44,593 nt of DNA from a virus. Shown in pieces: positions 1 through 44,593 of the stretch. Both the position numbers and the translations under genes were made by a program. Each line of letters starts with the position of its first letter. Positions within the stretch are counted from its first letter, which is position 1. The DNA is taken from positions 1-44,593 of the IMG/VR virus record IMGVR_UViG_3300050821_002307. The stretch is one strand, 5' to 3'. Below the pieces are notes generated by a model. It did no database searches. It saw only the letters and a list, made by a program, of their open reading frames with translations, and was not told the origin of the DNA.

Positions 1-725
1 CGCGAACGCATCCGTGGATTGACCCCCTTACGCAAGACGCCGCCAACCCCTCGATACTGCTACGCGCCGCGCTCCGCAAATGGGGCGGCCTATGGGTATC
101 CAGGTTCGACAAACTCTCTCTCGACCTAGGGCAGGCGTTCGCCCGTAAGTCGTTCAATATCACGCAGACGCAAATGAAAGCTGCCTTACGTGAGGCCGGG
201 TTCACGGTTAAATTCTCGCCGACGCCGGCGAGCCGCGCCGCGTATCAAGCCGTGGTCGCCGAGCAAGTCAACCTCATCAAGTCGATTCCGGCCGAGTACC
301 TAAAAGCCGTCGAATCCAAGGTTTGGGGATCGGTCATGAAGGGCGCCGACATGCATACGCTGTCGGTCGATTTGCGCAAAACCTACGGCGTGACCCGCGA
401 CCGTGCGGCACTGATTTCGAGGGATCAGACAAATAAAGCCAAGGCCATCATTGAAAAAACGCGTCGAGAGGAACTCGGCATAACCGAGGCGTATTGGCAG
501 CACTCAGCCGGCGGCAAGGTACCGCGCGCAACCCACGTTGCGATGTCGGGGAAGCGTTACCGGCTGTCGGAAGGGATGTACGACAGCGCCGAGGGCAAGT
601 ATATTTTGCCGGGTGAGCTCATCAATTGCAGGTGCACTTCGAAAGCGATCATACCGGCATTTGATACGCAGGCGCCCGCGCGCGAGACCCCGCTGTTACG
701 TGCCGCGGCGGGGCGCGCTAGATAG
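1..725 (+). CDS. Phage head morphogenesis protein (Mu F / SPP1 gp7-like), 5' end missing
   Basis: The reading frame is open from the first full codon at position 3 through the first ATG at 174, and the residues before 174 look like normal protein, so the gene begins outside the window. The C-terminal part carries the Mu F signature: a W followed by R-A-T-H, then M-S-G-K-R, L-P-G-E and a final N-C-R-C. MuF-like proteins are minor capsid proteins placed after the portal and involved in head assembly or DNA injection. The small virion genes follow closely. That it is the last part of the missing portal-MuF pair is inferred from gene order. Confidence 0.85.
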   Translation, partial: RTHPWIDPLTQDAANPSILLRAALRKWGGLWVSRFDKLSLDLGQAFARKSFNITQTQMKAALREAGFTVKFSPTPASRAAYQAVVAEQVNLIKSIPAEYLKAVESKVWGSVMKGADMHTLSVDLRKTYGVTRDRAALISRDQTNKAKAIIEKTRREELGITEAYWQHSAGGKVPRATHVAMSGKRYRLSEGMYDSAEGKYILPGELINCRCTSKAIIPAFDTQAPARETPLLRAAAGRAR

Positions 726-754
726 CCGACAGCCGTTTAAGGTATGCTGCGAAA

Positions 755-1126
755 ATGAAAATCGCCTACGATCATATGGACCCCCGATGTATAGCGGGGC
801 GCAACGCCAAACAAGAGGGCCGGCCTCGCGTCGCGCCATATAGCGAAGATTTAGACCGGCGGCGATGGGAAGCAGCGTATGATTCCGCTGCTAGAATTGT
901 GATGCAAGTCGCGGACCCCGACGTGGAAATCAGCGAAGATTCAGCCATGGACGCACGTAAATACCCCTCTTACACGCTCGCCGATTTGGAGCGTTTCGTT
1001 GCCGAGGGTAAAGGCAACGCCGTTATGATTCAGGAAATCGCCGACCGCAAGAGCGGCGCAAGCCAAACGAAGGTTACCCCGCAGATTATCGGCGGCAAGG
1101 CGCAGGTAAAAGTCGGTCGGATGTAA
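755..1126 (+). CDS. Hypothetical small head-region protein
   Basis: A 123-residue soluble protein that I do not recognise by function. The C-terminal half has a Y-P-S-Y-T-L-x-x-L-E-R-F-V segment followed by G-K-G-N-A and Q-E-I-A-D-R, a pattern I associate with small proteins between MuF and protease genes in other phages. Its stop overlaps the start of the next gene (TAATG), so the two are translationally coupled. It lies in the head operon, so a role in head assembly is possible but not shown. Confidence 0.7.
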   Translation: MKIAYDHMDPRCIAGRNAKQEGRPRVAPYSEDLDRRRWEAAYDSAARIVMQVADPDVEISEDSAMDARKYPSYTLADLERFVAEGKGNAVMIQEIADRKSGASQTKVTPQIIGGKAQVKVGRM

Positions 1127-1305
1127 TGACCCCTGGATTTTACGTTACCTGTATCGACGAAGAAACCGACCGGCGGGCCGCGCTCGCAGGACCGTTCCAA
1201 ACTCATGACGAAGCACTGGCGCGCGTAGACGAGTGTCGCCGTGCGGCATGCGAGAAATACCCCGCCGCGCATTGGTATCTGTTCGGGACTGCCCGCGTGA
1301 CATAG
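1126..1305 (+). CDS. Small hypothetical protein (59 aa)
   Basis: ATG at 1126 overlaps the stop of the previous gene (TAATG) and the frame runs 59 codons to TAG at 1303-1305. The ending H-W-Y-L-F-G-T-A-R-V is a pattern seen in small virion-region proteins of other phages. No membrane segment or known domain is visible. The tight coupling and sensible amino-acid composition support it as real; function unknown. Confidence 0.6.
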   Translation: MTPGFYVTCIDEETDRRAALAGPFQTHDEALARVDECRRAACEKYPAAHWYLFGTARVT

Positions 1306-1333
1306 CGGGGCACGGTCGGCTACACTGCCAGGC

Positions 1334-2227
1334 ATGCCCTTAGAATCTGGAAAATCCAAGGCCGCGTTTTCGCATAACGTAGCTGCTGAAAAAAATGCCG
1401 GCAAGCCGACTAAACAGGCCGTGGCGATAGCCTATTCGAAACAGCGCGGCGACGCCGCCGACGAAGAAACCCGGTACAAGTCGCACGTCATCCGGCGCGA
1501 CGGCGCATCGTTCAATGTGTTCGATTCGAGCGGCCGGTATATCGGCAAGGCGCCGAGCATGGAGCGCGCGCAACGCATGGTCGACAGTGCCGTGTCGGGC
1601 AGCCGCGCGCGGGATTGCGACGTGGAGTACGACGAGGACGTAGAAAACGACTGCGCGGCCATGGACAGCGCGCGACGCCTAGCGTTCGATCGGCGCATGG
1701 AAACTATCGACGGGCATCTCGTGGTCACGGGCTGTCATATCACGAAGGCCAATGTCTGCCCCTACCTCGGCGCCGAAATCCCGAACAGCGAAGCACTCGG
1801 CCTCGACCCGTCGAAAATTTATAACCTGTATCGAGACGCCGCGGAAATTACAGCGGCGAAAGAAACTTACAACCGCGTCCCGTTGCTCATGCAGCACGTG
1901 GCCGTCAGTGCCGACAGCCCGCAGCAATTCCTGACCGTCGGCACTATCAGCAATGCGCGATTCACGCATCCCTACCTCGACGCGGACCTTACGATATGGA
2001 CGCGCGAGGGCATCGAAGCGATCGAGTCGGGCAAGCAACGCGAACTGTCGTGCGGCTATCGTTACGTGTGTGACTTGACCCCAGGCACGTCGCCCGAGGG
2101 CGATAAATACGACGGGCGCATGACACAAATCGTAGCCAACCACATTGCACTCGTCGAGGCCGGCAGGGCCGGGCCGGATGTCATGGTCGCCGATGCTGCC
2201 TTGCATATCGTTCGCCCGTTGTCGTAA
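1334..2227 (+). CDS. DUF2213 protein, probable prohead protease
   Basis: 297 residues. Residues 1-40 form a basic segment with G-K-P-T-K-Q-A-V-A-I-A-Y-S, common in phage and bacterial proteins of unknown role; residues about 110-290 match the DUF2213 pattern. Three positions fit the Ser/His/His arrangement of herpes/HK97-type prohead proteases: His188 (L-L-M-Q-H), Ser239 (E-L-S-C-G-Y) and His270 (A-N-H-I-A-L-V-E). DUF2213 genes lie between MuF and the major capsid gene, as here, and are thought to process the scaffold. The catalytic assignment is my inference from motif spacing. A Lys/Asp-rich scaffold candidate follows at once. Confidence 0.75.
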   Translation: MPLESGKSKAAFSHNVAAEKNAGKPTKQAVAIAYSKQRGDAADEETRYKSHVIRRDGASFNVFDSSGRYIGKAPSMERAQRMVDSAVSGSRARDCDVEYDEDVENDCAAMDSARRLAFDRRMETIDGHLVVTGCHITKANVCPYLGAEIPNSEALGLDPSKIYNLYRDAAEITAAKETYNRVPLLMQHVAVSADSPQQFLTVGTISNARFTHPYLDADLTIWTREGIEAIESGKQRELSCGYRYVCDLTPGTSPEGDKYDGRMTQIVANHIALVEAGRAGPDVMVADAALHIVRPLS

Positions 2228-2277
2228 TATCGTCGCTACTGAGATTTCTGTCACACTTCCCACGGAACACGAAACCC

Positions 2278-2931
2278 ATGAAATTGTCCAAAGTTGCCGC
2301 GGCCGTTGCCGCCCTCCTCGCCACCGACGCAAAGCCGACGGAAGCGCAAATCATGGCCGCGTGTATCGCAGCCGACAAAAAGGGTAAGGACGAGGGCGGT
2401 TTGGGCCCGGTCGAAATCGAGAACAAGGCGAAGGACAAGGCCAAAGACGCGAAGGACGATCCCGAGAGCACCAACGACGAATTCCCCGAGAAGGACGACA
2501 AGGCGAAGGATTCGAAGGACGACGATAAGGCCGAGGACGAGGATTACGTCGATGGCATGGACGACATCCAGCCCAAGAAATCCGCGAACGGAAATTCAGG
2601 TGCCGGCGGCGCTGAGCCCGCGAAGGACAAAAAGGGAATGGACGCCGCTGGCGTTGCGGCCCTGATTGCCGCGAACGATGCCAAGCACGTGGCAGCGCGC
2701 GAAGTTGAGCCGATTTTGGGCGTGGTCGCGTACGACTCGGCCGCGGCTTACTACGGCGCAGCCCTGGCGAAACTCGGTGTGGATACTGCCGGCGTCCCTG
2801 CCGCAGCGTTCCCCGCCATGCTCAAGCTGGCCGTCCGCACCGTCGAGGCGCAGACGCCGACCATGGCGAGCGACGCCGCCCGCGTTACCGGAATGGCCGG
2901 CGCGATCAAGGGTTACAACCGCCTTTCGTAA
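2278..2931 (+). CDS. Acidic/charged protein, candidate head scaffold
   Basis: 217 residues. Residues about 35-105 are a run of Lys, Asp and Glu (K-D-K-A-K-D-A-K type repeats) likely to be helical or disordered; residues 110-215 are Ala-rich and helical. In related phages this region is fused to the C-terminus of the DUF2213 protein, so here the protease and the scaffold-like part appear as two genes. Composition, and position just before cement and capsid genes, suggest a scaffold removed during maturation. The start has no strong Shine-Dalgarno sequence. Confidence 0.6.
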   Translation: MKLSKVAAAVAALLATDAKPTEAQIMAACIAADKKGKDEGGLGPVEIENKAKDKAKDAKDDPESTNDEFPEKDDKAKDSKDDDKAEDEDYVDGMDDIQPKKSANGNSGAGGAEPAKDKKGMDAAGVAALIAANDAKHVAAREVEPILGVVAYDSAAAYYGAALAKLGVDTAGVPAAAFPAMLKLAVRTVEAQTPTMASDAARVTGMAGAIKGYNRLS

Positions 2932-2971
2932 GGCTCAAATTTTCTCGGATCAATAGACAGGAACAGCAAAC

Positions 2972-3877
2972 ATGCCCTTTCAAAAGACGATCAACAACAC
3001 TCAGGCGCCCGGCGTCGCTGGCGATTTCGCAAGCACCAACCCGTTTTCGTCTGTACTCGCGGGCCCGGGTGCGCTCGTCGCGCCGGCCGGCGGCTTGGTC
3101 GTGGGGAACTTCGCTTGGGTCGGCCCTGCCGGTCAAGTGTCGCAGTCCTATCAGGCCGGTTGGCAGATTGGATTTCTGGGCCGCAATGAGCAAGCGCTGA
3201 TTACCGAATTCTTGGGCGAATCCACGTTGGTTGTCCCCGAGGGTTTCATGGTCACGCTGTTCGACGGCGGCGATTTCTGGGCGTACTTTGCCGACGGTGC
3301 AACCGCCTTGGCGACGGTGTACGCCGACGAAGATACGGGCGCCCCGCAGATGCAATCCACGAATTCGTTCACGGGTTCAGTGGGCTTCGCGGGTACCGCG
3401 TCGTTCGCAACCAATGTCATGACCGTGGTTACTCAGACTGCCGGCAGCATCATCGAAGTCGGCGACGTCGTGACATCCGCGACCGTTGCGAGCGGCACGA
3501 CCGTTACCGCGCTGTTGTCCGGTACTCCGGGCGCAGTCGGCAGCACATATTCGCTCAGCACTTCGCCGGGCACCATTGTGACGCAGGCGGCCACGACCGC
3601 AAGTTCCACGTTGAACGTGACAGCGGTCGCCAATGGCGGCCTATCGATCGGCGATGTCATTTCCGGAAGCGGCGTGACGGCCGGCACGCAGATTGCCAGT
3701 TTCGGCACGGGAACCGGCGGCGTGGGCACATACGGGTTGCTCATCCCGGGCGGCGTTCCGTTCCACACTGCGTCTGAAACGATCACGGGGCCGTCGAACA
3801 TTTCGAGCGGTTTCACGGTCGGACCGATCACCCTGGCGGGCGCGGGCGTTGCCAAGATCAGCGCGAACGTAACCTAA
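2972..3877 (+). CDS. Structural cement (capsid decoration) protein, gp24-like, with internal Gly/Thr-rich repeats
   Basis: 301 residues. The N-terminal 125 residues match the cement family: M-P-F-Q start, [21 protein letters not shown], then [10 protein letters not shown] and Y-A-D-E-D-T-G. The usual short C-terminal strand (G-F-T-V-G, then G-V-A-K-I-S) is found only at residues 280-300, so about 130 residues have been inserted in a surface loop. The insert holds two copies of the Gly/Thr-rich domain described separately. Cement proteins bind the capsid lattice and stabilise it after expansion. An AGGAAC ribosome site precedes the ATG; the major capsid gene follows. Confidence 0.8.
3395..3787 (+). 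repeat. Two Gly/Thr-rich domain copies inside the cement protein
   Basis: Residues 142-208 and 212-272 of the cement protein carry the pattern T-x-x-x-x-G-x-L-x-x-G-D-V-(x)-S-x-x-x-V-x-x-G-T, followed in copy 2 by [10 protein letters not shown]. The same pattern lies inside the DUF4054 adaptor and the DUF3383 sheath. It is probably a beta-rich surface domain; its function is unknown to me. Confidence 0.7.
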
Positions 3878-3913
3878 TTTTTGATTTGAACTGAAGTACA
3901 GGAAACAGCAAAC

Positions 3914-4948
3914 ATGACCCGCATTGCAATCGACCACGCCGACCTTGGCCGCCGTTATGGAATTCATTTCATGTCGGGGCTTATGCAGGAAGCGCGCGGC
4001 ATGGAACTCATGAACCGCTCAATCGGGTTCGACGCACAGCCGACGCTTATCACTGCGGCGAATGCGGGCATCCCGTCGCTGTTCACGACCTACGTGGACC
4101 CGGCGATTATCGAAGTGCTCGTGAGCCCGACCAAGGCCGCCGAACTGTACGGCGAAACCAAAAAGGGTACTTGGGTCGACGATACCGCCATGTTCTTGAT
4201 GGCCGAGCGTACCGGCGAAGTCGCCAGCTACGGCGATTTTTCGCAGGACGGAATGTCGAACAGCAATGAGAATTTCCCTCAGCGGCAGTCGTACCACTAC
4301 CAAACGAACACTCGTTGGGGTGAGCGCGAACTCGCGCGGGCGGCAGCGGCCAAGATTGACAAGGCCAACCAAGTCAACATGGCGTCGGCCCTGGCACTGA
4401 AAAAATTCCAGAATTTGACGTACCTGTACGGTGTGGCCGGATTGCAGAACTACGGCGGAACGAACGACCCGTCGCTTCCGAACCCGATCGCCGTGACCGG
4501 GACATGGTTTGGCGCGGCCGGCGATTTCATCTACGCCGACGTGCTGCGCCTAGTCCAGCAAATCGTCGCGCAGGGCAACGGCTTGATTGATGCCGAAACC
4601 CCGTACACGCTCGGCATATCGCCCGGCAACGTGATGAATTTCAACAACACGAACCTGTACAACGTGAACGTGTACACGCTCATCAAGACGAATTTCCCCA
4701 ACATCAAGATTGTGACTGTGCCTGAATTCGCCATCAACGGCGGCGGCGGCGCGGGCGGAACGGAGTTCGTACAGTTGATCGCGGACAACGTCGAGGGTCA
4801 GCGGACCGTCGAGGCCGGGTTTACTGAAAAGATGCGCGCCCACGCGATCGTGACCAAGACGAGCTCGTGGGAGCAGAAAAAGAGCCAAGGCTCATGGGGA
4901 ACTATCGTCTATCGGCCCGTTTTTGTGAGTGCAATGGTGGGGGCGTAA
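3914..4948 (+). CDS. Major capsid protein (DUF2184 type, HK97 fold expected)
   Basis: 344 residues, the usual length for DUF2184 major capsid proteins. Visible family features are F-D-A-Q-P near residue 40, the central Y-G-E-T-K-K-G-T-W segment, G-D-F-S-Q-D-G, Q-R-Q-S-Y-H-Y-Q-T, Y-G-V-A-G-L-Q-N-Y-G and the C-terminal G-S-W-G-T-I-V-Y-R-P. It is placed after scaffold and cement genes with an AGGAAA ribosome site just upstream. It forms the hexamers and pentamers of the head. The stop is 2 nt from the stop of an HNH gene on the other strand. Confidence 0.9.
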   Translation: MTRIAIDHADLGRRYGIHFMSGLMQEARGMELMNRSIGFDAQPTLITAANAGIPSLFTTYVDPAIIEVLVSPTKAAELYGETKKGTWVDDTAMFLMAERTGEVASYGDFSQDGMSNSNENFPQRQSYHYQTNTRWGERELARAAAAKIDKANQVNMASALALKKFQNLTYLYGVAGLQNYGGTNDPSLPNPIAVTGTWFGAAGDFIYADVLRLVQQIVAQGNGLIDAETPYTLGISPGNVMNFNNTNLYNVNVYTLIKTNFPNIKIVTVPEFAINGGGGAGGTEFVQLIADNVEGQRTVEAGFTEKMRAHAIVTKTSSWEQKKSQGSWGTIVYRPVFVSAMVGA

Positions 4949-4950
4949 GC

Positions 4951-5517
4951 CTACGGCATATCCGGCCACCGACGATTACCTTTGCGTAAATTGTCGGTGG
5001 CCGTTTCGATTTGAAGATTTCCCGCCCAGTGAAGTCCGCACACGAGCGGATTCTTAAGGGGCACAATGTGATCTACGTGAACGTCAAGGCCCTCACGGCG
5101 CAATTGCAACGCCTCCTCGTGTATCTTCAGGCAGTCTGCGTAAACGTACCATTTCGGCGTAGCTTTTCGCTCAATTGCGCGGCGGCGGGCATTGCACTCT
5201 CTGACGGCCGCCGGGTTGCGCCGCTGCCAATCTCGTACGGTTTGAATTTCTCGGGTCGGGTCGGCGGCATATCGTTTTCGTTTATTTTCACAGATACGTT
5301 CGCGCGCCGCGGCGTACCGTTCCGAGTGATAGCCCGGTCGGCTCTTGCGTGTCTTGCCGTCTACCGCGAGGCATACCGTACAGTTCGTAGTACTTACCAA
5401 TCGCGGCGCTATATGTCCGTTTTTGCAAGGCCAACCGGTTTCATAGTGCCGGCGACCGGCGGCGCGCGCCGCCTCGCGCAACGGCCCCGCGTGTTGCTGA
5501 CGTTTGGTGAGTGCCAT
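4951..5517 (-). CDS. HNH homing-type endonuclease inserted in the head operon
   Basis: 188 residues. An N-terminal zinc-finger motif (Cys31, His35, Cys46, Cys49 in G-W-P-C-K-N-G-H ... C-T-V-C) precedes a basic linker and a C-terminal HNH site: V-D-H-I-V-P-L-K (Asp149, His150), G-L-H-W-A-G-N-L-Q, and N-L-R-K-G-N near the end. It runs against the late operon, between capsid and second cement gene, as expected for a mobile intron-less homing gene. Its ATG shares the palindrome CATG (5515-5518) with the start of the plus-strand neighbour. The frame stays open upstream to about 6072, but that part is a shadow of the neighbour. An upstream ATG at 5532 is an alternative start. Confidence 0.8.
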   Translation of the reverse strand: MALTKRQQHAGPLREAARAAGRRHYETGWPCKNGHIAPRLVSTTNCTVCLAVDGKTRKSRPGYHSERYAAARERICENKRKRYAADPTREIQTVRDWQRRNPAAVRECNARRRAIERKATPKWYVYADCLKIHEEALQLRREGLDVHVDHIVPLKNPLVCGLHWAGNLQIETATDNLRKGNRRWPDMP

Positions 5518-6112
5518 GTCTAATTGTGGCATAAGCCGACCATTGCCGCAACTATTTGGCGCGTATGAAGGGGCGTTCGCATCCGCCCCCCTCCTACAGA
5601 ATCTCGAACTGCGGGCGCCGTTCGCGTCGGTCACGGGCGGCCCGGGCGCCCCGCGGTCAAATACCCCCGGGACGATCCAAGGCCGTTTCGGTTGGCTGAA
5701 CTCGGCCACGGGTCTCGTGAACAATACTCGCGTCGCGTCCGATGACGTGGCCGGCGTGGTCGTCCCGTTCCGCAACATGAATGCGGCCAATGGCGGCGTT
5801 GTGGGCGGCCCTCGGGGCCTCGCCGGGCCGCGCGCCTCGTGGTCGTGGCAGTTTCTTGACCCGACCGTCGCGCCGTGTGGCGGCCTCCGTGTGCGCCCGG
5901 GCCTCGTGGTCACGCTGCATGCCCGCGGTAATTTTTGGATGAGATTCGCGGCCGGCGCGTTGTACGGCGACCACGTGTACGCGTCACTCGTGGACGGGCA
6001 AGCCATATCGGGGCCGGCCGCGAATACCGAATTGACGCCGTTTCGGGTATGCTCAATTGCTGCGCCGGGCAACCTGGCGATTGTTTCGAGTAGTGCGATT
6101 TTTACACCCTAG
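5516..6112 (+). CDS. Second cement-like (gp24-like) structural protein
   Basis: 198 residues from ATG 5516, with GGTGA 5 nt upstream; an earlier TTG at 5504 is less likely. It resembles the first cement protein in layout: G-R-F-G-W near residue 60, then V-R-P-G-L-V-V-T-L-H-A-R-G-N-F-W and V-Y-A-S-L-V-D-G, matching [16 protein letters not shown] and V-Y-A-D-E-D-T-G of the protein at 2972. I infer a diverged paralogue that may decorate another site of the head. No Gly/Thr-rich insert is present here. Confidence 0.6.
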   Translation: MSNCGISRPLPQLFGAYEGAFASAPLLQNLELRAPFASVTGGPGAPRSNTPGTIQGRFGWLNSATGLVNNTRVASDDVAGVVVPFRNMNAANGGVVGGPRGLAGPRASWSWQFLDPTVAPCGGLRVRPGLVVTLHARGNFWMRFAAGALYGDHVYASLVDGQAISGPAANTELTPFRVCSIAAPGNLAIVSSSAIFTP

Positions 6113-6127
6113 ATAGGAGTTTGGACC

Positions 6128-6661
6128 ATGGCAGAAGCGAAACGAGAACCGGCGATAACGCCGACACAAATCGAGACGCCGAAACGCGTCACGGGCGAAA
6201 CCGTGATTATTGGCTGCAAGCTACCGTCAGGCATTACGCTTGAGGTTGGCTTACAGACGCTCGAAAAAACCCCGGACGGGAAGTACTTCACCATGGTGAA
6301 GCGTCTCGACAATTACGAGCGGATCGTGCTTAAAGGCTGGCACCACCACAATACGACCGGATTGCAAATGCCCGCCGGCGTGAATTCCGATCGGCCGTTT
6401 CTCAACTACGGCGTGAGCAAAGCCGCATGGGATCAATGGAAGTCTGAGCACGCCAAGTCATGGCTACTCAAGAATGAAATTCTGTTCGAAGCGGCCAATG
6501 CGGCCGACGCGCAAGTTAAAGCCATGGATGCCGCGCAGGCGCCGGCCATTCTCGCGCCGATCAAGCTCGTCAAAAACAAGGACGGCGAAGAGCGGCCCGC
6601 GATTGACGGCAAGCCGATCAAGGACGTCGAAACGGCCGATTTCAAAAAGGAACGAGGCTAA
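6128..6661 (+). CDS. Hypothetical structural-region protein
   Basis: 177 residues with a good ribosome site (AGGAG 5' of the ATG). The first half is beta-like (G-E-T-V-I-I-G-C-K-L-P-S-G, then K-R-L-D-N-Y-E-R-I-V-L-K-G-W-H-H-H); the second is helical and charged. I do not recognise the family. It lies between cement paralogue and head-tail adaptor, with 3 nt to the next gene, so it is probably a head or neck component. Confidence 0.65.
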   Translation: MAEAKREPAITPTQIETPKRVTGETVIIGCKLPSGITLEVGLQTLEKTPDGKYFTMVKRLDNYERIVLKGWHHHNTTGLQMPAGVNSDRPFLNYGVSKAAWDQWKSEHAKSWLLKNEILFEAANAADAQVKAMDAAQAPAILAPIKLVKNKDGEERPAIDGKPIKDVETADFKKERG

Positions 6662-6664
6662 GCC

Positions 6665-7414
6665 ATGCCCGTGAATCCGTGTACGACTGTCCAACCCGTG
6701 TTCGGCGTCGTCAGCTATTCGGCGGCCGAATTCTTGGCGTCGTATCCGGAATTCACGGGCATCAATTTCGCGACGCCGCAGTCCATCGCAAATGATTTCG
6801 TGGGCGCGACGTTCCTATTAAACAATACGTGCTGTTCGCGCGTGCGCGACGCGAATCAACGCATGTTTTTGCTGTACCTACTGACGGCCCATATAGCGAC
6901 GATTTTCCAGGGCGTCAATGACGGTGGCGTGGGATCGCCGGCATTCACAGGCGCGGGGTCGATTGCCGGGACGGTACTGACCGTCACGCAGGCGACGCAG
7001 GGTACGCTTGTCGTCGGCTCGGCGCTGTACGACGGTCCGGCGGGTACAATCGTGCCTGGCACGACCATTGCCAGCCTCGGTACAGGCACGGGCGGCATCG
7101 GGACGTACAACCTCAACGTATCGCAAACGGTCGCGTCTGAGCCGTTCATAGTGCCTGGCGTGCCGAATGTGTCGCCGCCCCTCGGCATCGTGGGCCGGAT
7201 CAATCAGGCGGCCGAGGGCGATGTATCGGTATCCAGCGAATGGCAAGCCCCGCCAAACGCGAATCAGGCGTATTTCATCCAGACGAAATACGGCGCACAA
7301 TACTATACTTTAACAGCGAAGTACCGTACTATGATCGCGATACCGGCACCGCCGGATGCGTACGGGGTTGGATATGGCGCGCCGTTTGGACCTTTCGGGC
7401 CGGGTTTTCGGTAA
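6665..7414 (+). CDS. Head-tail adaptor (DUF4054) with an internal Gly/Thr-rich insertion
   Basis: 249 residues. Residues 17-86 show the DUF4054 N-terminal half (F-L-A-S-Y-P-E-F, A-N-D-F-V-G-A-T, Y-L-L-T-A-H-I-A) and residues 171-240 the second half (G-I-V-G-R-I-N-Q-A-A-E-G-D-V-S-V-S, Y-F-I-Q-T-K-Y-G, Y-R-T-M). A domain of about 65 residues splits them. DUF4054 proteins form the connector ring under the portal. The stop lies inside the start region of the next, endonuclease-like gene. Confidence 0.8.
   Translation: MPVNPCTTVQPVFGVVSYSAAEFLASYPEFTGINFATPQSIANDFVGATFLLNNTCCSRVRDANQRMFLLYLLTAHIATIFQGVNDGGVGSPAFTGAGSIAGTVLTVTQATQGTLVVGSALYDGPAGTIVPGTTIASLGTGTGGIGTYNLNVSQTVASEPFIVPGVPNVSPPLGIVGRINQAAEGDVSVSSEWQAPPNANQAYFIQTKYGAQYYTLTAKYRTMIAIPAPPDAYGVGYGAPFGPFGPGFR
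6953..7150 (+). repeat. Gly/Thr-rich domain copy inside the DUF4054 adaptor
   Basis: Residues 97-162: G-A-G-S-I-A-G-T-V-L-T-V-T, then G-T-L-V-V-G-S-A-L, V-P-G-T-T-I-A-S-L-G-T-G-T-G-G-I-G-T-Y and S-Q-T-V-A-S. It interrupts an otherwise continuous domain, so it is an insertion and not a fusion at an end. Confidence 0.7.
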
Positions 7415-7940
7415 ATGGACGGCGATAGAACGCAGCCCCGACTCAGGGTATTGGAAATGCCGATGCACTTGCGGCATAGAAAATTTTATTCCGGTGTCCA
7501 ATTTGACGACGGGCAAAAGCACGGCATGCGTAAAGTGCGGCCATAAAGGCGACGGGAACGGAGCGCGACATGCGGCGTTACGTCGTAATGGCGAGCACGC
7601 CGAACGTAGCCGCACGAACGAATATTTACAGGCGGCAGCGTGCAAGAGTCGCGCAAAAATAGCCGGTCTAGCGTTTGGTTTTGCGTCAGTGTCTGAATGC
7701 GCGCAATGGATTCGGGCGAATACTCCGACAGTCTGTCCCGTACTAGGAATCCCGTTAATCAGGGGAATTGGCGCGCGGCATGGATTTCGCAATAACGCCC
7801 CCAGTGTAGATAGGGTAGACTCTAAAAATGGGTATGTTTCCGGGAACATGCAGGTAATTAGCTTTCGGGCCAACGCCATGAAAAACGACGCGACACAAGA
7901 TGAGTTAGAACGATTCGCGCGGTGGGTTCTCCGTGGCTAG
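7374..7940 (+). CDS. Small homing-endonuclease-like protein (zinc ribbon plus S-V-D-R motif)
   Basis: 188 residues from ATG 7374 (a frame-compatible ATG at 7356 also exists). The N-terminus has the form D-L-S-G-R-V-F-G-K-W-T, then W-K-C-R-C-T-C-G and C-V-K-C-G, the zinc ribbon that often precedes phage HNH domains. The C-terminal half has C-P-V-L-G-I-P-L and P-S-V-D-R-V-D-S-K-N-G-Y, a pattern found in phage endonuclease-like ORFs and again at 26692. It overlaps the adaptor stop and the next gene start, as mobile genes wedged into a late operon do. Nuclease activity is inferred. Confidence 0.65.
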   Translation: MARRLDLSGRVFGKWTAIERSPDSGYWKCRCTCGIENFIPVSNLTTGKSTACVKCGHKGDGNGARHAALRRNGEHAERSRTNEYLQAAACKSRAKIAGLAFGFASVSECAQWIRANTPTVCPVLGIPLIRGIGARHGFRNNAPSVDRVDSKNGYVSGNMQVISFRANAMKNDATQDELERFARWVLRG

Positions 7941-8445
7941 CCGCAATCACGTCGTGGGCGGCAAGAAACTTGCCCTCGCGCTGAAATCTATCGAGCACAA
8001 AATCACGAACGCGGGCGTATTGCGCATGGGGTTTTTAGAGGGCGCGAAGTACCCCGAGCGTACGAACGCCCGATTCCTAAAGGCCGTCGGCAGCAACGCG
8101 ACGCCTACGGTTCAGCCCGCGCTGTCGATTGCGCAAGTCGCGTTTTGGAATGAGTACGGCACGACCCGCGCGCCCGCGCGCCCGGCGTTCCGGACGACGA
8201 TTCAGAAGAATTCGAAAACGTGGGGCGACCGTCTCGGCAAGGCCGTAGTCGCCATGAATTATGACGGGCAAAAAGCGCTCGGCCTCCTCGGGCAATCCAT
8301 GCGGGACGATCTTGAGAGTGAAATTGCGCAATGGACGAGCCCGGGTAATGCGGCCCTCACTATCAAAATCAAGGGTTTCGATAAGCCCCTCGTCGACTCG
8401 GGCGACATGCAGCGGGCCCCTGACTACGAGGTTAAGGCGAAATGA
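7933..8445 (+). CDS. Neck/minor tail protein (HK97 gp10-like candidate)
   Basis: 170 residues from GTG 7933, inside the end of the preceding gene. The segment V-A-F-W-N-E-Y-G-T-T-R-A-P-A-R-P-A-F is typical of gp10-like and virion-morphogenesis neck proteins, followed by a helical region and an L-V-D-S-G-D-M-Q end. These proteins close the connector or join the tail. It ends with an ATGA overlap onto the next gene. Confidence 0.65.
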   Translation: MASRNHVVGGKKLALALKSIEHKITNAGVLRMGFLEGAKYPERTNARFLKAVGSNATPTVQPALSIAQVAFWNEYGTTRAPARPAFRTTIQKNSKTWGDRLGKAVVAMNYDGQKALGLLGQSMRDDLESEIAQWTSPGNAALTIKIKGFDKPLVDSGDMQRAPDYEVKAK

Positions 8446-8849
8446 ACCTGCACAGTATCGTCCGCGGCGCGATCAATTCGGTAAATGCCGACCGGCCCGC
8501 GTTGTTCCTGCGGAGTACGGGCAACACCGTCAACGCCGATTTCTCGCAGACGCCGAGCTATGCCGCGGGCGTGGCCGTGCGCATCCAGATACAGCCCCTC
8601 GGAAGAGAGGAGTTACGGCACGTCGAGAAATTGAATTTGCAAGGCACGTTCCGTACGATTTTCATGTACGGCGACACTCAGCAAATTGTGCGAGTCACGC
8701 AGCAAGGCGGCGACCTATTGCAGTTTGCCCCGTTCCAAGGGCAGGCCGTACAAAACTGGAAAGTTGTCGGCCCTGTCTCGGGCGCGTGGAACGTCGAGAA
8801 TGGCGGCTGGACGAAACTTGTCGTCTGCCTCCAAACGGACACGCCATGA
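8442..8849 (+). CDS. Head closure / neck protein candidate
   Basis: 135 residues, ATGA overlap at both ends. Beta-rich sequence with G-R-E-E-L-R-H-V-E-K-L-N, F-R-T-I-F-M-Y-G and W-T-K-L-V-V-C near the end, which resembles small head-tail joining proteins in DUF3383-type myophages. No catalytic motif. Assignment rests mainly on place between gp10-like and terminator-like genes. Confidence 0.55.
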   Translation: MNLHSIVRGAINSVNADRPALFLRSTGNTVNADFSQTPSYAAGVAVRIQIQPLGREELRHVEKLNLQGTFRTIFMYGDTQQIVRVTQQGGDLLQFAPFQGQAVQNWKVVGPVSGAWNVENGGWTKLVVCLQTDTP

Positions 8850-9409
8850 CAGCCCCCGTCGCAACCGTTGAAAATACGCTGACCGATGTTTATACGGTGC
8901 TCGGTGCGTTCATAGTATCCATGCTCGGGCTGAACCCCGGGCAAGTCATCCAGGGCTACCCGAATCGTACGGCCATGCCCTTGGGTCCGTTCGTGGCTAT
9001 GTCCGGCATGCTCAAGAAACGGCTACGGACCAACGTCGACAATTACCAGTCCACGACCGACCCGGCCCCCGCGCCCGGCCCCGTGACATCCGAGCAAGGG
9101 CAGCAAGTCACGATACAGCTTGACTGCTACGGGCCAGCATCCTCGGATTGGTCGGACATCCTGTCGACGTTGCTACGCGACAACGTGGGCTGTTTGGCCC
9201 TCGCGCCCAAGTGCCAGCCGCTATACGCTGACGATCCGGTGCGCGGGCCGCTGACGAATGCCGAACTCCAATATGAGGATCGCTGGATAATTCAATGCCA
9301 AATCCAGTACAATCCGATTACGACTACGGCCCAAGAGTACGCGACTGTGCTTGGCCCCGTGGGCATTACTGACGTTACGCCGGCGGGATTCGCTCCCGCG
9401 GCCCCATAG
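8846..9409 (+). CDS. Tail/neck terminator-like protein
   Basis: 187 residues from ATG 8846, overlapping the previous stop (ATGA). A longer frame upstream is a shadow. The sequence has a helical N-terminus and then Q-V-T-I-Q-L-D-C-Y-G-P-A-S-S-D-W-S-D-I and a C-terminal W-I-I-Q-C-Q-I-Q-Y-N-P, the pattern of gp12-like neck terminator proteins that end the tail tube. The sheath gene follows 16 nt later after a GTAGGA ribosome site. Confidence 0.6.
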   Translation: MTAPVATVENTLTDVYTVLGAFIVSMLGLNPGQVIQGYPNRTAMPLGPFVAMSGMLKKRLRTNVDNYQSTTDPAPAPGPVTSEQGQQVTIQLDCYGPASSDWSDILSTLLRDNVGCLALAPKCQPLYADDPVRGPLTNAELQYEDRWIIQCQIQYNPITTTAQEYATVLGPVGITDVTPAGFAPAAP

Positions 9410-9425
9410 GTAGGACATAAACGAC

Positions 9426-11150
9426 ATGACAGCATCAATTCCGGCCGCCCGACTTGCCGACGTTATCCCTGGCGTATTAGGTGCCGGCGGCAACCCGCTG
9501 AGCTTGAACTCTGTCTATGTTACTTCCGACCCCTCGATACCGTACGGCACCGCGCAAGCGTTCGCGTCGGATGTCGACGTGTCGGATTGGTTCGGGCCGA
9601 ACGCGCCGGAAACCGTTCTTGCCAACGTCTATTTTGCCGGGTACATCAATTGCACGGCGCTTCCGAGCACGCTGTATTTTGCACAGTTCAATACGGCCCC
9701 GATCGGCGCGTATCTGCGCGGCGGCAGTCTCGCCGCCCTGACACTCACGCAGTTGCAAGCACTCTCCGGAACTCTCGCGTTGACGGTCGACGGCGTGCTT
9801 GCCACGTCGGCAGCAATCAATCTGTCGGGCGCTACCAGTTTCACGAACGCCGCTACGTTGCTACAGGCCGGCCTACAGACGACCGGCAATGTATTTTCCG
9901 GCACGGCATCGCAGGCCGCGGGCGTGGTCACGATCGCGTCAACTGTTTCGGGATCGCTTGCCGTCGGCGACGTCTTGAACGGAACGGGCGTCGAACCGAA
10001 CAGCAATATTCTGTCGTTCGGGACGTATACCGTGGTCGCTGGTACGGGCACCGTCAACGTCGGCACGTCAGGCACGGTAAGTTCAGGCACGGCAACTGTC
10101 ACGGTACTCCCGACTGTTGCGTACGACGCGCTACGCGAGGCATTTGTGATTTCCTCAGCAACGACCGGCGTCGGCTCCTCGATTGGTTTCCCGGCCACTG
10201 GCGCGTTGTCTACGGGGCTGGATTTGACGGCCGCCGAGGGGGCCGTACTGTCGCAGGGCGCGGCAGCGAATACGCCGGCCGGCGTCATGAATCAGGTTGT
10301 TGCGGCGACGCAGAATTGGGCAACGTTTATGACCGTGACCGAGCAAACGTTGTCGGTTAAGGAAGCATTTGCCGCGTGGGTCCAGACGACCAATCAGCGG
10401 TATCTGTACGTGTGTCAGGATTCGGACGCGACGCCGACCACGAGCCCGAACGCCACGGGGTCGTTCGGCAACATCGTCAACGCCGCGAACGATACGGGCG
10501 TTATGCCTGTGTACGATATCAGCGGGTCCGGCGTGATCGCGGCATTCCAGACGGCGATCGCGGCATCGATTAATTTCAATCAACAGAATGGCCGCACTAC
10601 GGCGGCGTTCCGCGGACAGGCCGGGCTTGTGGCTCAAGTCACGAACGAAACGGTTTTCAACAACCTGCTTGCCAACGGATACAACTGTTATGCGTCGTTC
10701 GCGACCGCAGATCAACAATTCACGCAGAATCAGCCCGGGCAGATTTCGGGCGCGTTCCGCTGGTTCGACACGTACATCAATCAGATTTTCTTGAACTCGC
10801 AGTTTCAGCTTGCGATCATGACATTGCTTGCATCCGTGCCGGCCGTGCCGTACGTGACCCGCGGGTACAACCTGATTCGCTCGGCACTCCTCGGGCCGAT
10901 CAAGCAGGGGTTGAATTTCGGCAGCATCGTCGCGGGCGTGTCGCTGTCTGCGGCGCAGTCGGCGATATTGAACAACGCGACCGGCGACCCGAGCGCAACG
11001 GCCACGATTCAGAACACGGGGTGGTATCTGCAAATCCTCGATCCGGGCGCGATCGTGCGCGGCGGGCGCGGTTCGCCGACGATCAATTTCTATTACACCG
11101 ACGGGGGCAGCGTTCAGCAGATATCGATGTCCTCGGTCGACGTTCTATAA
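9426..11150 (+). CDS. Contractile tail sheath protein (DUF3383) with an insertion
   Basis: 574 residues. Family features: I-P-A-A-R-L-A-D-V at the start, A-F-A-S-D-V-D-V-S-D-W-F-G (residues 45-57), A-Y-L-R-G-G, then V-A-Y-D-A-L-R-E-A-F-V-I-S-S-A-T-T-G, N-W-A-T-F, and the C-terminal G-W-Y-L-Q-I and P-T-I-N-F-Y-Y-T-D-G-G-S-V. The split between the L-Q-A-G-L helix and V-A-Y-D is filled by about 70 extra residues. DUF3383 proteins form the outer, contracting layer of the tail. The tube gene follows directly, with an AGCGGAG-type ribosome site. Confidence 0.85.
   Translation: MTASIPAARLADVIPGVLGAGGNPLSLNSVYVTSDPSIPYGTAQAFASDVDVSDWFGPNAPETVLANVYFAGYINCTALPSTLYFAQFNTAPIGAYLRGGSLAALTLTQLQALSGTLALTVDGVLATSAAINLSGATSFTNAATLLQAGLQTTGNVFSGTASQAAGVVTIASTVSGSLAVGDVLNGTGVEPNSNILSFGTYTVVAGTGTVNVGTSGTVSSGTATVTVLPTVAYDALREAFVISSATTGVGSSIGFPATGALSTGLDLTAAEGAVLSQGAAANTPAGVMNQVVAATQNWATFMTVTEQTLSVKEAFAAWVQTTNQRYLYVCQDSDATPTTSPNATGSFGNIVNAANDTGVMPVYDISGSGVIAAFQTAIAASINFNQQNGRTTAAFRGQAGLVAQVTNETVFNNLLANGYNCYASFATADQQFTQNQPGQISGAFRWFDTYINQIFLNSQFQLAIMTLLASVPAVPYVTRGYNLIRSALLGPIKQGLNFGSIVAGVSLSAAQSAILNNATGDPSATATIQNTGWYLQILDPGAIVRGGRGSPTINFYYTDGGSVQQISMSSVDVL
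9891..10109 (+). repeat. Gly/Thr-rich domain copy inside the sheath protein
   Basis: Residues 156-228: G-V-V-T-I-A-S-T-V-S-G-S-L-A-V-G-D-V-L-N-G-T-G-V, S-N-I-L-S-F-G-T-Y-T-V and G-T-V-S-S-G-T-A-T-V. It is less regular than the copies in the cement and adaptor proteins and sits inside the DUF3383 domain. Confidence 0.6.
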
Positions 11151-11165
11151 GCGGAGCATTGACAC

Positions 11166-11606
11166 ATGGCACAGCGTTTCATCACGTCGGCGAATAGCGA
11201 ATTTACCCTTACCATCCCGGGCGTATTTGACGCGCCGGTCATCATGCAGGGGTACGCTGTCGACGACGCATTCGGTACGGGCAACGTCAAGCCGGCCGAG
11301 GCTAAGCAGGGTGTCGACGGCCGCAAGTCATCCGGCCGCACACCGTACCTTGTGGTCATGAAAGTTCATTTGATGCCCGACAGCCCTGCGATTGATATTT
11401 TCGACCAGTGGAACGGCGCCATCGCGGCCGTCAACGACGACTTGCCGGCGTCCGAGGGTTCCATTTGGGCGCCCTCCCTTGGCAAAGCGTGGGCCATGTC
11501 GAATGGATCGCTGACCGAGTATTCTCCCATGCCGAACGCCAAGAAACTGTTCGAGGCGCAGGAATACGAAATTACGTGGGAGCTTGTACAGGTTTCCAAT
11601 GTCTGA
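11166..11606 (+). CDS. Tail tube protein
   Basis: 146 residues, directly after the sheath gene as is normal. The sequence is a compact beta protein (F-I-T-S-A-N-S-E-F-T-L-T-I-P-G-V-F, D-A-F-G-T-G-N-V-K-P-A-E, Y-E-I-T-W-E-L-V at the end) consistent with the DUF3277-like tube family. It stacks as hexamers to form the inner tube through which DNA passes. Confidence 0.75.
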   Translation: MAQRFITSANSEFTLTIPGVFDAPVIMQGYAVDDAFGTGNVKPAEAKQGVDGRKSSGRTPYLVVMKVHLMPDSPAIDIFDQWNGAIAAVNDDLPASEGSIWAPSLGKAWAMSNGSLTEYSPMPNAKKLFEAQEYEITWELVQVSNV

Positions 11607-11655
11607 GAAAACCGGCCTATAACGGCCAACGGCGCCACCACGCCGAGGAGTTGAC

Positions 11656-12072
11656 ATGCGGCGCAGTGAAAAACTGACGATTCCGGGCGTGCGTTCCGAT
11701 GCTCACGGGGAGCGGGACAACGGCAAAACTTTCGTCCTCACGGAAATGGACGCCTACACGGGGCAGGATTGGGCGCTACGGGCCCTCCTCGCGCTGGCGG
11801 CCTCGGGCGTTACGCTGCCGGATGGCGCCCTACAGACGGGATGGGCGGGACTGGCAGGGTTCGGCGTCACAGCCTTGCTGCAAGCCCCTCACGCGGCCCT
11901 AAAGCCGCTCCTCGACGAGATGCTTGCGCAGGCGGCATATCAACACGACCCGAAACATCCGCTACAGCCGATCCGGCCGGGCCCTAATTGCGTGGTCGAG
12001 GAAATCAAGACGTTCCTGACGCTGCAATTGGCCCTCGTGAAACTTCATACTGGTTTTACCGTGGCCGCCTAA
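11656..12072 (+). CDS. Tail assembly chaperone (gpG-like)
   Basis: 138 residues between tube and tape measure genes, the standard place for tail assembly chaperones. It contains L-T-E-M-D-A-Y-T-G-Q-D-W-A-L-R-A-L-L-A-L, a helical middle and V-E-E-I-K-T-F-L-T-L-Q at the end. A GGAG ribosome site precedes the ATG. The -1 frame stays open through the stop into a C-terminal extension that ends exactly at the tape measure start, so a programmed frameshift is likely (next entry). Confidence 0.7.
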   Translation: MRRSEKLTIPGVRSDAHGERDNGKTFVLTEMDAYTGQDWALRALLALAASGVTLPDGALQTGWAGLAGFGVTALLQAPHAALKPLLDEMLAQAAYQHDPKHPLQPIRPGPNCVVEEIKTFLTLQLALVKLHTGFTVAA

Positions 12073-12281
12073 CGCCCGAGTACGGGCCGCTGCCGGCGGC
12101 GCGTAAGAGCGGCCTGATTGATTACGTGAATTTACCCCCGATGGTCGGCGTGGTAATATCTGCCGGTAAAGCCACGCTATATGAATTGCAGTCGGTATAT
12201 GGCGTGCGCGACCTATTTAATTTGGCTGAGGTTATCAGCGTGGACGGATACAACCGACGCGTGTTAGCTCAGGCCGAATAA
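12057..12281 (+). CDS. -1 frame extension of the tail chaperone (gpT-like part)
   Basis: This frame has no supported start of its own but reads I-D-Y-V-N-L-P-P-M-V-G-V-V, then A-T-L-Y-E-L-Q-S-V-Y-G-V and L-A-E-V-I-S-V-D, as in the C-terminal parts of chaperone fusions. A possible slip point is the run TTTT at 12054-12057: a tRNA-Phe on the codon at 12055-12057 can move back one base and still pair with TTT, and reading continues with TAC. The fusion would be about 208 residues. A separate start at ATG 12141 is possible but lacks a ribosome site. Confidence 0.6.
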   Translation, partial: YRGRLTPEYGPLPAARKSGLIDYVNLPPMVGVVISAGKATLYELQSVYGVRDLFNLAEVISVDGYNRRVLAQAE

Positions 12282-13826
12282 ATGGCATCTACCGTAATTG
12301 ACTCCCTTGTCGTTCTCCTCGGCCTCGATGCGTCCAATTTCAAAAAGGGCCGCGAGACTGCCGAAAAAGAGACGGGCGAAACTGCGCGCAAAGCGAAAGA
12401 ATCGGCCGATGCAATCACGAAATCGCTTGCGGAAGTCGGCCGCACGATCGCGGGGTTATTCCTCGGTTTCGAGTCGGTGTCAGGGTTTACCAAGTTCCTC
12501 GGCAACCTGAACAGCGGCGAGGCTGCCCTCGGCCGCACGGCCGCCAATATCGGCATGGGCGCCCACGAGCTTAACAAATGGGGCAACGCGGCTAAGCTCG
12601 CCGGTAGCGACGCCAGCGACGTACAGGCTGCATTCACCGAACTGACCAATGACGCGCAAAAGTTTTTCGTCACGGGTGAACGCTCGCCGCTGATAAACAC
12701 GCTCGTACAGTACGGCATCAATCTCAAGGATTCGAACGGGCAGCTACGAAATCAGGGCGAGATATTTGAGGAGCTTGCCGACAAAACGGCCGTCTATGGC
12801 CGGCAGTATCAGAACTTCGCGCTCAAGCAGGCGGGCATCACGCAGGGGGAAATAAACTACCTGACGCAATCCAAGGCGTTGCGCGACGATCAATTGCGGC
12901 TCGCTGAGCGCAACAACAACGTGACTGACGACAGCGCGGCCAAGGCGCAGGAGCTACAGGAATATTGGCGCAACGTCGGCACGCAGATTGAGGCCGCCGG
13001 CCAAAAAATTCTATCATCGGTCACGCCGGCGATTAAGGGCGCATTCGCCGCGGCGTCGGATTTGATGGATGAGTTCAAGCAGACGGGCGGCCTCGACACG
13101 ATAGCCGAAACGATGCGTGTTATTGGCCGGATATTTGGTGCTCTCGGCGATAGCATCAACTACTGGGCTAAGGTCGTGAACGACTCAGCCCTCGGCAAGT
13201 ATTTTAGTTTCATGTTCAAGCTATACGGCAAAGGGCTTGACCTACTCGACCCGGGCAAGAGCACCACGACAGCCGCAGCGGCCTCGGCCGCGCGTACCGG
13301 GGCGACGCCCGGCGTGGTCCCGTCCGCTGACACCACGGGGCGATACGTGCCCCCGCCGGGCAGCAAAGCGGCACGGTTCAACAACCCGGGAAACATCCTC
13401 GACAAAAACGGCAACGAACGCCGTTATGCCACGCCCGAGGAGGGCGCCGCAGCCCTTGAGAACGATCTACGCATCAAGATGCAGCGCGGCCTTAAAACGG
13501 TCGACGCCATCATAAACGCGTATGAGGGCGGCGACACCGTGCACAACGACATCCCGGCGTATATCGCCGATGTCCGCAAGCGGCTCGGCAAGAATGAATT
13601 GACCGAGGCCGATATCAAGCAATTGGCACGTGCGATATCTACGCACGAATCCGGGCCGGCGGCCAAGAATACCGCGACGCCCGCGGCCGGCGCCTCGACA
13701 ACGGTATCAATTGGAACTATGAACGTTAGCTCACAAAACGCCGACGCGCGGGCCGTGGCCGATCAAGTGCCGGCAGCGATCCAACGTAAGTTCTCGGTCA
13801 CGCAGGCCGATACGGGTCAATCATGA
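12282..13826 (+). CDS. Tail tape measure protein with a C-terminal lysozyme-like domain
   Basis: 514 residues. Residues 1-325 are long helices with a hydrophobic middle, usual for tape measures (L-G-L-D-A-S-N-F-K-K-G at the start). After a Pro/Thr linker, residues 364-456 match a muramidase/transglycosylase-like virion domain: R-F-N-N-P-G-N-I-L, Y-A-T-P-E-E-G-A-A-A-L, I-I-N-A-Y-E-G-G and I-S-T-H-E-S. At about 1.5 angstrom per residue the helical part predicts a short to medium tail. The enzyme-like end could open the cell wall on entry. Its stop overlaps the next start (ATGA). Confidence 0.8.
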   Translation: MASTVIDSLVVLLGLDASNFKKGRETAEKETGETARKAKESADAITKSLAEVGRTIAGLFLGFESVSGFTKFLGNLNSGEAALGRTAANIGMGAHELNKWGNAAKLAGSDASDVQAAFTELTNDAQKFFVTGERSPLINTLVQYGINLKDSNGQLRNQGEIFEELADKTAVYGRQYQNFALKQAGITQGEINYLTQSKALRDDQLRLAERNNNVTDDSAAKAQELQEYWRNVGTQIEAAGQKILSSVTPAIKGAFAAASDLMDEFKQTGGLDTIAETMRVIGRIFGALGDSINYWAKVVNDSALGKYFSFMFKLYGKGLDLLDPGKSTTTAAAASAARTGATPGVVPSADTTGRYVPPPGSKAARFNNPGNILDKNGNERRYATPEEGAAALENDLRIKMQRGLKTVDAIINAYEGGDTVHNDIPAYIADVRKRLGKNELTEADIKQLARAISTHESGPAAKNTATPAAGASTTVSIGTMNVSSQNADARAVADQVPAAIQRKFSVTQADTGQS

Positions 13827-14572
13827 GTGTTGCACTGATTACGCAGGGATGGGGCGCCGGGCTTGGGATTCCGATTACCGTGGCCATACCGTTGTTCCCC
13901 AATGTGGCGTCGCTACCTGGCGTCCCGCAATTGGCCCGGTCGTTACTTATCGAGGCCGCTGCGCCGCCCGCCCTCGGGTTCGCGGCAAATCCTGACGTCC
14001 TATGGCACGCCACGCAGGCGGCGCCCGTATGGGGCGTATTCGACGATAACAACAACCTCGTGATAAACGCCGACAGTGTGCAGGGTTTCGACTGGCGCAA
14101 AGAAAATCGCGTTCCGAATTTCCCGATACAGCAAGGGCAGTTCAGCACGTACAATCGCGTCGGGCTACCCAATGAAACATCGGTTATTCTGAGCAAGGGC
14201 AGTGCGAACGGCGACGGGTTGGCCGAGCGCATAAAATTCTTGCAGCAAGTCGACGCCGTGATTGACCAAAAGAATATCAATCTGTACACGATCCGGACGC
14301 CCGAGAAATCCTACGTCAACGTCAGCGCGACCCGGGCCGAGCTCTCGCGCCGCGGCGTCGGTAGCGCAAACTATATCGACGTTGAATTATTTTTCACTGA
14401 GATTCCCTCGGGCGTGGCGCAATACAGCACTACGTCAGGAGCTACGCCCGCCGCGCGTGAGCCTAGCGCGTTGCCGGCCACGAATCAGGGTTTGAACAAC
14501 CCGCAGACGCCGACGACGGCCGTACAGAAATCAGCGCTGGCGGCCATTACGCCGCCCGTGCCGACAGGTTAA
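13823..14572 (+). CDS. Baseplate / distal tail-like protein
   Basis: 249 residues. The motif G-V-P-Q-L-A-R-S, then W-G-V-F-D-D-N-N, D-S-V-Q-G-F-D-W-R-K-E-N and G-Q-F-S-T-Y-N-R-V matches baseplate proteins that follow the tape measure in XM1/Pam3-type phages. The last 50 residues are Pro/Ala/Thr-rich and probably flexible. Likely role: ring that joins tube to hub. The exact equivalent is uncertain. Confidence 0.6.
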   Translation: MSVALITQGWGAGLGIPITVAIPLFPNVASLPGVPQLARSLLIEAAAPPALGFAANPDVLWHATQAAPVWGVFDDNNNLVINADSVQGFDWRKENRVPNFPIQQGQFSTYNRVGLPNETSVILSKGSANGDGLAERIKFLQQVDAVIDQKNINLYTIRTPEKSYVNVSATRAELSRRGVGSANYIDVELFFTEIPSGVAQYSTTSGATPAAREPSALPATNQGLNNPQTPTTAVQKSALAAITPPVPTG

Positions 14573-14577
14573 GCCCC

Positions 14578-14943
14578 ATGCTGCAAATACCCTTGAGTGC
14601 CGTAGCATCGCAAACTCTAAGCATCGTTCTCGACGGGCAGAGTTGCCAAATTGCCGTATACCAAAAGCAACCGATAGTCGATGAGTACGGGGTCGCAGCC
14701 GGGCTATTTTTTGATTTGATTGTGGGCGGCGTGCCGATTATCAACACGGCCCGTTGCCTCGACCGCACGCGGCTGCTACTCGATCGGCAGTACTTGGGCG
14801 TGGTCGGCGATTTTATGTTTTTGGACACAGCCGCGACGCAGGGCGGGCCGCCCACGTTCAACGGATCGCCGCCGTATTACACGGGCCTTGGCGCGCAATT
14901 CGTGTTGCTTTACCTTGAGGCGTCGGACCTTGCCAGCCTCTAA
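14578..14943 (+). CDS. Small baseplate protein (plug-like, DUF6983 candidate)
   Basis: 121 residues, all beta: L-Q-I-P-L-S-A-V-A-S-Q-T-L-S-I-V-L-D-G, I-A-V-Y-Q-K, F-F-D-L-I-V-G-G and G-D-F-M-F-L-D-T. Proteins of this size and pattern lie between distal tail and hub genes in Pam3-like phages, where one is described as a baseplate plug. The end overlaps the start of a small endonuclease gene. Confidence 0.55.
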   Translation: MLQIPLSAVASQTLSIVLDGQSCQIAVYQKQPIVDEYGVAAGLFFDLIVGGVPIINTARCLDRTRLLLDRQYLGVVGDFMFLDTAATQGGPPTFNGSPPYYTGLGAQFVLLYLEASDLASL

Positions 14944-15349
14944 GAAAAAATGCACGAAATGCGGTGCAGCTAAATCGGTAGACGAATTCTATCGTAATAG
15001 CGGCCGTCGCTTTAAAGGCGCCTATCACGCGGGGCGGCACCACCATTGCAAAACATGCAGCAAAAAGCGCGTCGCTTTACTCAAGGCGCACAAAAAAGGG
15101 CTAGCACCGTCGCTTGTATGCGACTACGTGGCCGATGATTTAGCGCATGCCGGCGCGTGCCAATGCTGCGGGCTGCCTGAACCGATTAAGGGGCGTAGCC
15201 TAGCATGGGATCACGATAAGAAAACGGGCGCTATCCGCGGATGGCTTTGTTCGTTTTGTAATATGGGTATCGGGATGCTAGGGGACAATGCCGAGGGCGT
15301 CGCAAAGGCACTAGCGTATTTAAGCAAAGTTCCCGGGAACATCGCATGA
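14930..15349 (+). CDS. Endonuclease VII-like protein inserted in the baseplate module
   Basis: 139 residues from TTG 14930, chosen because GAGG lies 9 nt upstream; the frame extends further upstream only as a shadow of the plug gene. Zinc motifs: C-T-K-C-G at 8-12, C-K-T-C at 40-43, then the endonuclease VII core C-Q-C-C-G (77-81), L-A-W-D-H-D (Asp94, His95), and G-W-L-C-S-F-C-N (107-111). Members cut branched DNA or act as homing nucleases. It overlaps both neighbours (14 nt and ATGA), typical of a mobile insertion. The end carries a 12-bp palindrome repeated at 38504. Confidence 0.75.
   Translation: MPASKKKCTKCGAAKSVDEFYRNSGRRFKGAYHAGRHHHCKTCSKKRVALLKAHKKGLAPSLVCDYVADDLAHAGACQCCGLPEPIKGRSLAWDHDKKTGAIRGWLCSFCNMGIGMLGDNAEGVAKALAYLSKVPGNIA
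15326..15344 (+). repeat. 19-bp element with 12-bp palindrome, copy 1
   Basis: AAAGTTCCCGGGAACATCG, the same 19 bases as at 38501-38519. The core GTTCCCGGGAAC is a perfect palindrome. Here it encodes the end of the endonuclease VII-like protein (S-K-V-P-G-N-I). Confidence 0.8.
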
Positions 15350-16287
15350 ATACGCTATATACGGTTAAGAATCTCAGAGTGACTTTTACCCTGTCCAATT
15401 CCAACGCGGTTTTTCCCGGTACTACCGCAAATCAGCTACAGGTGTCAGGACTGCGCATGTCCGCCGTGATTAAGGGCGCGGGCCTGCCGGCGTTCCCCGA
15501 GGCATCGCTTAGAATCTACGGCATGGCGCAGCAAGATATGAACGCATTGGCCGTAGTGCAAGTGCTCGTCGGTAAGCCGCAGTACACGCGGAACATCGTA
15601 CAAATTGAGGCCGACAGTGGCAATGGGTTTTCGTTCGTGTTCTCGGGCCAAATCATTCAAGCCGGCCCCGACTACTCTAACGCCCCCGATGTGTGTCTAT
15701 ACGTGCAATCCGTGTCACTCGGCCTCGACCAATTGGCGCCCGCGAAACCGATTTCGTATCCTGGCGTGGCCAACGTGGCCGACATCATAGGCGGCATTGC
15801 GTCAGGCATGGGCCTCGCGTTCGAAAATGACGGCGTGACCGGCACTCTGACGAACGCGTACTATTCCGGCACGCTGGCGGATCAATTGCGCACCGTCTGT
15901 AAGGACGCCGGCATTTACTACGCGATTGAACCGGCTACGCCGAATTTGCTGGTCATCTCGCCGGCCGGCGTGTCCCGTCAAAACCTGACGGCATTCACGC
16001 TGACGCCCTCGTCAGGATTGGTCGGATACCCTGAAGTGCTCGGCAATGGCTACCTCAATGTGCGATCGATTTTCAATCCAGCATATCGCATGAATGGGCC
16101 GATCACGATTCAGGGGAGTGACGTGGTTATTGACGCATCGTTGCCGAAAACGCTGAACACGCTGGCGGATGGCAATTGGCTGATAGGGCCGCTGACGCAC
16201 ACGCTTGAGTCGCAGAAACCGGGCGGGGCGTGGTTTACCGATATGAAACTTTACCCCGAGAACGCGCCCCCGCCCCCCGTATCATGA
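15346..16287 (+). CDS. Baseplate hub protein
   Basis: 313 residues. Pattern of hub proteins of the gp27/gpD/Mu gp44 group: N-terminal beta domain, P-A-K-P-I-S-Y-P-G-V-A-N-V-A-D-I-I, L-A-D-Q-L-R-T-V-C-K-D-A-G-I-Y-Y, then L-I-G-P-L-T-H-T-L-E-S-Q-K-P-G-G near the end. The hub forms the central cylinder below the tube and holds the spike, encoded by the next gene with an ATGA overlap. Confidence 0.7.
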   Translation: MNTLYTVKNLRVTFTLSNSNAVFPGTTANQLQVSGLRMSAVIKGAGLPAFPEASLRIYGMAQQDMNALAVVQVLVGKPQYTRNIVQIEADSGNGFSFVFSGQIIQAGPDYSNAPDVCLYVQSVSLGLDQLAPAKPISYPGVANVADIIGGIASGMGLAFENDGVTGTLTNAYYSGTLADQLRTVCKDAGIYYAIEPATPNLLVISPAGVSRQNLTAFTLTPSSGLVGYPEVLGNGYLNVRSIFNPAYRMNGPITIQGSDVVIDASLPKTLNTLADGNWLIGPLTHTLESQKPGGAWFTDMKLYPENAPPPPVS

Positions 16288-18044
16288 GCAACGTAGGTCA
16301 AGCCAATCCGTTTAGCGATGCGAGCGAGTACAACACGCTTGATTTCGTAATCGCGCGCGCAACCGAGAAAATGCAAACCGTATCGATTGTCGCCGTCAAG
16401 GCCGTCGACACGGTAAAACTCACGGTCGACGTTCAAGTGCTCGTCAACCTCGTCACGGGGGCCAATATCTCGGTACCGCACGGTGTGATCGCGGCACGGC
16501 CGTATTTCCGCGCGCAGGGCGGCACGTCGGGAATAATCCTCGACCCCGTTGCTAGCGACATTGGCGTAATGGTATTCGCGTCGCGCGATTCCTCAGCCGT
16601 GATCGCAGCCAAGGGGCTAGCGAACCCGGGTAGCCAACGCCGATTCTCGTGGTCGGATGGCGTCTATTTCGGCGGCATCCTCAACGCCGCGCCGACGCAG
16701 TACCTTAAGTTCGCGTCCGGCGGCGTCACGTTGCTGTCCCCGACCGCCGTCAACATACAGTCGCCCGCGAACACCGTCACGGGGCCGGCCACGGTTACGG
16801 GTGCGACCACGCTACAGGCTACGCTGGCCGTGACCGGCACGAGCACGTTGACGGGCGCCGTAAGTACCCCCGGCGGTATAACGGTCGGCAGCCCCACGGG
16901 CGGCACCGCAGCGCCGGGCACAATCAATGCTGCGGGGCTATTCGTCAACGGCGTCCCTGTCAGTACGGGCGGGGGCGGTTCGGGGACTGTGACGAGTGTC
17001 GGCATATCGACGGGCGGCGTCGGCGTGGTCGTTGGCGGCGGTCCGATCACGACGGCGGGCACGTTGATCGTGGACTTGTCCTCGACCGCGTACGCCGCCC
17101 TCGCGCTCGCTGTTACGGCCTTACAGTCGATTTCCATAGCCACGGGTACCGGACTGACCGGCGGCCCGCTGACGGCGTCAGGCACGACCGTAGCCCTGTC
17201 AGCGGCGACTATCGCGGCGTTACTGCCGGCCTCGCCTGTACAGGGCGACATTGTGTATTACAACGGCGCCGCGTGGGCCAATCTCGCGCCGGGCACTGCG
17301 GGTAATGTTTTGACTACGGGCGGCGCGGGGGCGAATCCTTCGTGGGCGCCGGGCGGCGGGGGTAGTACGCCAGTGCCCGGCACGATTCCTGATTTAGTGT
17401 TTTGGTTTGACGGCAACGCCCCGCTAATGACGACGGGCGCGCACCTCGAATCATTGCAAAATTTATGCCCTTGGATGCCCGCCTACAGCCCGTTTTTGAC
17501 CGGCGGCGCAAAGGGCGCAACTCGATCGGCAACAACGCTGAACAGTAAAAATTTAATGACATTTCCCGGCAGCGCGGATGCAGCCTATTTGATGCCCGGG
17601 GCCGGGCCGATAATGCCCGAATTTACGGGATTCGTCGTATTCAATGCCGGCGCAGCATCTACGATGAGTTTTTGTTGTGGCGCTTCAAGCGCATCGTTAG
17701 AGTTTGACTATACATCCGGCGGCGCGTTGAATTTGACAGCTTCATTCGTGGCCGGCATCGGCAATAGTACAACAACCGTAGCCCCCGGAACAGCATTTCA
17801 AGGTAACGCCACGTACGACGGCGCGACGGGAAATTATGCGTTTCGTATTTCGCAAGCGGCGGCCGGAAGCGGAACAAATTCGCAAAGTATCACGAGCGGA
17901 TCGGGCGGCATCGGGTTCGACCCGCAGATAAACGGGCAATATTTAAACGGCATGCTTGCGGAGTTGATTATATACAATCGTGTCTTATCCCCGACGGAGA
18001 TTGCAAACGTCGAGGCATATCTACACACGAAATGGGGCGTATGA
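16284..18044 (+). CDS. Baseplate spike (Gp138-like) fused to beta-helix/fibre repeats and a LamG/lectin-like tip
   Basis: 586 residues from ATG 16284 (ATGA overlap). Residues about 24-130 resemble the Gp138 N-terminal OB domain (V-S-I-V-A-V-K-A-V, I-L-D-P-V, G-V-M-V-F-A-S-R-D); 145-230 form a repeat-rich stem; 235-360 are fibre-type (G-T-V-T-S-V, G-D-I-V-Y-Y-N-G-A-A-W, L-T-T-G-G-A-G-A-N-P-S-W-A-P); 368-586 form a jelly-roll lectin-like domain (F-W-F-D-G, T-G-F-V-V-F, Y-D-G-A-T-G-N, I-Y-N-R-V-L-S, Y-L-H-T-K-W). A spike ending in a lectin domain could bind a surface sugar. The DNA from about 17390 is poorer in GC than the rest, so the tip may be acquired. Confidence 0.7.
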   Translation: MSNVGQANPFSDASEYNTLDFVIARATEKMQTVSIVAVKAVDTVKLTVDVQVLVNLVTGANISVPHGVIAARPYFRAQGGTSGIILDPVASDIGVMVFASRDSSAVIAAKGLANPGSQRRFSWSDGVYFGGILNAAPTQYLKFASGGVTLLSPTAVNIQSPANTVTGPATVTGATTLQATLAVTGTSTLTGAVSTPGGITVGSPTGGTAAPGTINAAGLFVNGVPVSTGGGGSGTVTSVGISTGGVGVVVGGGPITTAGTLIVDLSSTAYAALALAVTALQSISIATGTGLTGGPLTASGTTVALSAATIAALLPASPVQGDIVYYNGAAWANLAPGTAGNVLTTGGAGANPSWAPGGGGSTPVPGTIPDLVFWFDGNAPLMTTGAHLESLQNLCPWMPAYSPFLTGGAKGATRSATTLNSKNLMTFPGSADAAYLMPGAGPIMPEFTGFVVFNAGAASTMSFCCGASSASLEFDYTSGGALNLTASFVAGIGNSTTTVAPGTAFQGNATYDGATGNYAFRISQAAAGSGTNSQSITSGSGGIGFDPQINGQYLNGMLAELIIYNRVLSPTEIANVEAYLHTKWGV

Positions 18045-18045
18045 C

Positions 18046-18414
18046 ATGGCTGCACCGTTCACAACGTTATTGCTCGACGTCGGCCGATGGGATTTAACCC
18101 TTGATGCCTATGGTAATATTGCGCTTGCTGCGCCACCGTACGCCCTCGCGCAGGACGTGGCGTCGGCGTGCCGTACGGTGCTCGGCGAGGTTTATTACGA
18201 CACGTCGTTGGGCGTGGATTACTTCGGGCAGATATTCGGCCTGACGCCGCCCGCGTCGGTTTTCCAAGAACAGTTCGTAGCGGCCGCGCTGACCGTCTCG
18301 GGCGTGATCGCGGCGACGTGCAACATCGAGGCGTACGACGCGACGACGCGCGAAGCGACCGGGCAAGTTTTGTTTACTGACATCAATCATCAAGTGCAGA
18401 CGGTAGGATTATAA
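18046..18414 (+). CDS. Baseplate wedge protein (gp25-like role)
   Basis: 122 residues from ATG 18046, the start that gives L-L-L-D-V-G-R-W-D-L-T-L-D-A-Y-G-N-I near the N-terminus. It continues with Y-A-L-A-Q-D-V-A-S-A-C-R-T and E-V-Y-Y-D-T-S-L-G-V-D-Y-F, the layout of wedge proteins placed before gpJ in Mu-, P2- and Pam3-like phages. It would join the sheath end to the J ring. Confidence 0.65.
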   Translation: MAAPFTTLLLDVGRWDLTLDAYGNIALAAPPYALAQDVASACRTVLGEVYYDTSLGVDYFGQIFGLTPPASVFQEQFVAAALTVSGVIAATCNIEAYDATTREATGQVLFTDINHQVQTVGL

Positions 18415-18416
18415 AC

Positions 18417-19676
18417 ATGGACACGACCAACGTACCGCAGCCGGTATTTACGCCCACGGGGCTAGTCCTGCCGCAAGAGGCTGCTATCCTGGCGGGCGTC
18501 CAGCAAGATTATAACGCCGCATTCGGAGGTAATCTCAACCCGCAGTTAACGAGCCCGCAGGGGCAGCTATGTTCGAGCACCGCGGCTATTATCGCCAACG
18601 GTAATACGGTATTCGCCACGTTTGTCAGTCAAGTCGACCCGGATACAGCCACGGGATTTATGCAGGACGCAATCGGCCGTATCTATTTCATGAACCGCAA
18701 GCCGGCCGTTCCGACGACCGTCAACCTGCAATGTGTCGGCGCGTTCGGCACGCCGATTCCCGTCGGCGCCCTCGCGCAGGATACGAGCGGCAATATCTAC
18801 TCGTGTACGCAGGCAGGCGTGATTCCTGTCGGCGGCACGATCACGCTGGCATTTGCGAACGTCGTAGCCGGGCCGATTGCATGCCCGATGAATACCGTCA
18901 CAATCATTTACAAAGCGATCAACGGGTGGGAGTCGGTCAACAATTCTGCGGACGGCGTGATAGGCGCCAACGTCGAGTCGCCGGCCGCGTTCGAGTATCG
19001 GCGGCAACAATCTGTCGGCATCAACGCGCAGGGATCAATCCCGGCCATCTACGCGGCGTGTTTTAGCGTCGACAACGTTATCGATGTTTTCGTGACGCAA
19101 AACAACACGGGATCAATCATATCGAGCGCAATCAACGGCAACCCGAATTCGACGAGCTATCCCGTGGCCGCTCGCTCGGTCTACGTGGCCGTAACGGGCG
19201 GCGCGGCGCAGAACGTGGCAAACGCTATCTGGCGCGCGACGAACATTGGCGCCGCGTATCAGACGGCGGCGGGCGGCGCAGGCGCTACGCTCGTTTCCGA
19301 GACTGTGACAGACAATAGCGGCTATGCAATCCCGGTACCGGCGTATACCGTGAATTACATCAACCCGGCCCCAACCCCGATATTTTTCGCGGTCACGCTG
19401 GCGGCCTCGGCATTGCTGCCGGCAAATATCCATTCGCTCGTACAACAAGCGATCATCGCGCAATTCACAGGGCAGATACCCGGCAGCCTGCGCGAACGTA
19501 TTGGGTCACAAGTTCTCGCGTCTCGGTACTTTGGCCCGGTTCAGGCGATCGGCAATGAAGTTTCAATTTTAACGATCACGATAGGATTTAACTCGGGCGT
19601 AGGGCAAGCATCGCTGCAAATGGGCATCGATCAAGAGCCGACAATATCGGCTATCAATATCGCGGTAGCGCCGTAA
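18417..19676 (+). CDS. Baseplate J-like protein
   Basis: 419 residues. Baseplate_J pattern: F-T-P-T-G-L-V-L-P at the start, D-Y-N-A-A-F-G-G-N-L-N, D-A-I-G-R-I-Y-F, G-W-E-S-V-N-N, E-S-P-A-A-F-E-Y-R-R-Q-Q-S-V, and a C-terminal domain with I-G-S-Q-V-L-A-S-R. It forms the wedge ring that starts sheath contraction. The stop overlaps the next ATG (TAATG). Confidence 0.85.
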   Translation: MDTTNVPQPVFTPTGLVLPQEAAILAGVQQDYNAAFGGNLNPQLTSPQGQLCSSTAAIIANGNTVFATFVSQVDPDTATGFMQDAIGRIYFMNRKPAVPTTVNLQCVGAFGTPIPVGALAQDTSGNIYSCTQAGVIPVGGTITLAFANVVAGPIACPMNTVTIIYKAINGWESVNNSADGVIGANVESPAAFEYRRQQSVGINAQGSIPAIYAACFSVDNVIDVFVTQNNTGSIISSAINGNPNSTSYPVAARSVYVAVTGGAAQNVANAIWRATNIGAAYQTAAGGAGATLVSETVTDNSGYAIPVPAYTVNYINPAPTPIFFAVTLAASALLPANIHSLVQQAIIAQFTGQIPGSLRERIGSQVLASRYFGPVQAIGNEVSILTITIGFNSGVGQASLQMGIDQEPTISAINIAVAP

Positions 19677-21610
19677 TGAGCATTCCGTACATAGAGGGCC
19701 AAAGCGTTTCGAATCCGCCCGTAGCGTCATTTACGCTCGGCTCGATGTCGGCGTCAAATACTAGCCTAACGGCATTTGTTACCGCGCTATCGAATCTGGC
19801 TCTATGCGTTATAGTACATACCCATAACAGTACGTCCGTCATTGGGCCGATGTATATCACGTCGGTAACGAGCCCTAATTTATCTTGGGGTTCCGCGCCG
19901 ATTTTTCGCGTAGAAAGTAATAACGTAAATAATGGGCTATCAATTGAATTTTGGGCCGCACCGATTAGCGCCCCTCTGTCAGGAGAAATAGTTACAGTTA
20001 CGTCAAATGCTCCCGTTGACGCAGTGGGTTTCGCATTATACGGCGTCGTTGGCGCCGGATTATTTGACCTGGGGGGCGGAACGTTGCCTGTCGGTGTGGT
20101 GCCCGCCGGAACTTCGCCGCTGACCGTCCCGAGCTATAATACGACCGACGCCGACACTCTAGTGGTAGCGTTAAGCGCGGTGCAAAGTGGCGCGACGCAA
20201 ACCGCGCCTACAGGGTTTTCTAACCTACCGTATCAACCGTTCGGCTCCGGGCTTAATCTCGCTATTGCCACGCCCGCGACTTACGCACCCGGCACGATCG
20301 TAACGGGCGGTTCAATTGTATCCGCTCTGTCAGGTACGTCGGGCGTCGCCAATACCGCGTTGCTTGCATTTGGCATACAGGGAATTATCGCTACGACTGT
20401 TCCCGACGTTGTGGGCGATACTGATACAGCAGCCCGAGCGGCAATCGCCGCTGCGAGTCTCATCGTGGGCACTGTCACGTCGATATCGGGCGGAACGCCG
20501 GGCGTAGTGGCGGCACAGTCGCCCGTAGGCGGCACGCCAGTCTCTAGCGGTAGTGCTGTTGATTTGGTCGAATATGAGGGCGACGTCGTTCCGAATATTA
20601 TAGACACGTCGCTTGCGGTTGTTGCACCGGGCATTCTCGCGGCTGCGGGTCTCGTGGTCGGTATCGTATCGTATCAAGCCAGTGGCGTCATAATTGCCGG
20701 CAATGTCATATCGCAAAGCCCCACGGCGGGATCGTTCGTATCTGCGGGATCGGCTGTCAACCTCGTCGTATCTTCGGGCCTGCCGGCACTCACTGTGCCC
20801 GACTTATTCGGCCTATCACGAACAGACGCCATCAATGCGCTAATTGCCGTCGGTCTCGTACCGGGCGCGATCGGCTCGGCCCCGTCACAGTTCGTTCCCC
20901 CGGGCGAAGTACAGGCACAAAATCCTAGCGCGGGAATCGCCGTAGCAGTCGGGTCAATCGTTAGTTTTGTGCTATCCCTCGGAACGCCGGCCGTTGGCAC
21001 GTTATTCGATTTCGAAGCGACCGTGATTTCGCAATACGCGAATAGCCCGACGATTTTGCAGCTTGTACAAAATCTGAATCAGTATGTTGACCAATCTACG
21101 AACTTCGCCAATTTTTTCAATTTCGTATGGAATGTCGACACGGCTGTTGATTTCGGCCTCGACATATGGGGGAAGATTGTCGGCGTGTCGCGGTTACTGC
21201 AAATACCGAACACGACCGACTATGTAGGGTTCGACAATGGCACACGGTCGCCGCCCGATTGGCAAAGCATGGGAAGCGACCAACCGCCATATAACGATCC
21301 GCCCGTAGGCGGTGCGCTATATACGGGGTTTAACGCCACGTCGACATATCTCCTCGGTAATGACGCGTATCGGCAATTGATTCTTGCTAAGGCATTCGCC
21401 AATATTTGCGCAACGACTGCGCCGGCCATTAACACGATTTTGCAAAACCTCTACGGTCCCGGCACGGCGTGGGTTCTCAATACAGGGCCGATGGCGATTT
21501 CCTATAATTTGACGTTCACGCCCTCCGCAATTCAGCTTGCAATTTTGCAGCAATCGGGCGTCATACCCACGCCGCCGGGCGTTTCTGTTACCATCAATAC
21601 CAACGTCTAG
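19676..21610 (+). CDS. Baseplate protein (DUF2612) with three PASTA domains
   Basis: 644 residues. 1-235: a beta-rich domain (C-V-I-V-H-T-H, A-L-Y-G-V-V-G-A-G-L-F, D-A-D-T-L-V-V-A-L) that I do not recognise. 240-300, 303-366 and 372-434: three PASTA-like units, each starting V-P-(D/N)-(V/I/L), with a helix, G-x-V or G-I-V, then Q-S-P or Q-N-P and G-S-x-V. 441-644: DUF2612 (Y-A-N-S-P-T-I-L-Q-L, D-I-W-G-K-I-V-G-V-S-R, Y-R-Q-L-I-L-A-K, A-I-N-T-I-L-Q-N-L-Y). DUF2612 proteins follow gpJ in this type of baseplate; PASTA units bind peptidoglycan in other proteins. The N-terminal half is less GC-rich than its neighbours. Confidence 0.75.
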   Translation: MSIPYIEGQSVSNPPVASFTLGSMSASNTSLTAFVTALSNLALCVIVHTHNSTSVIGPMYITSVTSPNLSWGSAPIFRVESNNVNNGLSIEFWAAPISAPLSGEIVTVTSNAPVDAVGFALYGVVGAGLFDLGGGTLPVGVVPAGTSPLTVPSYNTTDADTLVVALSAVQSGATQTAPTGFSNLPYQPFGSGLNLAIATPATYAPGTIVTGGSIVSALSGTSGVANTALLAFGIQGIIATTVPDVVGDTDTAARAAIAAASLIVGTVTSISGGTPGVVAAQSPVGGTPVSSGSAVDLVEYEGDVVPNIIDTSLAVVAPGILAAAGLVVGIVSYQASGVIIAGNVISQSPTAGSFVSAGSAVNLVVSSGLPALTVPDLFGLSRTDAINALIAVGLVPGAIGSAPSQFVPPGEVQAQNPSAGIAVAVGSIVSFVLSLGTPAVGTLFDFEATVISQYANSPTILQLVQNLNQYVDQSTNFANFFNFVWNVDTAVDFGLDIWGKIVGVSRLLQIPNTTDYVGFDNGTRSPPDWQSMGSDQPPYNDPPVGGALYTGFNATSTYLLGNDAYRQLILAKAFANICATTAPAINTILQNLYGPGTAWVLNTGPMAISYNLTFTPSAIQLAILQQSGVIPTPPGVSVTINTNV

Positions 21611-21621
21611 CAGGTTTTCTC

Positions 21622-22791
21622 ATGGCAAGCACTCTAGTTACCCCGCTTTTAATTTCCGTGCCGTTCGGCGTGGGCGCGGCAAACCCGACGTATATCAATT
21701 TGCCGATCCCGGTACCGTCGCAGATTTCGATTACCGTCAACGCGGCCTCATTCACTGACGGATTTCCGCCCAACACCATGACGCCCGAGGCGTCCGGCGG
21801 GTTGCCGTTCTTCGGGCAGGATTTGAACGGCATACTGTGGATGGTGTCTGCGTACTGCGCGAACTTCGCGGCGGGGGCGCTGCCGACATACAACGCTACG
21901 TTATCGGGCGACATATCAGGGTATCCGGTCGGTTGTGTCCTCGTGAATACCAACGGCGACGGTCTTTGGATCAACACCGTCAGCGGCAACACGACGAATC
22001 CTGACGCGGGCGGCGCGGGATGGTTTCCGTCTGCCGGCATCGGCGATTCACAGGTATCGTTGTCGTCGACCAATCGCACACTTACGGCGCTTGAGGCAGT
22101 GCGTCCGCTTATCGTTTTGTCCGGCGCGATTACGGGAAACATCAACGTTATATTTCCCGTGAATACGGGCCAGCAATGGATCATTGCAAATGCATGCACG
22201 GGCGCGTTTACGGTCACGTGTAAGACAGCTTCAGGAACTGGCGTAGCTATCCCGGCAACCAATGTGGGGGCGCCCACTTCGATTTACTGCGATGGCACGA
22301 ATATACAAAATACGGGCGTGTCGACTGCCGGCCTCGCGCCGATCAATTCGCCCGCGCTGACCGGCACGCCGATAGCGCCGACCGCATCACCTGCGACAAC
22401 CAACACGACGCAGATTGCCACGACAGCGTTCGTACAGGCTGCGATCACCGCGGGGTTGGCCGGGTACGCTCGCCTTGCCTCGCCGATATTCTCAGGCACG
22501 CCGACGGCGCCAACGCCCGCGGCCGGCGATAGTTCGTTGAAACTCGCCACGACAGCGTTCGTGGGTAATGCCGCGCCCGACTATCGCGCCGGTACGTTCA
22601 ACAGCGTCAACGGCACCGTGACCGTCACATTTTCGACGCCGCTGGCGTTCGTACCCCTCGTGATCGTGCAATGGAAATACGCCAGCCCTGACGTGGGCCA
22701 CGTAATCCCGGGCAGTGAAACCGTCAACGGATTTCAGTATTCGAACGGCAACGCAGGATTGTGCAATTATTATGCGGTCAAACCGCGATGA
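21622..22791 (+). CDS. Tail fibre protein
   Basis: 389 residues. N-terminus: I-P-V-P-S-Q-I, A-A-S-F-T-D-G-F-P-P-N-T-M, G-G-L-P-F-F-G-Q-D-L-N-G-I-L, a known baseplate-attachment region of phage fibres. Residues 235-315 hold two repeats of L-T-G-T-P-x-A-P-T-A and I-A-T-T-A-F-V-Q-A-A. The last 75 residues (V-T-V-T-F-S-T-P-L-A-F, V-Q-W-K-Y, N-Y-Y-A-V-K-P-R) look like a trimeric receptor-binding knob. No chaperone gene follows. Confidence 0.8.
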   Translation: MASTLVTPLLISVPFGVGAANPTYINLPIPVPSQISITVNAASFTDGFPPNTMTPEASGGLPFFGQDLNGILWMVSAYCANFAAGALPTYNATLSGDISGYPVGCVLVNTNGDGLWINTVSGNTTNPDAGGAGWFPSAGIGDSQVSLSSTNRTLTALEAVRPLIVLSGAITGNINVIFPVNTGQQWIIANACTGAFTVTCKTASGTGVAIPATNVGAPTSIYCDGTNIQNTGVSTAGLAPINSPALTGTPIAPTASPATTNTTQIATTAFVQAAITAGLAGYARLASPIFSGTPTAPTPAAGDSSLKLATTAFVGNAAPDYRAGTFNSVNGTVTVTFSTPLAFVPLVIVQWKYASPDVGHVIPGSETVNGFQYSNGNAGLCNYYAVKPR

Positions 22792-23036
22792 GTGACGATT
22801 TATCGGAATTGCGCGAACAAGTCGCGGCTTTACGCGAGGGCCGCGCGGCTCATGCCGAGAAAATTAACGCGGTAGCTACGCGCGTCGATTCGATCGCAAA
22901 CGACGTAAAGACAATTCTAGGGTACATGGAGCGTACTAAGGGATCATGGAAAACCCTAGTCGCATTGGGCGGCGTGGTCGGTGCGATAGTCGAGGCGGGC
23001 CATTGGATCGTTGGCTGGCTGCATGCTACTCATTGA
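22788..23036 (+). CDS. Small membrane protein of the lysis cassette
   Basis: 82 residues from ATG 22788 (ATGA overlap with the fibre gene). Residues 1-52 form a charged coiled coil (L-R-E-Q-V-A-A-L-R-E-G); 56-78 are hydrophobic (V-A-L-G-G-V-V-G-A-I-V, then W-I-V-G-W-L). The topology fits XhlA-like or holin-associated proteins. The lysozyme gene starts inside its end. Confidence 0.6.
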   Translation: MSDDLSELREQVAALREGRAAHAEKINAVATRVDSIANDVKTILGYMERTKGSWKTLVALGGVVGAIVEAGHWIVGWLHATH

Positions 23037-23481
23037 TTTCGTCATGGCTCGGGAAGGTTGCGCGACGGACAACCACGATGGCACCGTGACAGCCTATTGG
23101 GACGCCGCCGGCAAGGTTTGGACGATCGGGTATGGGACAACCGGCCCCGAGGTTACGCAGGGCACCACGTGGCCCGTAGCGCGCTGCAAGGCCGCCCTGA
23201 TATCCCGACTCGACAAGGCGCGCGGCGCAGTATGTGTCATAACGCCGCCTAACACGCAGTGGCCGGCCGGTGCGTTGGATGCCCTGACGGATTTTGTGTA
23301 CAACGAGGGGTCAGGCAACTACCAGGGTTCAACCGTCCGCAAATGCGTACAGGCGGGCGATTGGGCGGGGGTCAAGACTCACCTACTCGATTGGGAGTTT
23401 GCCGGCGGGAAGCGCCTCGGGGGCCTCATCACGCGACGCGAGGGCGAGGCGGCTATGATTGGCGGCCCGGCTGCGGTATAA
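23023..23481 (+). CDS. Endolysin, GH24 lysozyme
   Basis: 152 residues from ATG 23023; an in-frame TTG at 23011 is possible. Catalytic pattern: R-E-G (Glu11), Y-W-D-A-A-G (Asp27) and V-W-T-I-G-Y-G-T (Thr34), then F-V-Y-N-E-G-S-G-N-Y and G-G-L-I-T-R-R-E. It hydrolyses peptidoglycan glycan strands. There is no signal peptide or SAR segment, so release should depend on a holin, for which candidates lie on both sides. Confidence 0.85.
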   Translation: MLLIDFVMAREGCATDNHDGTVTAYWDAAGKVWTIGYGTTGPEVTQGTTWPVARCKAALISRLDKARGAVCVITPPNTQWPAGALDALTDFVYNEGSGNYQGSTVRKCVQAGDWAGVKTHLLDWEFAGGKRLGGLITRREGEAAMIGGPAAV

Positions 23482-23510
23482 TCCGCGCCTCATACTCAGG
23501 AGAATTCCCC

Positions 23511-23765
23511 GTGACCACGAATAACCCGTTTGAGAACGTCAAGGCCGGCGTGGAAACTGCCGTCGCCAAGGTTGACAGCGTTGCCTCGACCGTCAAAGCG
23601 GACTACGCCAAGGCTGCCGCGATCGTATCGACCGTCAAAGCCGACGAAGTCAAAGCCGACAACGCCGCGATTGCCTACGTCAAGGCCAACCCGAAAAAGA
23701 TTGTCGCCGCAGTGGTCAGCATCGCGGGTGCCGTGCTCTCGCATTACGTGTGGGAAATCCTGTAA
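23511..23765 (+). CDS. Small Ala/Lys-rich protein with one C-terminal membrane segment
   Basis: 84 residues from GTG 23511, set by a strong AGGAGA site at 23498-23503. Residues 1-60 are a charged helix with repeats of V-K-A-D; 63-84 are hydrophobic (I-V-A-A-V-V-S-I-A-G-A-V-L). Function unknown; place after the lysozyme suggests a lysis accessory, perhaps a holin partner. The layout resembles the protein at 22788. Confidence 0.6.
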   Translation: MTTNNPFENVKAGVETAVAKVDSVASTVKADYAKAAAIVSTVKADEVKADNAAIAYVKANPKKIVAAVVSIAGAVLSHYVWEIL

Positions 23766-23965
23766 AACCAGTTCAGGATTTACGTGACCGCGCCGTAATG
23801 GTACTCGTATCATCGGCGTGGGTCGCGTCTACCGTTTTCATTTTCAAGCACGCGTCAGAAATCAATTTCGCTACGTGGTCGACGTTCTCGGGCGCGATCA
23901 TAAGCGCCTACCATTGGCTATGTCAGCGCGACGACAAGACGCCAGATTGTGAGCACCACGAATGA
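23750..23965 (+). CDS. Holin candidate with two membrane segments
   Basis: 71 residues from GTG 23750 (overlap of 16 nt with the gene before); ATG 23798 would give a 55-residue form starting at the first membrane segment. Two hydrophobic stretches, V-M-V-L-V-S-S-A-W-V-A-S-T-V-F-I-F and F-S-G-A-I-I-S-A-Y-H-W-L, and a charged tail R-D-D-K-T. This is the layout of class II holins. The next gene begins within its last codons. Confidence 0.6.
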   Translation: MGNPVKPVQDLRDRAVMVLVSSAWVASTVFIFKHASEINFATWSTFSGAIISAYHWLCQRDDKTPDCEHHE

Positions 23966-24447
23966 CCGCATTACTCGCCCTCATCCCTTCGCGCGCCTAC
24001 CTGTACGGCGCGATCGTTATCGTACTTGCCCTGGCATTCGGCGGCTACACGATTCACGAACGCAACGTGGAACACGCGAAGGATGTAGCCGCGGCGTCCA
24101 AGATCGTTGCGAAGGATAACGCGGCAGTCGCCGCAGATGACGCCCACGCCCAAACCACGGAGACTCAAATTGCACTCATTTATAAGCAAGCTGTTTCAAT
24201 TCCTGCCGTTGCTGATATTGGCCTCGTGTGCCAGCGCCCCGCCCGTAGTGTTCCATTGCCCGCGGCCGGCGCCGTCGCTACAGCCCCAACTGGAAACGGC
24301 CAAGCCGACAGTGGAAGCGGACATGCGGAAGGAACTTACGACCCCAGCGGATATATTCTGACGCGTTCGCACGAAGCGGACGCGCAGATAATTTATCTAC
24401 AGGGGCGCATTGCCGAACTCGAAAAGCAAATGAACGACGCCCCGTGA
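23962..24447 (+). CDS. Rz: Inner-membrane spanin (Rz-like)
   Basis: 161 residues. One N-terminal membrane anchor (residues 13-29, Y-L-Y-G-A-I-V-I-V-L-A-L-A-F) followed by a periplasmic helix rich in Ala, Lys and Asp and a C-terminal helix (I-I-Y-L-Q-G-R-I-A-E-L-E-K). An Rz1-type lipoprotein is nested in the +1 frame, which strongly supports the call. Together they fuse the two membranes at the last step of lysis. The stop is 16 nt from the stop of the polymerase on the other strand. Confidence 0.8.
   Translation: MTALLALIPSRAYLYGAIVIVLALAFGGYTIHERNVEHAKDVAAASKIVAKDNAAVAADDAHAQTTETQIALIYKQAVSIPAVADIGLVCQRPARSVPLPAAGAVATAPTGNGQADSGSGHAEGTYDPSGYILTRSHEADAQIIYLQGRIAELEKQMNDAP
24137..24361 (+). 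CDS. Rz1: Outer-membrane spanin lipoprotein (Rz1-like), nested in Rz
   Basis: 74 residues from ATG 24137. A basic N-terminus (K-P-R-R-L-K) leads to a hydrophobic stretch and the lipobox L-A-S-C with Cys31; the mature part starts C-A-S-A-P-P and is Pro-rich. The gene lies fully inside Rz in the +1 frame. An earlier TTG at 24107 and a later TTG are alternative starts. The mature lipoprotein reaches Rz across the periplasm. Confidence 0.75.
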   Translation: MTPTPKPRRLKLHSFISKLFQFLPLLILASCASAPPVVFHCPRPAPSLQPQLETAKPTVEADMRKELTTPADIF

Positions 24448-24463
24448 CGCACGAATTCGTGAT

Positions 24464-26704
24464 TTAGTCCCATTTCCCGTATCGGGGGCCGCGCCATCCG
24501 CCGCGCGCGAATATCGGCCAGCCCCTAGCGTAATTCGGTAAATCATTAAGCGCAGTTTCGAATTCCACAATAGACGCCGGCCCGGCCGTCCCATGTATCT
24601 CGCTAACGGTTTCATCGTACGTGTGCATTACGATTGGGTAGCCTAATCGAGTTACATTTTCCATACCGTGCATTTGAATATCTCGGGCCGTGCCTCCTAC
24701 TGCATTTTGGGTCAGAACTCCCCCGTATAAATCTTGCTGTATCCAATCTGGAGGGCCTTTTTCTGGATTAGAATTCCAGCCCCAATACGACAGGGCGAGC
24801 TCCCACGGGCTGGCATACGGCCTCGTGGCCGGCGTCAATCGCGGCTTGTGGTAGCGGATAAATCGACCGCTCGGCAATTGCATGTATAACGTGTCATCGG
24901 CGCCAACCTGGAACGCAATCAACCCGACCCGGTAGCACTGCCCGGGATTCTGTACGGCGAGGATCGCCGCGCCCTCAAGGCCATAGAGTTCCTGTCGTTC
25001 GCTCGGGCGGAACTTATCGCGCGTTTGGCCGCCCCACAATTCGACCGTGGCCGGCACCGTGTCGCGGTAGTCGAGGATCGCGCGCTTAATATCAGCGTCG
25101 GTGTCGTAGTATTGACCGGCGCCGAATTTCTTCCATCCATTGATCCAGGACGCGTACCCTCCGGATAGCTTAGCGAGTTTGCCTTGCTGGCGTAGCGGAT
25201 GATGTTTGCCCCCCGTGATTTTCAGCAACGTACCGTCAGTCGCATATGTAGCGACGCCGCCCGTGTCAGTGCGGTGCTTGACGAATTCGGCAAACGGTAT
25301 GCCGGTCATCATTGAAATCTGAGCTTCGTAAATCATGCCGTGCGTACGGTGCACGTCGAGTACCCATTGCTCTCCCGCGAGGGCAGCAAGCACAACGTCC
25401 TCGATTGCCGAATAGTCGGACGAAACCAACGTTTTGCCCGGGTCGGCCACGAACAGCGATCGCAGGCAATTGTTTACCACGTCGAGGGCGCCGAGTTTCG
25501 GGTAGGCCGCCTCGACGGCCGCCAGCGAACGCGTGGCTATGACCCGTAGCGCGGCGTCTACTTCCTCGGGCGTGTGCCAGTCGCCTTTATATAGATTCGC
25601 CGGCTGGGGGCCATATCCGCCCGTCCTACCGTGATGAGTCGCATGCATTTGGTACATGCCGTGAACTCGGCCGTCACTCGCCGTCTGCGCGCGCAGGGCG
25701 TACAGTTTCTTGACGGAAGCCGACCCGAGCATTTGGCGAATCTGCAGGGCCCGCAGCGCAGGCGATATCACGCCGTCACTGTCGGGTTTTAGCCGGTCAA
25801 CCATGGCGTCGATTGTTTTCTCGGTCATGTCGGCCATATGAACGCCACGACCCGCAAGCCAGCCCTGTAGCTGCTTAAGTTCGGTCGGTTCAATGCCGCC
25901 GGTCAGCGCGCGGAACTCGGCGCCGTATCGATCGTATGCTTGCTCTACAATCGATATGCAGTCCTCGATTCCGGTCGAATCGACGGCCATGCCGCGGTCG
26001 TTGATTTCTTGGTCGAGGAACCATCGACGTTGCTCATCCGGCGGTAGATCGGGGACACGTATCGAAACCTCGTATTCGCTGCGGATATCCGTACGGTTGT
26101 ACTCCTTATACCGGGCCCATTCTTCGGGCGCCTCATGCGGTAGCGTGATTACACGCGGGTCTTTCTTCGTGGGCTGACGCGGGATCGAAAACAGTTTCAT
26201 CAACCGCTCGCCGTCTTTGTCCTTTTTGATTGGCGTATCGAGAACGGTGGTCACGTCGGCGAGTTTGCCGGGGTAGCCGGCGGCGCGGCATTTGACGGCA
26301 CTGCATCGTTGCTGGCGGATCGGCAGGCGCGGCCAATGCCATACACGTTCGGCCCATTGCCAGCAAGTACGCTCAAATTCTGCATTATGGCTTTCAATCA
26401 ATTTACCGGCGGAAATATGGTCAAACAGCGGGGCGAGCACGTCGAACGATTGACCGTATTCCCACTGCACGGACATCGCGCCGCCGTACTGCGGCATCAA
26501 ATCATAGGCTAAAAGCTGGATATAAAACGAAGGGTCCTCTGTGTATACGCGCACGCCCACGGCCCCGAGGCCGCGTTTCTGCGTCGAGAACCCGGGCAGC
26601 GATTCCCATCGGCCGAGGGGTTTGGGCGCCAACCCGTCGTCAGGCGGGCATGTCCATAGGAACCCGGCGAAGGACACCGTTTCCATGTCCATTACGGGAA
26701 GCAT
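24464..26704 (-). CDS. DNA polymerase, family A, with 3'-5' exonuclease
   Basis: 746 residues. N-terminal DnaQ-like exonuclease: D-M-E-T (Asp6, Glu8), S-H-N-A-E-F-E (105-111), Y-N-R-T-D (Tyr202, Asp206). Polymerase motifs: A, S-S-D-Y-S-A-I-E with Asp430; B, R-Q-Q-G-K-L-A-K-L-S-G-G-Y at 505-517; C, H-T-Y-D-E at 694-698. There is no 5' nuclease domain. It replicates the phage genome. The start lies 13 nt inside the end of the HNH gene upstream; Met5 is an alternative start. It is the last gene of the leftward block that begins at about 30997. Confidence 0.9.
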   Translation of the reverse strand: MLPVMDMETVSFAGFLWTCPPDDGLAPKPLGRWESLPGFSTQKRGLGAVGVRVYTEDPSFYIQLLAYDLMPQYGGAMSVQWEYGQSFDVLAPLFDHISAGKLIESHNAEFERTCWQWAERVWHWPRLPIRQQRCSAVKCRAAGYPGKLADVTTVLDTPIKKDKDGERLMKLFSIPRQPTKKDPRVITLPHEAPEEWARYKEYNRTDIRSEYEVSIRVPDLPPDEQRRWFLDQEINDRGMAVDSTGIEDCISIVEQAYDRYGAEFRALTGGIEPTELKQLQGWLAGRGVHMADMTEKTIDAMVDRLKPDSDGVISPALRALQIRQMLGSASVKKLYALRAQTASDGRVHGMYQMHATHHGRTGGYGPQPANLYKGDWHTPEEVDAALRVIATRSLAAVEAAYPKLGALDVVNNCLRSLFVADPGKTLVSSDYSAIEDVVLAALAGEQWVLDVHRTHGMIYEAQISMMTGIPFAEFVKHRTDTGGVATYATDGTLLKITGGKHHPLRQQGKLAKLSGGYASWINGWKKFGAGQYYDTDADIKRAILDYRDTVPATVELWGGQTRDKFRPSERQELYGLEGAAILAVQNPGQCYRVGLIAFQVGADDTLYMQLPSGRFIRYHKPRLTPATRPYASPWELALSYWGWNSNPEKGPPDWIQQDLYGGVLTQNAVGGTARDIQMHGMENVTRLGYPIVMHTYDETVSEIHGTAGPASIVEFETALNDLPNYARGWPIFARGGWRGPRYGKWD

Positions 26705-27204
26705 TTAAAGTAAGCCTCCGCGATGGCTCGATATTCAGTTTCACCCCAGTTATGAAGCGCTGCGTTCAACCCCCAAAGTATGACGCGGCAATTATCCTCC
26801 GTGTATCCTTTAGCGCAGTCGCGTCGGTCTACGCTCGGGGATCGCGATTTCCGGCCTTGGTTTGCGGGCTGTAACTCGAATGACAGTCCCGTCAATTCAC
26901 AACCTTTTTCAATTCGCGCCATCGCCCATCCGACGGTTAGACTAAATTCAATTCCTTTTTTCCGGGCACGGTCCTTACATGCGCTGATTATCTCCCCTGC
27001 CCGCCCCCGAATTGTGACGAATGATTTTTGTCTAGCCCGACGTTGAACGACGGCGACTTTCTGAGGGTTAGCCGCTCGATATCGTTTCATATCCGCACGC
27101 CCTTGTTCACGCCGCACGCCTCCGTCAGTTCGATAACTGGCGCGACGTGCAGCGTTATATTCTTCTCGGGTGCGAGCTACCAAGGTATGCAATCCTCGTC
27201 GCAA
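26692..27204 (-). CDS. HNH-like homing endonuclease next to the polymerase gene
   Basis: 170 residues. A basic, Arg-rich N-terminal half (A-R-T-R-E-E-Y-N-A-A-R-R) is followed by C-E-L-T-G-L-S-F and S-P-S-V-D-R-R-D-C-A-K-G-Y-T-E-D-N-C-R, the same type of core as in the protein at 7374. It overlaps the polymerase start, and homing genes often sit beside polymerase genes. Nuclease activity is inferred from the pattern only. Confidence 0.6.
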   Translation of the reverse strand: MRRGLHTLVARTREEYNAARRASYRTDGGVRREQGRADMKRYRAANPQKVAVVQRRARQKSFVTIRGRAGEIISACKDRARKKGIEFSLTVGWAMARIEKGCELTGLSFELQPANQGRKSRSPSVDRRDCAKGYTEDNCRVILWGLNAALHNWGETEYRAIAEAYFKCFP

Positions 27205-27281
27205 TCTGGCCAGTCAAGGCCGGCGCCGTCCCGACCACGTGGCCCCGAGGACCAATGGCCGGAACAGCACTGGCGTTCCAG

Positions 27282-28238
27282 TCAGCCCGTGTACCCGTCG
27301 GCGCGTAACTGCTCGATCGTCCAACCTTGGGCGAAATAGCTGTCGACCGGGATTCCCTTATGCGGAGGCCGGGCGGCCGGCGGGCGTGGGGCGGCGGGAG
27401 CCGCAGCGGGCGCAGGCGGGGCGCTTGGGGTCGTCGGGATACCAACAATGCCCGGGGCAGGCACAACGGCCGTAGGAGGCGCGGCAGCGGCCGGCATTGG
27501 CGGCAACGCCAGGCCAACCGGGGGAGGCGTCCAAGCCGGCGCGGGAGCCGCGGCAGCGGGCGCAGGGACGGCAGGCGGGGCGAATCCGGCCGCCGGTACC
27601 GTGGACGCGCCCGGGGGCAGGGCGCCCCCGAACTTGCCCGTCACATCGACGCCACCCGTACGAATCTCGGGCAGGTAGGCGCGCAGGCCGACAGCGGCGT
27701 GATTAAGGTAAATACCGGGCGAGTTGCCGGTATTGCCGGCCATGCTGCCGACAACCTGAACCACGTAGCCCGGAACGATCGCATCCTTGCCCTCAAGCAG
27801 TACGGGTGCATTCACGTCGCGCGCGTCGTAAATCTTCGGCGCGAACTGTGACGAGAATTTCAAGATCCAGCAACCCTTATGGCCCTCGCGATCGCACGGC
27901 GCGACCTTCGATTTGCTCTTAGCCGGGATTTTGGTCGAATCGCCGTCCGTGATTTTCCACGAGAACTCGGGCGACATCGCGGGAGACTTGTCGCCGCCCG
28001 GGAATGCTGCGTGGGCGGTAGCCCATGCCAATTGACCCCAACCCGGCTCATTAGCGAAATGGGCCTGCGTCTTGGGGATGGCCACGCCGAAATCGTACAT
28101 GACGTACGGCTTGCCGGCGTCGATGCCCTTTTTGTAAATGAGGGGGTTCCCGTCGAAATCGGTTTCGCGCGGCTCGTATAGTGAGCCCCATACGAGTTGA
28201 CCCGGCGGGGTCGTGAATTCTACTGCTTTGGTCGTCAT
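27282..28238 (-). CDS. ssDNA-binding protein-like (DUF2815 type)
   Basis: 318 residues. Residues 1-190 fit the DUF2815/phage SSB pattern: G-Q-L-V-W-G-S-L-Y-E-P, K-P-Y-V-M-Y-D-F-G-V-A-I-P-K, W-I-L-K-F-S-S-Q-F-A-P-K, V-P-G-Y-V-V-Q-V, G-I-Y-L-N-H-A-A-V. Residues 200-295 are a low-complexity Pro/Ala linker, and the end is G-W-T-I-E-Q-L-R-A-D-G-Y in place of the acidic tip of bacterial SSB. A GGAG site precedes the ATG. It should coat single strands at the replication fork. Confidence 0.7.
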   Translation of the reverse strand: MTTKAVEFTTPPGQLVWGSLYEPRETDFDGNPLIYKKGIDAGKPYVMYDFGVAIPKTQAHFANEPGWGQLAWATAHAAFPGGDKSPAMSPEFSWKITDGDSTKIPAKSKSKVAPCDREGHKGCWILKFSSQFAPKIYDARDVNAPVLLEGKDAIVPGYVVQVVGSMAGNTGNSPGIYLNHAAVGLRAYLPEIRTGGVDVTGKFGGALPPGASTVPAAGFAPPAVPAPAAAAPAPAWTPPPVGLALPPMPAAAAPPTAVVPAPGIVGIPTTPSAPPAPAAAPAAPRPPAARPPHKGIPVDSYFAQGWTIEQLRADGYTG

Positions 28239-28342
28239 GTGTCAGAAAACTCCTACGTGGTTAATTGCCGGCACCCCGCGCCGCCCGCCATTGCCACTAC
28301 TCTGAGCGGGGGCGAACAACGGCGCGAGGGACGGTTGCTCTG

Positions 28343-28672
28343 TTACTCGAATTTGCCGTAGTCGGGCGACTCGGGGCCGGCGGCGGGCAGCGGCGTTTCC
28401 GTCGGCGCGTCATTCGCGGCGGGCGTCGGCGACTCGGGCTGTTTGGGCTGCGCCGGCACGCCGTACGTCAGGGCGTGCTTGATGGCCCACATCGCGGCCT
28501 CATCAATGCGTTGATGGGCGAATTCGAGATGCTTGGTCAGCAACGGGCGGCCCTCCTCGTCTTTGTGCTCGAACCCGCGCAGGTATTCGTGCATCGAATT
28601 GAACACGGCCCCTATTTGTTGGGCTGCGGCCTGCCGCTGCGGCGTAATCGTCTGTTGCTGTTGGTCGGTCAT
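28343..28672 (-). CDS. Small helical-hairpin protein, possible Acb2/Tad1-like cyclic-nucleotide sponge
   Basis: 109 residues. Two predicted helices (about 12-33 and 44-70) with L-L-T-K-H-L-E-F-A-H-Q-R-I-D-E-A-A-M-W-A-I-K-H, close to the l-x-x-A-x-x-x-(L/I)-x-E-A-x-M-W-A-x-K pattern I recall from Acb2/Tad1 hairpin proteins, which sequester signalling nucleotides of CBASS and Thoeris defence. The last 35 residues are a Pro/Thr/Glu tail. It is coupled to the DUF2800 gene (ATGA overlap). Family assignment is tentative; a replication accessory protein is the alternative. Confidence 0.5.
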   Translation of the reverse strand: MTDQQQQTITPQRQAAAQQIGAVFNSMHEYLRGFEHKDEEGRPLLTKHLEFAHQRIDEAAMWAIKHALTYGVPAQPKQPESPTPAANDAPTETPLPAAGPESPDYGKFE

Positions 28673-29790
28673 GTGGTCTTGAAACTCCGTGGTGTCTTCG
28701 TGGAATCGGGAACTAGTTTGAACGCTCCGCGTGGTCGGTCACTATACTGATTGACAATCTTGTCAGCAAGTATTTTTCGCTGTATCGCTTGCGTGGGCGT
28801 AATTGGCTGAGACGGTGCCATGATGGATTTGCCCGACAGTCGCGCGGTCATTTCAATCACGTCTAAATCCATCGTCCACGCCAAGCGGCCCATGGTTTGT
28901 TCCATGCTAAAGTACGGCACGCGATCGCCGCGGCGTATCATGCCCTCGGCCAATGCGGACAATCCCGTCTCACGCGCCTCAAGCCGTTTTATGAACTCCT
29001 GTACCAGCTTGAGTTCCCGGCCCACATCCTCGGGCGTGGATGCCATCGGATCGGCACGGCCCGCGAAATCAATCGTGCTCATGATCGTTTTACGATACGT
29101 GCCGCACGTTGCGCGGGCCGGGCAATACGTGCAATGCGTGCCGCTGATAACCCGGGGCTTAGCTGACTCGGCCTCCTCGACGGCGTAGCGCATCCGCTGA
29201 GCGTAGTGTCTCAGTCCTTCGCCCATGATTGTCCACGTGCGGATCGGTTTGCCGTTGTAATAGCGCGGTTGCACTACGGTCATTTCGTAGCGTACTTCCG
29301 GGTCGTCAAACACGCCGAGCTCATCGGCCATACCGACCATATAGGTAAGCAACTGCCAGCACTCGAATTCATCTACGAATCCGTGGCCGAATTTGTAATC
29401 AGCGGCCCTTAGGATTTTCGATGGTGCGGCCCACTGGCGCGCGTCGGGCGTACCCCAACACTTGGTCGGATGTATCCGTGTGATTTGTACGGGCGCCTCG
29501 ATTCGCGCCGGATAGCCCTCAAGCGCTTCAATCCATAGGGCGGCACCGTCTAGCATTTCCTCGGTTATCTCGACGCCGTTCGGTGCCGGTTTGCCTAATA
29601 ACTCAGGGTCGACAACGCCGGCAGGCCCCGCCAATGCCATCGTAGCCGCTACCCAATGCCCCGCGTCGCCCTCGCGCGTCGCTTCTGTATCGGTCTCGGG
29701 CGGCATGAGCAACGATTGCTTGCGCCACCCGGGGCACGCGACCGTCAAATACATACTTGACGGGGCGTACTCGGCGTGAGTTCCGGTCAT
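28669..29790 (-). CDS. Cas4/RecB-like PD-(D/E)XK nuclease (DUF2800)
   Basis: 373 residues. Nuclease motifs: G-D-A-G-H-W-V-A (His45), G-T-P-D-A-R-Q-W (Asp116), A-D-Y-K-F-G-H-G (Asp131, Lys133), W-Q-L-L-T-Y (Gln146). Cys20, Cys220, Cys223 and Cys229 are placed like the [4Fe-4S] cluster ligands of Cas4/AddB-type nucleases: one distal N-terminal and three after the core. DUF2800 genes lie beside DUF2815 genes in phage replication modules, as here. Likely role: single-strand end processing in recombination-dependent replication. Confidence 0.8.
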   Translation of the reverse strand: MTGTHAEYAPSSMYLTVACPGWRKQSLLMPPETDTEATREGDAGHWVAATMALAGPAGVVDPELLGKPAPNGVEITEEMLDGAALWIEALEGYPARIEAPVQITRIHPTKCWGTPDARQWAAPSKILRAADYKFGHGFVDEFECWQLLTYMVGMADELGVFDDPEVRYEMTVVQPRYYNGKPIRTWTIMGEGLRHYAQRMRYAVEEAESAKPRVISGTHCTYCPARATCGTYRKTIMSTIDFAGRADPMASTPEDVGRELKLVQEFIKRLEARETGLSALAEGMIRRGDRVPYFSMEQTMGRLAWTMDLDVIEMTARLSGKSIMAPSQPITPTQAIQRKILADKIVNQYSDRPRGAFKLVPDSTKTPRSFKTT

Positions 29791-29984
29791 AGTGGCAGTA
29801 CCTCAAAATCATGCAGCCATTCGCATTTACGGGTGCCGTCGGACCACCAAACGATACGATATTGTAAGCCGGCGGATTCGACCATGCACCCTGATACCGT
29901 GGCCGGTAAATCAAGTGCCTTAAGTTTCACACGGCTACCGGGTTTAAACGCAAATCCTACTACGTGAGTTCCGGTCACAGGCAC
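29787..29984 (-). CDS. Small hypothetical protein (KOW/SH3-like)
   Basis: 65 residues from GTG 29984; overlaps both neighbours. The pattern F-K-P-G-S-R-V-K-L, A-T-V-S-G-C, Q-Y-R-I-V-W-W-S-D-G-T-R, W-L-H-D-F-E-V suggests a small beta-barrel found in phage replication regions. Function unknown. The first residues (V-T-G-T-H) repeat the start of the next gene (M-T-G-T-H). Confidence 0.6.
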   Translation of the reverse strand: MPVTGTHVVGFAFKPGSRVKLKALDLPATVSGCMVESAGLQYRIVWWSDGTRKCEWLHDFEVLPL

Positions 29985-30997
29985 GCATCCACGGCCGCGT
30001 TCACCGACGCAATCAACGGCGCGTTGTTTATCAATTGTGCCATTTCCTCGGGTCGCAGGCCGACGCCCGCCAGTGCCGCGTTGACTTGCTCGGCCGATAG
30101 CTTACCGGCAGCGCTAGCCGCTTGGATTTTCTGCATCAACCCCCGGAAATCCGGCGGGGCGGTAGTAGGGGCTTGGATAGGTGTCGAAACCGTGGAGCTT
30201 GGCCCAACTACAGGCGGCGGGGGCGGTGGGGGTGCCGTCAAAGCAGGCGCAGGGGATACGGGTGCGGCCGGAATCGAGTGCGACGAAACGGCATGAGGCG
30301 CCATGTGGCCGAACGTCGCCGCCTCGGCTTGCGCTGCCGACATTGCAGGGGCCGGCGTGGCCGGGGTCGATACCGCAGCCGCGAACGTGCCGGGAGGCGG
30401 AATCAGGTTGACCGTCGTTCCCTGATATATCGGCTGTTCGTTTTTTGGTTTGTTTTGCGCCTCGACGGCTGTCACTAGATTTTCGTCAACGCCGCGTTTA
30501 CGCTTCCATTCCTGTTTGATCGTTTTCGATCGATTCGACGCGTGGATACGTGCGTCCCACGGCATGCCGCGGCTGTCGAGTTCAGCGGGCACTGCCGGGC
30601 CCGGGGGCGCTGGCGTCGGGGCAGGTATGGCCATAGATGACACAGGAGCCGTCGCCGCCGGAATGACAGTCGCAGCCGCAACCGGGACAGCGCTGATCGG
30701 TGGCGGCGGGGGAGGGGGCGCGGCGGGCAGTTCCACAACCGCGACAACCGAGTCAATTTCGACCTCTACGTCATTCTCGCCGATATCGTGCAGGCCGGGC
30801 GGTAACGTGAATTCAGCGGGCGGCGGGGGCGGTGCGGCTGCGTCCATGCCCCGTTCTAGTTGGTCGTCTGTTGTCTCGCCGGTTACACGCGGCGGCGTGC
30901 AATCCCGCTGAGCGGTGCCGCGGAATTTGGCTAGGAACTCGATGGCGGCGTCGAGTTCTTCATATGACGCTGTATCCGTATCAAGCAATATTTGCAC
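29975..30997 (-). CDS. Hypothetical Pro/Ala-rich early protein
   Basis: 340 residues from GTG 30997, with GGAG 8 nt upstream. Residues 1-50 are ordered (Y-E-E-L-D-A-A-I-E-F-L); a central block has D-S-R-G-M-P-W-D-A-R-I-H-A and W-K-R-K-R-G-V-D, a motif common to phage proteins in DUF2815/DUF2800 modules; the C-terminal 55 residues are helical. Poly-Pro linkers join these. No function known to me. It is the first gene of the leftward operon, below a clear promoter. Confidence 0.65.
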   Translation of the reverse strand: MQILLDTDTASYEELDAAIEFLAKFRGTAQRDCTPPRVTGETTDDQLERGMDAAAPPPPPAEFTLPPGLHDIGENDVEVEIDSVVAVVELPAAPPPPPPPISAVPVAAATVIPAATAPVSSMAIPAPTPAPPGPAVPAELDSRGMPWDARIHASNRSKTIKQEWKRKRGVDENLVTAVEAQNKPKNEQPIYQGTTVNLIPPPGTFAAAVSTPATPAPAMSAAQAEAATFGHMAPHAVSSHSIPAAPVSPAPALTAPPPPPPPVVGPSSTVSTPIQAPTTAPPDFRGLMQKIQAASAAGKLSAEQVNAALAGVGLRPEEMAQLINNAPLIASVNAAVDACL

Positions 30998-31035
30998 GTG
31001 GGGCGCTCCGTTCGTTTGGTGTTGACGTGGCCGGC

Positions 31036-31064
31036 ACTCTATGCCAACCTGACGCCCCTGTCAA
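31036..31064 (-). promoter_or_regulatory. Leftward sigma70-type promoter with embedded operator-like palindrome
   Basis: On the minus strand: -35 TTGACA (31059-31064, perfect), 17-bp spacer, -10 TAGAGT (31036-31041). The start of transcription would be near 31029, 32 nt before the GTG at 30997. The palindrome TGACG-CCCC-TGTCA (31050-31063, one mismatch) covers the -35 box, and the stretch TTGACAGGGGCGTCAGGTTG matches elements at 34279, 38462, 39502 and 39579. Confidence 0.7.
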
Positions 31065-31152
31065 CCGCGAGGCTACATGAGATATTTGCCGGGCATTTTC
31101 TATATTATTGGTTCGGTTTGTTTTATCGTAGGAACTGTGATAGGCATGATTC

Positions 31153-32865
31153 GTGCTTCGTGATTTTCAAGCCGAATTAAAGCAACGCACGTATGACGCA
31201 TGGGGCCGCGGGGCCCGTAACGTCATGGTCGTTGCTCCCACGGGGGGCGGTAAAACCGTACTGTTCTGCAATATCGTCGCGGAACTCGGGCTACCCACGG
31301 TTCTGATTAGCCATCGGCAAGAACTCGTCGGGCAGGCTGCGTTAGCCCTGAACCGTGAGCAAGTGCCGCACGGCATAATCGCCCCGCAGGCCATCCAAAA
31401 ACAGATTATAACGCTGGAACAGGAGACACACGGCCGCAGTTTTTTCAGCCCGCGCGCCGCCGTCCGCGTAGCTGGTGTTCAAACGCTTATCAACCACGAT
31501 CCGGTCGACCCCTGGTTGCGGCACGTCGGGCTAGTCGTGCAGGATGAAGGGCACCACGTCGCCAATGATAACGTTTGGATGCGTGCCCATTCAATGTTCC
31601 CGGCGGCGCGCGGCCTCCTCGTCACAGCCCATGCCCTACGCGCCGACGGTCGCGGCCTCGGCCGCCCTCCGCTTGGCGACGGTCTCGTGGATGAATTGAT
31701 CGTAGGGCCATCTGCGCGTCAAGTTATTGATCGTGGATTTCTATGCGACTACCGGCTAATTGCCCCTCCATCCGACGTGCATATGGAGGACGAAGACATA
31801 GGCGATTCCGGCGAATATAAGCAGGACCGAGTACGTAAACGCGTGCATCAATCAAAAACGATCGTAGGCGACGTGGTTAAGCATTATCTCAAATGGGCCG
31901 CCGGCAAACTCGGTATTACCTTCGCTGTCGATATTGAATCGGCAACGGAAATTGCTGCGAAATATAACAGCGCTGGCGTGGGTGCTGAAATCATTACAGC
32001 CAAGACGCCGCTACACGTTCGCGGCCAATTGATGCGGCAATTCAGGGCGCGCAAACTCCTACAGTTAGTTTCGGTCGATGTCTTGGGTGAGGGCGTGGAC
32101 GTGCCGGCCGTCGAAGTCGTTAGCATGGCACGCCCGACGGCTTCGTTTCAGTTATATTCGCAACAGTTCGGCCGCGCGCTACGGCTCATGCTGACTGACG
32201 AACAAAACCGTACATGGAATGATCGCACCGACGCGCAACGCCTTGCCGAAATCGCCACGAGTGTCAAGCCCAAGGCGATTATCATAGATCATGTTGAAAA
32301 TTACATGCACCACGGCCTACCGGATGTCGAACGCTCGTACACGCTAGCACGGGCCGACCGACGCAGCCGCAAGAAAAAATCCGACGAGATACCCTTACGG
32401 TATTGTACGAATAACGACTGCCTGTATCCGTACGAGGTAACGCTGTCTGAGTGCCCCAAATGCGACACGCCCCGCCCGGCGCCGGCACGCCGCGGCACGC
32501 CCGAGGAAGTAGACGGCAATTGCTTCGAACTCGATCCGGCCGTGCTCAGCCGCATGCGTAAAGAGCAAGCCCTAATCGACGGCCCGGCCCGGCCGCCGGT
32601 CGGCGTGGCGCCGGCAGTCGCCGGGGCGATACGTAGGAATCACGCGCAGCGGCAAGAGGCGCAGCACGAACTACGCCAGGCCATGGCATTATGGGCCGGC
32701 TGGCGTACTCACGTGGGGCGGGAACCCGCGGAAGTGCAGCGTGAGTTCTTCTATAAATTTGGCCGGGACGTGCTGAGCGCTCAAGTGCTCGGGGCGACCG
32801 AGGCCGAGGAGTTGCGTGCACGGATCGCCGCGGAACTTGATTTAAATCGGATCGTGGCGGCGTAA
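31153..32865 (+). CDS. DEAD/DEAH (SF2) helicase
   Basis: 570 residues from GTG 31153. Motif I A-P-T-G-G-G-K-T (28-35), Ia I-S-H-R-Q-E-L, II D-E-G-H-H (131-135), VI Q-Q-F-G-R-A-L-R (337-344). A zinc ribbon follows (Cys418, Cys423, Cys434, Cys437). Motif III reads T-A-H-A where the usual form is T-A-T-P, a departure at a conserved site. Residues 440-570 are helical and charged. It is first in a rightward block with HNH, nuclease and primase genes. The intergenic DNA upstream (31065-31152) is AT-rich but I find no good plus-strand promoter. Confidence 0.8.
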   Translation: MLRDFQAELKQRTYDAWGRGARNVMVVAPTGGGKTVLFCNIVAELGLPTVLISHRQELVGQAALALNREQVPHGIIAPQAIQKQIITLEQETHGRSFFSPRAAVRVAGVQTLINHDPVDPWLRHVGLVVQDEGHHVANDNVWMRAHSMFPAARGLLVTAHALRADGRGLGRPPLGDGLVDELIVGPSARQVIDRGFLCDYRLIAPPSDVHMEDEDIGDSGEYKQDRVRKRVHQSKTIVGDVVKHYLKWAAGKLGITFAVDIESATEIAAKYNSAGVGAEIITAKTPLHVRGQLMRQFRARKLLQLVSVDVLGEGVDVPAVEVVSMARPTASFQLYSQQFGRALRLMLTDEQNRTWNDRTDAQRLAEIATSVKPKAIIIDHVENYMHHGLPDVERSYTLARADRRSRKKKSDEIPLRYCTNNDCLYPYEVTLSECPKCDTPRPAPARRGTPEEVDGNCFELDPAVLSRMRKEQALIDGPARPPVGVAPAVAGAIRRNHAQRQEAQHELRQAMALWAGWRTHVGREPAEVQREFFYKFGRDVLSAQVLGATEAEELRARIAAELDLNRIVAA

Positions 32866-33221
32866 TGGCAGCCCGTACCGGCGTCGCGTACCGCGACATG
32901 GAAGAGCGGTTAATCCGAAACTCCGTACTTGACCCCGTAACCGAATGTTGGGATTGGATCGGTGCCCGCGACAAACGAGCGTCAACGCCCTACGGCAAAA
33001 TGACCGTTTACGACGAGGAGGGCGGCCGGCGGGTGCGTCAGGCGCATCTTGTAAGCTACGAAACATTCATCGGCCCGATACCCGACGGTCACGAGATAGA
33101 CCATACGTGTCGAAACAGCTATTGTATTGCGCCCTATCACCTTGAACCAGTGCTGCCGGCTGTTAACAAACAGCGGCGCAAATTCAAGCACACTGCGAGG
33201 AGTGACGCGTATGTCGGCTAG
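32865..33221 (+). CDS. HNH homing endonuclease
   Basis: 118 residues; ATG overlaps the helicase stop (TAATG). Family pattern: C-W-D-W-I-G-A-R, T-P-Y-G-K-M, Q-A-H-L-V-S-Y-E, G-P-I-P-D-G-H-E-I-D-H (Asp79, His80), T-C-R-N-S-Y-C-I-A-P-Y-H-L-E (Cys82, Cys87, His92) and N101. All residues expected of this HNH type are present, so it is probably active. The next gene starts within its last codons. Confidence 0.8.
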   Translation: MAARTGVAYRDMEERLIRNSVLDPVTECWDWIGARDKRASTPYGKMTVYDEEGGRRVRQAHLVSYETFIGPIPDGHEIDHTCRNSYCIAPYHLEPVLPAVNKQRRKFKHTARSDAYVG

Positions 33222-33594
33222 TGAGTCAAACGTTTCGAGTCGCGGGCGCCTCGCCGCTGTCGCCAAACGCTGGCGACTATGGCGCAATCAGCGCGGGGCC
33301 GGCAAACTCGAATCCGGTAATTACGTGCGGTTCGGCCTCGCCAACGATTCGCCGGCCCTCGGCAAGAAACTGAAATCAGGCGACTATATCGGCTGGCGCC
33401 CCGTGGTCATCACAGCCGATATGGTCGGTAAAGTCATCGCGCAATTCGTCAGCGTGGAATTTAAAGAGGAAGACTGGACGCCGCCCCCGCGCGACACGAA
33501 GGACGAACACGCTGCCGGCCAATATAATTGGGCCGATTTGGTCAACCGCGAGGGCGGCTACGCGGTTTTCGTCAGTGATCCCGATAAACTATGA
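33211..33594 (+). CDS. VRR-NUC-like nuclease
   Basis: 127 residues from ATG 33211, chosen for AGGAG 7 nt upstream. Active-site pattern of the VRR-NUC branch of PD-(D/E)XK nucleases: V-R-F-G-L near 40, S-G-D-Y-I-G-W (Asp58), F-V-S-V-E-F-K (Glu83, Lys85), A-G-Q-Y-N-W (Gln104). Members cut branched or flap DNA. Position in the replication block fits Holliday junction or fork processing. ATGA overlap with the next gene. Confidence 0.7.
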   Translation: MSASESNVSSRGRLAAVAKRWRLWRNQRGAGKLESGNYVRFGLANDSPALGKKLKSGDYIGWRPVVITADMVGKVIAQFVSVEFKEEDWTPPPRDTKDEHAAGQYNWADLVNREGGYAVFVSDPDKL

Positions 33595-34281
33595 GTGCTT
33601 ACTATAATGAGATTGACCCTAAAGCTGCGGCTTGGCTTCGCGAACTTATCAAAGGCGGCCACATTGCAGCGGGCGACGTTGACGAACGATCAATCGCCGA
33701 CGTGCAACCTGACGACCTTATCAGCTACACACAATGCCATTTCTTCGCCGGCATCGGCGGATGGTCCTATGCACTGCGCCTCGCAGGATGGCCTGACGAT
33801 CGCCCCGTGTGGACGGGAAGCTGTCCGTGCACCACTCACAGCACGGCCGCGAGGGGAAAGAACACTGAGCGTGATTGGTGGCCGTACTGGCAACGCCTCA
33901 TTGCTGCAAAAGCGCCTACTGCAATCTTTAGCGAGCAAGTTGCCAATGTCGCATCTTGGTTCGATGTCGTTCTGCGATGACTTGGAGGACTTGGGCTACA
34001 CCGTCGGGGCGGCAGTTCTCCCGGCTGTCAGTGTCGGCGCGGACCATATCCGAAACAGGCTTTACTTTGTTGGCGACGCCAACCAGTACGGGAAATCAAA
34101 CTGCGAAATCCATGCAAAAGCACAAAGGATGCCGGGGGATCGTCGTCAGTCCGTCCGAATGGGGCCGCCGGATGGGATACCCCGTAGAATGGCTATACGC
34201 GGCTTTGGAAACGCAATCGTTCCGCAAGTCGCGGCCGAGTTTATCGGCGCCTACCTAGATATTTCTGACGACAACCTGTAA
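33591..34281 (+). pseudogene. Broken cytosine-5 DNA methyltransferase (Dcm-like), frameshifted and shortened
   Basis: Frame of 33591: F-F-A-G-I-G-G-W-S-Y-A (SAM site), T-G-S-C-P-C (catalytic Cys) and S-E-Q-V-A-N-V, ending at 33980. The next frame continues the family from about 33971: D-D-L-E-D-L-G-Y-T-V-G-A, V-G-A-D-H-I-R-N-R-L-Y-F. A third frame has T-P-T-S-T-G-N-Q and R-R-M-G-Y-P-V-E-W-L (about 34093-34200), and the second frame returns for G-F-G-N-A-I-V-P-Q-V-A-A-E-F-I. P-C-Q of the family reads P-C-T. At about 230 codons it is also short. Read errors are an alternative for the frame changes. Confidence 0.8.
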
Positions 34282-34298
34282 CCTGCCAAACCTGTCAA
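34279..34298 (-). promoter_or_regulatory. Copy of the TTGAC-N-GTCA element upstream of the HTH gene
   Basis: Minus strand TTGACAGGTTTGGCAGGTTA, matching the elements at 31045, 38462, 39502 and 39579; the palindrome TGCCA-AACC-TGTCA spans 34284-34297. No good -10 follows on the minus strand. It lies 18 nt before the TTG of the TetR-like gene, so an operator role is more likely than a promoter role. The same stretch also has four spaced CCTG repeats. Confidence 0.45.
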
Positions 34299-34315
34299 CC
34301 TGGAGTTAAATCACC

Positions 34316-34612
34316 TTGGATAAGCAAACGATTCTAGACGCCGCCGTGACTCTCGCCGCAACCCGCGGATATGAGAACGTTTTCAAACGAAATATTTCAT
34401 CCGTGCTCGGTATCGGCATGGGCACTGTCAACTACCATTGGGGCACTATGGACGCCCTACGCACCGCGATCATTCACGAGGGCATACGGACGGGCAACAA
34501 ACCCGTGGTCCTGCAGGCCGCCTCCCGGCGCGATCCGATCCTATGGCGCAAGAACCTGTCGCCGGCACTGCGTGAAAAACTCGACACTCTCGGTATTGAT
34601 GTCAACGCGTGA
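34316..34612 (+). CDS. TetR-like HTH DNA-binding protein
   Basis: 98 residues from TTG 34316, with GGAG about 11 nt upstream. Residues 4-50 follow the TetR N-terminal pattern: I-L-D-A-A-V-T-L-A-A-T-R-G-Y-E, R-N-I-S-S-V-L-G-I-G-M-G-T-V-N-Y-H-W-G-T-M. The ligand-binding half of TetR is missing. It is the only clear transcription-factor-like protein in the window and ends with an ATGA/GTGA-type overlap onto the primase gene. It could bind the palindromes described here; that is inference. Confidence 0.65.
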   Translation: MDKQTILDAAVTLAATRGYENVFKRNISSVLGIGMGTVNYHWGTMDALRTAIIHEGIRTGNKPVVLQAASRRDPILWRKNLSPALREKLDTLGIDVNA

Positions 34613-35088
34613 GCCCGTTCCACGCTTGGAACGATAAGCATATTTACATCGTTTGGCGCGGCTCGGATAAGTCGCCCATCAACCCGTTGCATTCGGCGCC
34701 TGAGTCGGATTTCGCGCGTTCGAACGCGCAAGATTCGGCCACGTGGCTGTCGTGGGAACTCGCTAGCGAGTATGCCCGAGCGCTCGGCCCGGGCTATGGC
34801 GTCGGCGTGGTCATTCACGAGGGTTCCGGCCTGCTATGCGTCGACCTTGATAAATGCATTCACGAGGGCATTGTATCGGAATTGGCTGTGCGTCTGGTTC
34901 GTGAGGCCCGGCGGGCGTGCCCTGCCGTGTACGTGGAATTCAGCATGTCCGGCAAGGGATTGCACATAATCGGGCCGTACTCGGGGGCGCCGCCGGACCA
35001 CCGCAACAAAAATAAAGAGCTCAAAATGGAGCTATACTCCCGTGAACGGTACATTGCACTGACCGGCAATTTACTAGGCCCTCTATGA
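34609..35088 (+). CDS. DNA primase half (AEP/PrimPol-like)
   Basis: 159 residues from GTG 34609. Primase signature: A-T-W-L-S-W-E, G-V-G-V-V-I-H, L-L-C-V-D-L-D-K-C (Asp79, Asp81), Y-V-E-F-S-M-S-G-K-G-L-H-I (His119) and M-E-L-Y-S-R-E-R-Y-I-A-L-T-G. In many phages this domain is fused to the VapE-type helicase; here the two are separate genes with an ATGA overlap. It should make primers for the family A polymerase. Confidence 0.7.
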   Translation: MSPFHAWNDKHIYIVWRGSDKSPINPLHSAPESDFARSNAQDSATWLSWELASEYARALGPGYGVGVVIHEGSGLLCVDLDKCIHEGIVSELAVRLVREARRACPAVYVEFSMSGKGLHIIGPYSGAPPDHRNKNKELKMELYSRERYIALTGNLLGPL

Positions 35089-36770
35089 CGCAAGATTTAA
35101 CGGATTTCTTTTGGGGCCTCGCAGCAACGTATTTCGTCCCGTTGCCGCCGGTCACAGTCGATGAACTGACAGACGCGGCAGCGTGGCCCGTGGTCGGTAT
35201 CGAAACCGTTAAACGTATCAAGCCGCGATTCGCTCGGATGCTTGAGGGTGAACGGTTCTACGCTGACGAGTCGGACCACGATTTAGAGTTTGTCTGTTAC
35301 GCCCTAGAAGCGTTCGGCGGTAACGGGCAGGCGACACTTGAATGGCTCCAATCGGACCACGGATATCGATTCTCAGCCAAGAAAACCGACCGCATGGGGT
35401 ATTACCTACCCCGCACTATCATTCATGCGTACGACCGGCTACGCGACGACCCGATTGTAAATGTCAAATTCGGCGGCGACCTACCGGCCGGCGCATCCAT
35501 GACGCCAGTAGCCAAACCGGCGCCGCCCCCTATGGTCATACCCGACGATTTGCCCGAGGCCGGGATACTCCGGATGAACGGCAAACTTGAATTCGAGCCG
35601 ACGCTAAAGGCTATCGTCTACACGCTGGCAAAACAGTCCGCATCCGTAACGATCGGCTTCGATGAATTCTACGATCGGGTCGTGGTCGCCCCGGCCGGCA
35701 CTGAGAAATGGCGGCCCATATCTGATAACGACATGATCCAATTACGTGAGACTTTCGAGCGCGAACTACGGTTTGCCCCTGTCAGCAAGGAACTTATGCG
35801 CGATGCGCTAGAGCTTGTCGCATCTCGGCATTGCTTCGATAGCGCCATTACGTGGCTTGACGGGCTGCAATGGGATGGCGTGCCTCGCGTCGCTCAATTC
35901 CTGTCGACCTACTGCGGTACCGTCGACGATGAGTATACGCGCGCCGTGAGCATGTATATTTGGACAGGCATGGCGGCCCGCGTGCTCGAACCCGGCTGTC
36001 AGCTTGATATGGTCGTAGCGTTCCAATCCCCGCAGGGCAAAATGAAATCCACGGGATTCCAGGCCATGGTGCCCACGGAAGATTGCTTCACAGACGGACT
36101 GTCACTCCACGAGGACGACGACAATTTCAAGCGCCTACTGCGCGGTAAACTCGTGATCGAAGTCGCCGAAATGGCGGGGCTATCTAAGGCCGACATCGGG
36201 CTTGTCAAGCGCGTCATAACGCGCCGTATTGAGGAATGGATCGAAAAATTTAAAACGCACCCGTCGCGCTTCAAACGCCGCTGCATGCTATTCGCGTCCA
36301 CGAACGAACCGCAATTTCTACCGCCCGATGAGACGGGCCATCGTCGCTGGCTCCCCGTCGAGGTTACGATGCTTGACCGTGAACGGATCGCCGCCGATCG
36401 CAATCAACTATGGGCCGAGGGCGCAGCACAGTGGACGCAGCGCCGCGCAACGCTCGGGGTCGCCCACGGCGTGGCATGGCAGGACGCGGAGCGCCTAGCG
36501 GCCGGCAGGCACACGAAGTACGAACAGACAGATATATGGGAAATGGCGATAGAAAAATGGCTAACCGCGCCGGGCCTCGACGGCGCTTCCCCGCCGAGCA
36601 ATCGACCGATCGCGCTAAATGAAATTCTGACAGGGGCTATCGGCCTCAACACGGCGCATCAAGACTCCAAAGCAGAGAAACGGGCCGCCCGGGTAATGCG
36701 TCAATTAGGGTACGAATCGCGCCCCGCCCGAGTGGACGGCAAGCTAGTCAAACGTTGGGTCGCGCGCTAG
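35085..36770 (+). CDS. Primase-associated helicase (VapE/VirE type)
   Basis: 561 residues. Residues 1-130 resemble the linker region of primase-helicases; 235-500 carry the VapE core: W-L-D-G-L-Q-W-D-G-V-P-R, P-loop Q-S-P-Q-G-K-M-K-S-T (314-323), F-T-D-G-L-S, L-V-I-E-V-A-E-M-A-G, S-T-N-E-P-Q-F-L and D-E-T-G-H-R-R-W-L-P-V. It probably unwinds DNA with the primase encoded upstream. Its TAG stop and the stop of the opposing gene share CTAG at 36767-36770. Confidence 0.8.
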   Translation: MTQDLTDFFWGLAATYFVPLPPVTVDELTDAAAWPVVGIETVKRIKPRFARMLEGERFYADESDHDLEFVCYALEAFGGNGQATLEWLQSDHGYRFSAKKTDRMGYYLPRTIIHAYDRLRDDPIVNVKFGGDLPAGASMTPVAKPAPPPMVIPDDLPEAGILRMNGKLEFEPTLKAIVYTLAKQSASVTIGFDEFYDRVVVAPAGTEKWRPISDNDMIQLRETFERELRFAPVSKELMRDALELVASRHCFDSAITWLDGLQWDGVPRVAQFLSTYCGTVDDEYTRAVSMYIWTGMAARVLEPGCQLDMVVAFQSPQGKMKSTGFQAMVPTEDCFTDGLSLHEDDDNFKRLLRGKLVIEVAEMAGLSKADIGLVKRVITRRIEEWIEKFKTHPSRFKRRCMLFASTNEPQFLPPDETGHRRWLPVEVTMLDRERIAADRNQLWAEGAAQWTQRRATLGVAHGVAWQDAERLAAGRHTKYEQTDIWEMAIEKWLTAPGLDGASPPSNRPIALNEILTGAIGLNTAHQDSKAEKRAARVMRQLGYESRPARVDGKLVKRWVAR

Positions 36771-36973
36771 TACGGTGGACGTTTCGTCAGCGGGAAACAG
36801 GTTTTAAGTTCTCGGTCGAGGCCGCGGCACATAAGGCACGCAGCGGCAACGAAAACGACGTAGGCGAGGACAAACAAAACGGCGATGACTATCACTAGGC
36901 GTACTCCCGCAACGGCAATTTTTTCGATTTCAAGCTCCGACTCTATGGGCCGGCGGCGCGTAACGTAGCGCAT
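36767..36973 (-). CDS. Small membrane protein
   Basis: 68 residues from ATG 36973; a longer frame upstream is a shadow of coupled genes. A charged start (R-R-R-P-I-E-S-E-L-E-I-E-K) leads to one long membrane segment (V-R-L-V-I-V-I-A-V-L-F-V-L-A-Y-V-V-F) and a short basic tail. Last gene of the leftward small-gene array; function unknown. Confidence 0.5.
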   Translation of the reverse strand: MRYVTRRRPIESELEIEKIAVAGVRLVIVIAVLFVLAYVVFVAAACLMCRGLDRELKTCFPLTKRPPY

Positions 36974-37088
36974 TCGGGTCGCCGTTTCGTTTCCAGCGTC
37001 GATAATGCATGAGGCACCAACCCCGCGAATGATGCACCCGGGCACATCGTTTGATTGCGCAACGGCGCACTTCGTCATACTTAGGCAC
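36930..37088 (-). CDS. Zinc-finger fragment of an HNH-type protein
   Basis: 52 residues from GTG 37088. R-R-C-A-I-K-R-C, then R-G-W-C-L-M-H-Y-R-R-W-K-R-N-G-D-P is the zinc finger that opens many phage HNH proteins, but the frame ends before any HNH core. It may be a remnant or a stand-alone finger. It overlaps both neighbours. Confidence 0.5.
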   Translation of the reverse strand: MPKYDEVRRCAIKRCARVHHSRGWCLMHYRRWKRNGDPNALRYAPPAHRVGA

Positions 37089-37260
37089 GTTCGCATTTCT
37101 GACAGTGACAAGCCGATAATACTCCAAACGCGGAACGTTTTGCATAGGTCGGTGCGTACCGGCGCGCGGCCCCGTTCCAATATCGCACCGTCCCGCAACG
37201 GGCCGCGATGAGCGTTTTACAGCTATCGCAGATGGCGGCGCGTACGTTGGTTTTGCTCAT
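37081..37260 (-). CDS. Small zinc-ribbon protein (59 aa)
   Basis: ATG 37260 overlaps the stop of the upstream gene (ATGA). Pattern I-C-D-S-C near 11-14, C-G-T-V-R-Y-W-N-G, and C-H-C-Q-K-C near the end give two Cys pairs for a zinc ribbon. Small early phage proteins of this kind often inhibit or redirect host factors, but no target can be named. Confidence 0.65.
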   Translation of the reverse strand: MSKTNVRAAICDSCKTLIAARCGTVRYWNGAARRYAPTYAKRSAFGVLSACHCQKCERA

Positions 37261-37517
37261 TTCACTGCGGCATCAGATTGTGTCGCCTTTACCGGGCGCT
37301 CGTTTTCGTATGGCATGAAGCCTTCGCCCCATTCCGCATAATCGTCGGCCGCAGCCTTGTCGCATTCGAGGTGAAACTTGTTGGACCCTGGATCGCCCTC
37401 GAACACGAATCGCGTGCGCACGTATACCTCTCCGACCGGGATAGGTTGGCCGCACCAGGAACATTTATGCTCCTTGCGGGCGCGATGCGTGCTCTCGGCA
37501 ATTGTCGTGCAACTCAC
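37257..37517 (-). CDS. Small zinc-finger protein
   Basis: 86 residues from GTG 37517, with GGAGAG 8 nt upstream and GTGA coupling to the gene before. K-C-S-W-C-G-Q-P-I-P-V-G-E-V-Y-V-R and F-H-L-E-C-D form a CxxC-H-C finger seen in many phage proteins. Function unknown. Confidence 0.7.
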   Translation of the reverse strand: MSCTTIAESTHRARKEHKCSWCGQPIPVGEVYVRTRFVFEGDPGSNKFHLECDKAAADDYAEWGEGFMPYENERPVKATQSDAAVK

Positions 37518-37735
37518 GGCTTAATCTCTCCGCTGGCCCGGAAACCGGCCATAAATGCGCCCCAAAGAGCGCCCTCCAAATGCGGATGGCTGATGGTCGA
37601 TTGGTTATCGACTATGGACACGGATATGGCAGATCCCCACTTCGCCGCGTTTCGGCCATCCTCCGAGCCTTTCCACGCTTTCCAAGCGATCATCAACGGA
37701 TCGTCGTCGGGCACCTTGCCCATATTTTCACCCAT
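37514..37735 (-). CDS. Small hypothetical protein
   Basis: 73 residues from ATG 37735 with a strong GGAGAGG site. Contains D-P-L-M-I-A-W-K-A-W-K and L-E-G-A-L-W-G-A-F-M-A-G-F, a pattern common in small early phage proteins. Function unknown. Confidence 0.65.
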   Translation of the reverse strand: MGENMGKVPDDDPLMIAWKAWKGSEDGRNAAKWGSAISVSIVDNQSTISHPHLEGALWGAFMAGFRASGEIKP

Positions 37736-37922
37736 GCTTCACCTCTCCGCTGGTAGGTGGGCCAAGCACCCGCCCGAACGCAACGCGCCACACGTCCTGT
37801 ATGGCCGCCATCCGCAGTATTGCCTGTTCCTCGGGCGTGCCGATCGTAATACCGCGTTCGCGCATCAACGCCGCGTATTCGGCCGCCACGGTGTATAACT
37901 GTTCGGCCGTGGCGGGCATCAT
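37728..37922 (-). CDS. Small helical protein
   Basis: 64 residues from ATG 37922 (a second ATG at 37919); the frame upstream is a shadow. The upstream gene ends in ATGA here. Helical: A-E-Q-L-Y-T-V-A-A-E-Y-A-A-L-M-R-E-R and E-E-Q-A-I-L-R-M-A-A. Function unknown. Confidence 0.6.
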   Translation of the reverse strand: MMPATAEQLYTVAAEYAALMRERGITIGTPEEQAILRMAAIQDVWRVAFGRVLGPPTSGEVKHG

Positions 37923-38098
37923 TTCAACGCCGCCCGGGCCCGCTTTACGGCCTCGACTACGATCAGGTCGTGCAATAGATGCACGGGCAATACGGCGAGG
38001 AGGCCCCGTAGCGCTTCGGCCGGCGTGGGCGATGCCTGTACGCGGGCCGGGGGGCATACGCAGCGGCCGTGCGGGGCGCAATCGGGGCATACGTTCAT
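37919..38098 (-). CDS. Small Cys-rich protein (59 aa)
   Basis: ATG 38098 overlaps the upstream stop (ATGA), and its own stop overlaps ATG 37922. Starts M-N-V-C-P-D-C-A-P-H-G-R-C-V-C, four Cys and a His for metal binding, then a helix with L-L-A-V-L-P-V-H-L-L. Function unknown; the double coupling supports translation. Confidence 0.6.
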   Translation of the reverse strand: MNVCPDCAPHGRCVCPPARVQASPTPAEALRGLLAVLPVHLLHDLIVVEAVKRARAALK

Positions 38099-38292
38099 AA
38101 CCGTGCGGCCCGTTTCGCCGCACGATGCCGGCGTCGACGCTCAGCCGCAGCGATCCGTTCGGCCTCTAGTGCACTGCCGGCCGGCGCGCGTTCCGTGTGT
38201 ATGCGGTTGCCGTCGGTAATGGTCGGGAACCGTAGCGTACCGCCGGTCAGCCCCATGATGAGGGCGGCGGCTATATTCTGGTCTTTCAACAC
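38095..38292 (-). CDS. Small basic protein
   Basis: 65 residues from GTG 38292, chosen for AGGAG about 10 nt upstream. Q-N-I-A-A-A-L-I-M-G-L-T-G-G-T-L-R-F-P is followed by a strongly basic helix (E-R-I-A-A-A-E-R-R-R-R-H-R-A-A-K-R). It could bind nucleic acid. Stop overlaps the next ATG. Confidence 0.55.
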   Translation of the reverse strand: MLKDQNIAAALIMGLTGGTLRFPTITDGNRIHTERAPAGSALEAERIAAAERRRRHRAAKRAARL

Positions 38293-38354
38293 GTTAGAAA
38301 TACTCCTATGAGAGAAACGAGCACCCCGAGCAATGCGTATGTTTGCGGCCTCAT
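38286..38354 (-). CDS. Membrane microprotein (22 aa)
   Basis: ATG 38354 overlaps the stop of the gene before (ATGA), with AGGA about 10 nt upstream. Nearly all of it is one membrane helix (Y-A-L-L-G-V-L-V-S-L-I-G-V-F-L). It holds the AGGAG site of the next gene within its coding sequence. Translation is inferred from coupling. Confidence 0.45.
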   Translation of the reverse strand: MRPQTYALLGVLVSLIGVFLTC

Positions 38355-38446
38355 GATTTTCGCATCCTATCACGAGCGGCGGCGAATCGGTCGACGTACC
38401 GGTACGGCTGTAGGCGGTCGAGAATCCAGTTAATTAGACGTTTCAT
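38351..38446 (-). CDS. Basic microprotein (31 aa), possibly leaderless
   Basis: ATG 38446, no ribosome site; the -10 box CAGAAT lies only 6 nt upstream, so transcription would begin at or next to the ATG. Sequence has an amphipathic start (R-L-I-N-W-I-L-D-R-L) and many Arg. Stop overlaps the next ATG. It is the first gene below the promoter at 38453-38481. Confidence 0.45.
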   Translation of the reverse strand: MKRLINWILDRLQPYRYVDRFAAARDRMRKS

Positions 38447-38452
38447 GGCGCT

Positions 38453-38481
38453 ATTCTGGTACAACCTGACAACCGTGTCAA
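38453..38481 (-). promoter_or_regulatory. Leftward promoter with perfect TTGACA and embedded palindrome
   Basis: Minus strand: TTGACA (38476-38481), 17-bp spacer, CAGAAT (38453-38458). The palindrome TGACA-ACCG-TGTCA (38467-38480) covers the -35 box. TTGACACGGTTGTCAGGTTG differs from the element at 31045 at only four positions. It should drive the small-gene array down to 36767. Confidence 0.65.
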
Positions 38482-38500
38482 GACGCGCGTCACACTTTCG

Positions 38501-38519
38501 AAAGTTCCCGGGAACATCG
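38501..38519 (+). repeat. 19-bp element with 12-bp palindrome, copy 2
   Basis: Identical to 15326-15344. The 12-bp palindrome GTTCCCGGGAAC (38504-38515) is joined to a 10-bp palindrome CTTTCGAAAG (38495-38504). Here it is intergenic, between the stop of the 38549 gene and the promoter at 38453. Read in the matching frame it would again spell S-K-V-P-G-N-I. Confidence 0.75.
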
Positions 38520-38548
38520 GCCGTCCTGACCGACGTCCCCGGGGGTTC

Positions 38549-38764
38549 TCACGGCGTCATGCGCCATAGCCACGTCACCGCACGTTGCAAGCAGGCCAGT
38601 TCCATGGCAGCGCTATCCGCTGCGGCCTGCGCCCCTTGGCTCGTTTTCGCCAATGCCTCTAGACGGCTGTAATCGTCCAGTAACTTCAGCATGTGGGCCC
38701 TCGCCGCCCGCAACAAACAGCGACGCTCTTGGTCGTCGACCGGATCATACCTACCCGGTGTCAC
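38549..38764 (-). CDS. Small hypothetical protein
   Basis: 71 residues from GTG 38764, GTGA overlap with the upstream gene. Helical: D-Q-E-R-R-C-L-L-R-A-A-R-A-H-M-L-K-L-L-D. No known domain. Confidence 0.55.
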   Translation of the reverse strand: MTPGRYDPVDDQERRCLLRAARAHMLKLLDDYSRLEALAKTSQGAQAAADSAAMELACLQRAVTWLWRMTP

Positions 38765-39447
38765 GCTGCGATACGTGCCACGGCCGGCACCCTCCGCACG
38801 TGGCCCCGAAACACTGCCTCGGGTTTCGTGTGGATCACGGTCGATTCGCCGTGGTCAGGGGTTCCGGGCAGTTCGTCGAGGGCAGCCTGTAACGTCGCTA
38901 TGACGCGTTCCAGGTGCTCCCGGGCAATCTCGGGCCCCTCACGGGCCACGGCGGCGAGTATGGCCGTCTGTGCCCTCTCGATACGCGTCGTCACCGTACC
39001 CCCGCCTTCACGCTTGGCCGTGACAGCCGCCCTCAGTAGCCCTTTCGTGACCGTGGCCACGTCCAGCCCTCGCACGTCGCCGCCGGCCTCAATCCAAGCC
39101 ACTAACGTGCTCTTCGCTGTACGTGCGAACGTGGCCCTACGGTTGCGCTCCCGGGTGCGTCGGGTCGTCTCTGCGGCTTCCAGCGTGGCCGCTAGTTCAA
39201 TGTCGCCGGTTATAACGCCCCGTAGCACTGCCGCGTAGAACGGCCCCGCGATCAGTTCAAGCGCTTCCAATTGCGCTTCGTCGTTGGGCCGCCGTCCGCG
39301 TTTGGGCCCGAGCTTCGATTGTGTCCCGGCCACGAGGGCCCTCAGATACGTCCCTGCCAGACCATCGGCCAATACTACCGACGTAGTGCGCTCGGCGGCT
39401 AATGCCTCAATCTGTGCTTCCGTCATTACATACTGATTTTTACTCAC
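38761..39447 (-). CDS. Hypothetical helical early protein
   Basis: 228 residues from GTG 39447 with GGAG about 9 nt upstream. All helical and rich in Ala, Arg and Glu: M-T-E-A-Q-I-E-A-L-A-A-E-R, K-L-G-P-K-R-G-R-R-P, T-R-R-T-R-E-R-N-R-R-A-T-F. The basic middle might bind DNA, but I recognise no family. It is the largest gene in the leftward small-gene region and is preceded by two operator-like palindromes. Confidence 0.6.
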   Translation of the reverse strand: MSKNQYVMTEAQIEALAAERTTSVVLADGLAGTYLRALVAGTQSKLGPKRGRRPNDEAQLEALELIAGPFYAAVLRGVITGDIELAATLEAAETTRRTRERNRRATFARTAKSTLVAWIEAGGDVRGLDVATVTKGLLRAAVTAKREGGGTVTTRIERAQTAILAAVAREGPEIAREHLERVIATLQAALDELPGTPDHGESTVIHTKPEAVFRGHVRRVPAVARIAA

Positions 39448-39501
39448 TTCCCTTACTCCTATTTGGTAGAAAACCCGGTCGTTATTGACCGTGGAGTGAG
39501 G

Positions 39502-39521
39502 TTGACACGCGTGTCAGTTTA
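39502..39521 (+). promoter_or_regulatory. Perfect palindromic operator-like site
   Basis: TTGACACGCGTGTCAGTTTA; TGACACGCGTGTCA at 39503-39516 is a perfect 14-bp palindrome. The plus-strand direction gives TTGACA with only a weak -10 (CAATAC, 17 bp away), and no plus-strand gene follows, so binding by a regulator is more likely than promoter use. It lies in the 152-bp AT-rich gap before the gene at 39447. Confidence 0.55.
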
Positions 39522-39578
39522 ACGCAATACCTAAAAACAAATAATTATGTAAGGTAAACACTGTAGGTTATGTAAGAC

Positions 39579-39598
39579 CAATCTGACACGCGCGTCAA
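39579..39598 (-). promoter_or_regulatory. Operator-like site and weak leftward promoter
   Basis: Minus strand TTGACGCGCGTGTCAGATTG; palindrome TGACACGCGCGTCA at 39584-39597 with one mismatched pair. A weak -10 (TTACAT at 39570-39575, 17-bp spacer, or TACATA one base on) would drive the 39447 gene with a leader of about 110 nt. Its centre is 81 bp from the palindrome at 39503. Confidence 0.5.
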
Positions 39599-39599
39599 C

Positions 39600-39767
39600 T
39601 CAGGGCGATTTTAACGGCGTAAGATGCCATACGAGTATTGCCAGCGGGTAGCACTCGAATCGGCGCTGCCGGTCAAATTCGACGTAACCGTGCAATACGT
39701 CGCGCGCTACCAGACAACCAATACGCCCGTCAGGCACGTGCACAACGACAGGATTGACGTGAGTCAT
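39600..39767 (-). CDS. Small hypothetical protein
   Basis: 55 residues from ATG 39767; a GTG at 39836 is an alternative but that part is better explained by the microprotein at 39764. Pattern V-H-V-P-D-G-R-I-G-C-L-V-A-R-D, G-Y-V-E-F-D, R-F-E-C-Y-P suggests a small beta protein. Its stop lies 2 nt from the operator-like palindrome. Confidence 0.55.
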   Translation of the reverse strand: MTHVNPVVVHVPDGRIGCLVARDVLHGYVEFDRQRRFECYPLAILVWHLTPLKSP

Positions 39768-39829
39768 TCGCACAGAATCCAGTGCAGCACGAAGAATATA
39801 CAGGCGCCCCACGGATCGCCGCACACCAT
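39764..39829 (-). CDS. Membrane microprotein candidate (21 aa)
   Basis: ATG 39829, 21 codons, stop overlapping ATG 39767 (ATGA). C-terminal two thirds hydrophobic (A-C-I-F-F-V-L-H-W-I-L). No ribosome site is visible; support is the coupling pattern used through this operon. Confidence 0.35.
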   Translation of the reverse strand: MVCGDPWGACIFFVLHWILCE

Positions 39830-39843
39830 GAAACACACGGCGA

Positions 39844-40026
39844 TTATTCGCAGCATTTCACAACCCGTTCGTCCCACGCGGTGCGTTCCTCAAGCGGAAC
39901 GCTGATAACGCGGTGCGTGTTGTTCCTGACGTCGAACACGAGGCCGCAGCCCAAACAACCATTGCCCGGGCGTATCTTCGCGGTATAAGCGGGGTGCTTC
40001 GGGCATTCAATCGTGATCGTAATCAT
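39844..40026 (-). CDS. Small zinc-ribbon protein
   Basis: 60 residues from ATG 40026, overlapping the stop of the upstream gene (ATGA). I-E-C-P-K-H-P-A-Y-T-A-K-I-R-P, C-L-G-C-G and R-N-N are typical of small phage zinc-binding proteins. Two further Cys lie near the end (K-C-C-E). Function unknown. Confidence 0.6.
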   Translation of the reverse strand: MITITIECPKHPAYTAKIRPGNGCLGCGLVFDVRNNTHRVISVPLEERTAWDERVVKCCE

Positions 40027-40115
40027 ACGAAGAACCGCAGCACAAAACACGTGGCCAGCGCAACGGTCACGAGACGCCAGGCCCACGCGGGGTAACACAG
40101 TCGACAGTCGTTCAT
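40023..40115 (-). CDS. Membrane microprotein (30 aa)
   Basis: ATG 40115 overlaps the upstream stop and its own stop overlaps ATG 40026. A short N-terminus with C-R-L-C is followed by one hydrophobic helix (L-V-T-V-A-L-A-T-C-F-V-L). Double ATGA coupling supports it. Confidence 0.5.
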   Translation of the reverse strand: MNDCRLCYPAWAWRLVTVALATCFVLRFFV

Positions 40116-40315
40116 GTGTGCTGCCCGCCCGTGAGCGCTACGCACATCGGCACCACGATCCGGCCGGCGCCGTCGGGTTTCTGGAATCCCGTCTGAAACT
40201 GTGCGCGTTCGCATTCATCGAGCGTTTTATACGGGCCGCTCATCTCGGTGCGGTTGATTTCCTCGCCCGTGAATATGTTTAACGTTATCGCCATTAGAAA
40301 TAACACAGTGGTCAT
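40112..40315 (-). CDS. Small protein with N-terminal hydrophobic segment
   Basis: 67 residues from ATG 40315, coupled to the gene before (ATGA). Residues 2-14 are hydrophobic (T-V-L-F-L-M-A-I-T-L-N-I-F); then S-G-P-Y-K-T-L-D-E-C-E-R-A and P-M-C-V form a small soluble part with two Cys. This resembles exported or membrane-anchored small phage proteins of unknown role. Confidence 0.6.
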   Translation of the reverse strand: MTTVLFLMAITLNIFTGEEINRTEMSGPYKTLDECERAQFQTGFQKPDGAGRIVVPMCVALTGGQHT

Positions 40316-40506
40316 GGGGCTATCCGTTGTTGGTAGAGTTGATGTTCTCGCAGTCGGCTGAGCGGAATATACCGCCCGAGGTGCCATAGGCAGATGCGGC
40401 AGGTTATAGCGTCGGCGTCCTCGCTCGTGAGGGCGTCCGAACCGCATACCGCGGAGCGGAAACGGTTATCGATATCTCGGGCATGTACTTTTCGTAGCTG
40501 CGGCAC
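40312..40506 (-). CDS. Small zinc-binding protein, possibly leaderless
   Basis: 64 residues from GTG 40506. A-V-C-G-S-D-A-L and I-T-C-R-I-C-L-W-H-L contain a possible zinc site. No ribosome site; the -10 box TATTGT ends 6 nt before the GTG. Stop overlaps ATG 40315. Confidence 0.5.
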   Translation of the reverse strand: MPQLRKVHARDIDNRFRSAVCGSDALTSEDADAITCRICLWHLGRYIPLSRLREHQLYQQRIAP

Positions 40507-40512
40507 TGCGGG

Positions 40513-40540
40513 ACAATACCACGCCCGCCACGCGTGTCAA
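40513..40540 (-). promoter_or_regulatory. Leftward promoter candidate
   Basis: Minus strand: TTGACA (40535-40540), 16-bp spacer, TATTGT (40513-40518). The site TGACACGCGTGGCG is 12 of 14 identical to the palindrome at 39503. It overlaps the stop of the gene at 40537. Confidence 0.5.
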
Positions 40541-40671
40541 TACGCGTCGGCGTCCTCGCTCCCTTCGAGCGATCCCTCATCATGCTCCCCCCACACGTCG
40601 TATTCGTGGTACTCGGCGTCAGGGGCGCAGCGGATGGGCTGAATTTTGGTGGGGCGTTCCATGCCCGCCAT
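40537..40671 (-). CDS. Small acidic protein (44 aa)
   Basis: ATG 40671 with GGAGG 3 nt upstream; a second ATG at 40662 may be used. The C-terminal half is strongly acidic (W-G-E-H-D-E-G-S-L-E-G-S-E-D-A-D), which could mimic nucleic acid. Function unknown. Confidence 0.55.
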   Translation of the reverse strand: MAGMERPTKIQPIRCAPDAEYHEYDVWGEHDEGSLEGSEDADAY

Positions 40672-40692
40672 TATCCTCCATGCCGCGCTGCG

Positions 40693-41058
40693 TTAGGGGG
40701 TCGATTTAACTTGGTTATCGAATGCAGGTTCCGGGACCGGCGGCCCCATACTCATCGTAAGCATCGGGTCAGTCCCCCAAATGGCCTGCTTGATAAACGG
40801 TATAGTGGCTTGAAATCTCAGCCAAATTACTAGCGCGTCTTTCATTTCAGGCGGCATGTCGGCCGGTACCCCCACCTCGACCCATAATTTCTCCATTTTT
40901 TTGCGGGTCGCATAACGCAGTGACCGGCCCGTGGCGCAGCCTACGCATACGTCGCTCTTGGTGTAACGGCCGGAGTCGTGCCCTTTCGCGCACGGGACGC
41001 CCTCATAGTAGCGCGCTAGCCCGTGCGCTTGAGCGGTCGACTTAGTGATAATTTGCAT
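40693..41058 (-). CDS. Zinc-finger protein related to HNH N-terminal domains
   Basis: 121 residues, AGGA 7 nt before ATG 41058. H-G-L-A-R-Y-Y-E-G-V-P-C-A-K-G-H (Cys23, His27) and V-C-V-G-C (Cys38, Cys41) match the finger of the HNH protein at 4951. The HNH core is replaced by a helical, partly hydrophobic region (A-L-V-I-W-L-R-F-Q-A). It may be a domesticated regulator. First gene of the leftward array below the promoter at 41095. Confidence 0.6.
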   Translation of the reverse strand: MQIITKSTAQAHGLARYYEGVPCAKGHDSGRYTKSDVCVGCATGRSLRYATRKKMEKLWVEVGVPADMPPEMKDALVIWLRFQATIPFIKQAIWGTDPMLTMSMGPPVPEPAFDNQVKSTP

Positions 41059-41094
41059 GAGTGATCCTTTAACGTAGATAAGTGAAACGCGTGC

Positions 41095-41123
41095 ACTATA
41101 CTACGGTTGATTTTCAAGCGCAA
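41095..41123 (-). promoter_or_regulatory. Leftward promoter candidate
   Basis: Minus strand: -10 TATAGT (41095-41100, five of six), 17-bp spacer, -35 TTGCGC (41118-41123, three of six). It would start about 30 nt before ATG 41058. It does not carry the palindrome of the other leftward promoters. Confidence 0.45.
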
Positions 41124-41182
41124 GCGACTGCTACGCCTATACTCGTGTTTACTTCGTTTTCCTATATGTGTCCCGCGGGATC

Positions 41183-41220
41183 ATTATTGTTAACTATACC
41201 TATATATATTTAACAATATT
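41183..41220. repeat. AT-rich inverted repeat before TerS
   Basis: ATTATTGTTAA (41183-41193) and TTAACAATATT (41210-41220) form 11-bp arms with one mismatch around a TATA-rich loop. A 10-bp palindrome TCCCGCGGGA lies just before at 41171-41180. The gap 41059-41332 (274 bp) is the most AT-rich in the window. It could be an operator, an origin or a packaging site. Confidence 0.5.
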
Positions 41221-41254
41221 TTCTAAAACCGTGCATAGGTAGAAAGGAGTTAAC

Positions 41255-41287
41255 ATGAGTGCACGGGTAGCAGTCGTTTACGCCTAG
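41255..41287 (+). CDS. Leader peptide candidate (10 aa)
   Basis: A perfect AAAGGAG site lies 5 nt before ATG 41255, the best ribosome site in the region, but the frame stops after ten codons (ends V-V-Y-A). It lies 45 nt before TerS. It may be a regulatory leader or the start of a decayed gene. Confidence 0.4.
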   Translation: MSARVAVVYA

Positions 41288-41295
41288 ATATTATA

Positions 41296-41325
41296 TTGAA
41301 GTTTCAATTGCCGTTTAGGTATCCT
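41296..41325 (+). promoter_or_regulatory. Candidate late promoter for TerS
   Basis: TTGAAG (41296-41301), 18-bp spacer, TATCCT (41320-41325), each four of six. The -10 is 7 nt from the TerS ATG, which has no ribosome site, so the mRNA would be leaderless. Confidence 0.35.
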
Positions 41326-41332
41326 TAGCGTT

Positions 41333-42070
41333 ATGGACGCCCCCGTTACCACCGTGGCCGCCCCCGCGCTGCCGCCCATGCCGCCGTCGTTGACCCGACG
41401 ACAGGAGAACTACGCCCGTTGCGTGGCGGCCGGCATGTCGTATGGCGAAGCATTCCGGCAAGCGGGCTGCGTGGCTAGTACAGCCGGGTCGCGTGCCTCT
41501 CAAATCGCGGGATTTAACCGGCACCCTGACGTGCGGGCGCGTATCATCGAGCTCCGTAAATTGGCCGATCAAGAAACCGTCAGTACGATCGCCGAGCGCA
41601 TGTCGTGGCTACGGCTCATCGTGACAGCCGACCCCGAGGAGCTAACGCGTGTCGTGCGCGACCCGTGCGACCTATGTTGGCCGGACGCTGAGATTGCACG
41701 GGCGTATGCCGCGCATTTCGCCCCTACGCCGTTTGACCCCGAGAGGCCGCGCGATGCCCTGCCCGACACGACAAAACCGCGCCACGGCTGTCAGCGTTGC
41801 TTAGGCGAGGGTTCGGCACGTGTGGTGCTGACGCCGACTGAGGATTGGTCGCCAGGCGCCCGAGCGCTGTTCAAGGGGGCCAAGCAAAACGAAAAGGGCG
41901 TAATCGAGATACAGACGCACGACCAATTAGCCGCAGCCGAAATGCTCAACAAGCTGCAGTCGGCTTACGTGACGCGTTCGCTGAATCTCAACGCCAACGT
42001 GGCGGTACATGCCGCGCGGGACGCCAGCCCCGAGGACGCGTTGAAACTGTTTGACGCGTTCGGCACGTGA
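41333..42070 (+). CDS. terS: Terminase small subunit
   Basis: 245 residues. Residues 17-75 form an HTH region (T-R-R-Q-E-N-Y-A-R-C-V-A-A-G-M-S-Y-G-E-A-F, G-S-R-A-S-Q-I). A zinc ribbon follows (Cys112, Cys115, Cys153, Cys156). The end is helical (D-Q-L-A-A-A-E-M-L-N-K-L). It recognises the packaging site and loads TerL, encoded next with a GTGA overlap. No Shine-Dalgarno sequence precedes the ATG. Confidence 0.75.
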   Translation: MDAPVTTVAAPALPPMPPSLTRRQENYARCVAAGMSYGEAFRQAGCVASTAGSRASQIAGFNRHPDVRARIIELRKLADQETVSTIAERMSWLRLIVTADPEELTRVVRDPCDLCWPDAEIARAYAAHFAPTPFDPERPRDALPDTTKPRHGCQRCLGEGSARVVLTPTEDWSPGARALFKGAKQNEKGVIEIQTHDQLAAAEMLNKLQSAYVTRSLNLNANVAVHAARDASPEDALKLFDAFGT

Positions 42071-43938
42071 GCGTTCAAGAGCACGTTACGCCTGTTAGCG
42101 TGCCCTCAAGCGAACAAATCGCTGACCGGGCATACGCGGCCATGCATCGCGCGCCCGCGGCTCGCACGGATTTTGAGTTGATATTGGCCACGTCCGTACT
42201 TGAACGCAACGCACTGACCGGCCCGTGGGATCGTGACCGATTCGCGGCAGCCCACGCCTACGCGGCCCGTCGGCTCGAACTGCGCGACGTGTACGGCGCG
42301 CAAGCCGCAGCGATGCAGGCACGTGAGGATTGTCTCGCATGGCTACGGCGCGACGAGCCCACGCTCAAATCGCACGATCGTATTGCATGGGTCAAACGGT
42401 ACTACGCGCGCGACGCGACCACGCTAGCCAATTTCATCAACGACTGGGGTTACACCATTGATCCGCGGTTGGTCGACGAGGGCCGTAACCCCGTCATGGC
42501 GTTCGCGTTATGGCCGCGCCAACGCGAAATGATTACATGGCTCATGGCGTGCTTGACGGACCGCAAGCCCGGCGTGGTCGTGAAATCGCGCGACGTGGGC
42601 GCCTCATGGGTCACGATGGCGTTGCTATGCGCGCTGTGTATATTTCGTAATGGATTTGCGGCTGGCGTCGGCTCGGCGGTCGAAATCAAGATTGACCGTA
42701 GCGGCGACCCCGATACGCTGTTCTACAAAATCCGTTCGTTCCTGGAACACTTGCCGGCCGAGTTCAATGGCGGGTTTAATATCGATCAATGCAGCGCTGA
42801 CAAACGCGTCAGTTTCCCGCTGACCGGTTCGAGTATCACGGGCGAGGCCGGCGACCAAGCAGGACGCGGCGGCCGTAAGACCATGTTCGTTGTCGACGAG
42901 TCGGCGCATTTCGAGCACCCCAAGGTTATTGACAAAAACTTGAGCCGTAATACGAATTGCCGTATCGACCTATCCAGCGTAAACGGCATGAATAATTCGT
43001 TCTACATCCGCGCCCATAACCCGGCTATCCGCCGGTTTGATTTCACGACACGGGACGATCCGCGCATCACGCCCGAGCTATTAGCCAAGATGGAAGCGGA
43101 AATGGACCCGGTCACGTTCGCGCAGGAAGTCATGTGCGACTGGCGCGCGTCGCTTGAGGGCGGCATTATCCCGCACGAATGGGCCGAGGCATGTATCGAT
43201 ATCGACAAATTCCTCGGTATCGAAATGACCGGCGCGCAACGTGGGGCGCTTGATATCGCGGACCGCGGCAACGACCTATGCGCGTTCGCGGGGCTGAAAG
43301 GCCGGCGCGTTAACCACCTATCGCAATGGTCGGGCAAAAATTCGGACACGGGCTACAGCGTGCAACGGGCTATGCGTATCGCGGAAGAGCTAGGCATGCG
43401 TGAATTCGACTACGACGCGGACGGCATGGGTGGCGCTGCGGTGCATAGCGACGCGCGGCTCATCAACGAAGCGCGCAGTGAGATACAGGCCACGAAGAAA
43501 ACGCCGACCGAGTATTTCGCAGCCGGCACGATCGGCACGCGTCCGTATCGCGGCTCCGAGGCCGTAGTGCGCCCCGAGGCCATTGTGCCCGGCACGAAGC
43601 GTAAGGCCAAGGACATGTTCGCTAATCGTAAGGCTCAAGCGTGGTATGAGGGGCGATTGGCCTGTTATAACTCGTGGCAAGCGAAACGTGGCAAACCGTA
43701 CGACGCTGAGCGGCTGTTGTGTATCCCGGGCGACTTGCCGTTGCGTGATTTGCTCGTCTCGCAGCTATCGCAGGCCACGGCCAAGGAAACGCTGACGGGC
43801 AAATTACAGGTAGACAAAAACCCTGACGATGTGAGCTCACCCGATTTGGCTGACGCCGTGTTGATTGCCCTGGCGCCGCGCAAAATGAATATGTCCAACA
43901 TGGGGGCGTTGCTTGCCATGGTCGGCGGCGCGCAGTAG
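42067..43938 (+). CDS. terL: Terminase large subunit
   Basis: 623 residues from GTG 42067. ATPase: V-V-V-K-S-R-D-V-G-A-S-W (Walker A-like, 170-181), M-F-V-V-D-E-S-A-H-F (Walker B, Asp277, Glu278). RNase H-like nuclease: A-L-D-I-A-D (Asp396, Asp399), F-D-Y-D-A-D-G (449-451), S-P-D-L-A-D-A (593-596). It cuts concatemers and drives DNA into the procapsid. Start of the late operon; head genes continue across the window ends. Confidence 0.9.
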   Translation: MSVQEHVTPVSVPSSEQIADRAYAAMHRAPAARTDFELILATSVLERNALTGPWDRDRFAAAHAYAARRLELRDVYGAQAAAMQAREDCLAWLRRDEPTLKSHDRIAWVKRYYARDATTLANFINDWGYTIDPRLVDEGRNPVMAFALWPRQREMITWLMACLTDRKPGVVVKSRDVGASWVTMALLCALCIFRNGFAAGVGSAVEIKIDRSGDPDTLFYKIRSFLEHLPAEFNGGFNIDQCSADKRVSFPLTGSSITGEAGDQAGRGGRKTMFVVDESAHFEHPKVIDKNLSRNTNCRIDLSSVNGMNNSFYIRAHNPAIRRFDFTTRDDPRITPELLAKMEAEMDPVTFAQEVMCDWRASLEGGIIPHEWAEACIDIDKFLGIEMTGAQRGALDIADRGNDLCAFAGLKGRRVNHLSQWSGKNSDTGYSVQRAMRIAEELGMREFDYDADGMGGAAVHSDARLINEARSEIQATKKTPTEYFAAGTIGTRPYRGSEAVVRPEAIVPGTKRKAKDMFANRKAQAWYEGRLACYNSWQAKRGKPYDAERLLCIPGDLPLRDLLVSQLSQATAKETLTGKLQVDKNPDDVSSPDLADAVLIALAPRKMNMSNMGALLAMVGGAQ

Positions 43939-43948
43939 ACTCCCCGCC

Positions 43949-44257
43949 ATGGCCGTCAGTCTCAAATATGTTTCATCGCCCGTCGCTGTCACGTTGCAAT
44001 CGTTCTACAGCGCGGCCTCATCCGGATTCGCCACGTACGCGGGCAAACCAGACGGGACGCAGCCGCCAGGGGTAGGGTTTCGCCAATCCCTGTCCTTGGC
44101 GGCCGATGCGTTGAATGTCGTTGACGTCAACGCGTGCACATGGCTCGCAACCTGGATCGCAGCACGCACGGCCGACCCGCTATTGTCGCAAATCGCAATC
44201 AACGCCGTCACGTTTCCGCCGGCAAGCGCACCGCCGATCCCGGTCGTCACAGGTTGA
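43949..44257 (+). CDS. Small hypothetical protein after TerL
   Basis: 102 residues from ATG 43949. Begins M-A-V-S-L-K-Y-V-S-S-P-V-A-V and ends Pro-rich (F-P-P-A-S-A-P-P-I-P). I do not recognise it. Placed between TerL and the expected portal gene. The frame extends upstream to 43913 only as a shadow of TerL. Confidence 0.55.
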   Translation: MAVSLKYVSSPVAVTLQSFYSAASSGFATYAGKPDGTQPPGVGFRQSLSLAADALNVVDVNACTWLATWIAARTADPLLSQIAINAVTFPPASAPPIPVVTG

Positions 44258-44259
44258 AC

Positions 44260-44451
44260 ATGGCCGCATACGTCGATAAATCCACGTTGAAAAAGTTTTT
44301 CAAGGCGGCAAATCCGTTCGCGCGCAAGCCGGCGCCGCCCGCCCCGAGCGATGAGCCCGACGCTCATGCGCACAGTTTTTCGTGTCCCTGCGGATACTGC
44401 GAGGCCGAGACGCAGCGACTTACGCTGGCGCGTCTCAAGCGCCAGGGTTGA
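44260..44451 (+). CDS. Small protein with a C-P-C-G-Y-C motif
   Basis: 63 residues, ATG 2 nt after the previous stop. A basic start (K-S-T-L-K-K-F-F-K-A-A), a Pro-rich linker, and F-S-C-P-C-G-Y-C-E-A-E-T near the end, a possible single zinc site. Unknown function, just before the portal position. Confidence 0.5.
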   Translation: MAAYVDKSTLKKFFKAANPFARKPAPPAPSDEPDAHAHSFSCPCGYCEAETQRLTLARLKRQG

Positions 44452-44593
44452 AACGGGACACGGCCGCGTGATATCGTGGCGTCGGTTCCGGACATTCCCC
44501 TAAATCCGCGCGCGGCTTGAGCGTTGCGGGTTCGGGCAACTCCCCCGGTGGTGGCTCGTAACGCTCGGGCCCGCGTCAATTCATAGGAGATTC
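44452..44593 (+). other. Short region ending in a ribosome site for a gene beyond the window
   Basis: No supported gene is seen in these 142 bases; frames are short on both strands. The last bases contain TAGGAG, a good ribosome site 3 nt from the window end. The expected next gene is the portal, which is found nowhere else in the window. Confidence 0.5.

Follow-up and report, generated by a model that had tools for sequence, protein, structure and literature searches.

Promiscuous accessory domains on virions, including Ig-like domains and CBMs, and the shuffling of such domains are already known (PMC10684548). Ig-like domains of tailed phages were treated by Fraser et al. (2006, as cited in PMC10684548), and in phage Douge, Ig-like domains on the capsid and tail bind host glycans (PMC13033339). 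For lactococcal 936 phages, PMC6669499 reports carbohydrate-binding modules on the neck passage and other virion proteins. Here, we describe a module of ~65 residues that occurs in four copies in a viral stretch of 44,593 nt (IMG/VR virus record IMGVR_UViG_3300050821_002307, positions 1 to 44,593), referred to below as the window. Two tandem copies lie in a cement protein, one in a DUF4054 adaptor, and one in a DUF3383 sheath protein. Like the phage Ig-like domains, the module is a small beta accessory domain of capsid and tail proteins in many phages that jumps between unrelated virion proteins. Unlike them, it has no Pfam Ig match, is predicted to form an EF-Tu domain II-like barrel, and is also found within adaptor, terminator, head closure, and sheath proteins; moreover, binding was demonstrated for Douge, whereas adhesion by the present module would be argued by analogy. 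The 936-phage domains are likewise accessory domains of neck passage and other virion proteins, but they are described as sugar binding, and the comparison with our module is one of descriptions. Promiscuous virion accessory domains are thus a known kind, and the present domain family is so far unnamed.

The three carriers are encoded on the plus strand and belong to recognizable families; translation of their genes agrees with the preliminary description of this DNA. The cement (capsid decoration) protein (2972..3877; 301 aa) is of the E217 gp24/Pam3 gp6/XM1 gp53 type and matches PF23982 (E 5e-18), PF22758 (E 4e-12), and PHROG 2122; its AlphaFold2 (AF2) model resembles the decoration proteins of E217, Pa193, XM1, Pam3, and T1 with Z scores of 12-13. 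The DUF4054 head-tail adaptor protein (6665..7414; 249 aa) matches PF13262 (E 1.5e-5) and PHROG 302 (E 6e-15), and the DUF3383 tail sheath protein (9426..11150; 574 aa) matches PF11863 (E 1.5e-111) and PHROG 205, its AF2 model aligning with the sheaths of Pa193 and E217 (Z 32-35). A second, paralogous cement-family protein on the same strand (5522..6112; PF23982 E 5e-9, PF22758 E 4e-7) serves as an internal control, the module being absent from it and from its close orthologues.

Four copies of one Gly/Thr-rich segment had been noticed in a preliminary description of this DNA, and each copy is indeed recovered by a profile of the other three. These leave-one-out searches, built from the window's four copies only, returned E values of 6e-5 and 7e-8 for the first and second cement copies, 5e-10 for the adaptor copy, and 2e-7 for the sheath copy, whereas no other ORF of the window scored better than E ~0.2. 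The pairwise alignment scores of the four copies were higher than those of every one, or almost every one, of 2000 shuffles. A wide profile built from 83 diverse modules detects exactly four copies in the window (E 3e-13 to 3e-22), all on the plus strand: copy 1 at 3386..3589 (cement aa 139-206; E 3e-13), copy 2 at 3581..3772 (cement aa 204-267; E 5e-19), copy 3 at 6944..7147 (adaptor aa 94-161, splitting DUF4054; E 3e-22), and copy 4 at 9894..10097 (sheath aa 157-224; E 1e-15). The same profile finds 486 domains in the fetched ORFs and none when these ORFs are reversed or locally shuffled; low-complexity composition is therefore not the cause of the matches. By profile and alignment, the segments are members of one homologous module family. 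The window's own copies are only 60-71% identical at the DNA level, too divergent for a recent duplication within the genome. A candidate fifth copy at 17742-17882 (E 0.19) is unsupported by the 83-module profile.

Alignments to known families place the copies inside otherwise continuous proteins. In the adaptor, the DUF4054 match is limited to the C-terminal part past the insert (176-217), and the DUF3383 model matches the sheath in two stretches. The PDB sheaths Pa193 gp32 and E217 gp31 align to sheath residues 9-151 and 229/230-538, leaving 152-229 unmatched, with the copy placed between helix 139-151 and the strand at 230. The proposal that the copy splits a recognized domain in both proteins is borne out by these interruptions, and the cement copies do sit before the last strand, as proposed. 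GenBank relatives are gapped at the insert, or their alignment stops there. In the sheath of contig L013, which is ~69% identical to that of the window, the helix passes almost directly to the next strand, and no module is present; the L013 phage carries a module in another reading frame. The L026 DUF4054 protein lacks the segment, and the cement and sheath proteins of L026 have it. The adaptor copy is also absent in L029-L036, and the cement proteins of L030, L034, and L039 are without the insert. Module-free members of the carrier families are common, which speaks against the segment being a normal part of the adaptor and sheath families. Relatives without it join at the same place, in keeping with the loop insertions on head, neck, and tail proteins first proposed. 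The module-free E217, Pa193, and L013 sheaths, L026 and L031 adaptors, and L030 cement protein show that the segments in sheath, adaptor, and cement proteins are insertions. Sheath family members carry zero, one, or two modules at the main site (after helix 139-151), and the L062 sheath has a second insertion site, between FGNYS and CLEYQMAQ. As judged from these comparisons, the module has been gained or lost recurrently.

AF2 was run on the cement protein (43 sequences) and the sheath (35 sequences). Block pLDDT values were about 88-96 for cement module 1, 84-95 for module 2, and 70-96 for the sheath module, and the strands of all three copies fall at the same profile positions; these three of the four copies thus share a predicted strand pattern, with no sign of different folds in the models. 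The two cement copies had been read as separate segments: their number stands, but they are contiguous, and in the AF2 model one long strand (202-221) both ends copy 1 and begins copy 2. Against the PDB, cement module 1 superposes on the EF1A/EF-Tu barrel over 69-70 residues (rmsd 2.4-2.8, Z about 6-6.5), in ranges that we take to be domain II. Since Z values of this size, moderate for a small barrel, may reflect a common arrangement, we use them for the fold only and predict, at that level, an EF-Tu domain II-type beta-barrel. Barrel types rank among the fold matches of module 1 and no Ig, OB, or lectin family is prominent, a ranking that excludes none of them. Nearly the whole of module 1 superposes on EF-Tu/EF1A domain II; unlike that domain, the module is Thr/Gly-rich, has no GTPase context, and gave no corresponding Pfam match (20 modules, E up to 1), so that the relation would be a likeness of predicted folds only. 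The best candidate for a solved relative is chain 1 of Arthrobacter phage Bridgette (8eci; 124 residues), whose residues 10-77 match module 1 over 64 residues (rmsd 2.4, 31% identity, Z 6.8); the sequence profile does not find this chain, which is a candidate by predicted fold only.

The module extends far beyond the window. Because a broad alignment of the module is too variable for locus searches, we located loci with a codon pattern for GTGTGGxGTY, so that copies with this motif are favoured in the sample. The pattern occurs in at least 120 stretches in viral contigs and in 108 in bacterial genomes of several phyla. An iterated search of the fetched loci gave at least 518 copies in at least 352 ORFs, at least 123 of which hold two or more copies; after masking of the module, 342 of these 352 ORFs fall into 91 groups, a lower bound on the carriers among the fetched loci. 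Further phage carriers include a neck terminator (PHROG 1876), head closure Hc3, an Ad3-like neck protein, a baseplate wedge, several virion structural proteins, head decoration, a major tail protein, tail fibres, and an esterase. On bacterial contigs, the carriers are PilY1 (pilus tip) and secreted LamG/Ig, Big_9, and Por-sorted proteins. Genomes with the module include those of the laboratory soil strains Paraburkholderia elongata 5N and Rhizobium freirei PRF 81. A profile search against phage proteins, as the preliminary description had advised, therefore finds the module in many other phage ORFs. The count of three unrelated virion proteins given there was an understatement, as the module is carried by at least 10 families of virion protein and, in addition, by some surface proteins of bacteria. 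In one bacterial family, the module is present in 4 of 150 genomes (one of the 4 being the genome that served as the centre), indicating a patchy distribution.

A tree of 205 modules groups them mainly by carrier, with 33 carrier changes versus 118 in shuffles, and the cross-carrier neighbours are mostly cement-sheath pairs. In contig L158, the two-module cassettes of the cement and sheath genes are ~74% identical at the DNA level over ~400 bp; the likeness ends near the module edges, the 90-bp flanks being just 42% and 34% identical. This pattern points either to movement of a cassette between genes or to two captures from one source. With the tree jumps and the many unrelated carriers, the cassette common to two genes supports the spreading module that had been suspected. 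We propose that phages would acquire and exchange the module by recombination, singly or as tandem cassettes, and that permissive loops of virion proteins would be its landing sites.

Module composition is dominated by T (21%), G (17%), and S (11%), with 3.3% charged residues and 0.1% W. Conservation is position specific (L12, V14, G25, I39, G50, Y52), and the near-invariant positions are mainly glycines and hydrophobics. In the conservation profile, neither aromatic nor charged residues form a conserved patch of the kind expected at a sugar site; the Tyr of GTY is the sole near-invariant aromatic, and a fixed sugar site is thus not evident. Orthologous copies have dN/dS values of 0.06-0.34 in most pairs, with one at 0.59 and dS near saturation in several, and are therefore under selection, although the module is often less constrained than the carrier backbone (many pairs). 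No positive selection, and hence no sign of an arms race, was seen in these dN/dS comparisons. The purifying selection suggests that the module has a function.

Our main reading, to which we give a probability of about 0.5, is that the module is a mobile barrel in virion loops used for multivalent display, most likely for weak adhesion to host-surface or environmental polymers. A compact, Thr/Gly/Ser/Val-rich, almost uncharged beta-barrel of ~65 residues, predicted to be EF-Tu domain II-like, would act on the virion as a multivalent surface display. E217 has 204 sheath subunits and 180 copies of a trimeric cement protein (PMC10329688), and if the present phage were alike, a particle would carry several hundred modules. 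We infer surface exposure and multivalency on the assembled virion, and adhesion, to mucus or glycans as first suggested, or shielding would follow by analogy with the phage Ig-like domains. Adhesion, acting as it may for Ig-like domains on other phages, is favoured by the Douge precedent and by the presence of the module in tail fibres, an esterase, PilY1, and secreted LamG/Ig proteins. Several points stand against display and adhesion: the adaptor and terminator are low-copy neck proteins and poor sites for multivalency, there is neither a conserved binding patch nor a Pfam sugar-binding match, and the fold Z of ~6-6.5 is moderate.

Two other explanations are serious rivals to display and adhesion. 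The module might instead add contacts among cement, neck, and sheath subunits and so stabilize the particle while binding nothing outside, which we consider rather improbable. Stability is important for cement, head decoration, adaptor, head closure, terminator, and sheath proteins, all of which include carriers of the module. The purifying selection would also suit such a role, and tandem copies with one continuous strand could form a rigid rod. However, close relatives manage without the module in the sheath (L013) or the adaptor (L026), the sheath family uses two different insertion sites, and the module also occurs where contacts of this kind are not required, in tail fibres and in secreted proteins of bacteria. 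In our judgment, it is unlikely that the module is a passive filler, spacer, or shield. On this view, a domain that is soluble, uncharged, and quick to fold would be tolerated in loops, would bind little or nothing itself, and would have spread by recombination, perhaps between its GC-rich GGN/ACN repeats. A neutral Thr/Gly-rich composition without a conserved binding patch, occurrence in just 4 of the 150 genomes of one bacterial family, gain and loss inside one clade, and a constraint weaker than that of the backbone in many pairs are all what a filler might display, but dN/dS values well below 1 in orthologous copies and the long retention of the module in the same carrier across phages argue otherwise.

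The remaining explanations concern origin, and both are contradicted by the data. If the module were an ancestral part of the carrier families, lost in some lineages, the main site common to several sheath clades and many cement proteins would be readily understood; the module-free sheaths of E217, Pa193, and most GenBank relatives, the second site of the L062 sheath, and the presence of the module in otherwise unrelated proteins make this history very improbable. Chance or convergent low-complexity Gly/Thr-rich sequence, to which the strongly biased composition might point, is scarcely credible given the empty reversed and locally shuffled controls, the position-specific conservation, and the confident common model of the cement and sheath copies.

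Beyond display and adhesion, we tentatively suggest that this unnamed mobile barrel is a second promiscuous virion decoration system beside the phage Ig-like domains, with tandem cassettes that may move between genes of one genome, and that it is common to phage particles and to bacterial adhesins and pilus tips. If so, phages could remodel their exterior at head, neck, and tail while leaving the carrier proteins unchanged. The insertions themselves show that a mobile domain is accepted even by the contractile sheath and the neck adaptor, proteins generally regarded as under tight constraint. The profile, the close module-free relatives, and the two-gene cassette make both spread and role directly testable.

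Although widespread, the module is missing from Pfam, NCBIfam, and PDB sequences: searched alone against these, it met no such family and just scattered weak matches, and none of 20 modules matched a Pfam Ig, Big, or sugar-binding family at E up to 1. A literature search returned no description of the domain family or of its consensus string, subscription papers being outside its coverage. Single modules gave almost nothing by tblastn against GenBank phages and plasmids, where the low-complexity filter probably masks the query, so that absence is not implied. In PHROGs, the module is present only inside PHROG 38233 (tail fibre) and PHROG 21413 (unknown), matched by 15 and 19 of the 20 modules, respectively; these are whole-protein profiles of long proteins that do not describe it as a domain of its own. 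Phage annotation can be misled as a result, since cement, adaptor, and sheath proteins are matched, via the module, by PHROGs whose label is tail fibre or unknown. A predicted-structure library yielded one more carrier, an HK97 capsid protein that matches over 62 residues (55% identity, 1.2 Å).

The Thr/Gly-rich module has a range that extends beyond phages, since a PilY1-like pilus-tip protein encoded on a contig of the fetched set (L274:157-5229, minus strand) carries four tandem copies. In two other loci, L123 and L101, modules are scattered through very long ORFs. The AlphaFold2 model of the cement protein matched in BFVD the collagen-like proteins A0A1V0SCQ2 and A0A1V0SDM6 of the giant virus Indivirus, a likeness between predicted structures.

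The window's second cement-family gene (5522-6112), conserved among the relatives, has no module. Antisense to it lies an HNH/endonuclease VII-like gene (4951-6072, minus strand; PHROG 1035, E 1e-17), and the structural gene cluster contains another at 7356-7940 (plus strand; PHROG 3322, E 5e-25). Both genes sit inside that cluster and possibly encode free-standing homing endonucleases.

PASTA repeats usually bind peptidoglycan. Three such domains precede the DUF2612 part of a baseplate-type protein (19676-21610; Pfam, E 6e-28), and this stretch matched PknB-type PASTA chains (E 8e-10). These repeats represent a further accessory domain on the same virion as the module. Amid the baseplate genes, 16230-18044 encodes a protein whose C-terminal end scores weakly as a LamG/concanavalin-like domain (E 1e-4, short of the Pfam cut-off).

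Follow-up and report, generated by a model that had tools for sequence, protein, structure and literature searches.

In a 44,593-base virus contig with 59% GC (the window: the whole stretch of DNA analysed) and in the genomes of related phages, a short interrupted palindrome recurs at dispersed places, with up to 22 exact sites per genome. Judged from the sequences, this repeated element is very likely a real control switch, i.e., a DNA site read by a phage protein, and the likely reader of the palindrome is a 98-amino-acid TetR_N protein encoded in the window. We consider it quite probable that the element is the operator of an autoregulated, minimal TetR-type phage repressor that would shut off early, mainly leftward, promoters. 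The sites, the palindromic unit, its overlap with promoters, its conservation, its link to the regulator gene and its correlation with the recognition helix have all been computed, and from these we infer the proposed binding, repression and timing.

The conserved unit is a short palindrome

The original prediction described a 20-bp element, TTGACR-N4-YGKCAGNTTR, at five places. All five 20-mers occur in the window where they had been reported, with 0 mismatches to this consensus; at up to three mismatches, it finds 34 matches in the window versus 8.3 expected, and none of the shuffles attains 34. The 20 bp are not the unit of conservation: the GNTTR tail is not conserved, the aligned sites share a palindrome of 14–16 bp, YTGACR-cgcg-YGTCAR, and each position beyond the 16-bp palindrome holds 0.09 bit at most.

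The claimed TGACA-N4-TGTCA palindrome, on the other hand, was borne out by a search with every 4-mer and 5-mer half-site, at spacers of 0–12, in the window and four relatives (L005–L008), viral contigs whose small TetR-like protein is closely related to that of the window. There it is the top interrupted palindrome, TGAC-N6-GTCA heading the 4-mer palindromes (41 versus 3.2 expected) and TGACA-N4-TGTCA the 5-mer ones (16 versus 0.16 expected). The exact core TGACR-N4-YGTCA occurs 8, 14, 6, 2 and 9 times in the window and the four relatives, respectively, while the backwards control pattern occurs in none of them; with one mismatch, the window holds 23 copies versus 4.4 expected. Relatives fetched later, independent of the origin of the idea, also have the palindrome in excess (12 versus 0.33 expected in L034, 4 versus 0.21 in L035 and 3 versus 0.27 in L032), and one of them, a contig of 52 kb, carries 22 exact copies and 0 of the control. 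Just two exact sites are present in the relative G003.

Sites in the window

A site matrix was trained on four relatives, with the window left out of the training. In the scan of the window, the five predicted sites rank 1, 2, 3, 6 and 9, and the places between them are taken by copies at 28751, 42797, 16000 and 26880. The five places are thus present, but these four further copies, all within genes, had been missed, as had a weaker one at 40525. Nor do all five lie in purely intergenic DNA, as had been claimed: the start of the site at 34279 overlaps the stop codon of the methyltransferase ORF upstream of it. One half of that site is mismatched (TGGCA instead of TGTCA). The putative operators, the promoters that they overlap and the proposed regulator gene are as follows.

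16000–16015, no strand assigned: operator-like palindrome within gene 15346–16287
26880–26895, minus strand: operator within the endonuclease VII-like ORF that precedes DNA polymerase; without a −10
28751–28766, no strand assigned: operator close to the exonuclease gene's 3′ end (about 80 nt away), preceding p28 and SSB
31049–31064, minus strand: operator covering the −35 of the leftward promoter for the p30-exonuclease-SSB-polymerase genes
31049 promoter, leftward: −35 at 31059–31064 (TTGACA), −10 at 31036–31041 (TAGAGT), spacer 17
34283–34298, minus strand: operator copy with one mismatch (TTGACA-GGTT-TGGCA) in the interval between methyltransferase stop and tetR start
34316–34612, plus strand: TetR_N (PF00440) helix-turn-helix protein, 98 aa, start TTG; proposed regulator
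38466–38481, minus strand: operator covering the −35 of a leftward promoter for the small-gene cluster
38466 promoter, leftward: −35 at 38476–38481, −10 at 38453–38458 (CAGAAT), spacer 17
39502–39517, no strand assigned: second operator, without its own −10, ahead of the 228-aa ORF by 56 nt
39583–39598, minus strand: operator covering the −35 (TTGACG) of a leftward promoter; lies upstream of the 228-aa ORF 38761–39447
39583 promoter, leftward: −10 at 39570–39575 (TTACAT, weaker), spacer 17
40525–40540, minus strand: imperfect operator; leftward TTGACA-16-TATTGT, candidate promoter for 40112–40447
42797–42812, no strand assigned: operator within the large terminase gene

Several of these positions recur in relatives. 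The 31049 site, located between the leftward and rightward arms, is in the same place in G001, G004 and G005. The 39502 operator, which has the top matrix score and lies 81 bp, centre to centre, from the 39583 operator, is matched in G005 by a site 52 nt before the same gene. Close to the 28751 operator there is a leftward TATAGT; in G001 the site has the same offset (77 nt), and Klebsiella phage KpV52 has a counterpart between exonuclease and SSB. The palindrome at 16000 has the same position in G001 and G005. At the score of the 26880 site, 0.20 sites are expected per genome, and at that of the imperfect 40525 site 1.1; relatives G001, G002 and G004 have an exact site near the latter place.

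Overlap with promoters and direction

The palindrome covers the −35, since a −10 hexamer tends to stand exactly 17 bp from the palindromic TTGACR. In the window family, xAxxxT is found at exactly this distance in 18 of 45 palindromic TTGAC (6% for other TTGAC) and in Jedunavirus/Peatvirus (Jedunavirus and PEAT2) in 19 of 41, the true shares being higher because perfect palindromes were counted on both strands. Spacings other than 17 bp gave no comparable peak of −10-like hexamers. The palindrome begins one base into the −35 hexamer and extends into the spacer, with its centre near −27. The −10 hexamers claimed at 17 bp for the sites at 31045 and 38462 were found again (TAGAGT and CAGAAT), together with a weaker one for 39579 (TTACAT); at that distance, there is none for the 39502 and 34279 sites. 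MerR-like activators need spacers of 19–20 bp, and with spacers of 17 bp such an activator was rejected as the reader.

Control of leftward transcripts, the direction given in the original prediction, stands for the promoter-bearing sites of the window (31045, 38462 and 39579 are leftward, 40525 probably so), but the element is not exclusively leftward: a copy lies at the window's rightward tetR gene, and relatives have rightward copies. The depositors of KpV52 marked five leftward promoters, of which four contain the palindrome; none of the rightward ones has it whole. It is their gene content that suggests an early timing of the leftward transcripts.

The candidate regulator and its gene

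The order of genes in the window is as in Jedunavirus: DNA polymerase, a Gp2.5-like SSB and exonuclease are encoded leftward, and helicase, TetR and primase rightward, a shared synteny in which the pol/SSB/exo block diverges from the block running from helicase to tetR-primase. Megablast of the window's right part against the phage collection returned a methyltransferase fragment only, giving neither a close cultured relative nor a host; terminase matches reached about 45% at best, and the VapE query matched one viral contig and no others.

That a single protein controls a phage regulon, as had been supposed, is supported by the comparative evidence, and a candidate can now be named in the TetR_N protein encoded at 34316–34612. 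It matches Pfam PF00440 at 1.5e-7 (31.5 bits, cut-off 24) and phrog_8723 at 1e-17, and its AlphaFold model has a mean pLDDT of 88.9. Profile matches in the PDB are headed by TetR-family proteins (best 4.5e-7), and the best PDB matches by Foldseek are all of the TetR family (probability 1.00, E about 1e-2), this E presumably being so modest because the rest of the TetR-family length has no counterpart in the 98-aa protein. Indeed, only some 40 residues follow the helices of the helix-turn-helix domain, and the C-terminal ligand-binding/dimerisation domain of TetR (about 100–150 aa) is absent. No relative of the 98-aa protein was found in 84,980 species genomes, hence there is no prophage context for it, and neither an integrase nor a CI-like family was recognised among the window proteins scanned. 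An alignment of 14 TetR proteins proved too divergent for use as a search query.

A palindromic operator at its own gene, a common trait of the TetR family, is found here at the sequence level. The palindrome or its one-mismatch form stands just upstream of tetR in the window and in six of the seven relatives examined (L005–L008, L034 and L035, the exception being L032), as well as upstream of tetR in Jedunavirus, PEAT2, Scuro and PEi21. This copy is imperfect in the window (TGGCA), L005, L034 and L035 (TGGCA/G), L006, L007, and Jedunavirus and PEAT2 (TGACC), and exact in L008, Scuro and PEi21. In L035, L008, KpV52, PEAT2, Scuro and PEi21, the −35 of tetR's own promoter lies under this copy; the window's copy has no convincing promoter of its own. 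We propose that the copy at 34283 would be an autoregulatory site; a weaker self-operator may be what an autoregulator that shuts its targets first would need.

The recognition helix tracks the palindrome

Isolated phages that infect Klebsiella, Pectobacterium, Pantoea, Edwardsiella, Vibrio and Acinetobacter likewise have both the protein and its presumed sites. Recognition helices of the form xG[TSI] go with the palindrome (MGTVNYHW, MGTINHHW, MGSVNHHW, QGTINHHF, TGTVSFAF, TGIVSYYY and HGTVLRYY), found versus expected numbers being 14 versus 1.85 in KpV52, 17 versus 2.06 in PEAT2, 9 versus 1.25 in CP-T1, 13 versus 1.98 in AAM22, 13 versus 1.42 in PEi21 and 5 versus 0.54 in Scuro. Phages with helices TPPAL, TPQAI, STALI, AAPSL, SGQTI, ADGLI or TDGLV have 0–3 palindromes versus 0.2–1.1 expected, and there is no clear excess in PD0307 (0 versus 0.66), SFCi1 (2 versus 0.81), AeroV_348 (2 versus 1.09), VP16C (1 versus 0.9), R9Y3 (0 versus 0.18), phiPLPE (1 versus 0.61), Psp6 (3 versus 0.77) and 97.13 (3 versus 0.73). 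SppYZU01, with helix MGL, has two versus 0.03 expected, a borderline case.

AAM22 and 97.13 came out as predicted from the first set of phages. The helix rule was partly fitted afterwards: phiPLPE and Psp6 (DGL), which the first rule, allowing GL, would have predicted wrongly, narrowed it, and PEi21 (GI) widened it. That helix type tracks the palindrome is a strong correlation and not proof, as the phages share phylogeny and relatives are not independent samples.

Copies within genes

Half of the sites are within genes, which was unexpected. It had been held that matrix hits as frequent in coding as in intergenic DNA would speak against a regulon; the raw counts are indeed equal (18 and 18), but the 18 sites outside genes, in 26 kb, have a density 4.4-fold above coding, gene calls for these counts having been made by a simple script. 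In genes of at least 300 bp, 18 sites compare with 1.5 expected after shuffling of synonymous codons, and because of this 12-fold surplus the coding copies look like extra sites and not noise; pure protein-coding coincidence was rejected on the sum of these sites. For an individual copy the matter is less clear-cut: five phages share the codons of the terminase copy, GCT GAC AAR CGY GTC AGT (AAT for AGT in one), but six-codon windows elsewhere in that gene are equally conserved, and the codon identity of the site is thus only suggestive. The intragenic copies have no −10, and exclusion of polymerase from promoters does not account for this half of the sites; they may act as roadblocks, silencers or titration sites.

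Proposed mechanism and alternatives

The regulator would consist of a DNA-binding domain with a short helical tail and is expected to bind YTGACR-N4-YGTCAR as a dimer. Near-consensus early promoters should fire upon phage entry. The regulator gene belongs to the replication operon, and build-up of its product would turn off the early leftward operons as well as, through the usually weaker operator of its own gene, the regulator itself. With its centre near −27, the palindrome sits between the −35 and −10 hexamers of a sigma70 promoter with the usual 17-bp spacer. A protein bound there should exclude RNA polymerase, and repression is therefore its most likely activity.

It is hardly credible that the sites are no more than strong sigma70 promoters of the ordinary kind, alike in their spacer, in which the palindrome binds no protein. 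TTGACA is the −35 consensus and there are −10 hexamers at 17 bp, as one would then expect, but as a unit the palindrome is in excess at a single spacing, the symmetry of its second half continues past the searched core, Jedunavirus keeps the symmetry with a non-consensus TTGACG, and many copies in genes lack a −10 while exceeding the synonymous-shuffle expectation. Reading by a host regulator instead of a phage protein is very improbable as well. The megablast gave the window's phage no host, and the role of the phage protein is itself a prediction from sequence, but the palindrome is enriched in phages of six bacterial genera (Klebsiella, Pectobacterium, Pantoea, Edwardsiella, Vibrio and Acinetobacter), is absent from phages whose homologue has another recognition helix, and has a copy at the phage tetR gene in nearly all relatives.

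The same protein and operator could, in principle, serve to repress for lysogeny or immunity instead of shutting off promoters in the lytic cycle; we regard this as unlikely. Dispersed operators at early promoters together with intragenic copies resemble the immunity repressor system of Cluster A mycobacteriophages (PMC6550527), and Vibrio phage CP-T1, which has both helix and palindrome, behaves as temperate, yet Comeau et al. found no lysogeny genes in it (PMC3391216). Against this stand the lack of a recognised integrase or CI-like family among the window proteins scanned and of a relative of the regulator in the species genomes, and the reported lytic nature of Jedunavirus and PEAT2. More speculatively, and with rather little probability in our view, the minimal TetR-type protein might be a genome-wide silencer in phages that have no known lysogeny genes; its promoter operators and intragenic roadblocks would keep the entire genome quiet and establish an integrase-free carrier or pseudolysogenic state, such as has been reported, without an explanation, for CP-T1. 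The autoregulated repressor of the early promoters remains the reading we prefer.

Comparison with known systems

The genes that carry a tetR annotation in Jedunavirus, in Peatvirus and in the phiPLPE group are homologous to that of the window, and Jedunavirus and PEAT2 also share its replication module. Comeau et al. noted the tetR genes of CP-T1, 138 and phiPLPE as cellular-type regulators (PMC3391216); the published accounts we found name them as such and give no operator, target or role, and no account of this operator was found in the literature searched, in which subscription papers are sparsely covered. A widespread, uncharacterised phage gene is now paired with a predicted operator and predicted targets, including in the cultured Jedunavirus (Klebsiella), PEAT2, CP-T1 and Scuro. 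This pairing suggests that the DNA-binding domain of TetR can, on its own, regulate an entire phage. It also provides a candidate cause for CP-T1's temperate behaviour, so far unexplained, and hints that operators are retained within conserved genes.

T7 Gp5.7 and other small phage proteins that repress host-RNAP promoters differ in fold, and the abstract on them describes no comparable system of scattered palindromic operators (PMC5569994). With TetR-family autorepressors (PF00440; TetR, EbrR, AcrR type), the phage protein has in common a TetR_N helix-turn-helix above the Pfam cut-off, a palindromic operator, a site at its own gene and overlap with promoter hexamers. It differs in its length of 98 aa, which leaves no room for the usual ligand-binding/dimerisation domain, in having up to about 20 operators per phage genome instead of one or two, and in that these are often within genes. 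The nearest analogue is the stoperator system of Cluster A mycobacteriophages (L5, Bxb1; PMC6550527), where likewise one phage DNA-binding protein has an operator at the leftward early promoter and many dispersed copies, many of them off promoters, and the sites co-vary with the repressor. Stoperators are asymmetric 13-bp sites, mostly in one orientation, in phages of temperate lifestyle (PMC6550527), whereas here a symmetric palindrome without orientation is paired with a TetR-type protein in genomes with no recognised lysogeny genes.

The two near-perfect operators at 39502-39598, which stand 81 bp apart upstream of the 228-aa ORF (38761-39447), enclose an AT-rich stretch that contains two TTACAT repeats; it is possible that they act as a looping pair. 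At the predicted leftward promoter at 38462 (38440-38481, minus strand), CCATGAAACG is situated approximately 10 nt or less past the -10 CAGAAT, so close that the predicted mRNA of the first small ORF behind this promoter may be leaderless or almost so.

Upstream of the gene for the TetR_N protein (34316-34612, plus strand), the coding sequence of a cytosine methyltransferase (33591-34281) is split: one frame runs over 33591-33980, and a second, which overlaps it, over 33595-34281. The Pfam match of this methyltransferase covers a C-terminal part only; a truncation or a frameshift is possible. Its DNA is approximately 80% identical over 175 bases to the methyltransferase of Bordetella phage PHB09.

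An operator-like palindrome also occurs inside a structural gene, at the same position in three phages (16000-16015 in the window; 13535 and 38367 in the relatives G001 and G005, respectively), with spacer bases that differ among them.

The TetR-like proteins of phages SppYZU01 and Scuro (166 aa) carry a degenerate second HTH-like repeat N-terminal to the TetR_N domain, and look as if they were the product of a TetR_N domain duplication. Throughout the SppYZU01 genome, TGAC/GTCA tetramers are extremely rare, while two palindromes were found against 0.03 expected: the half-site is strongly avoided outside these two palindromes.
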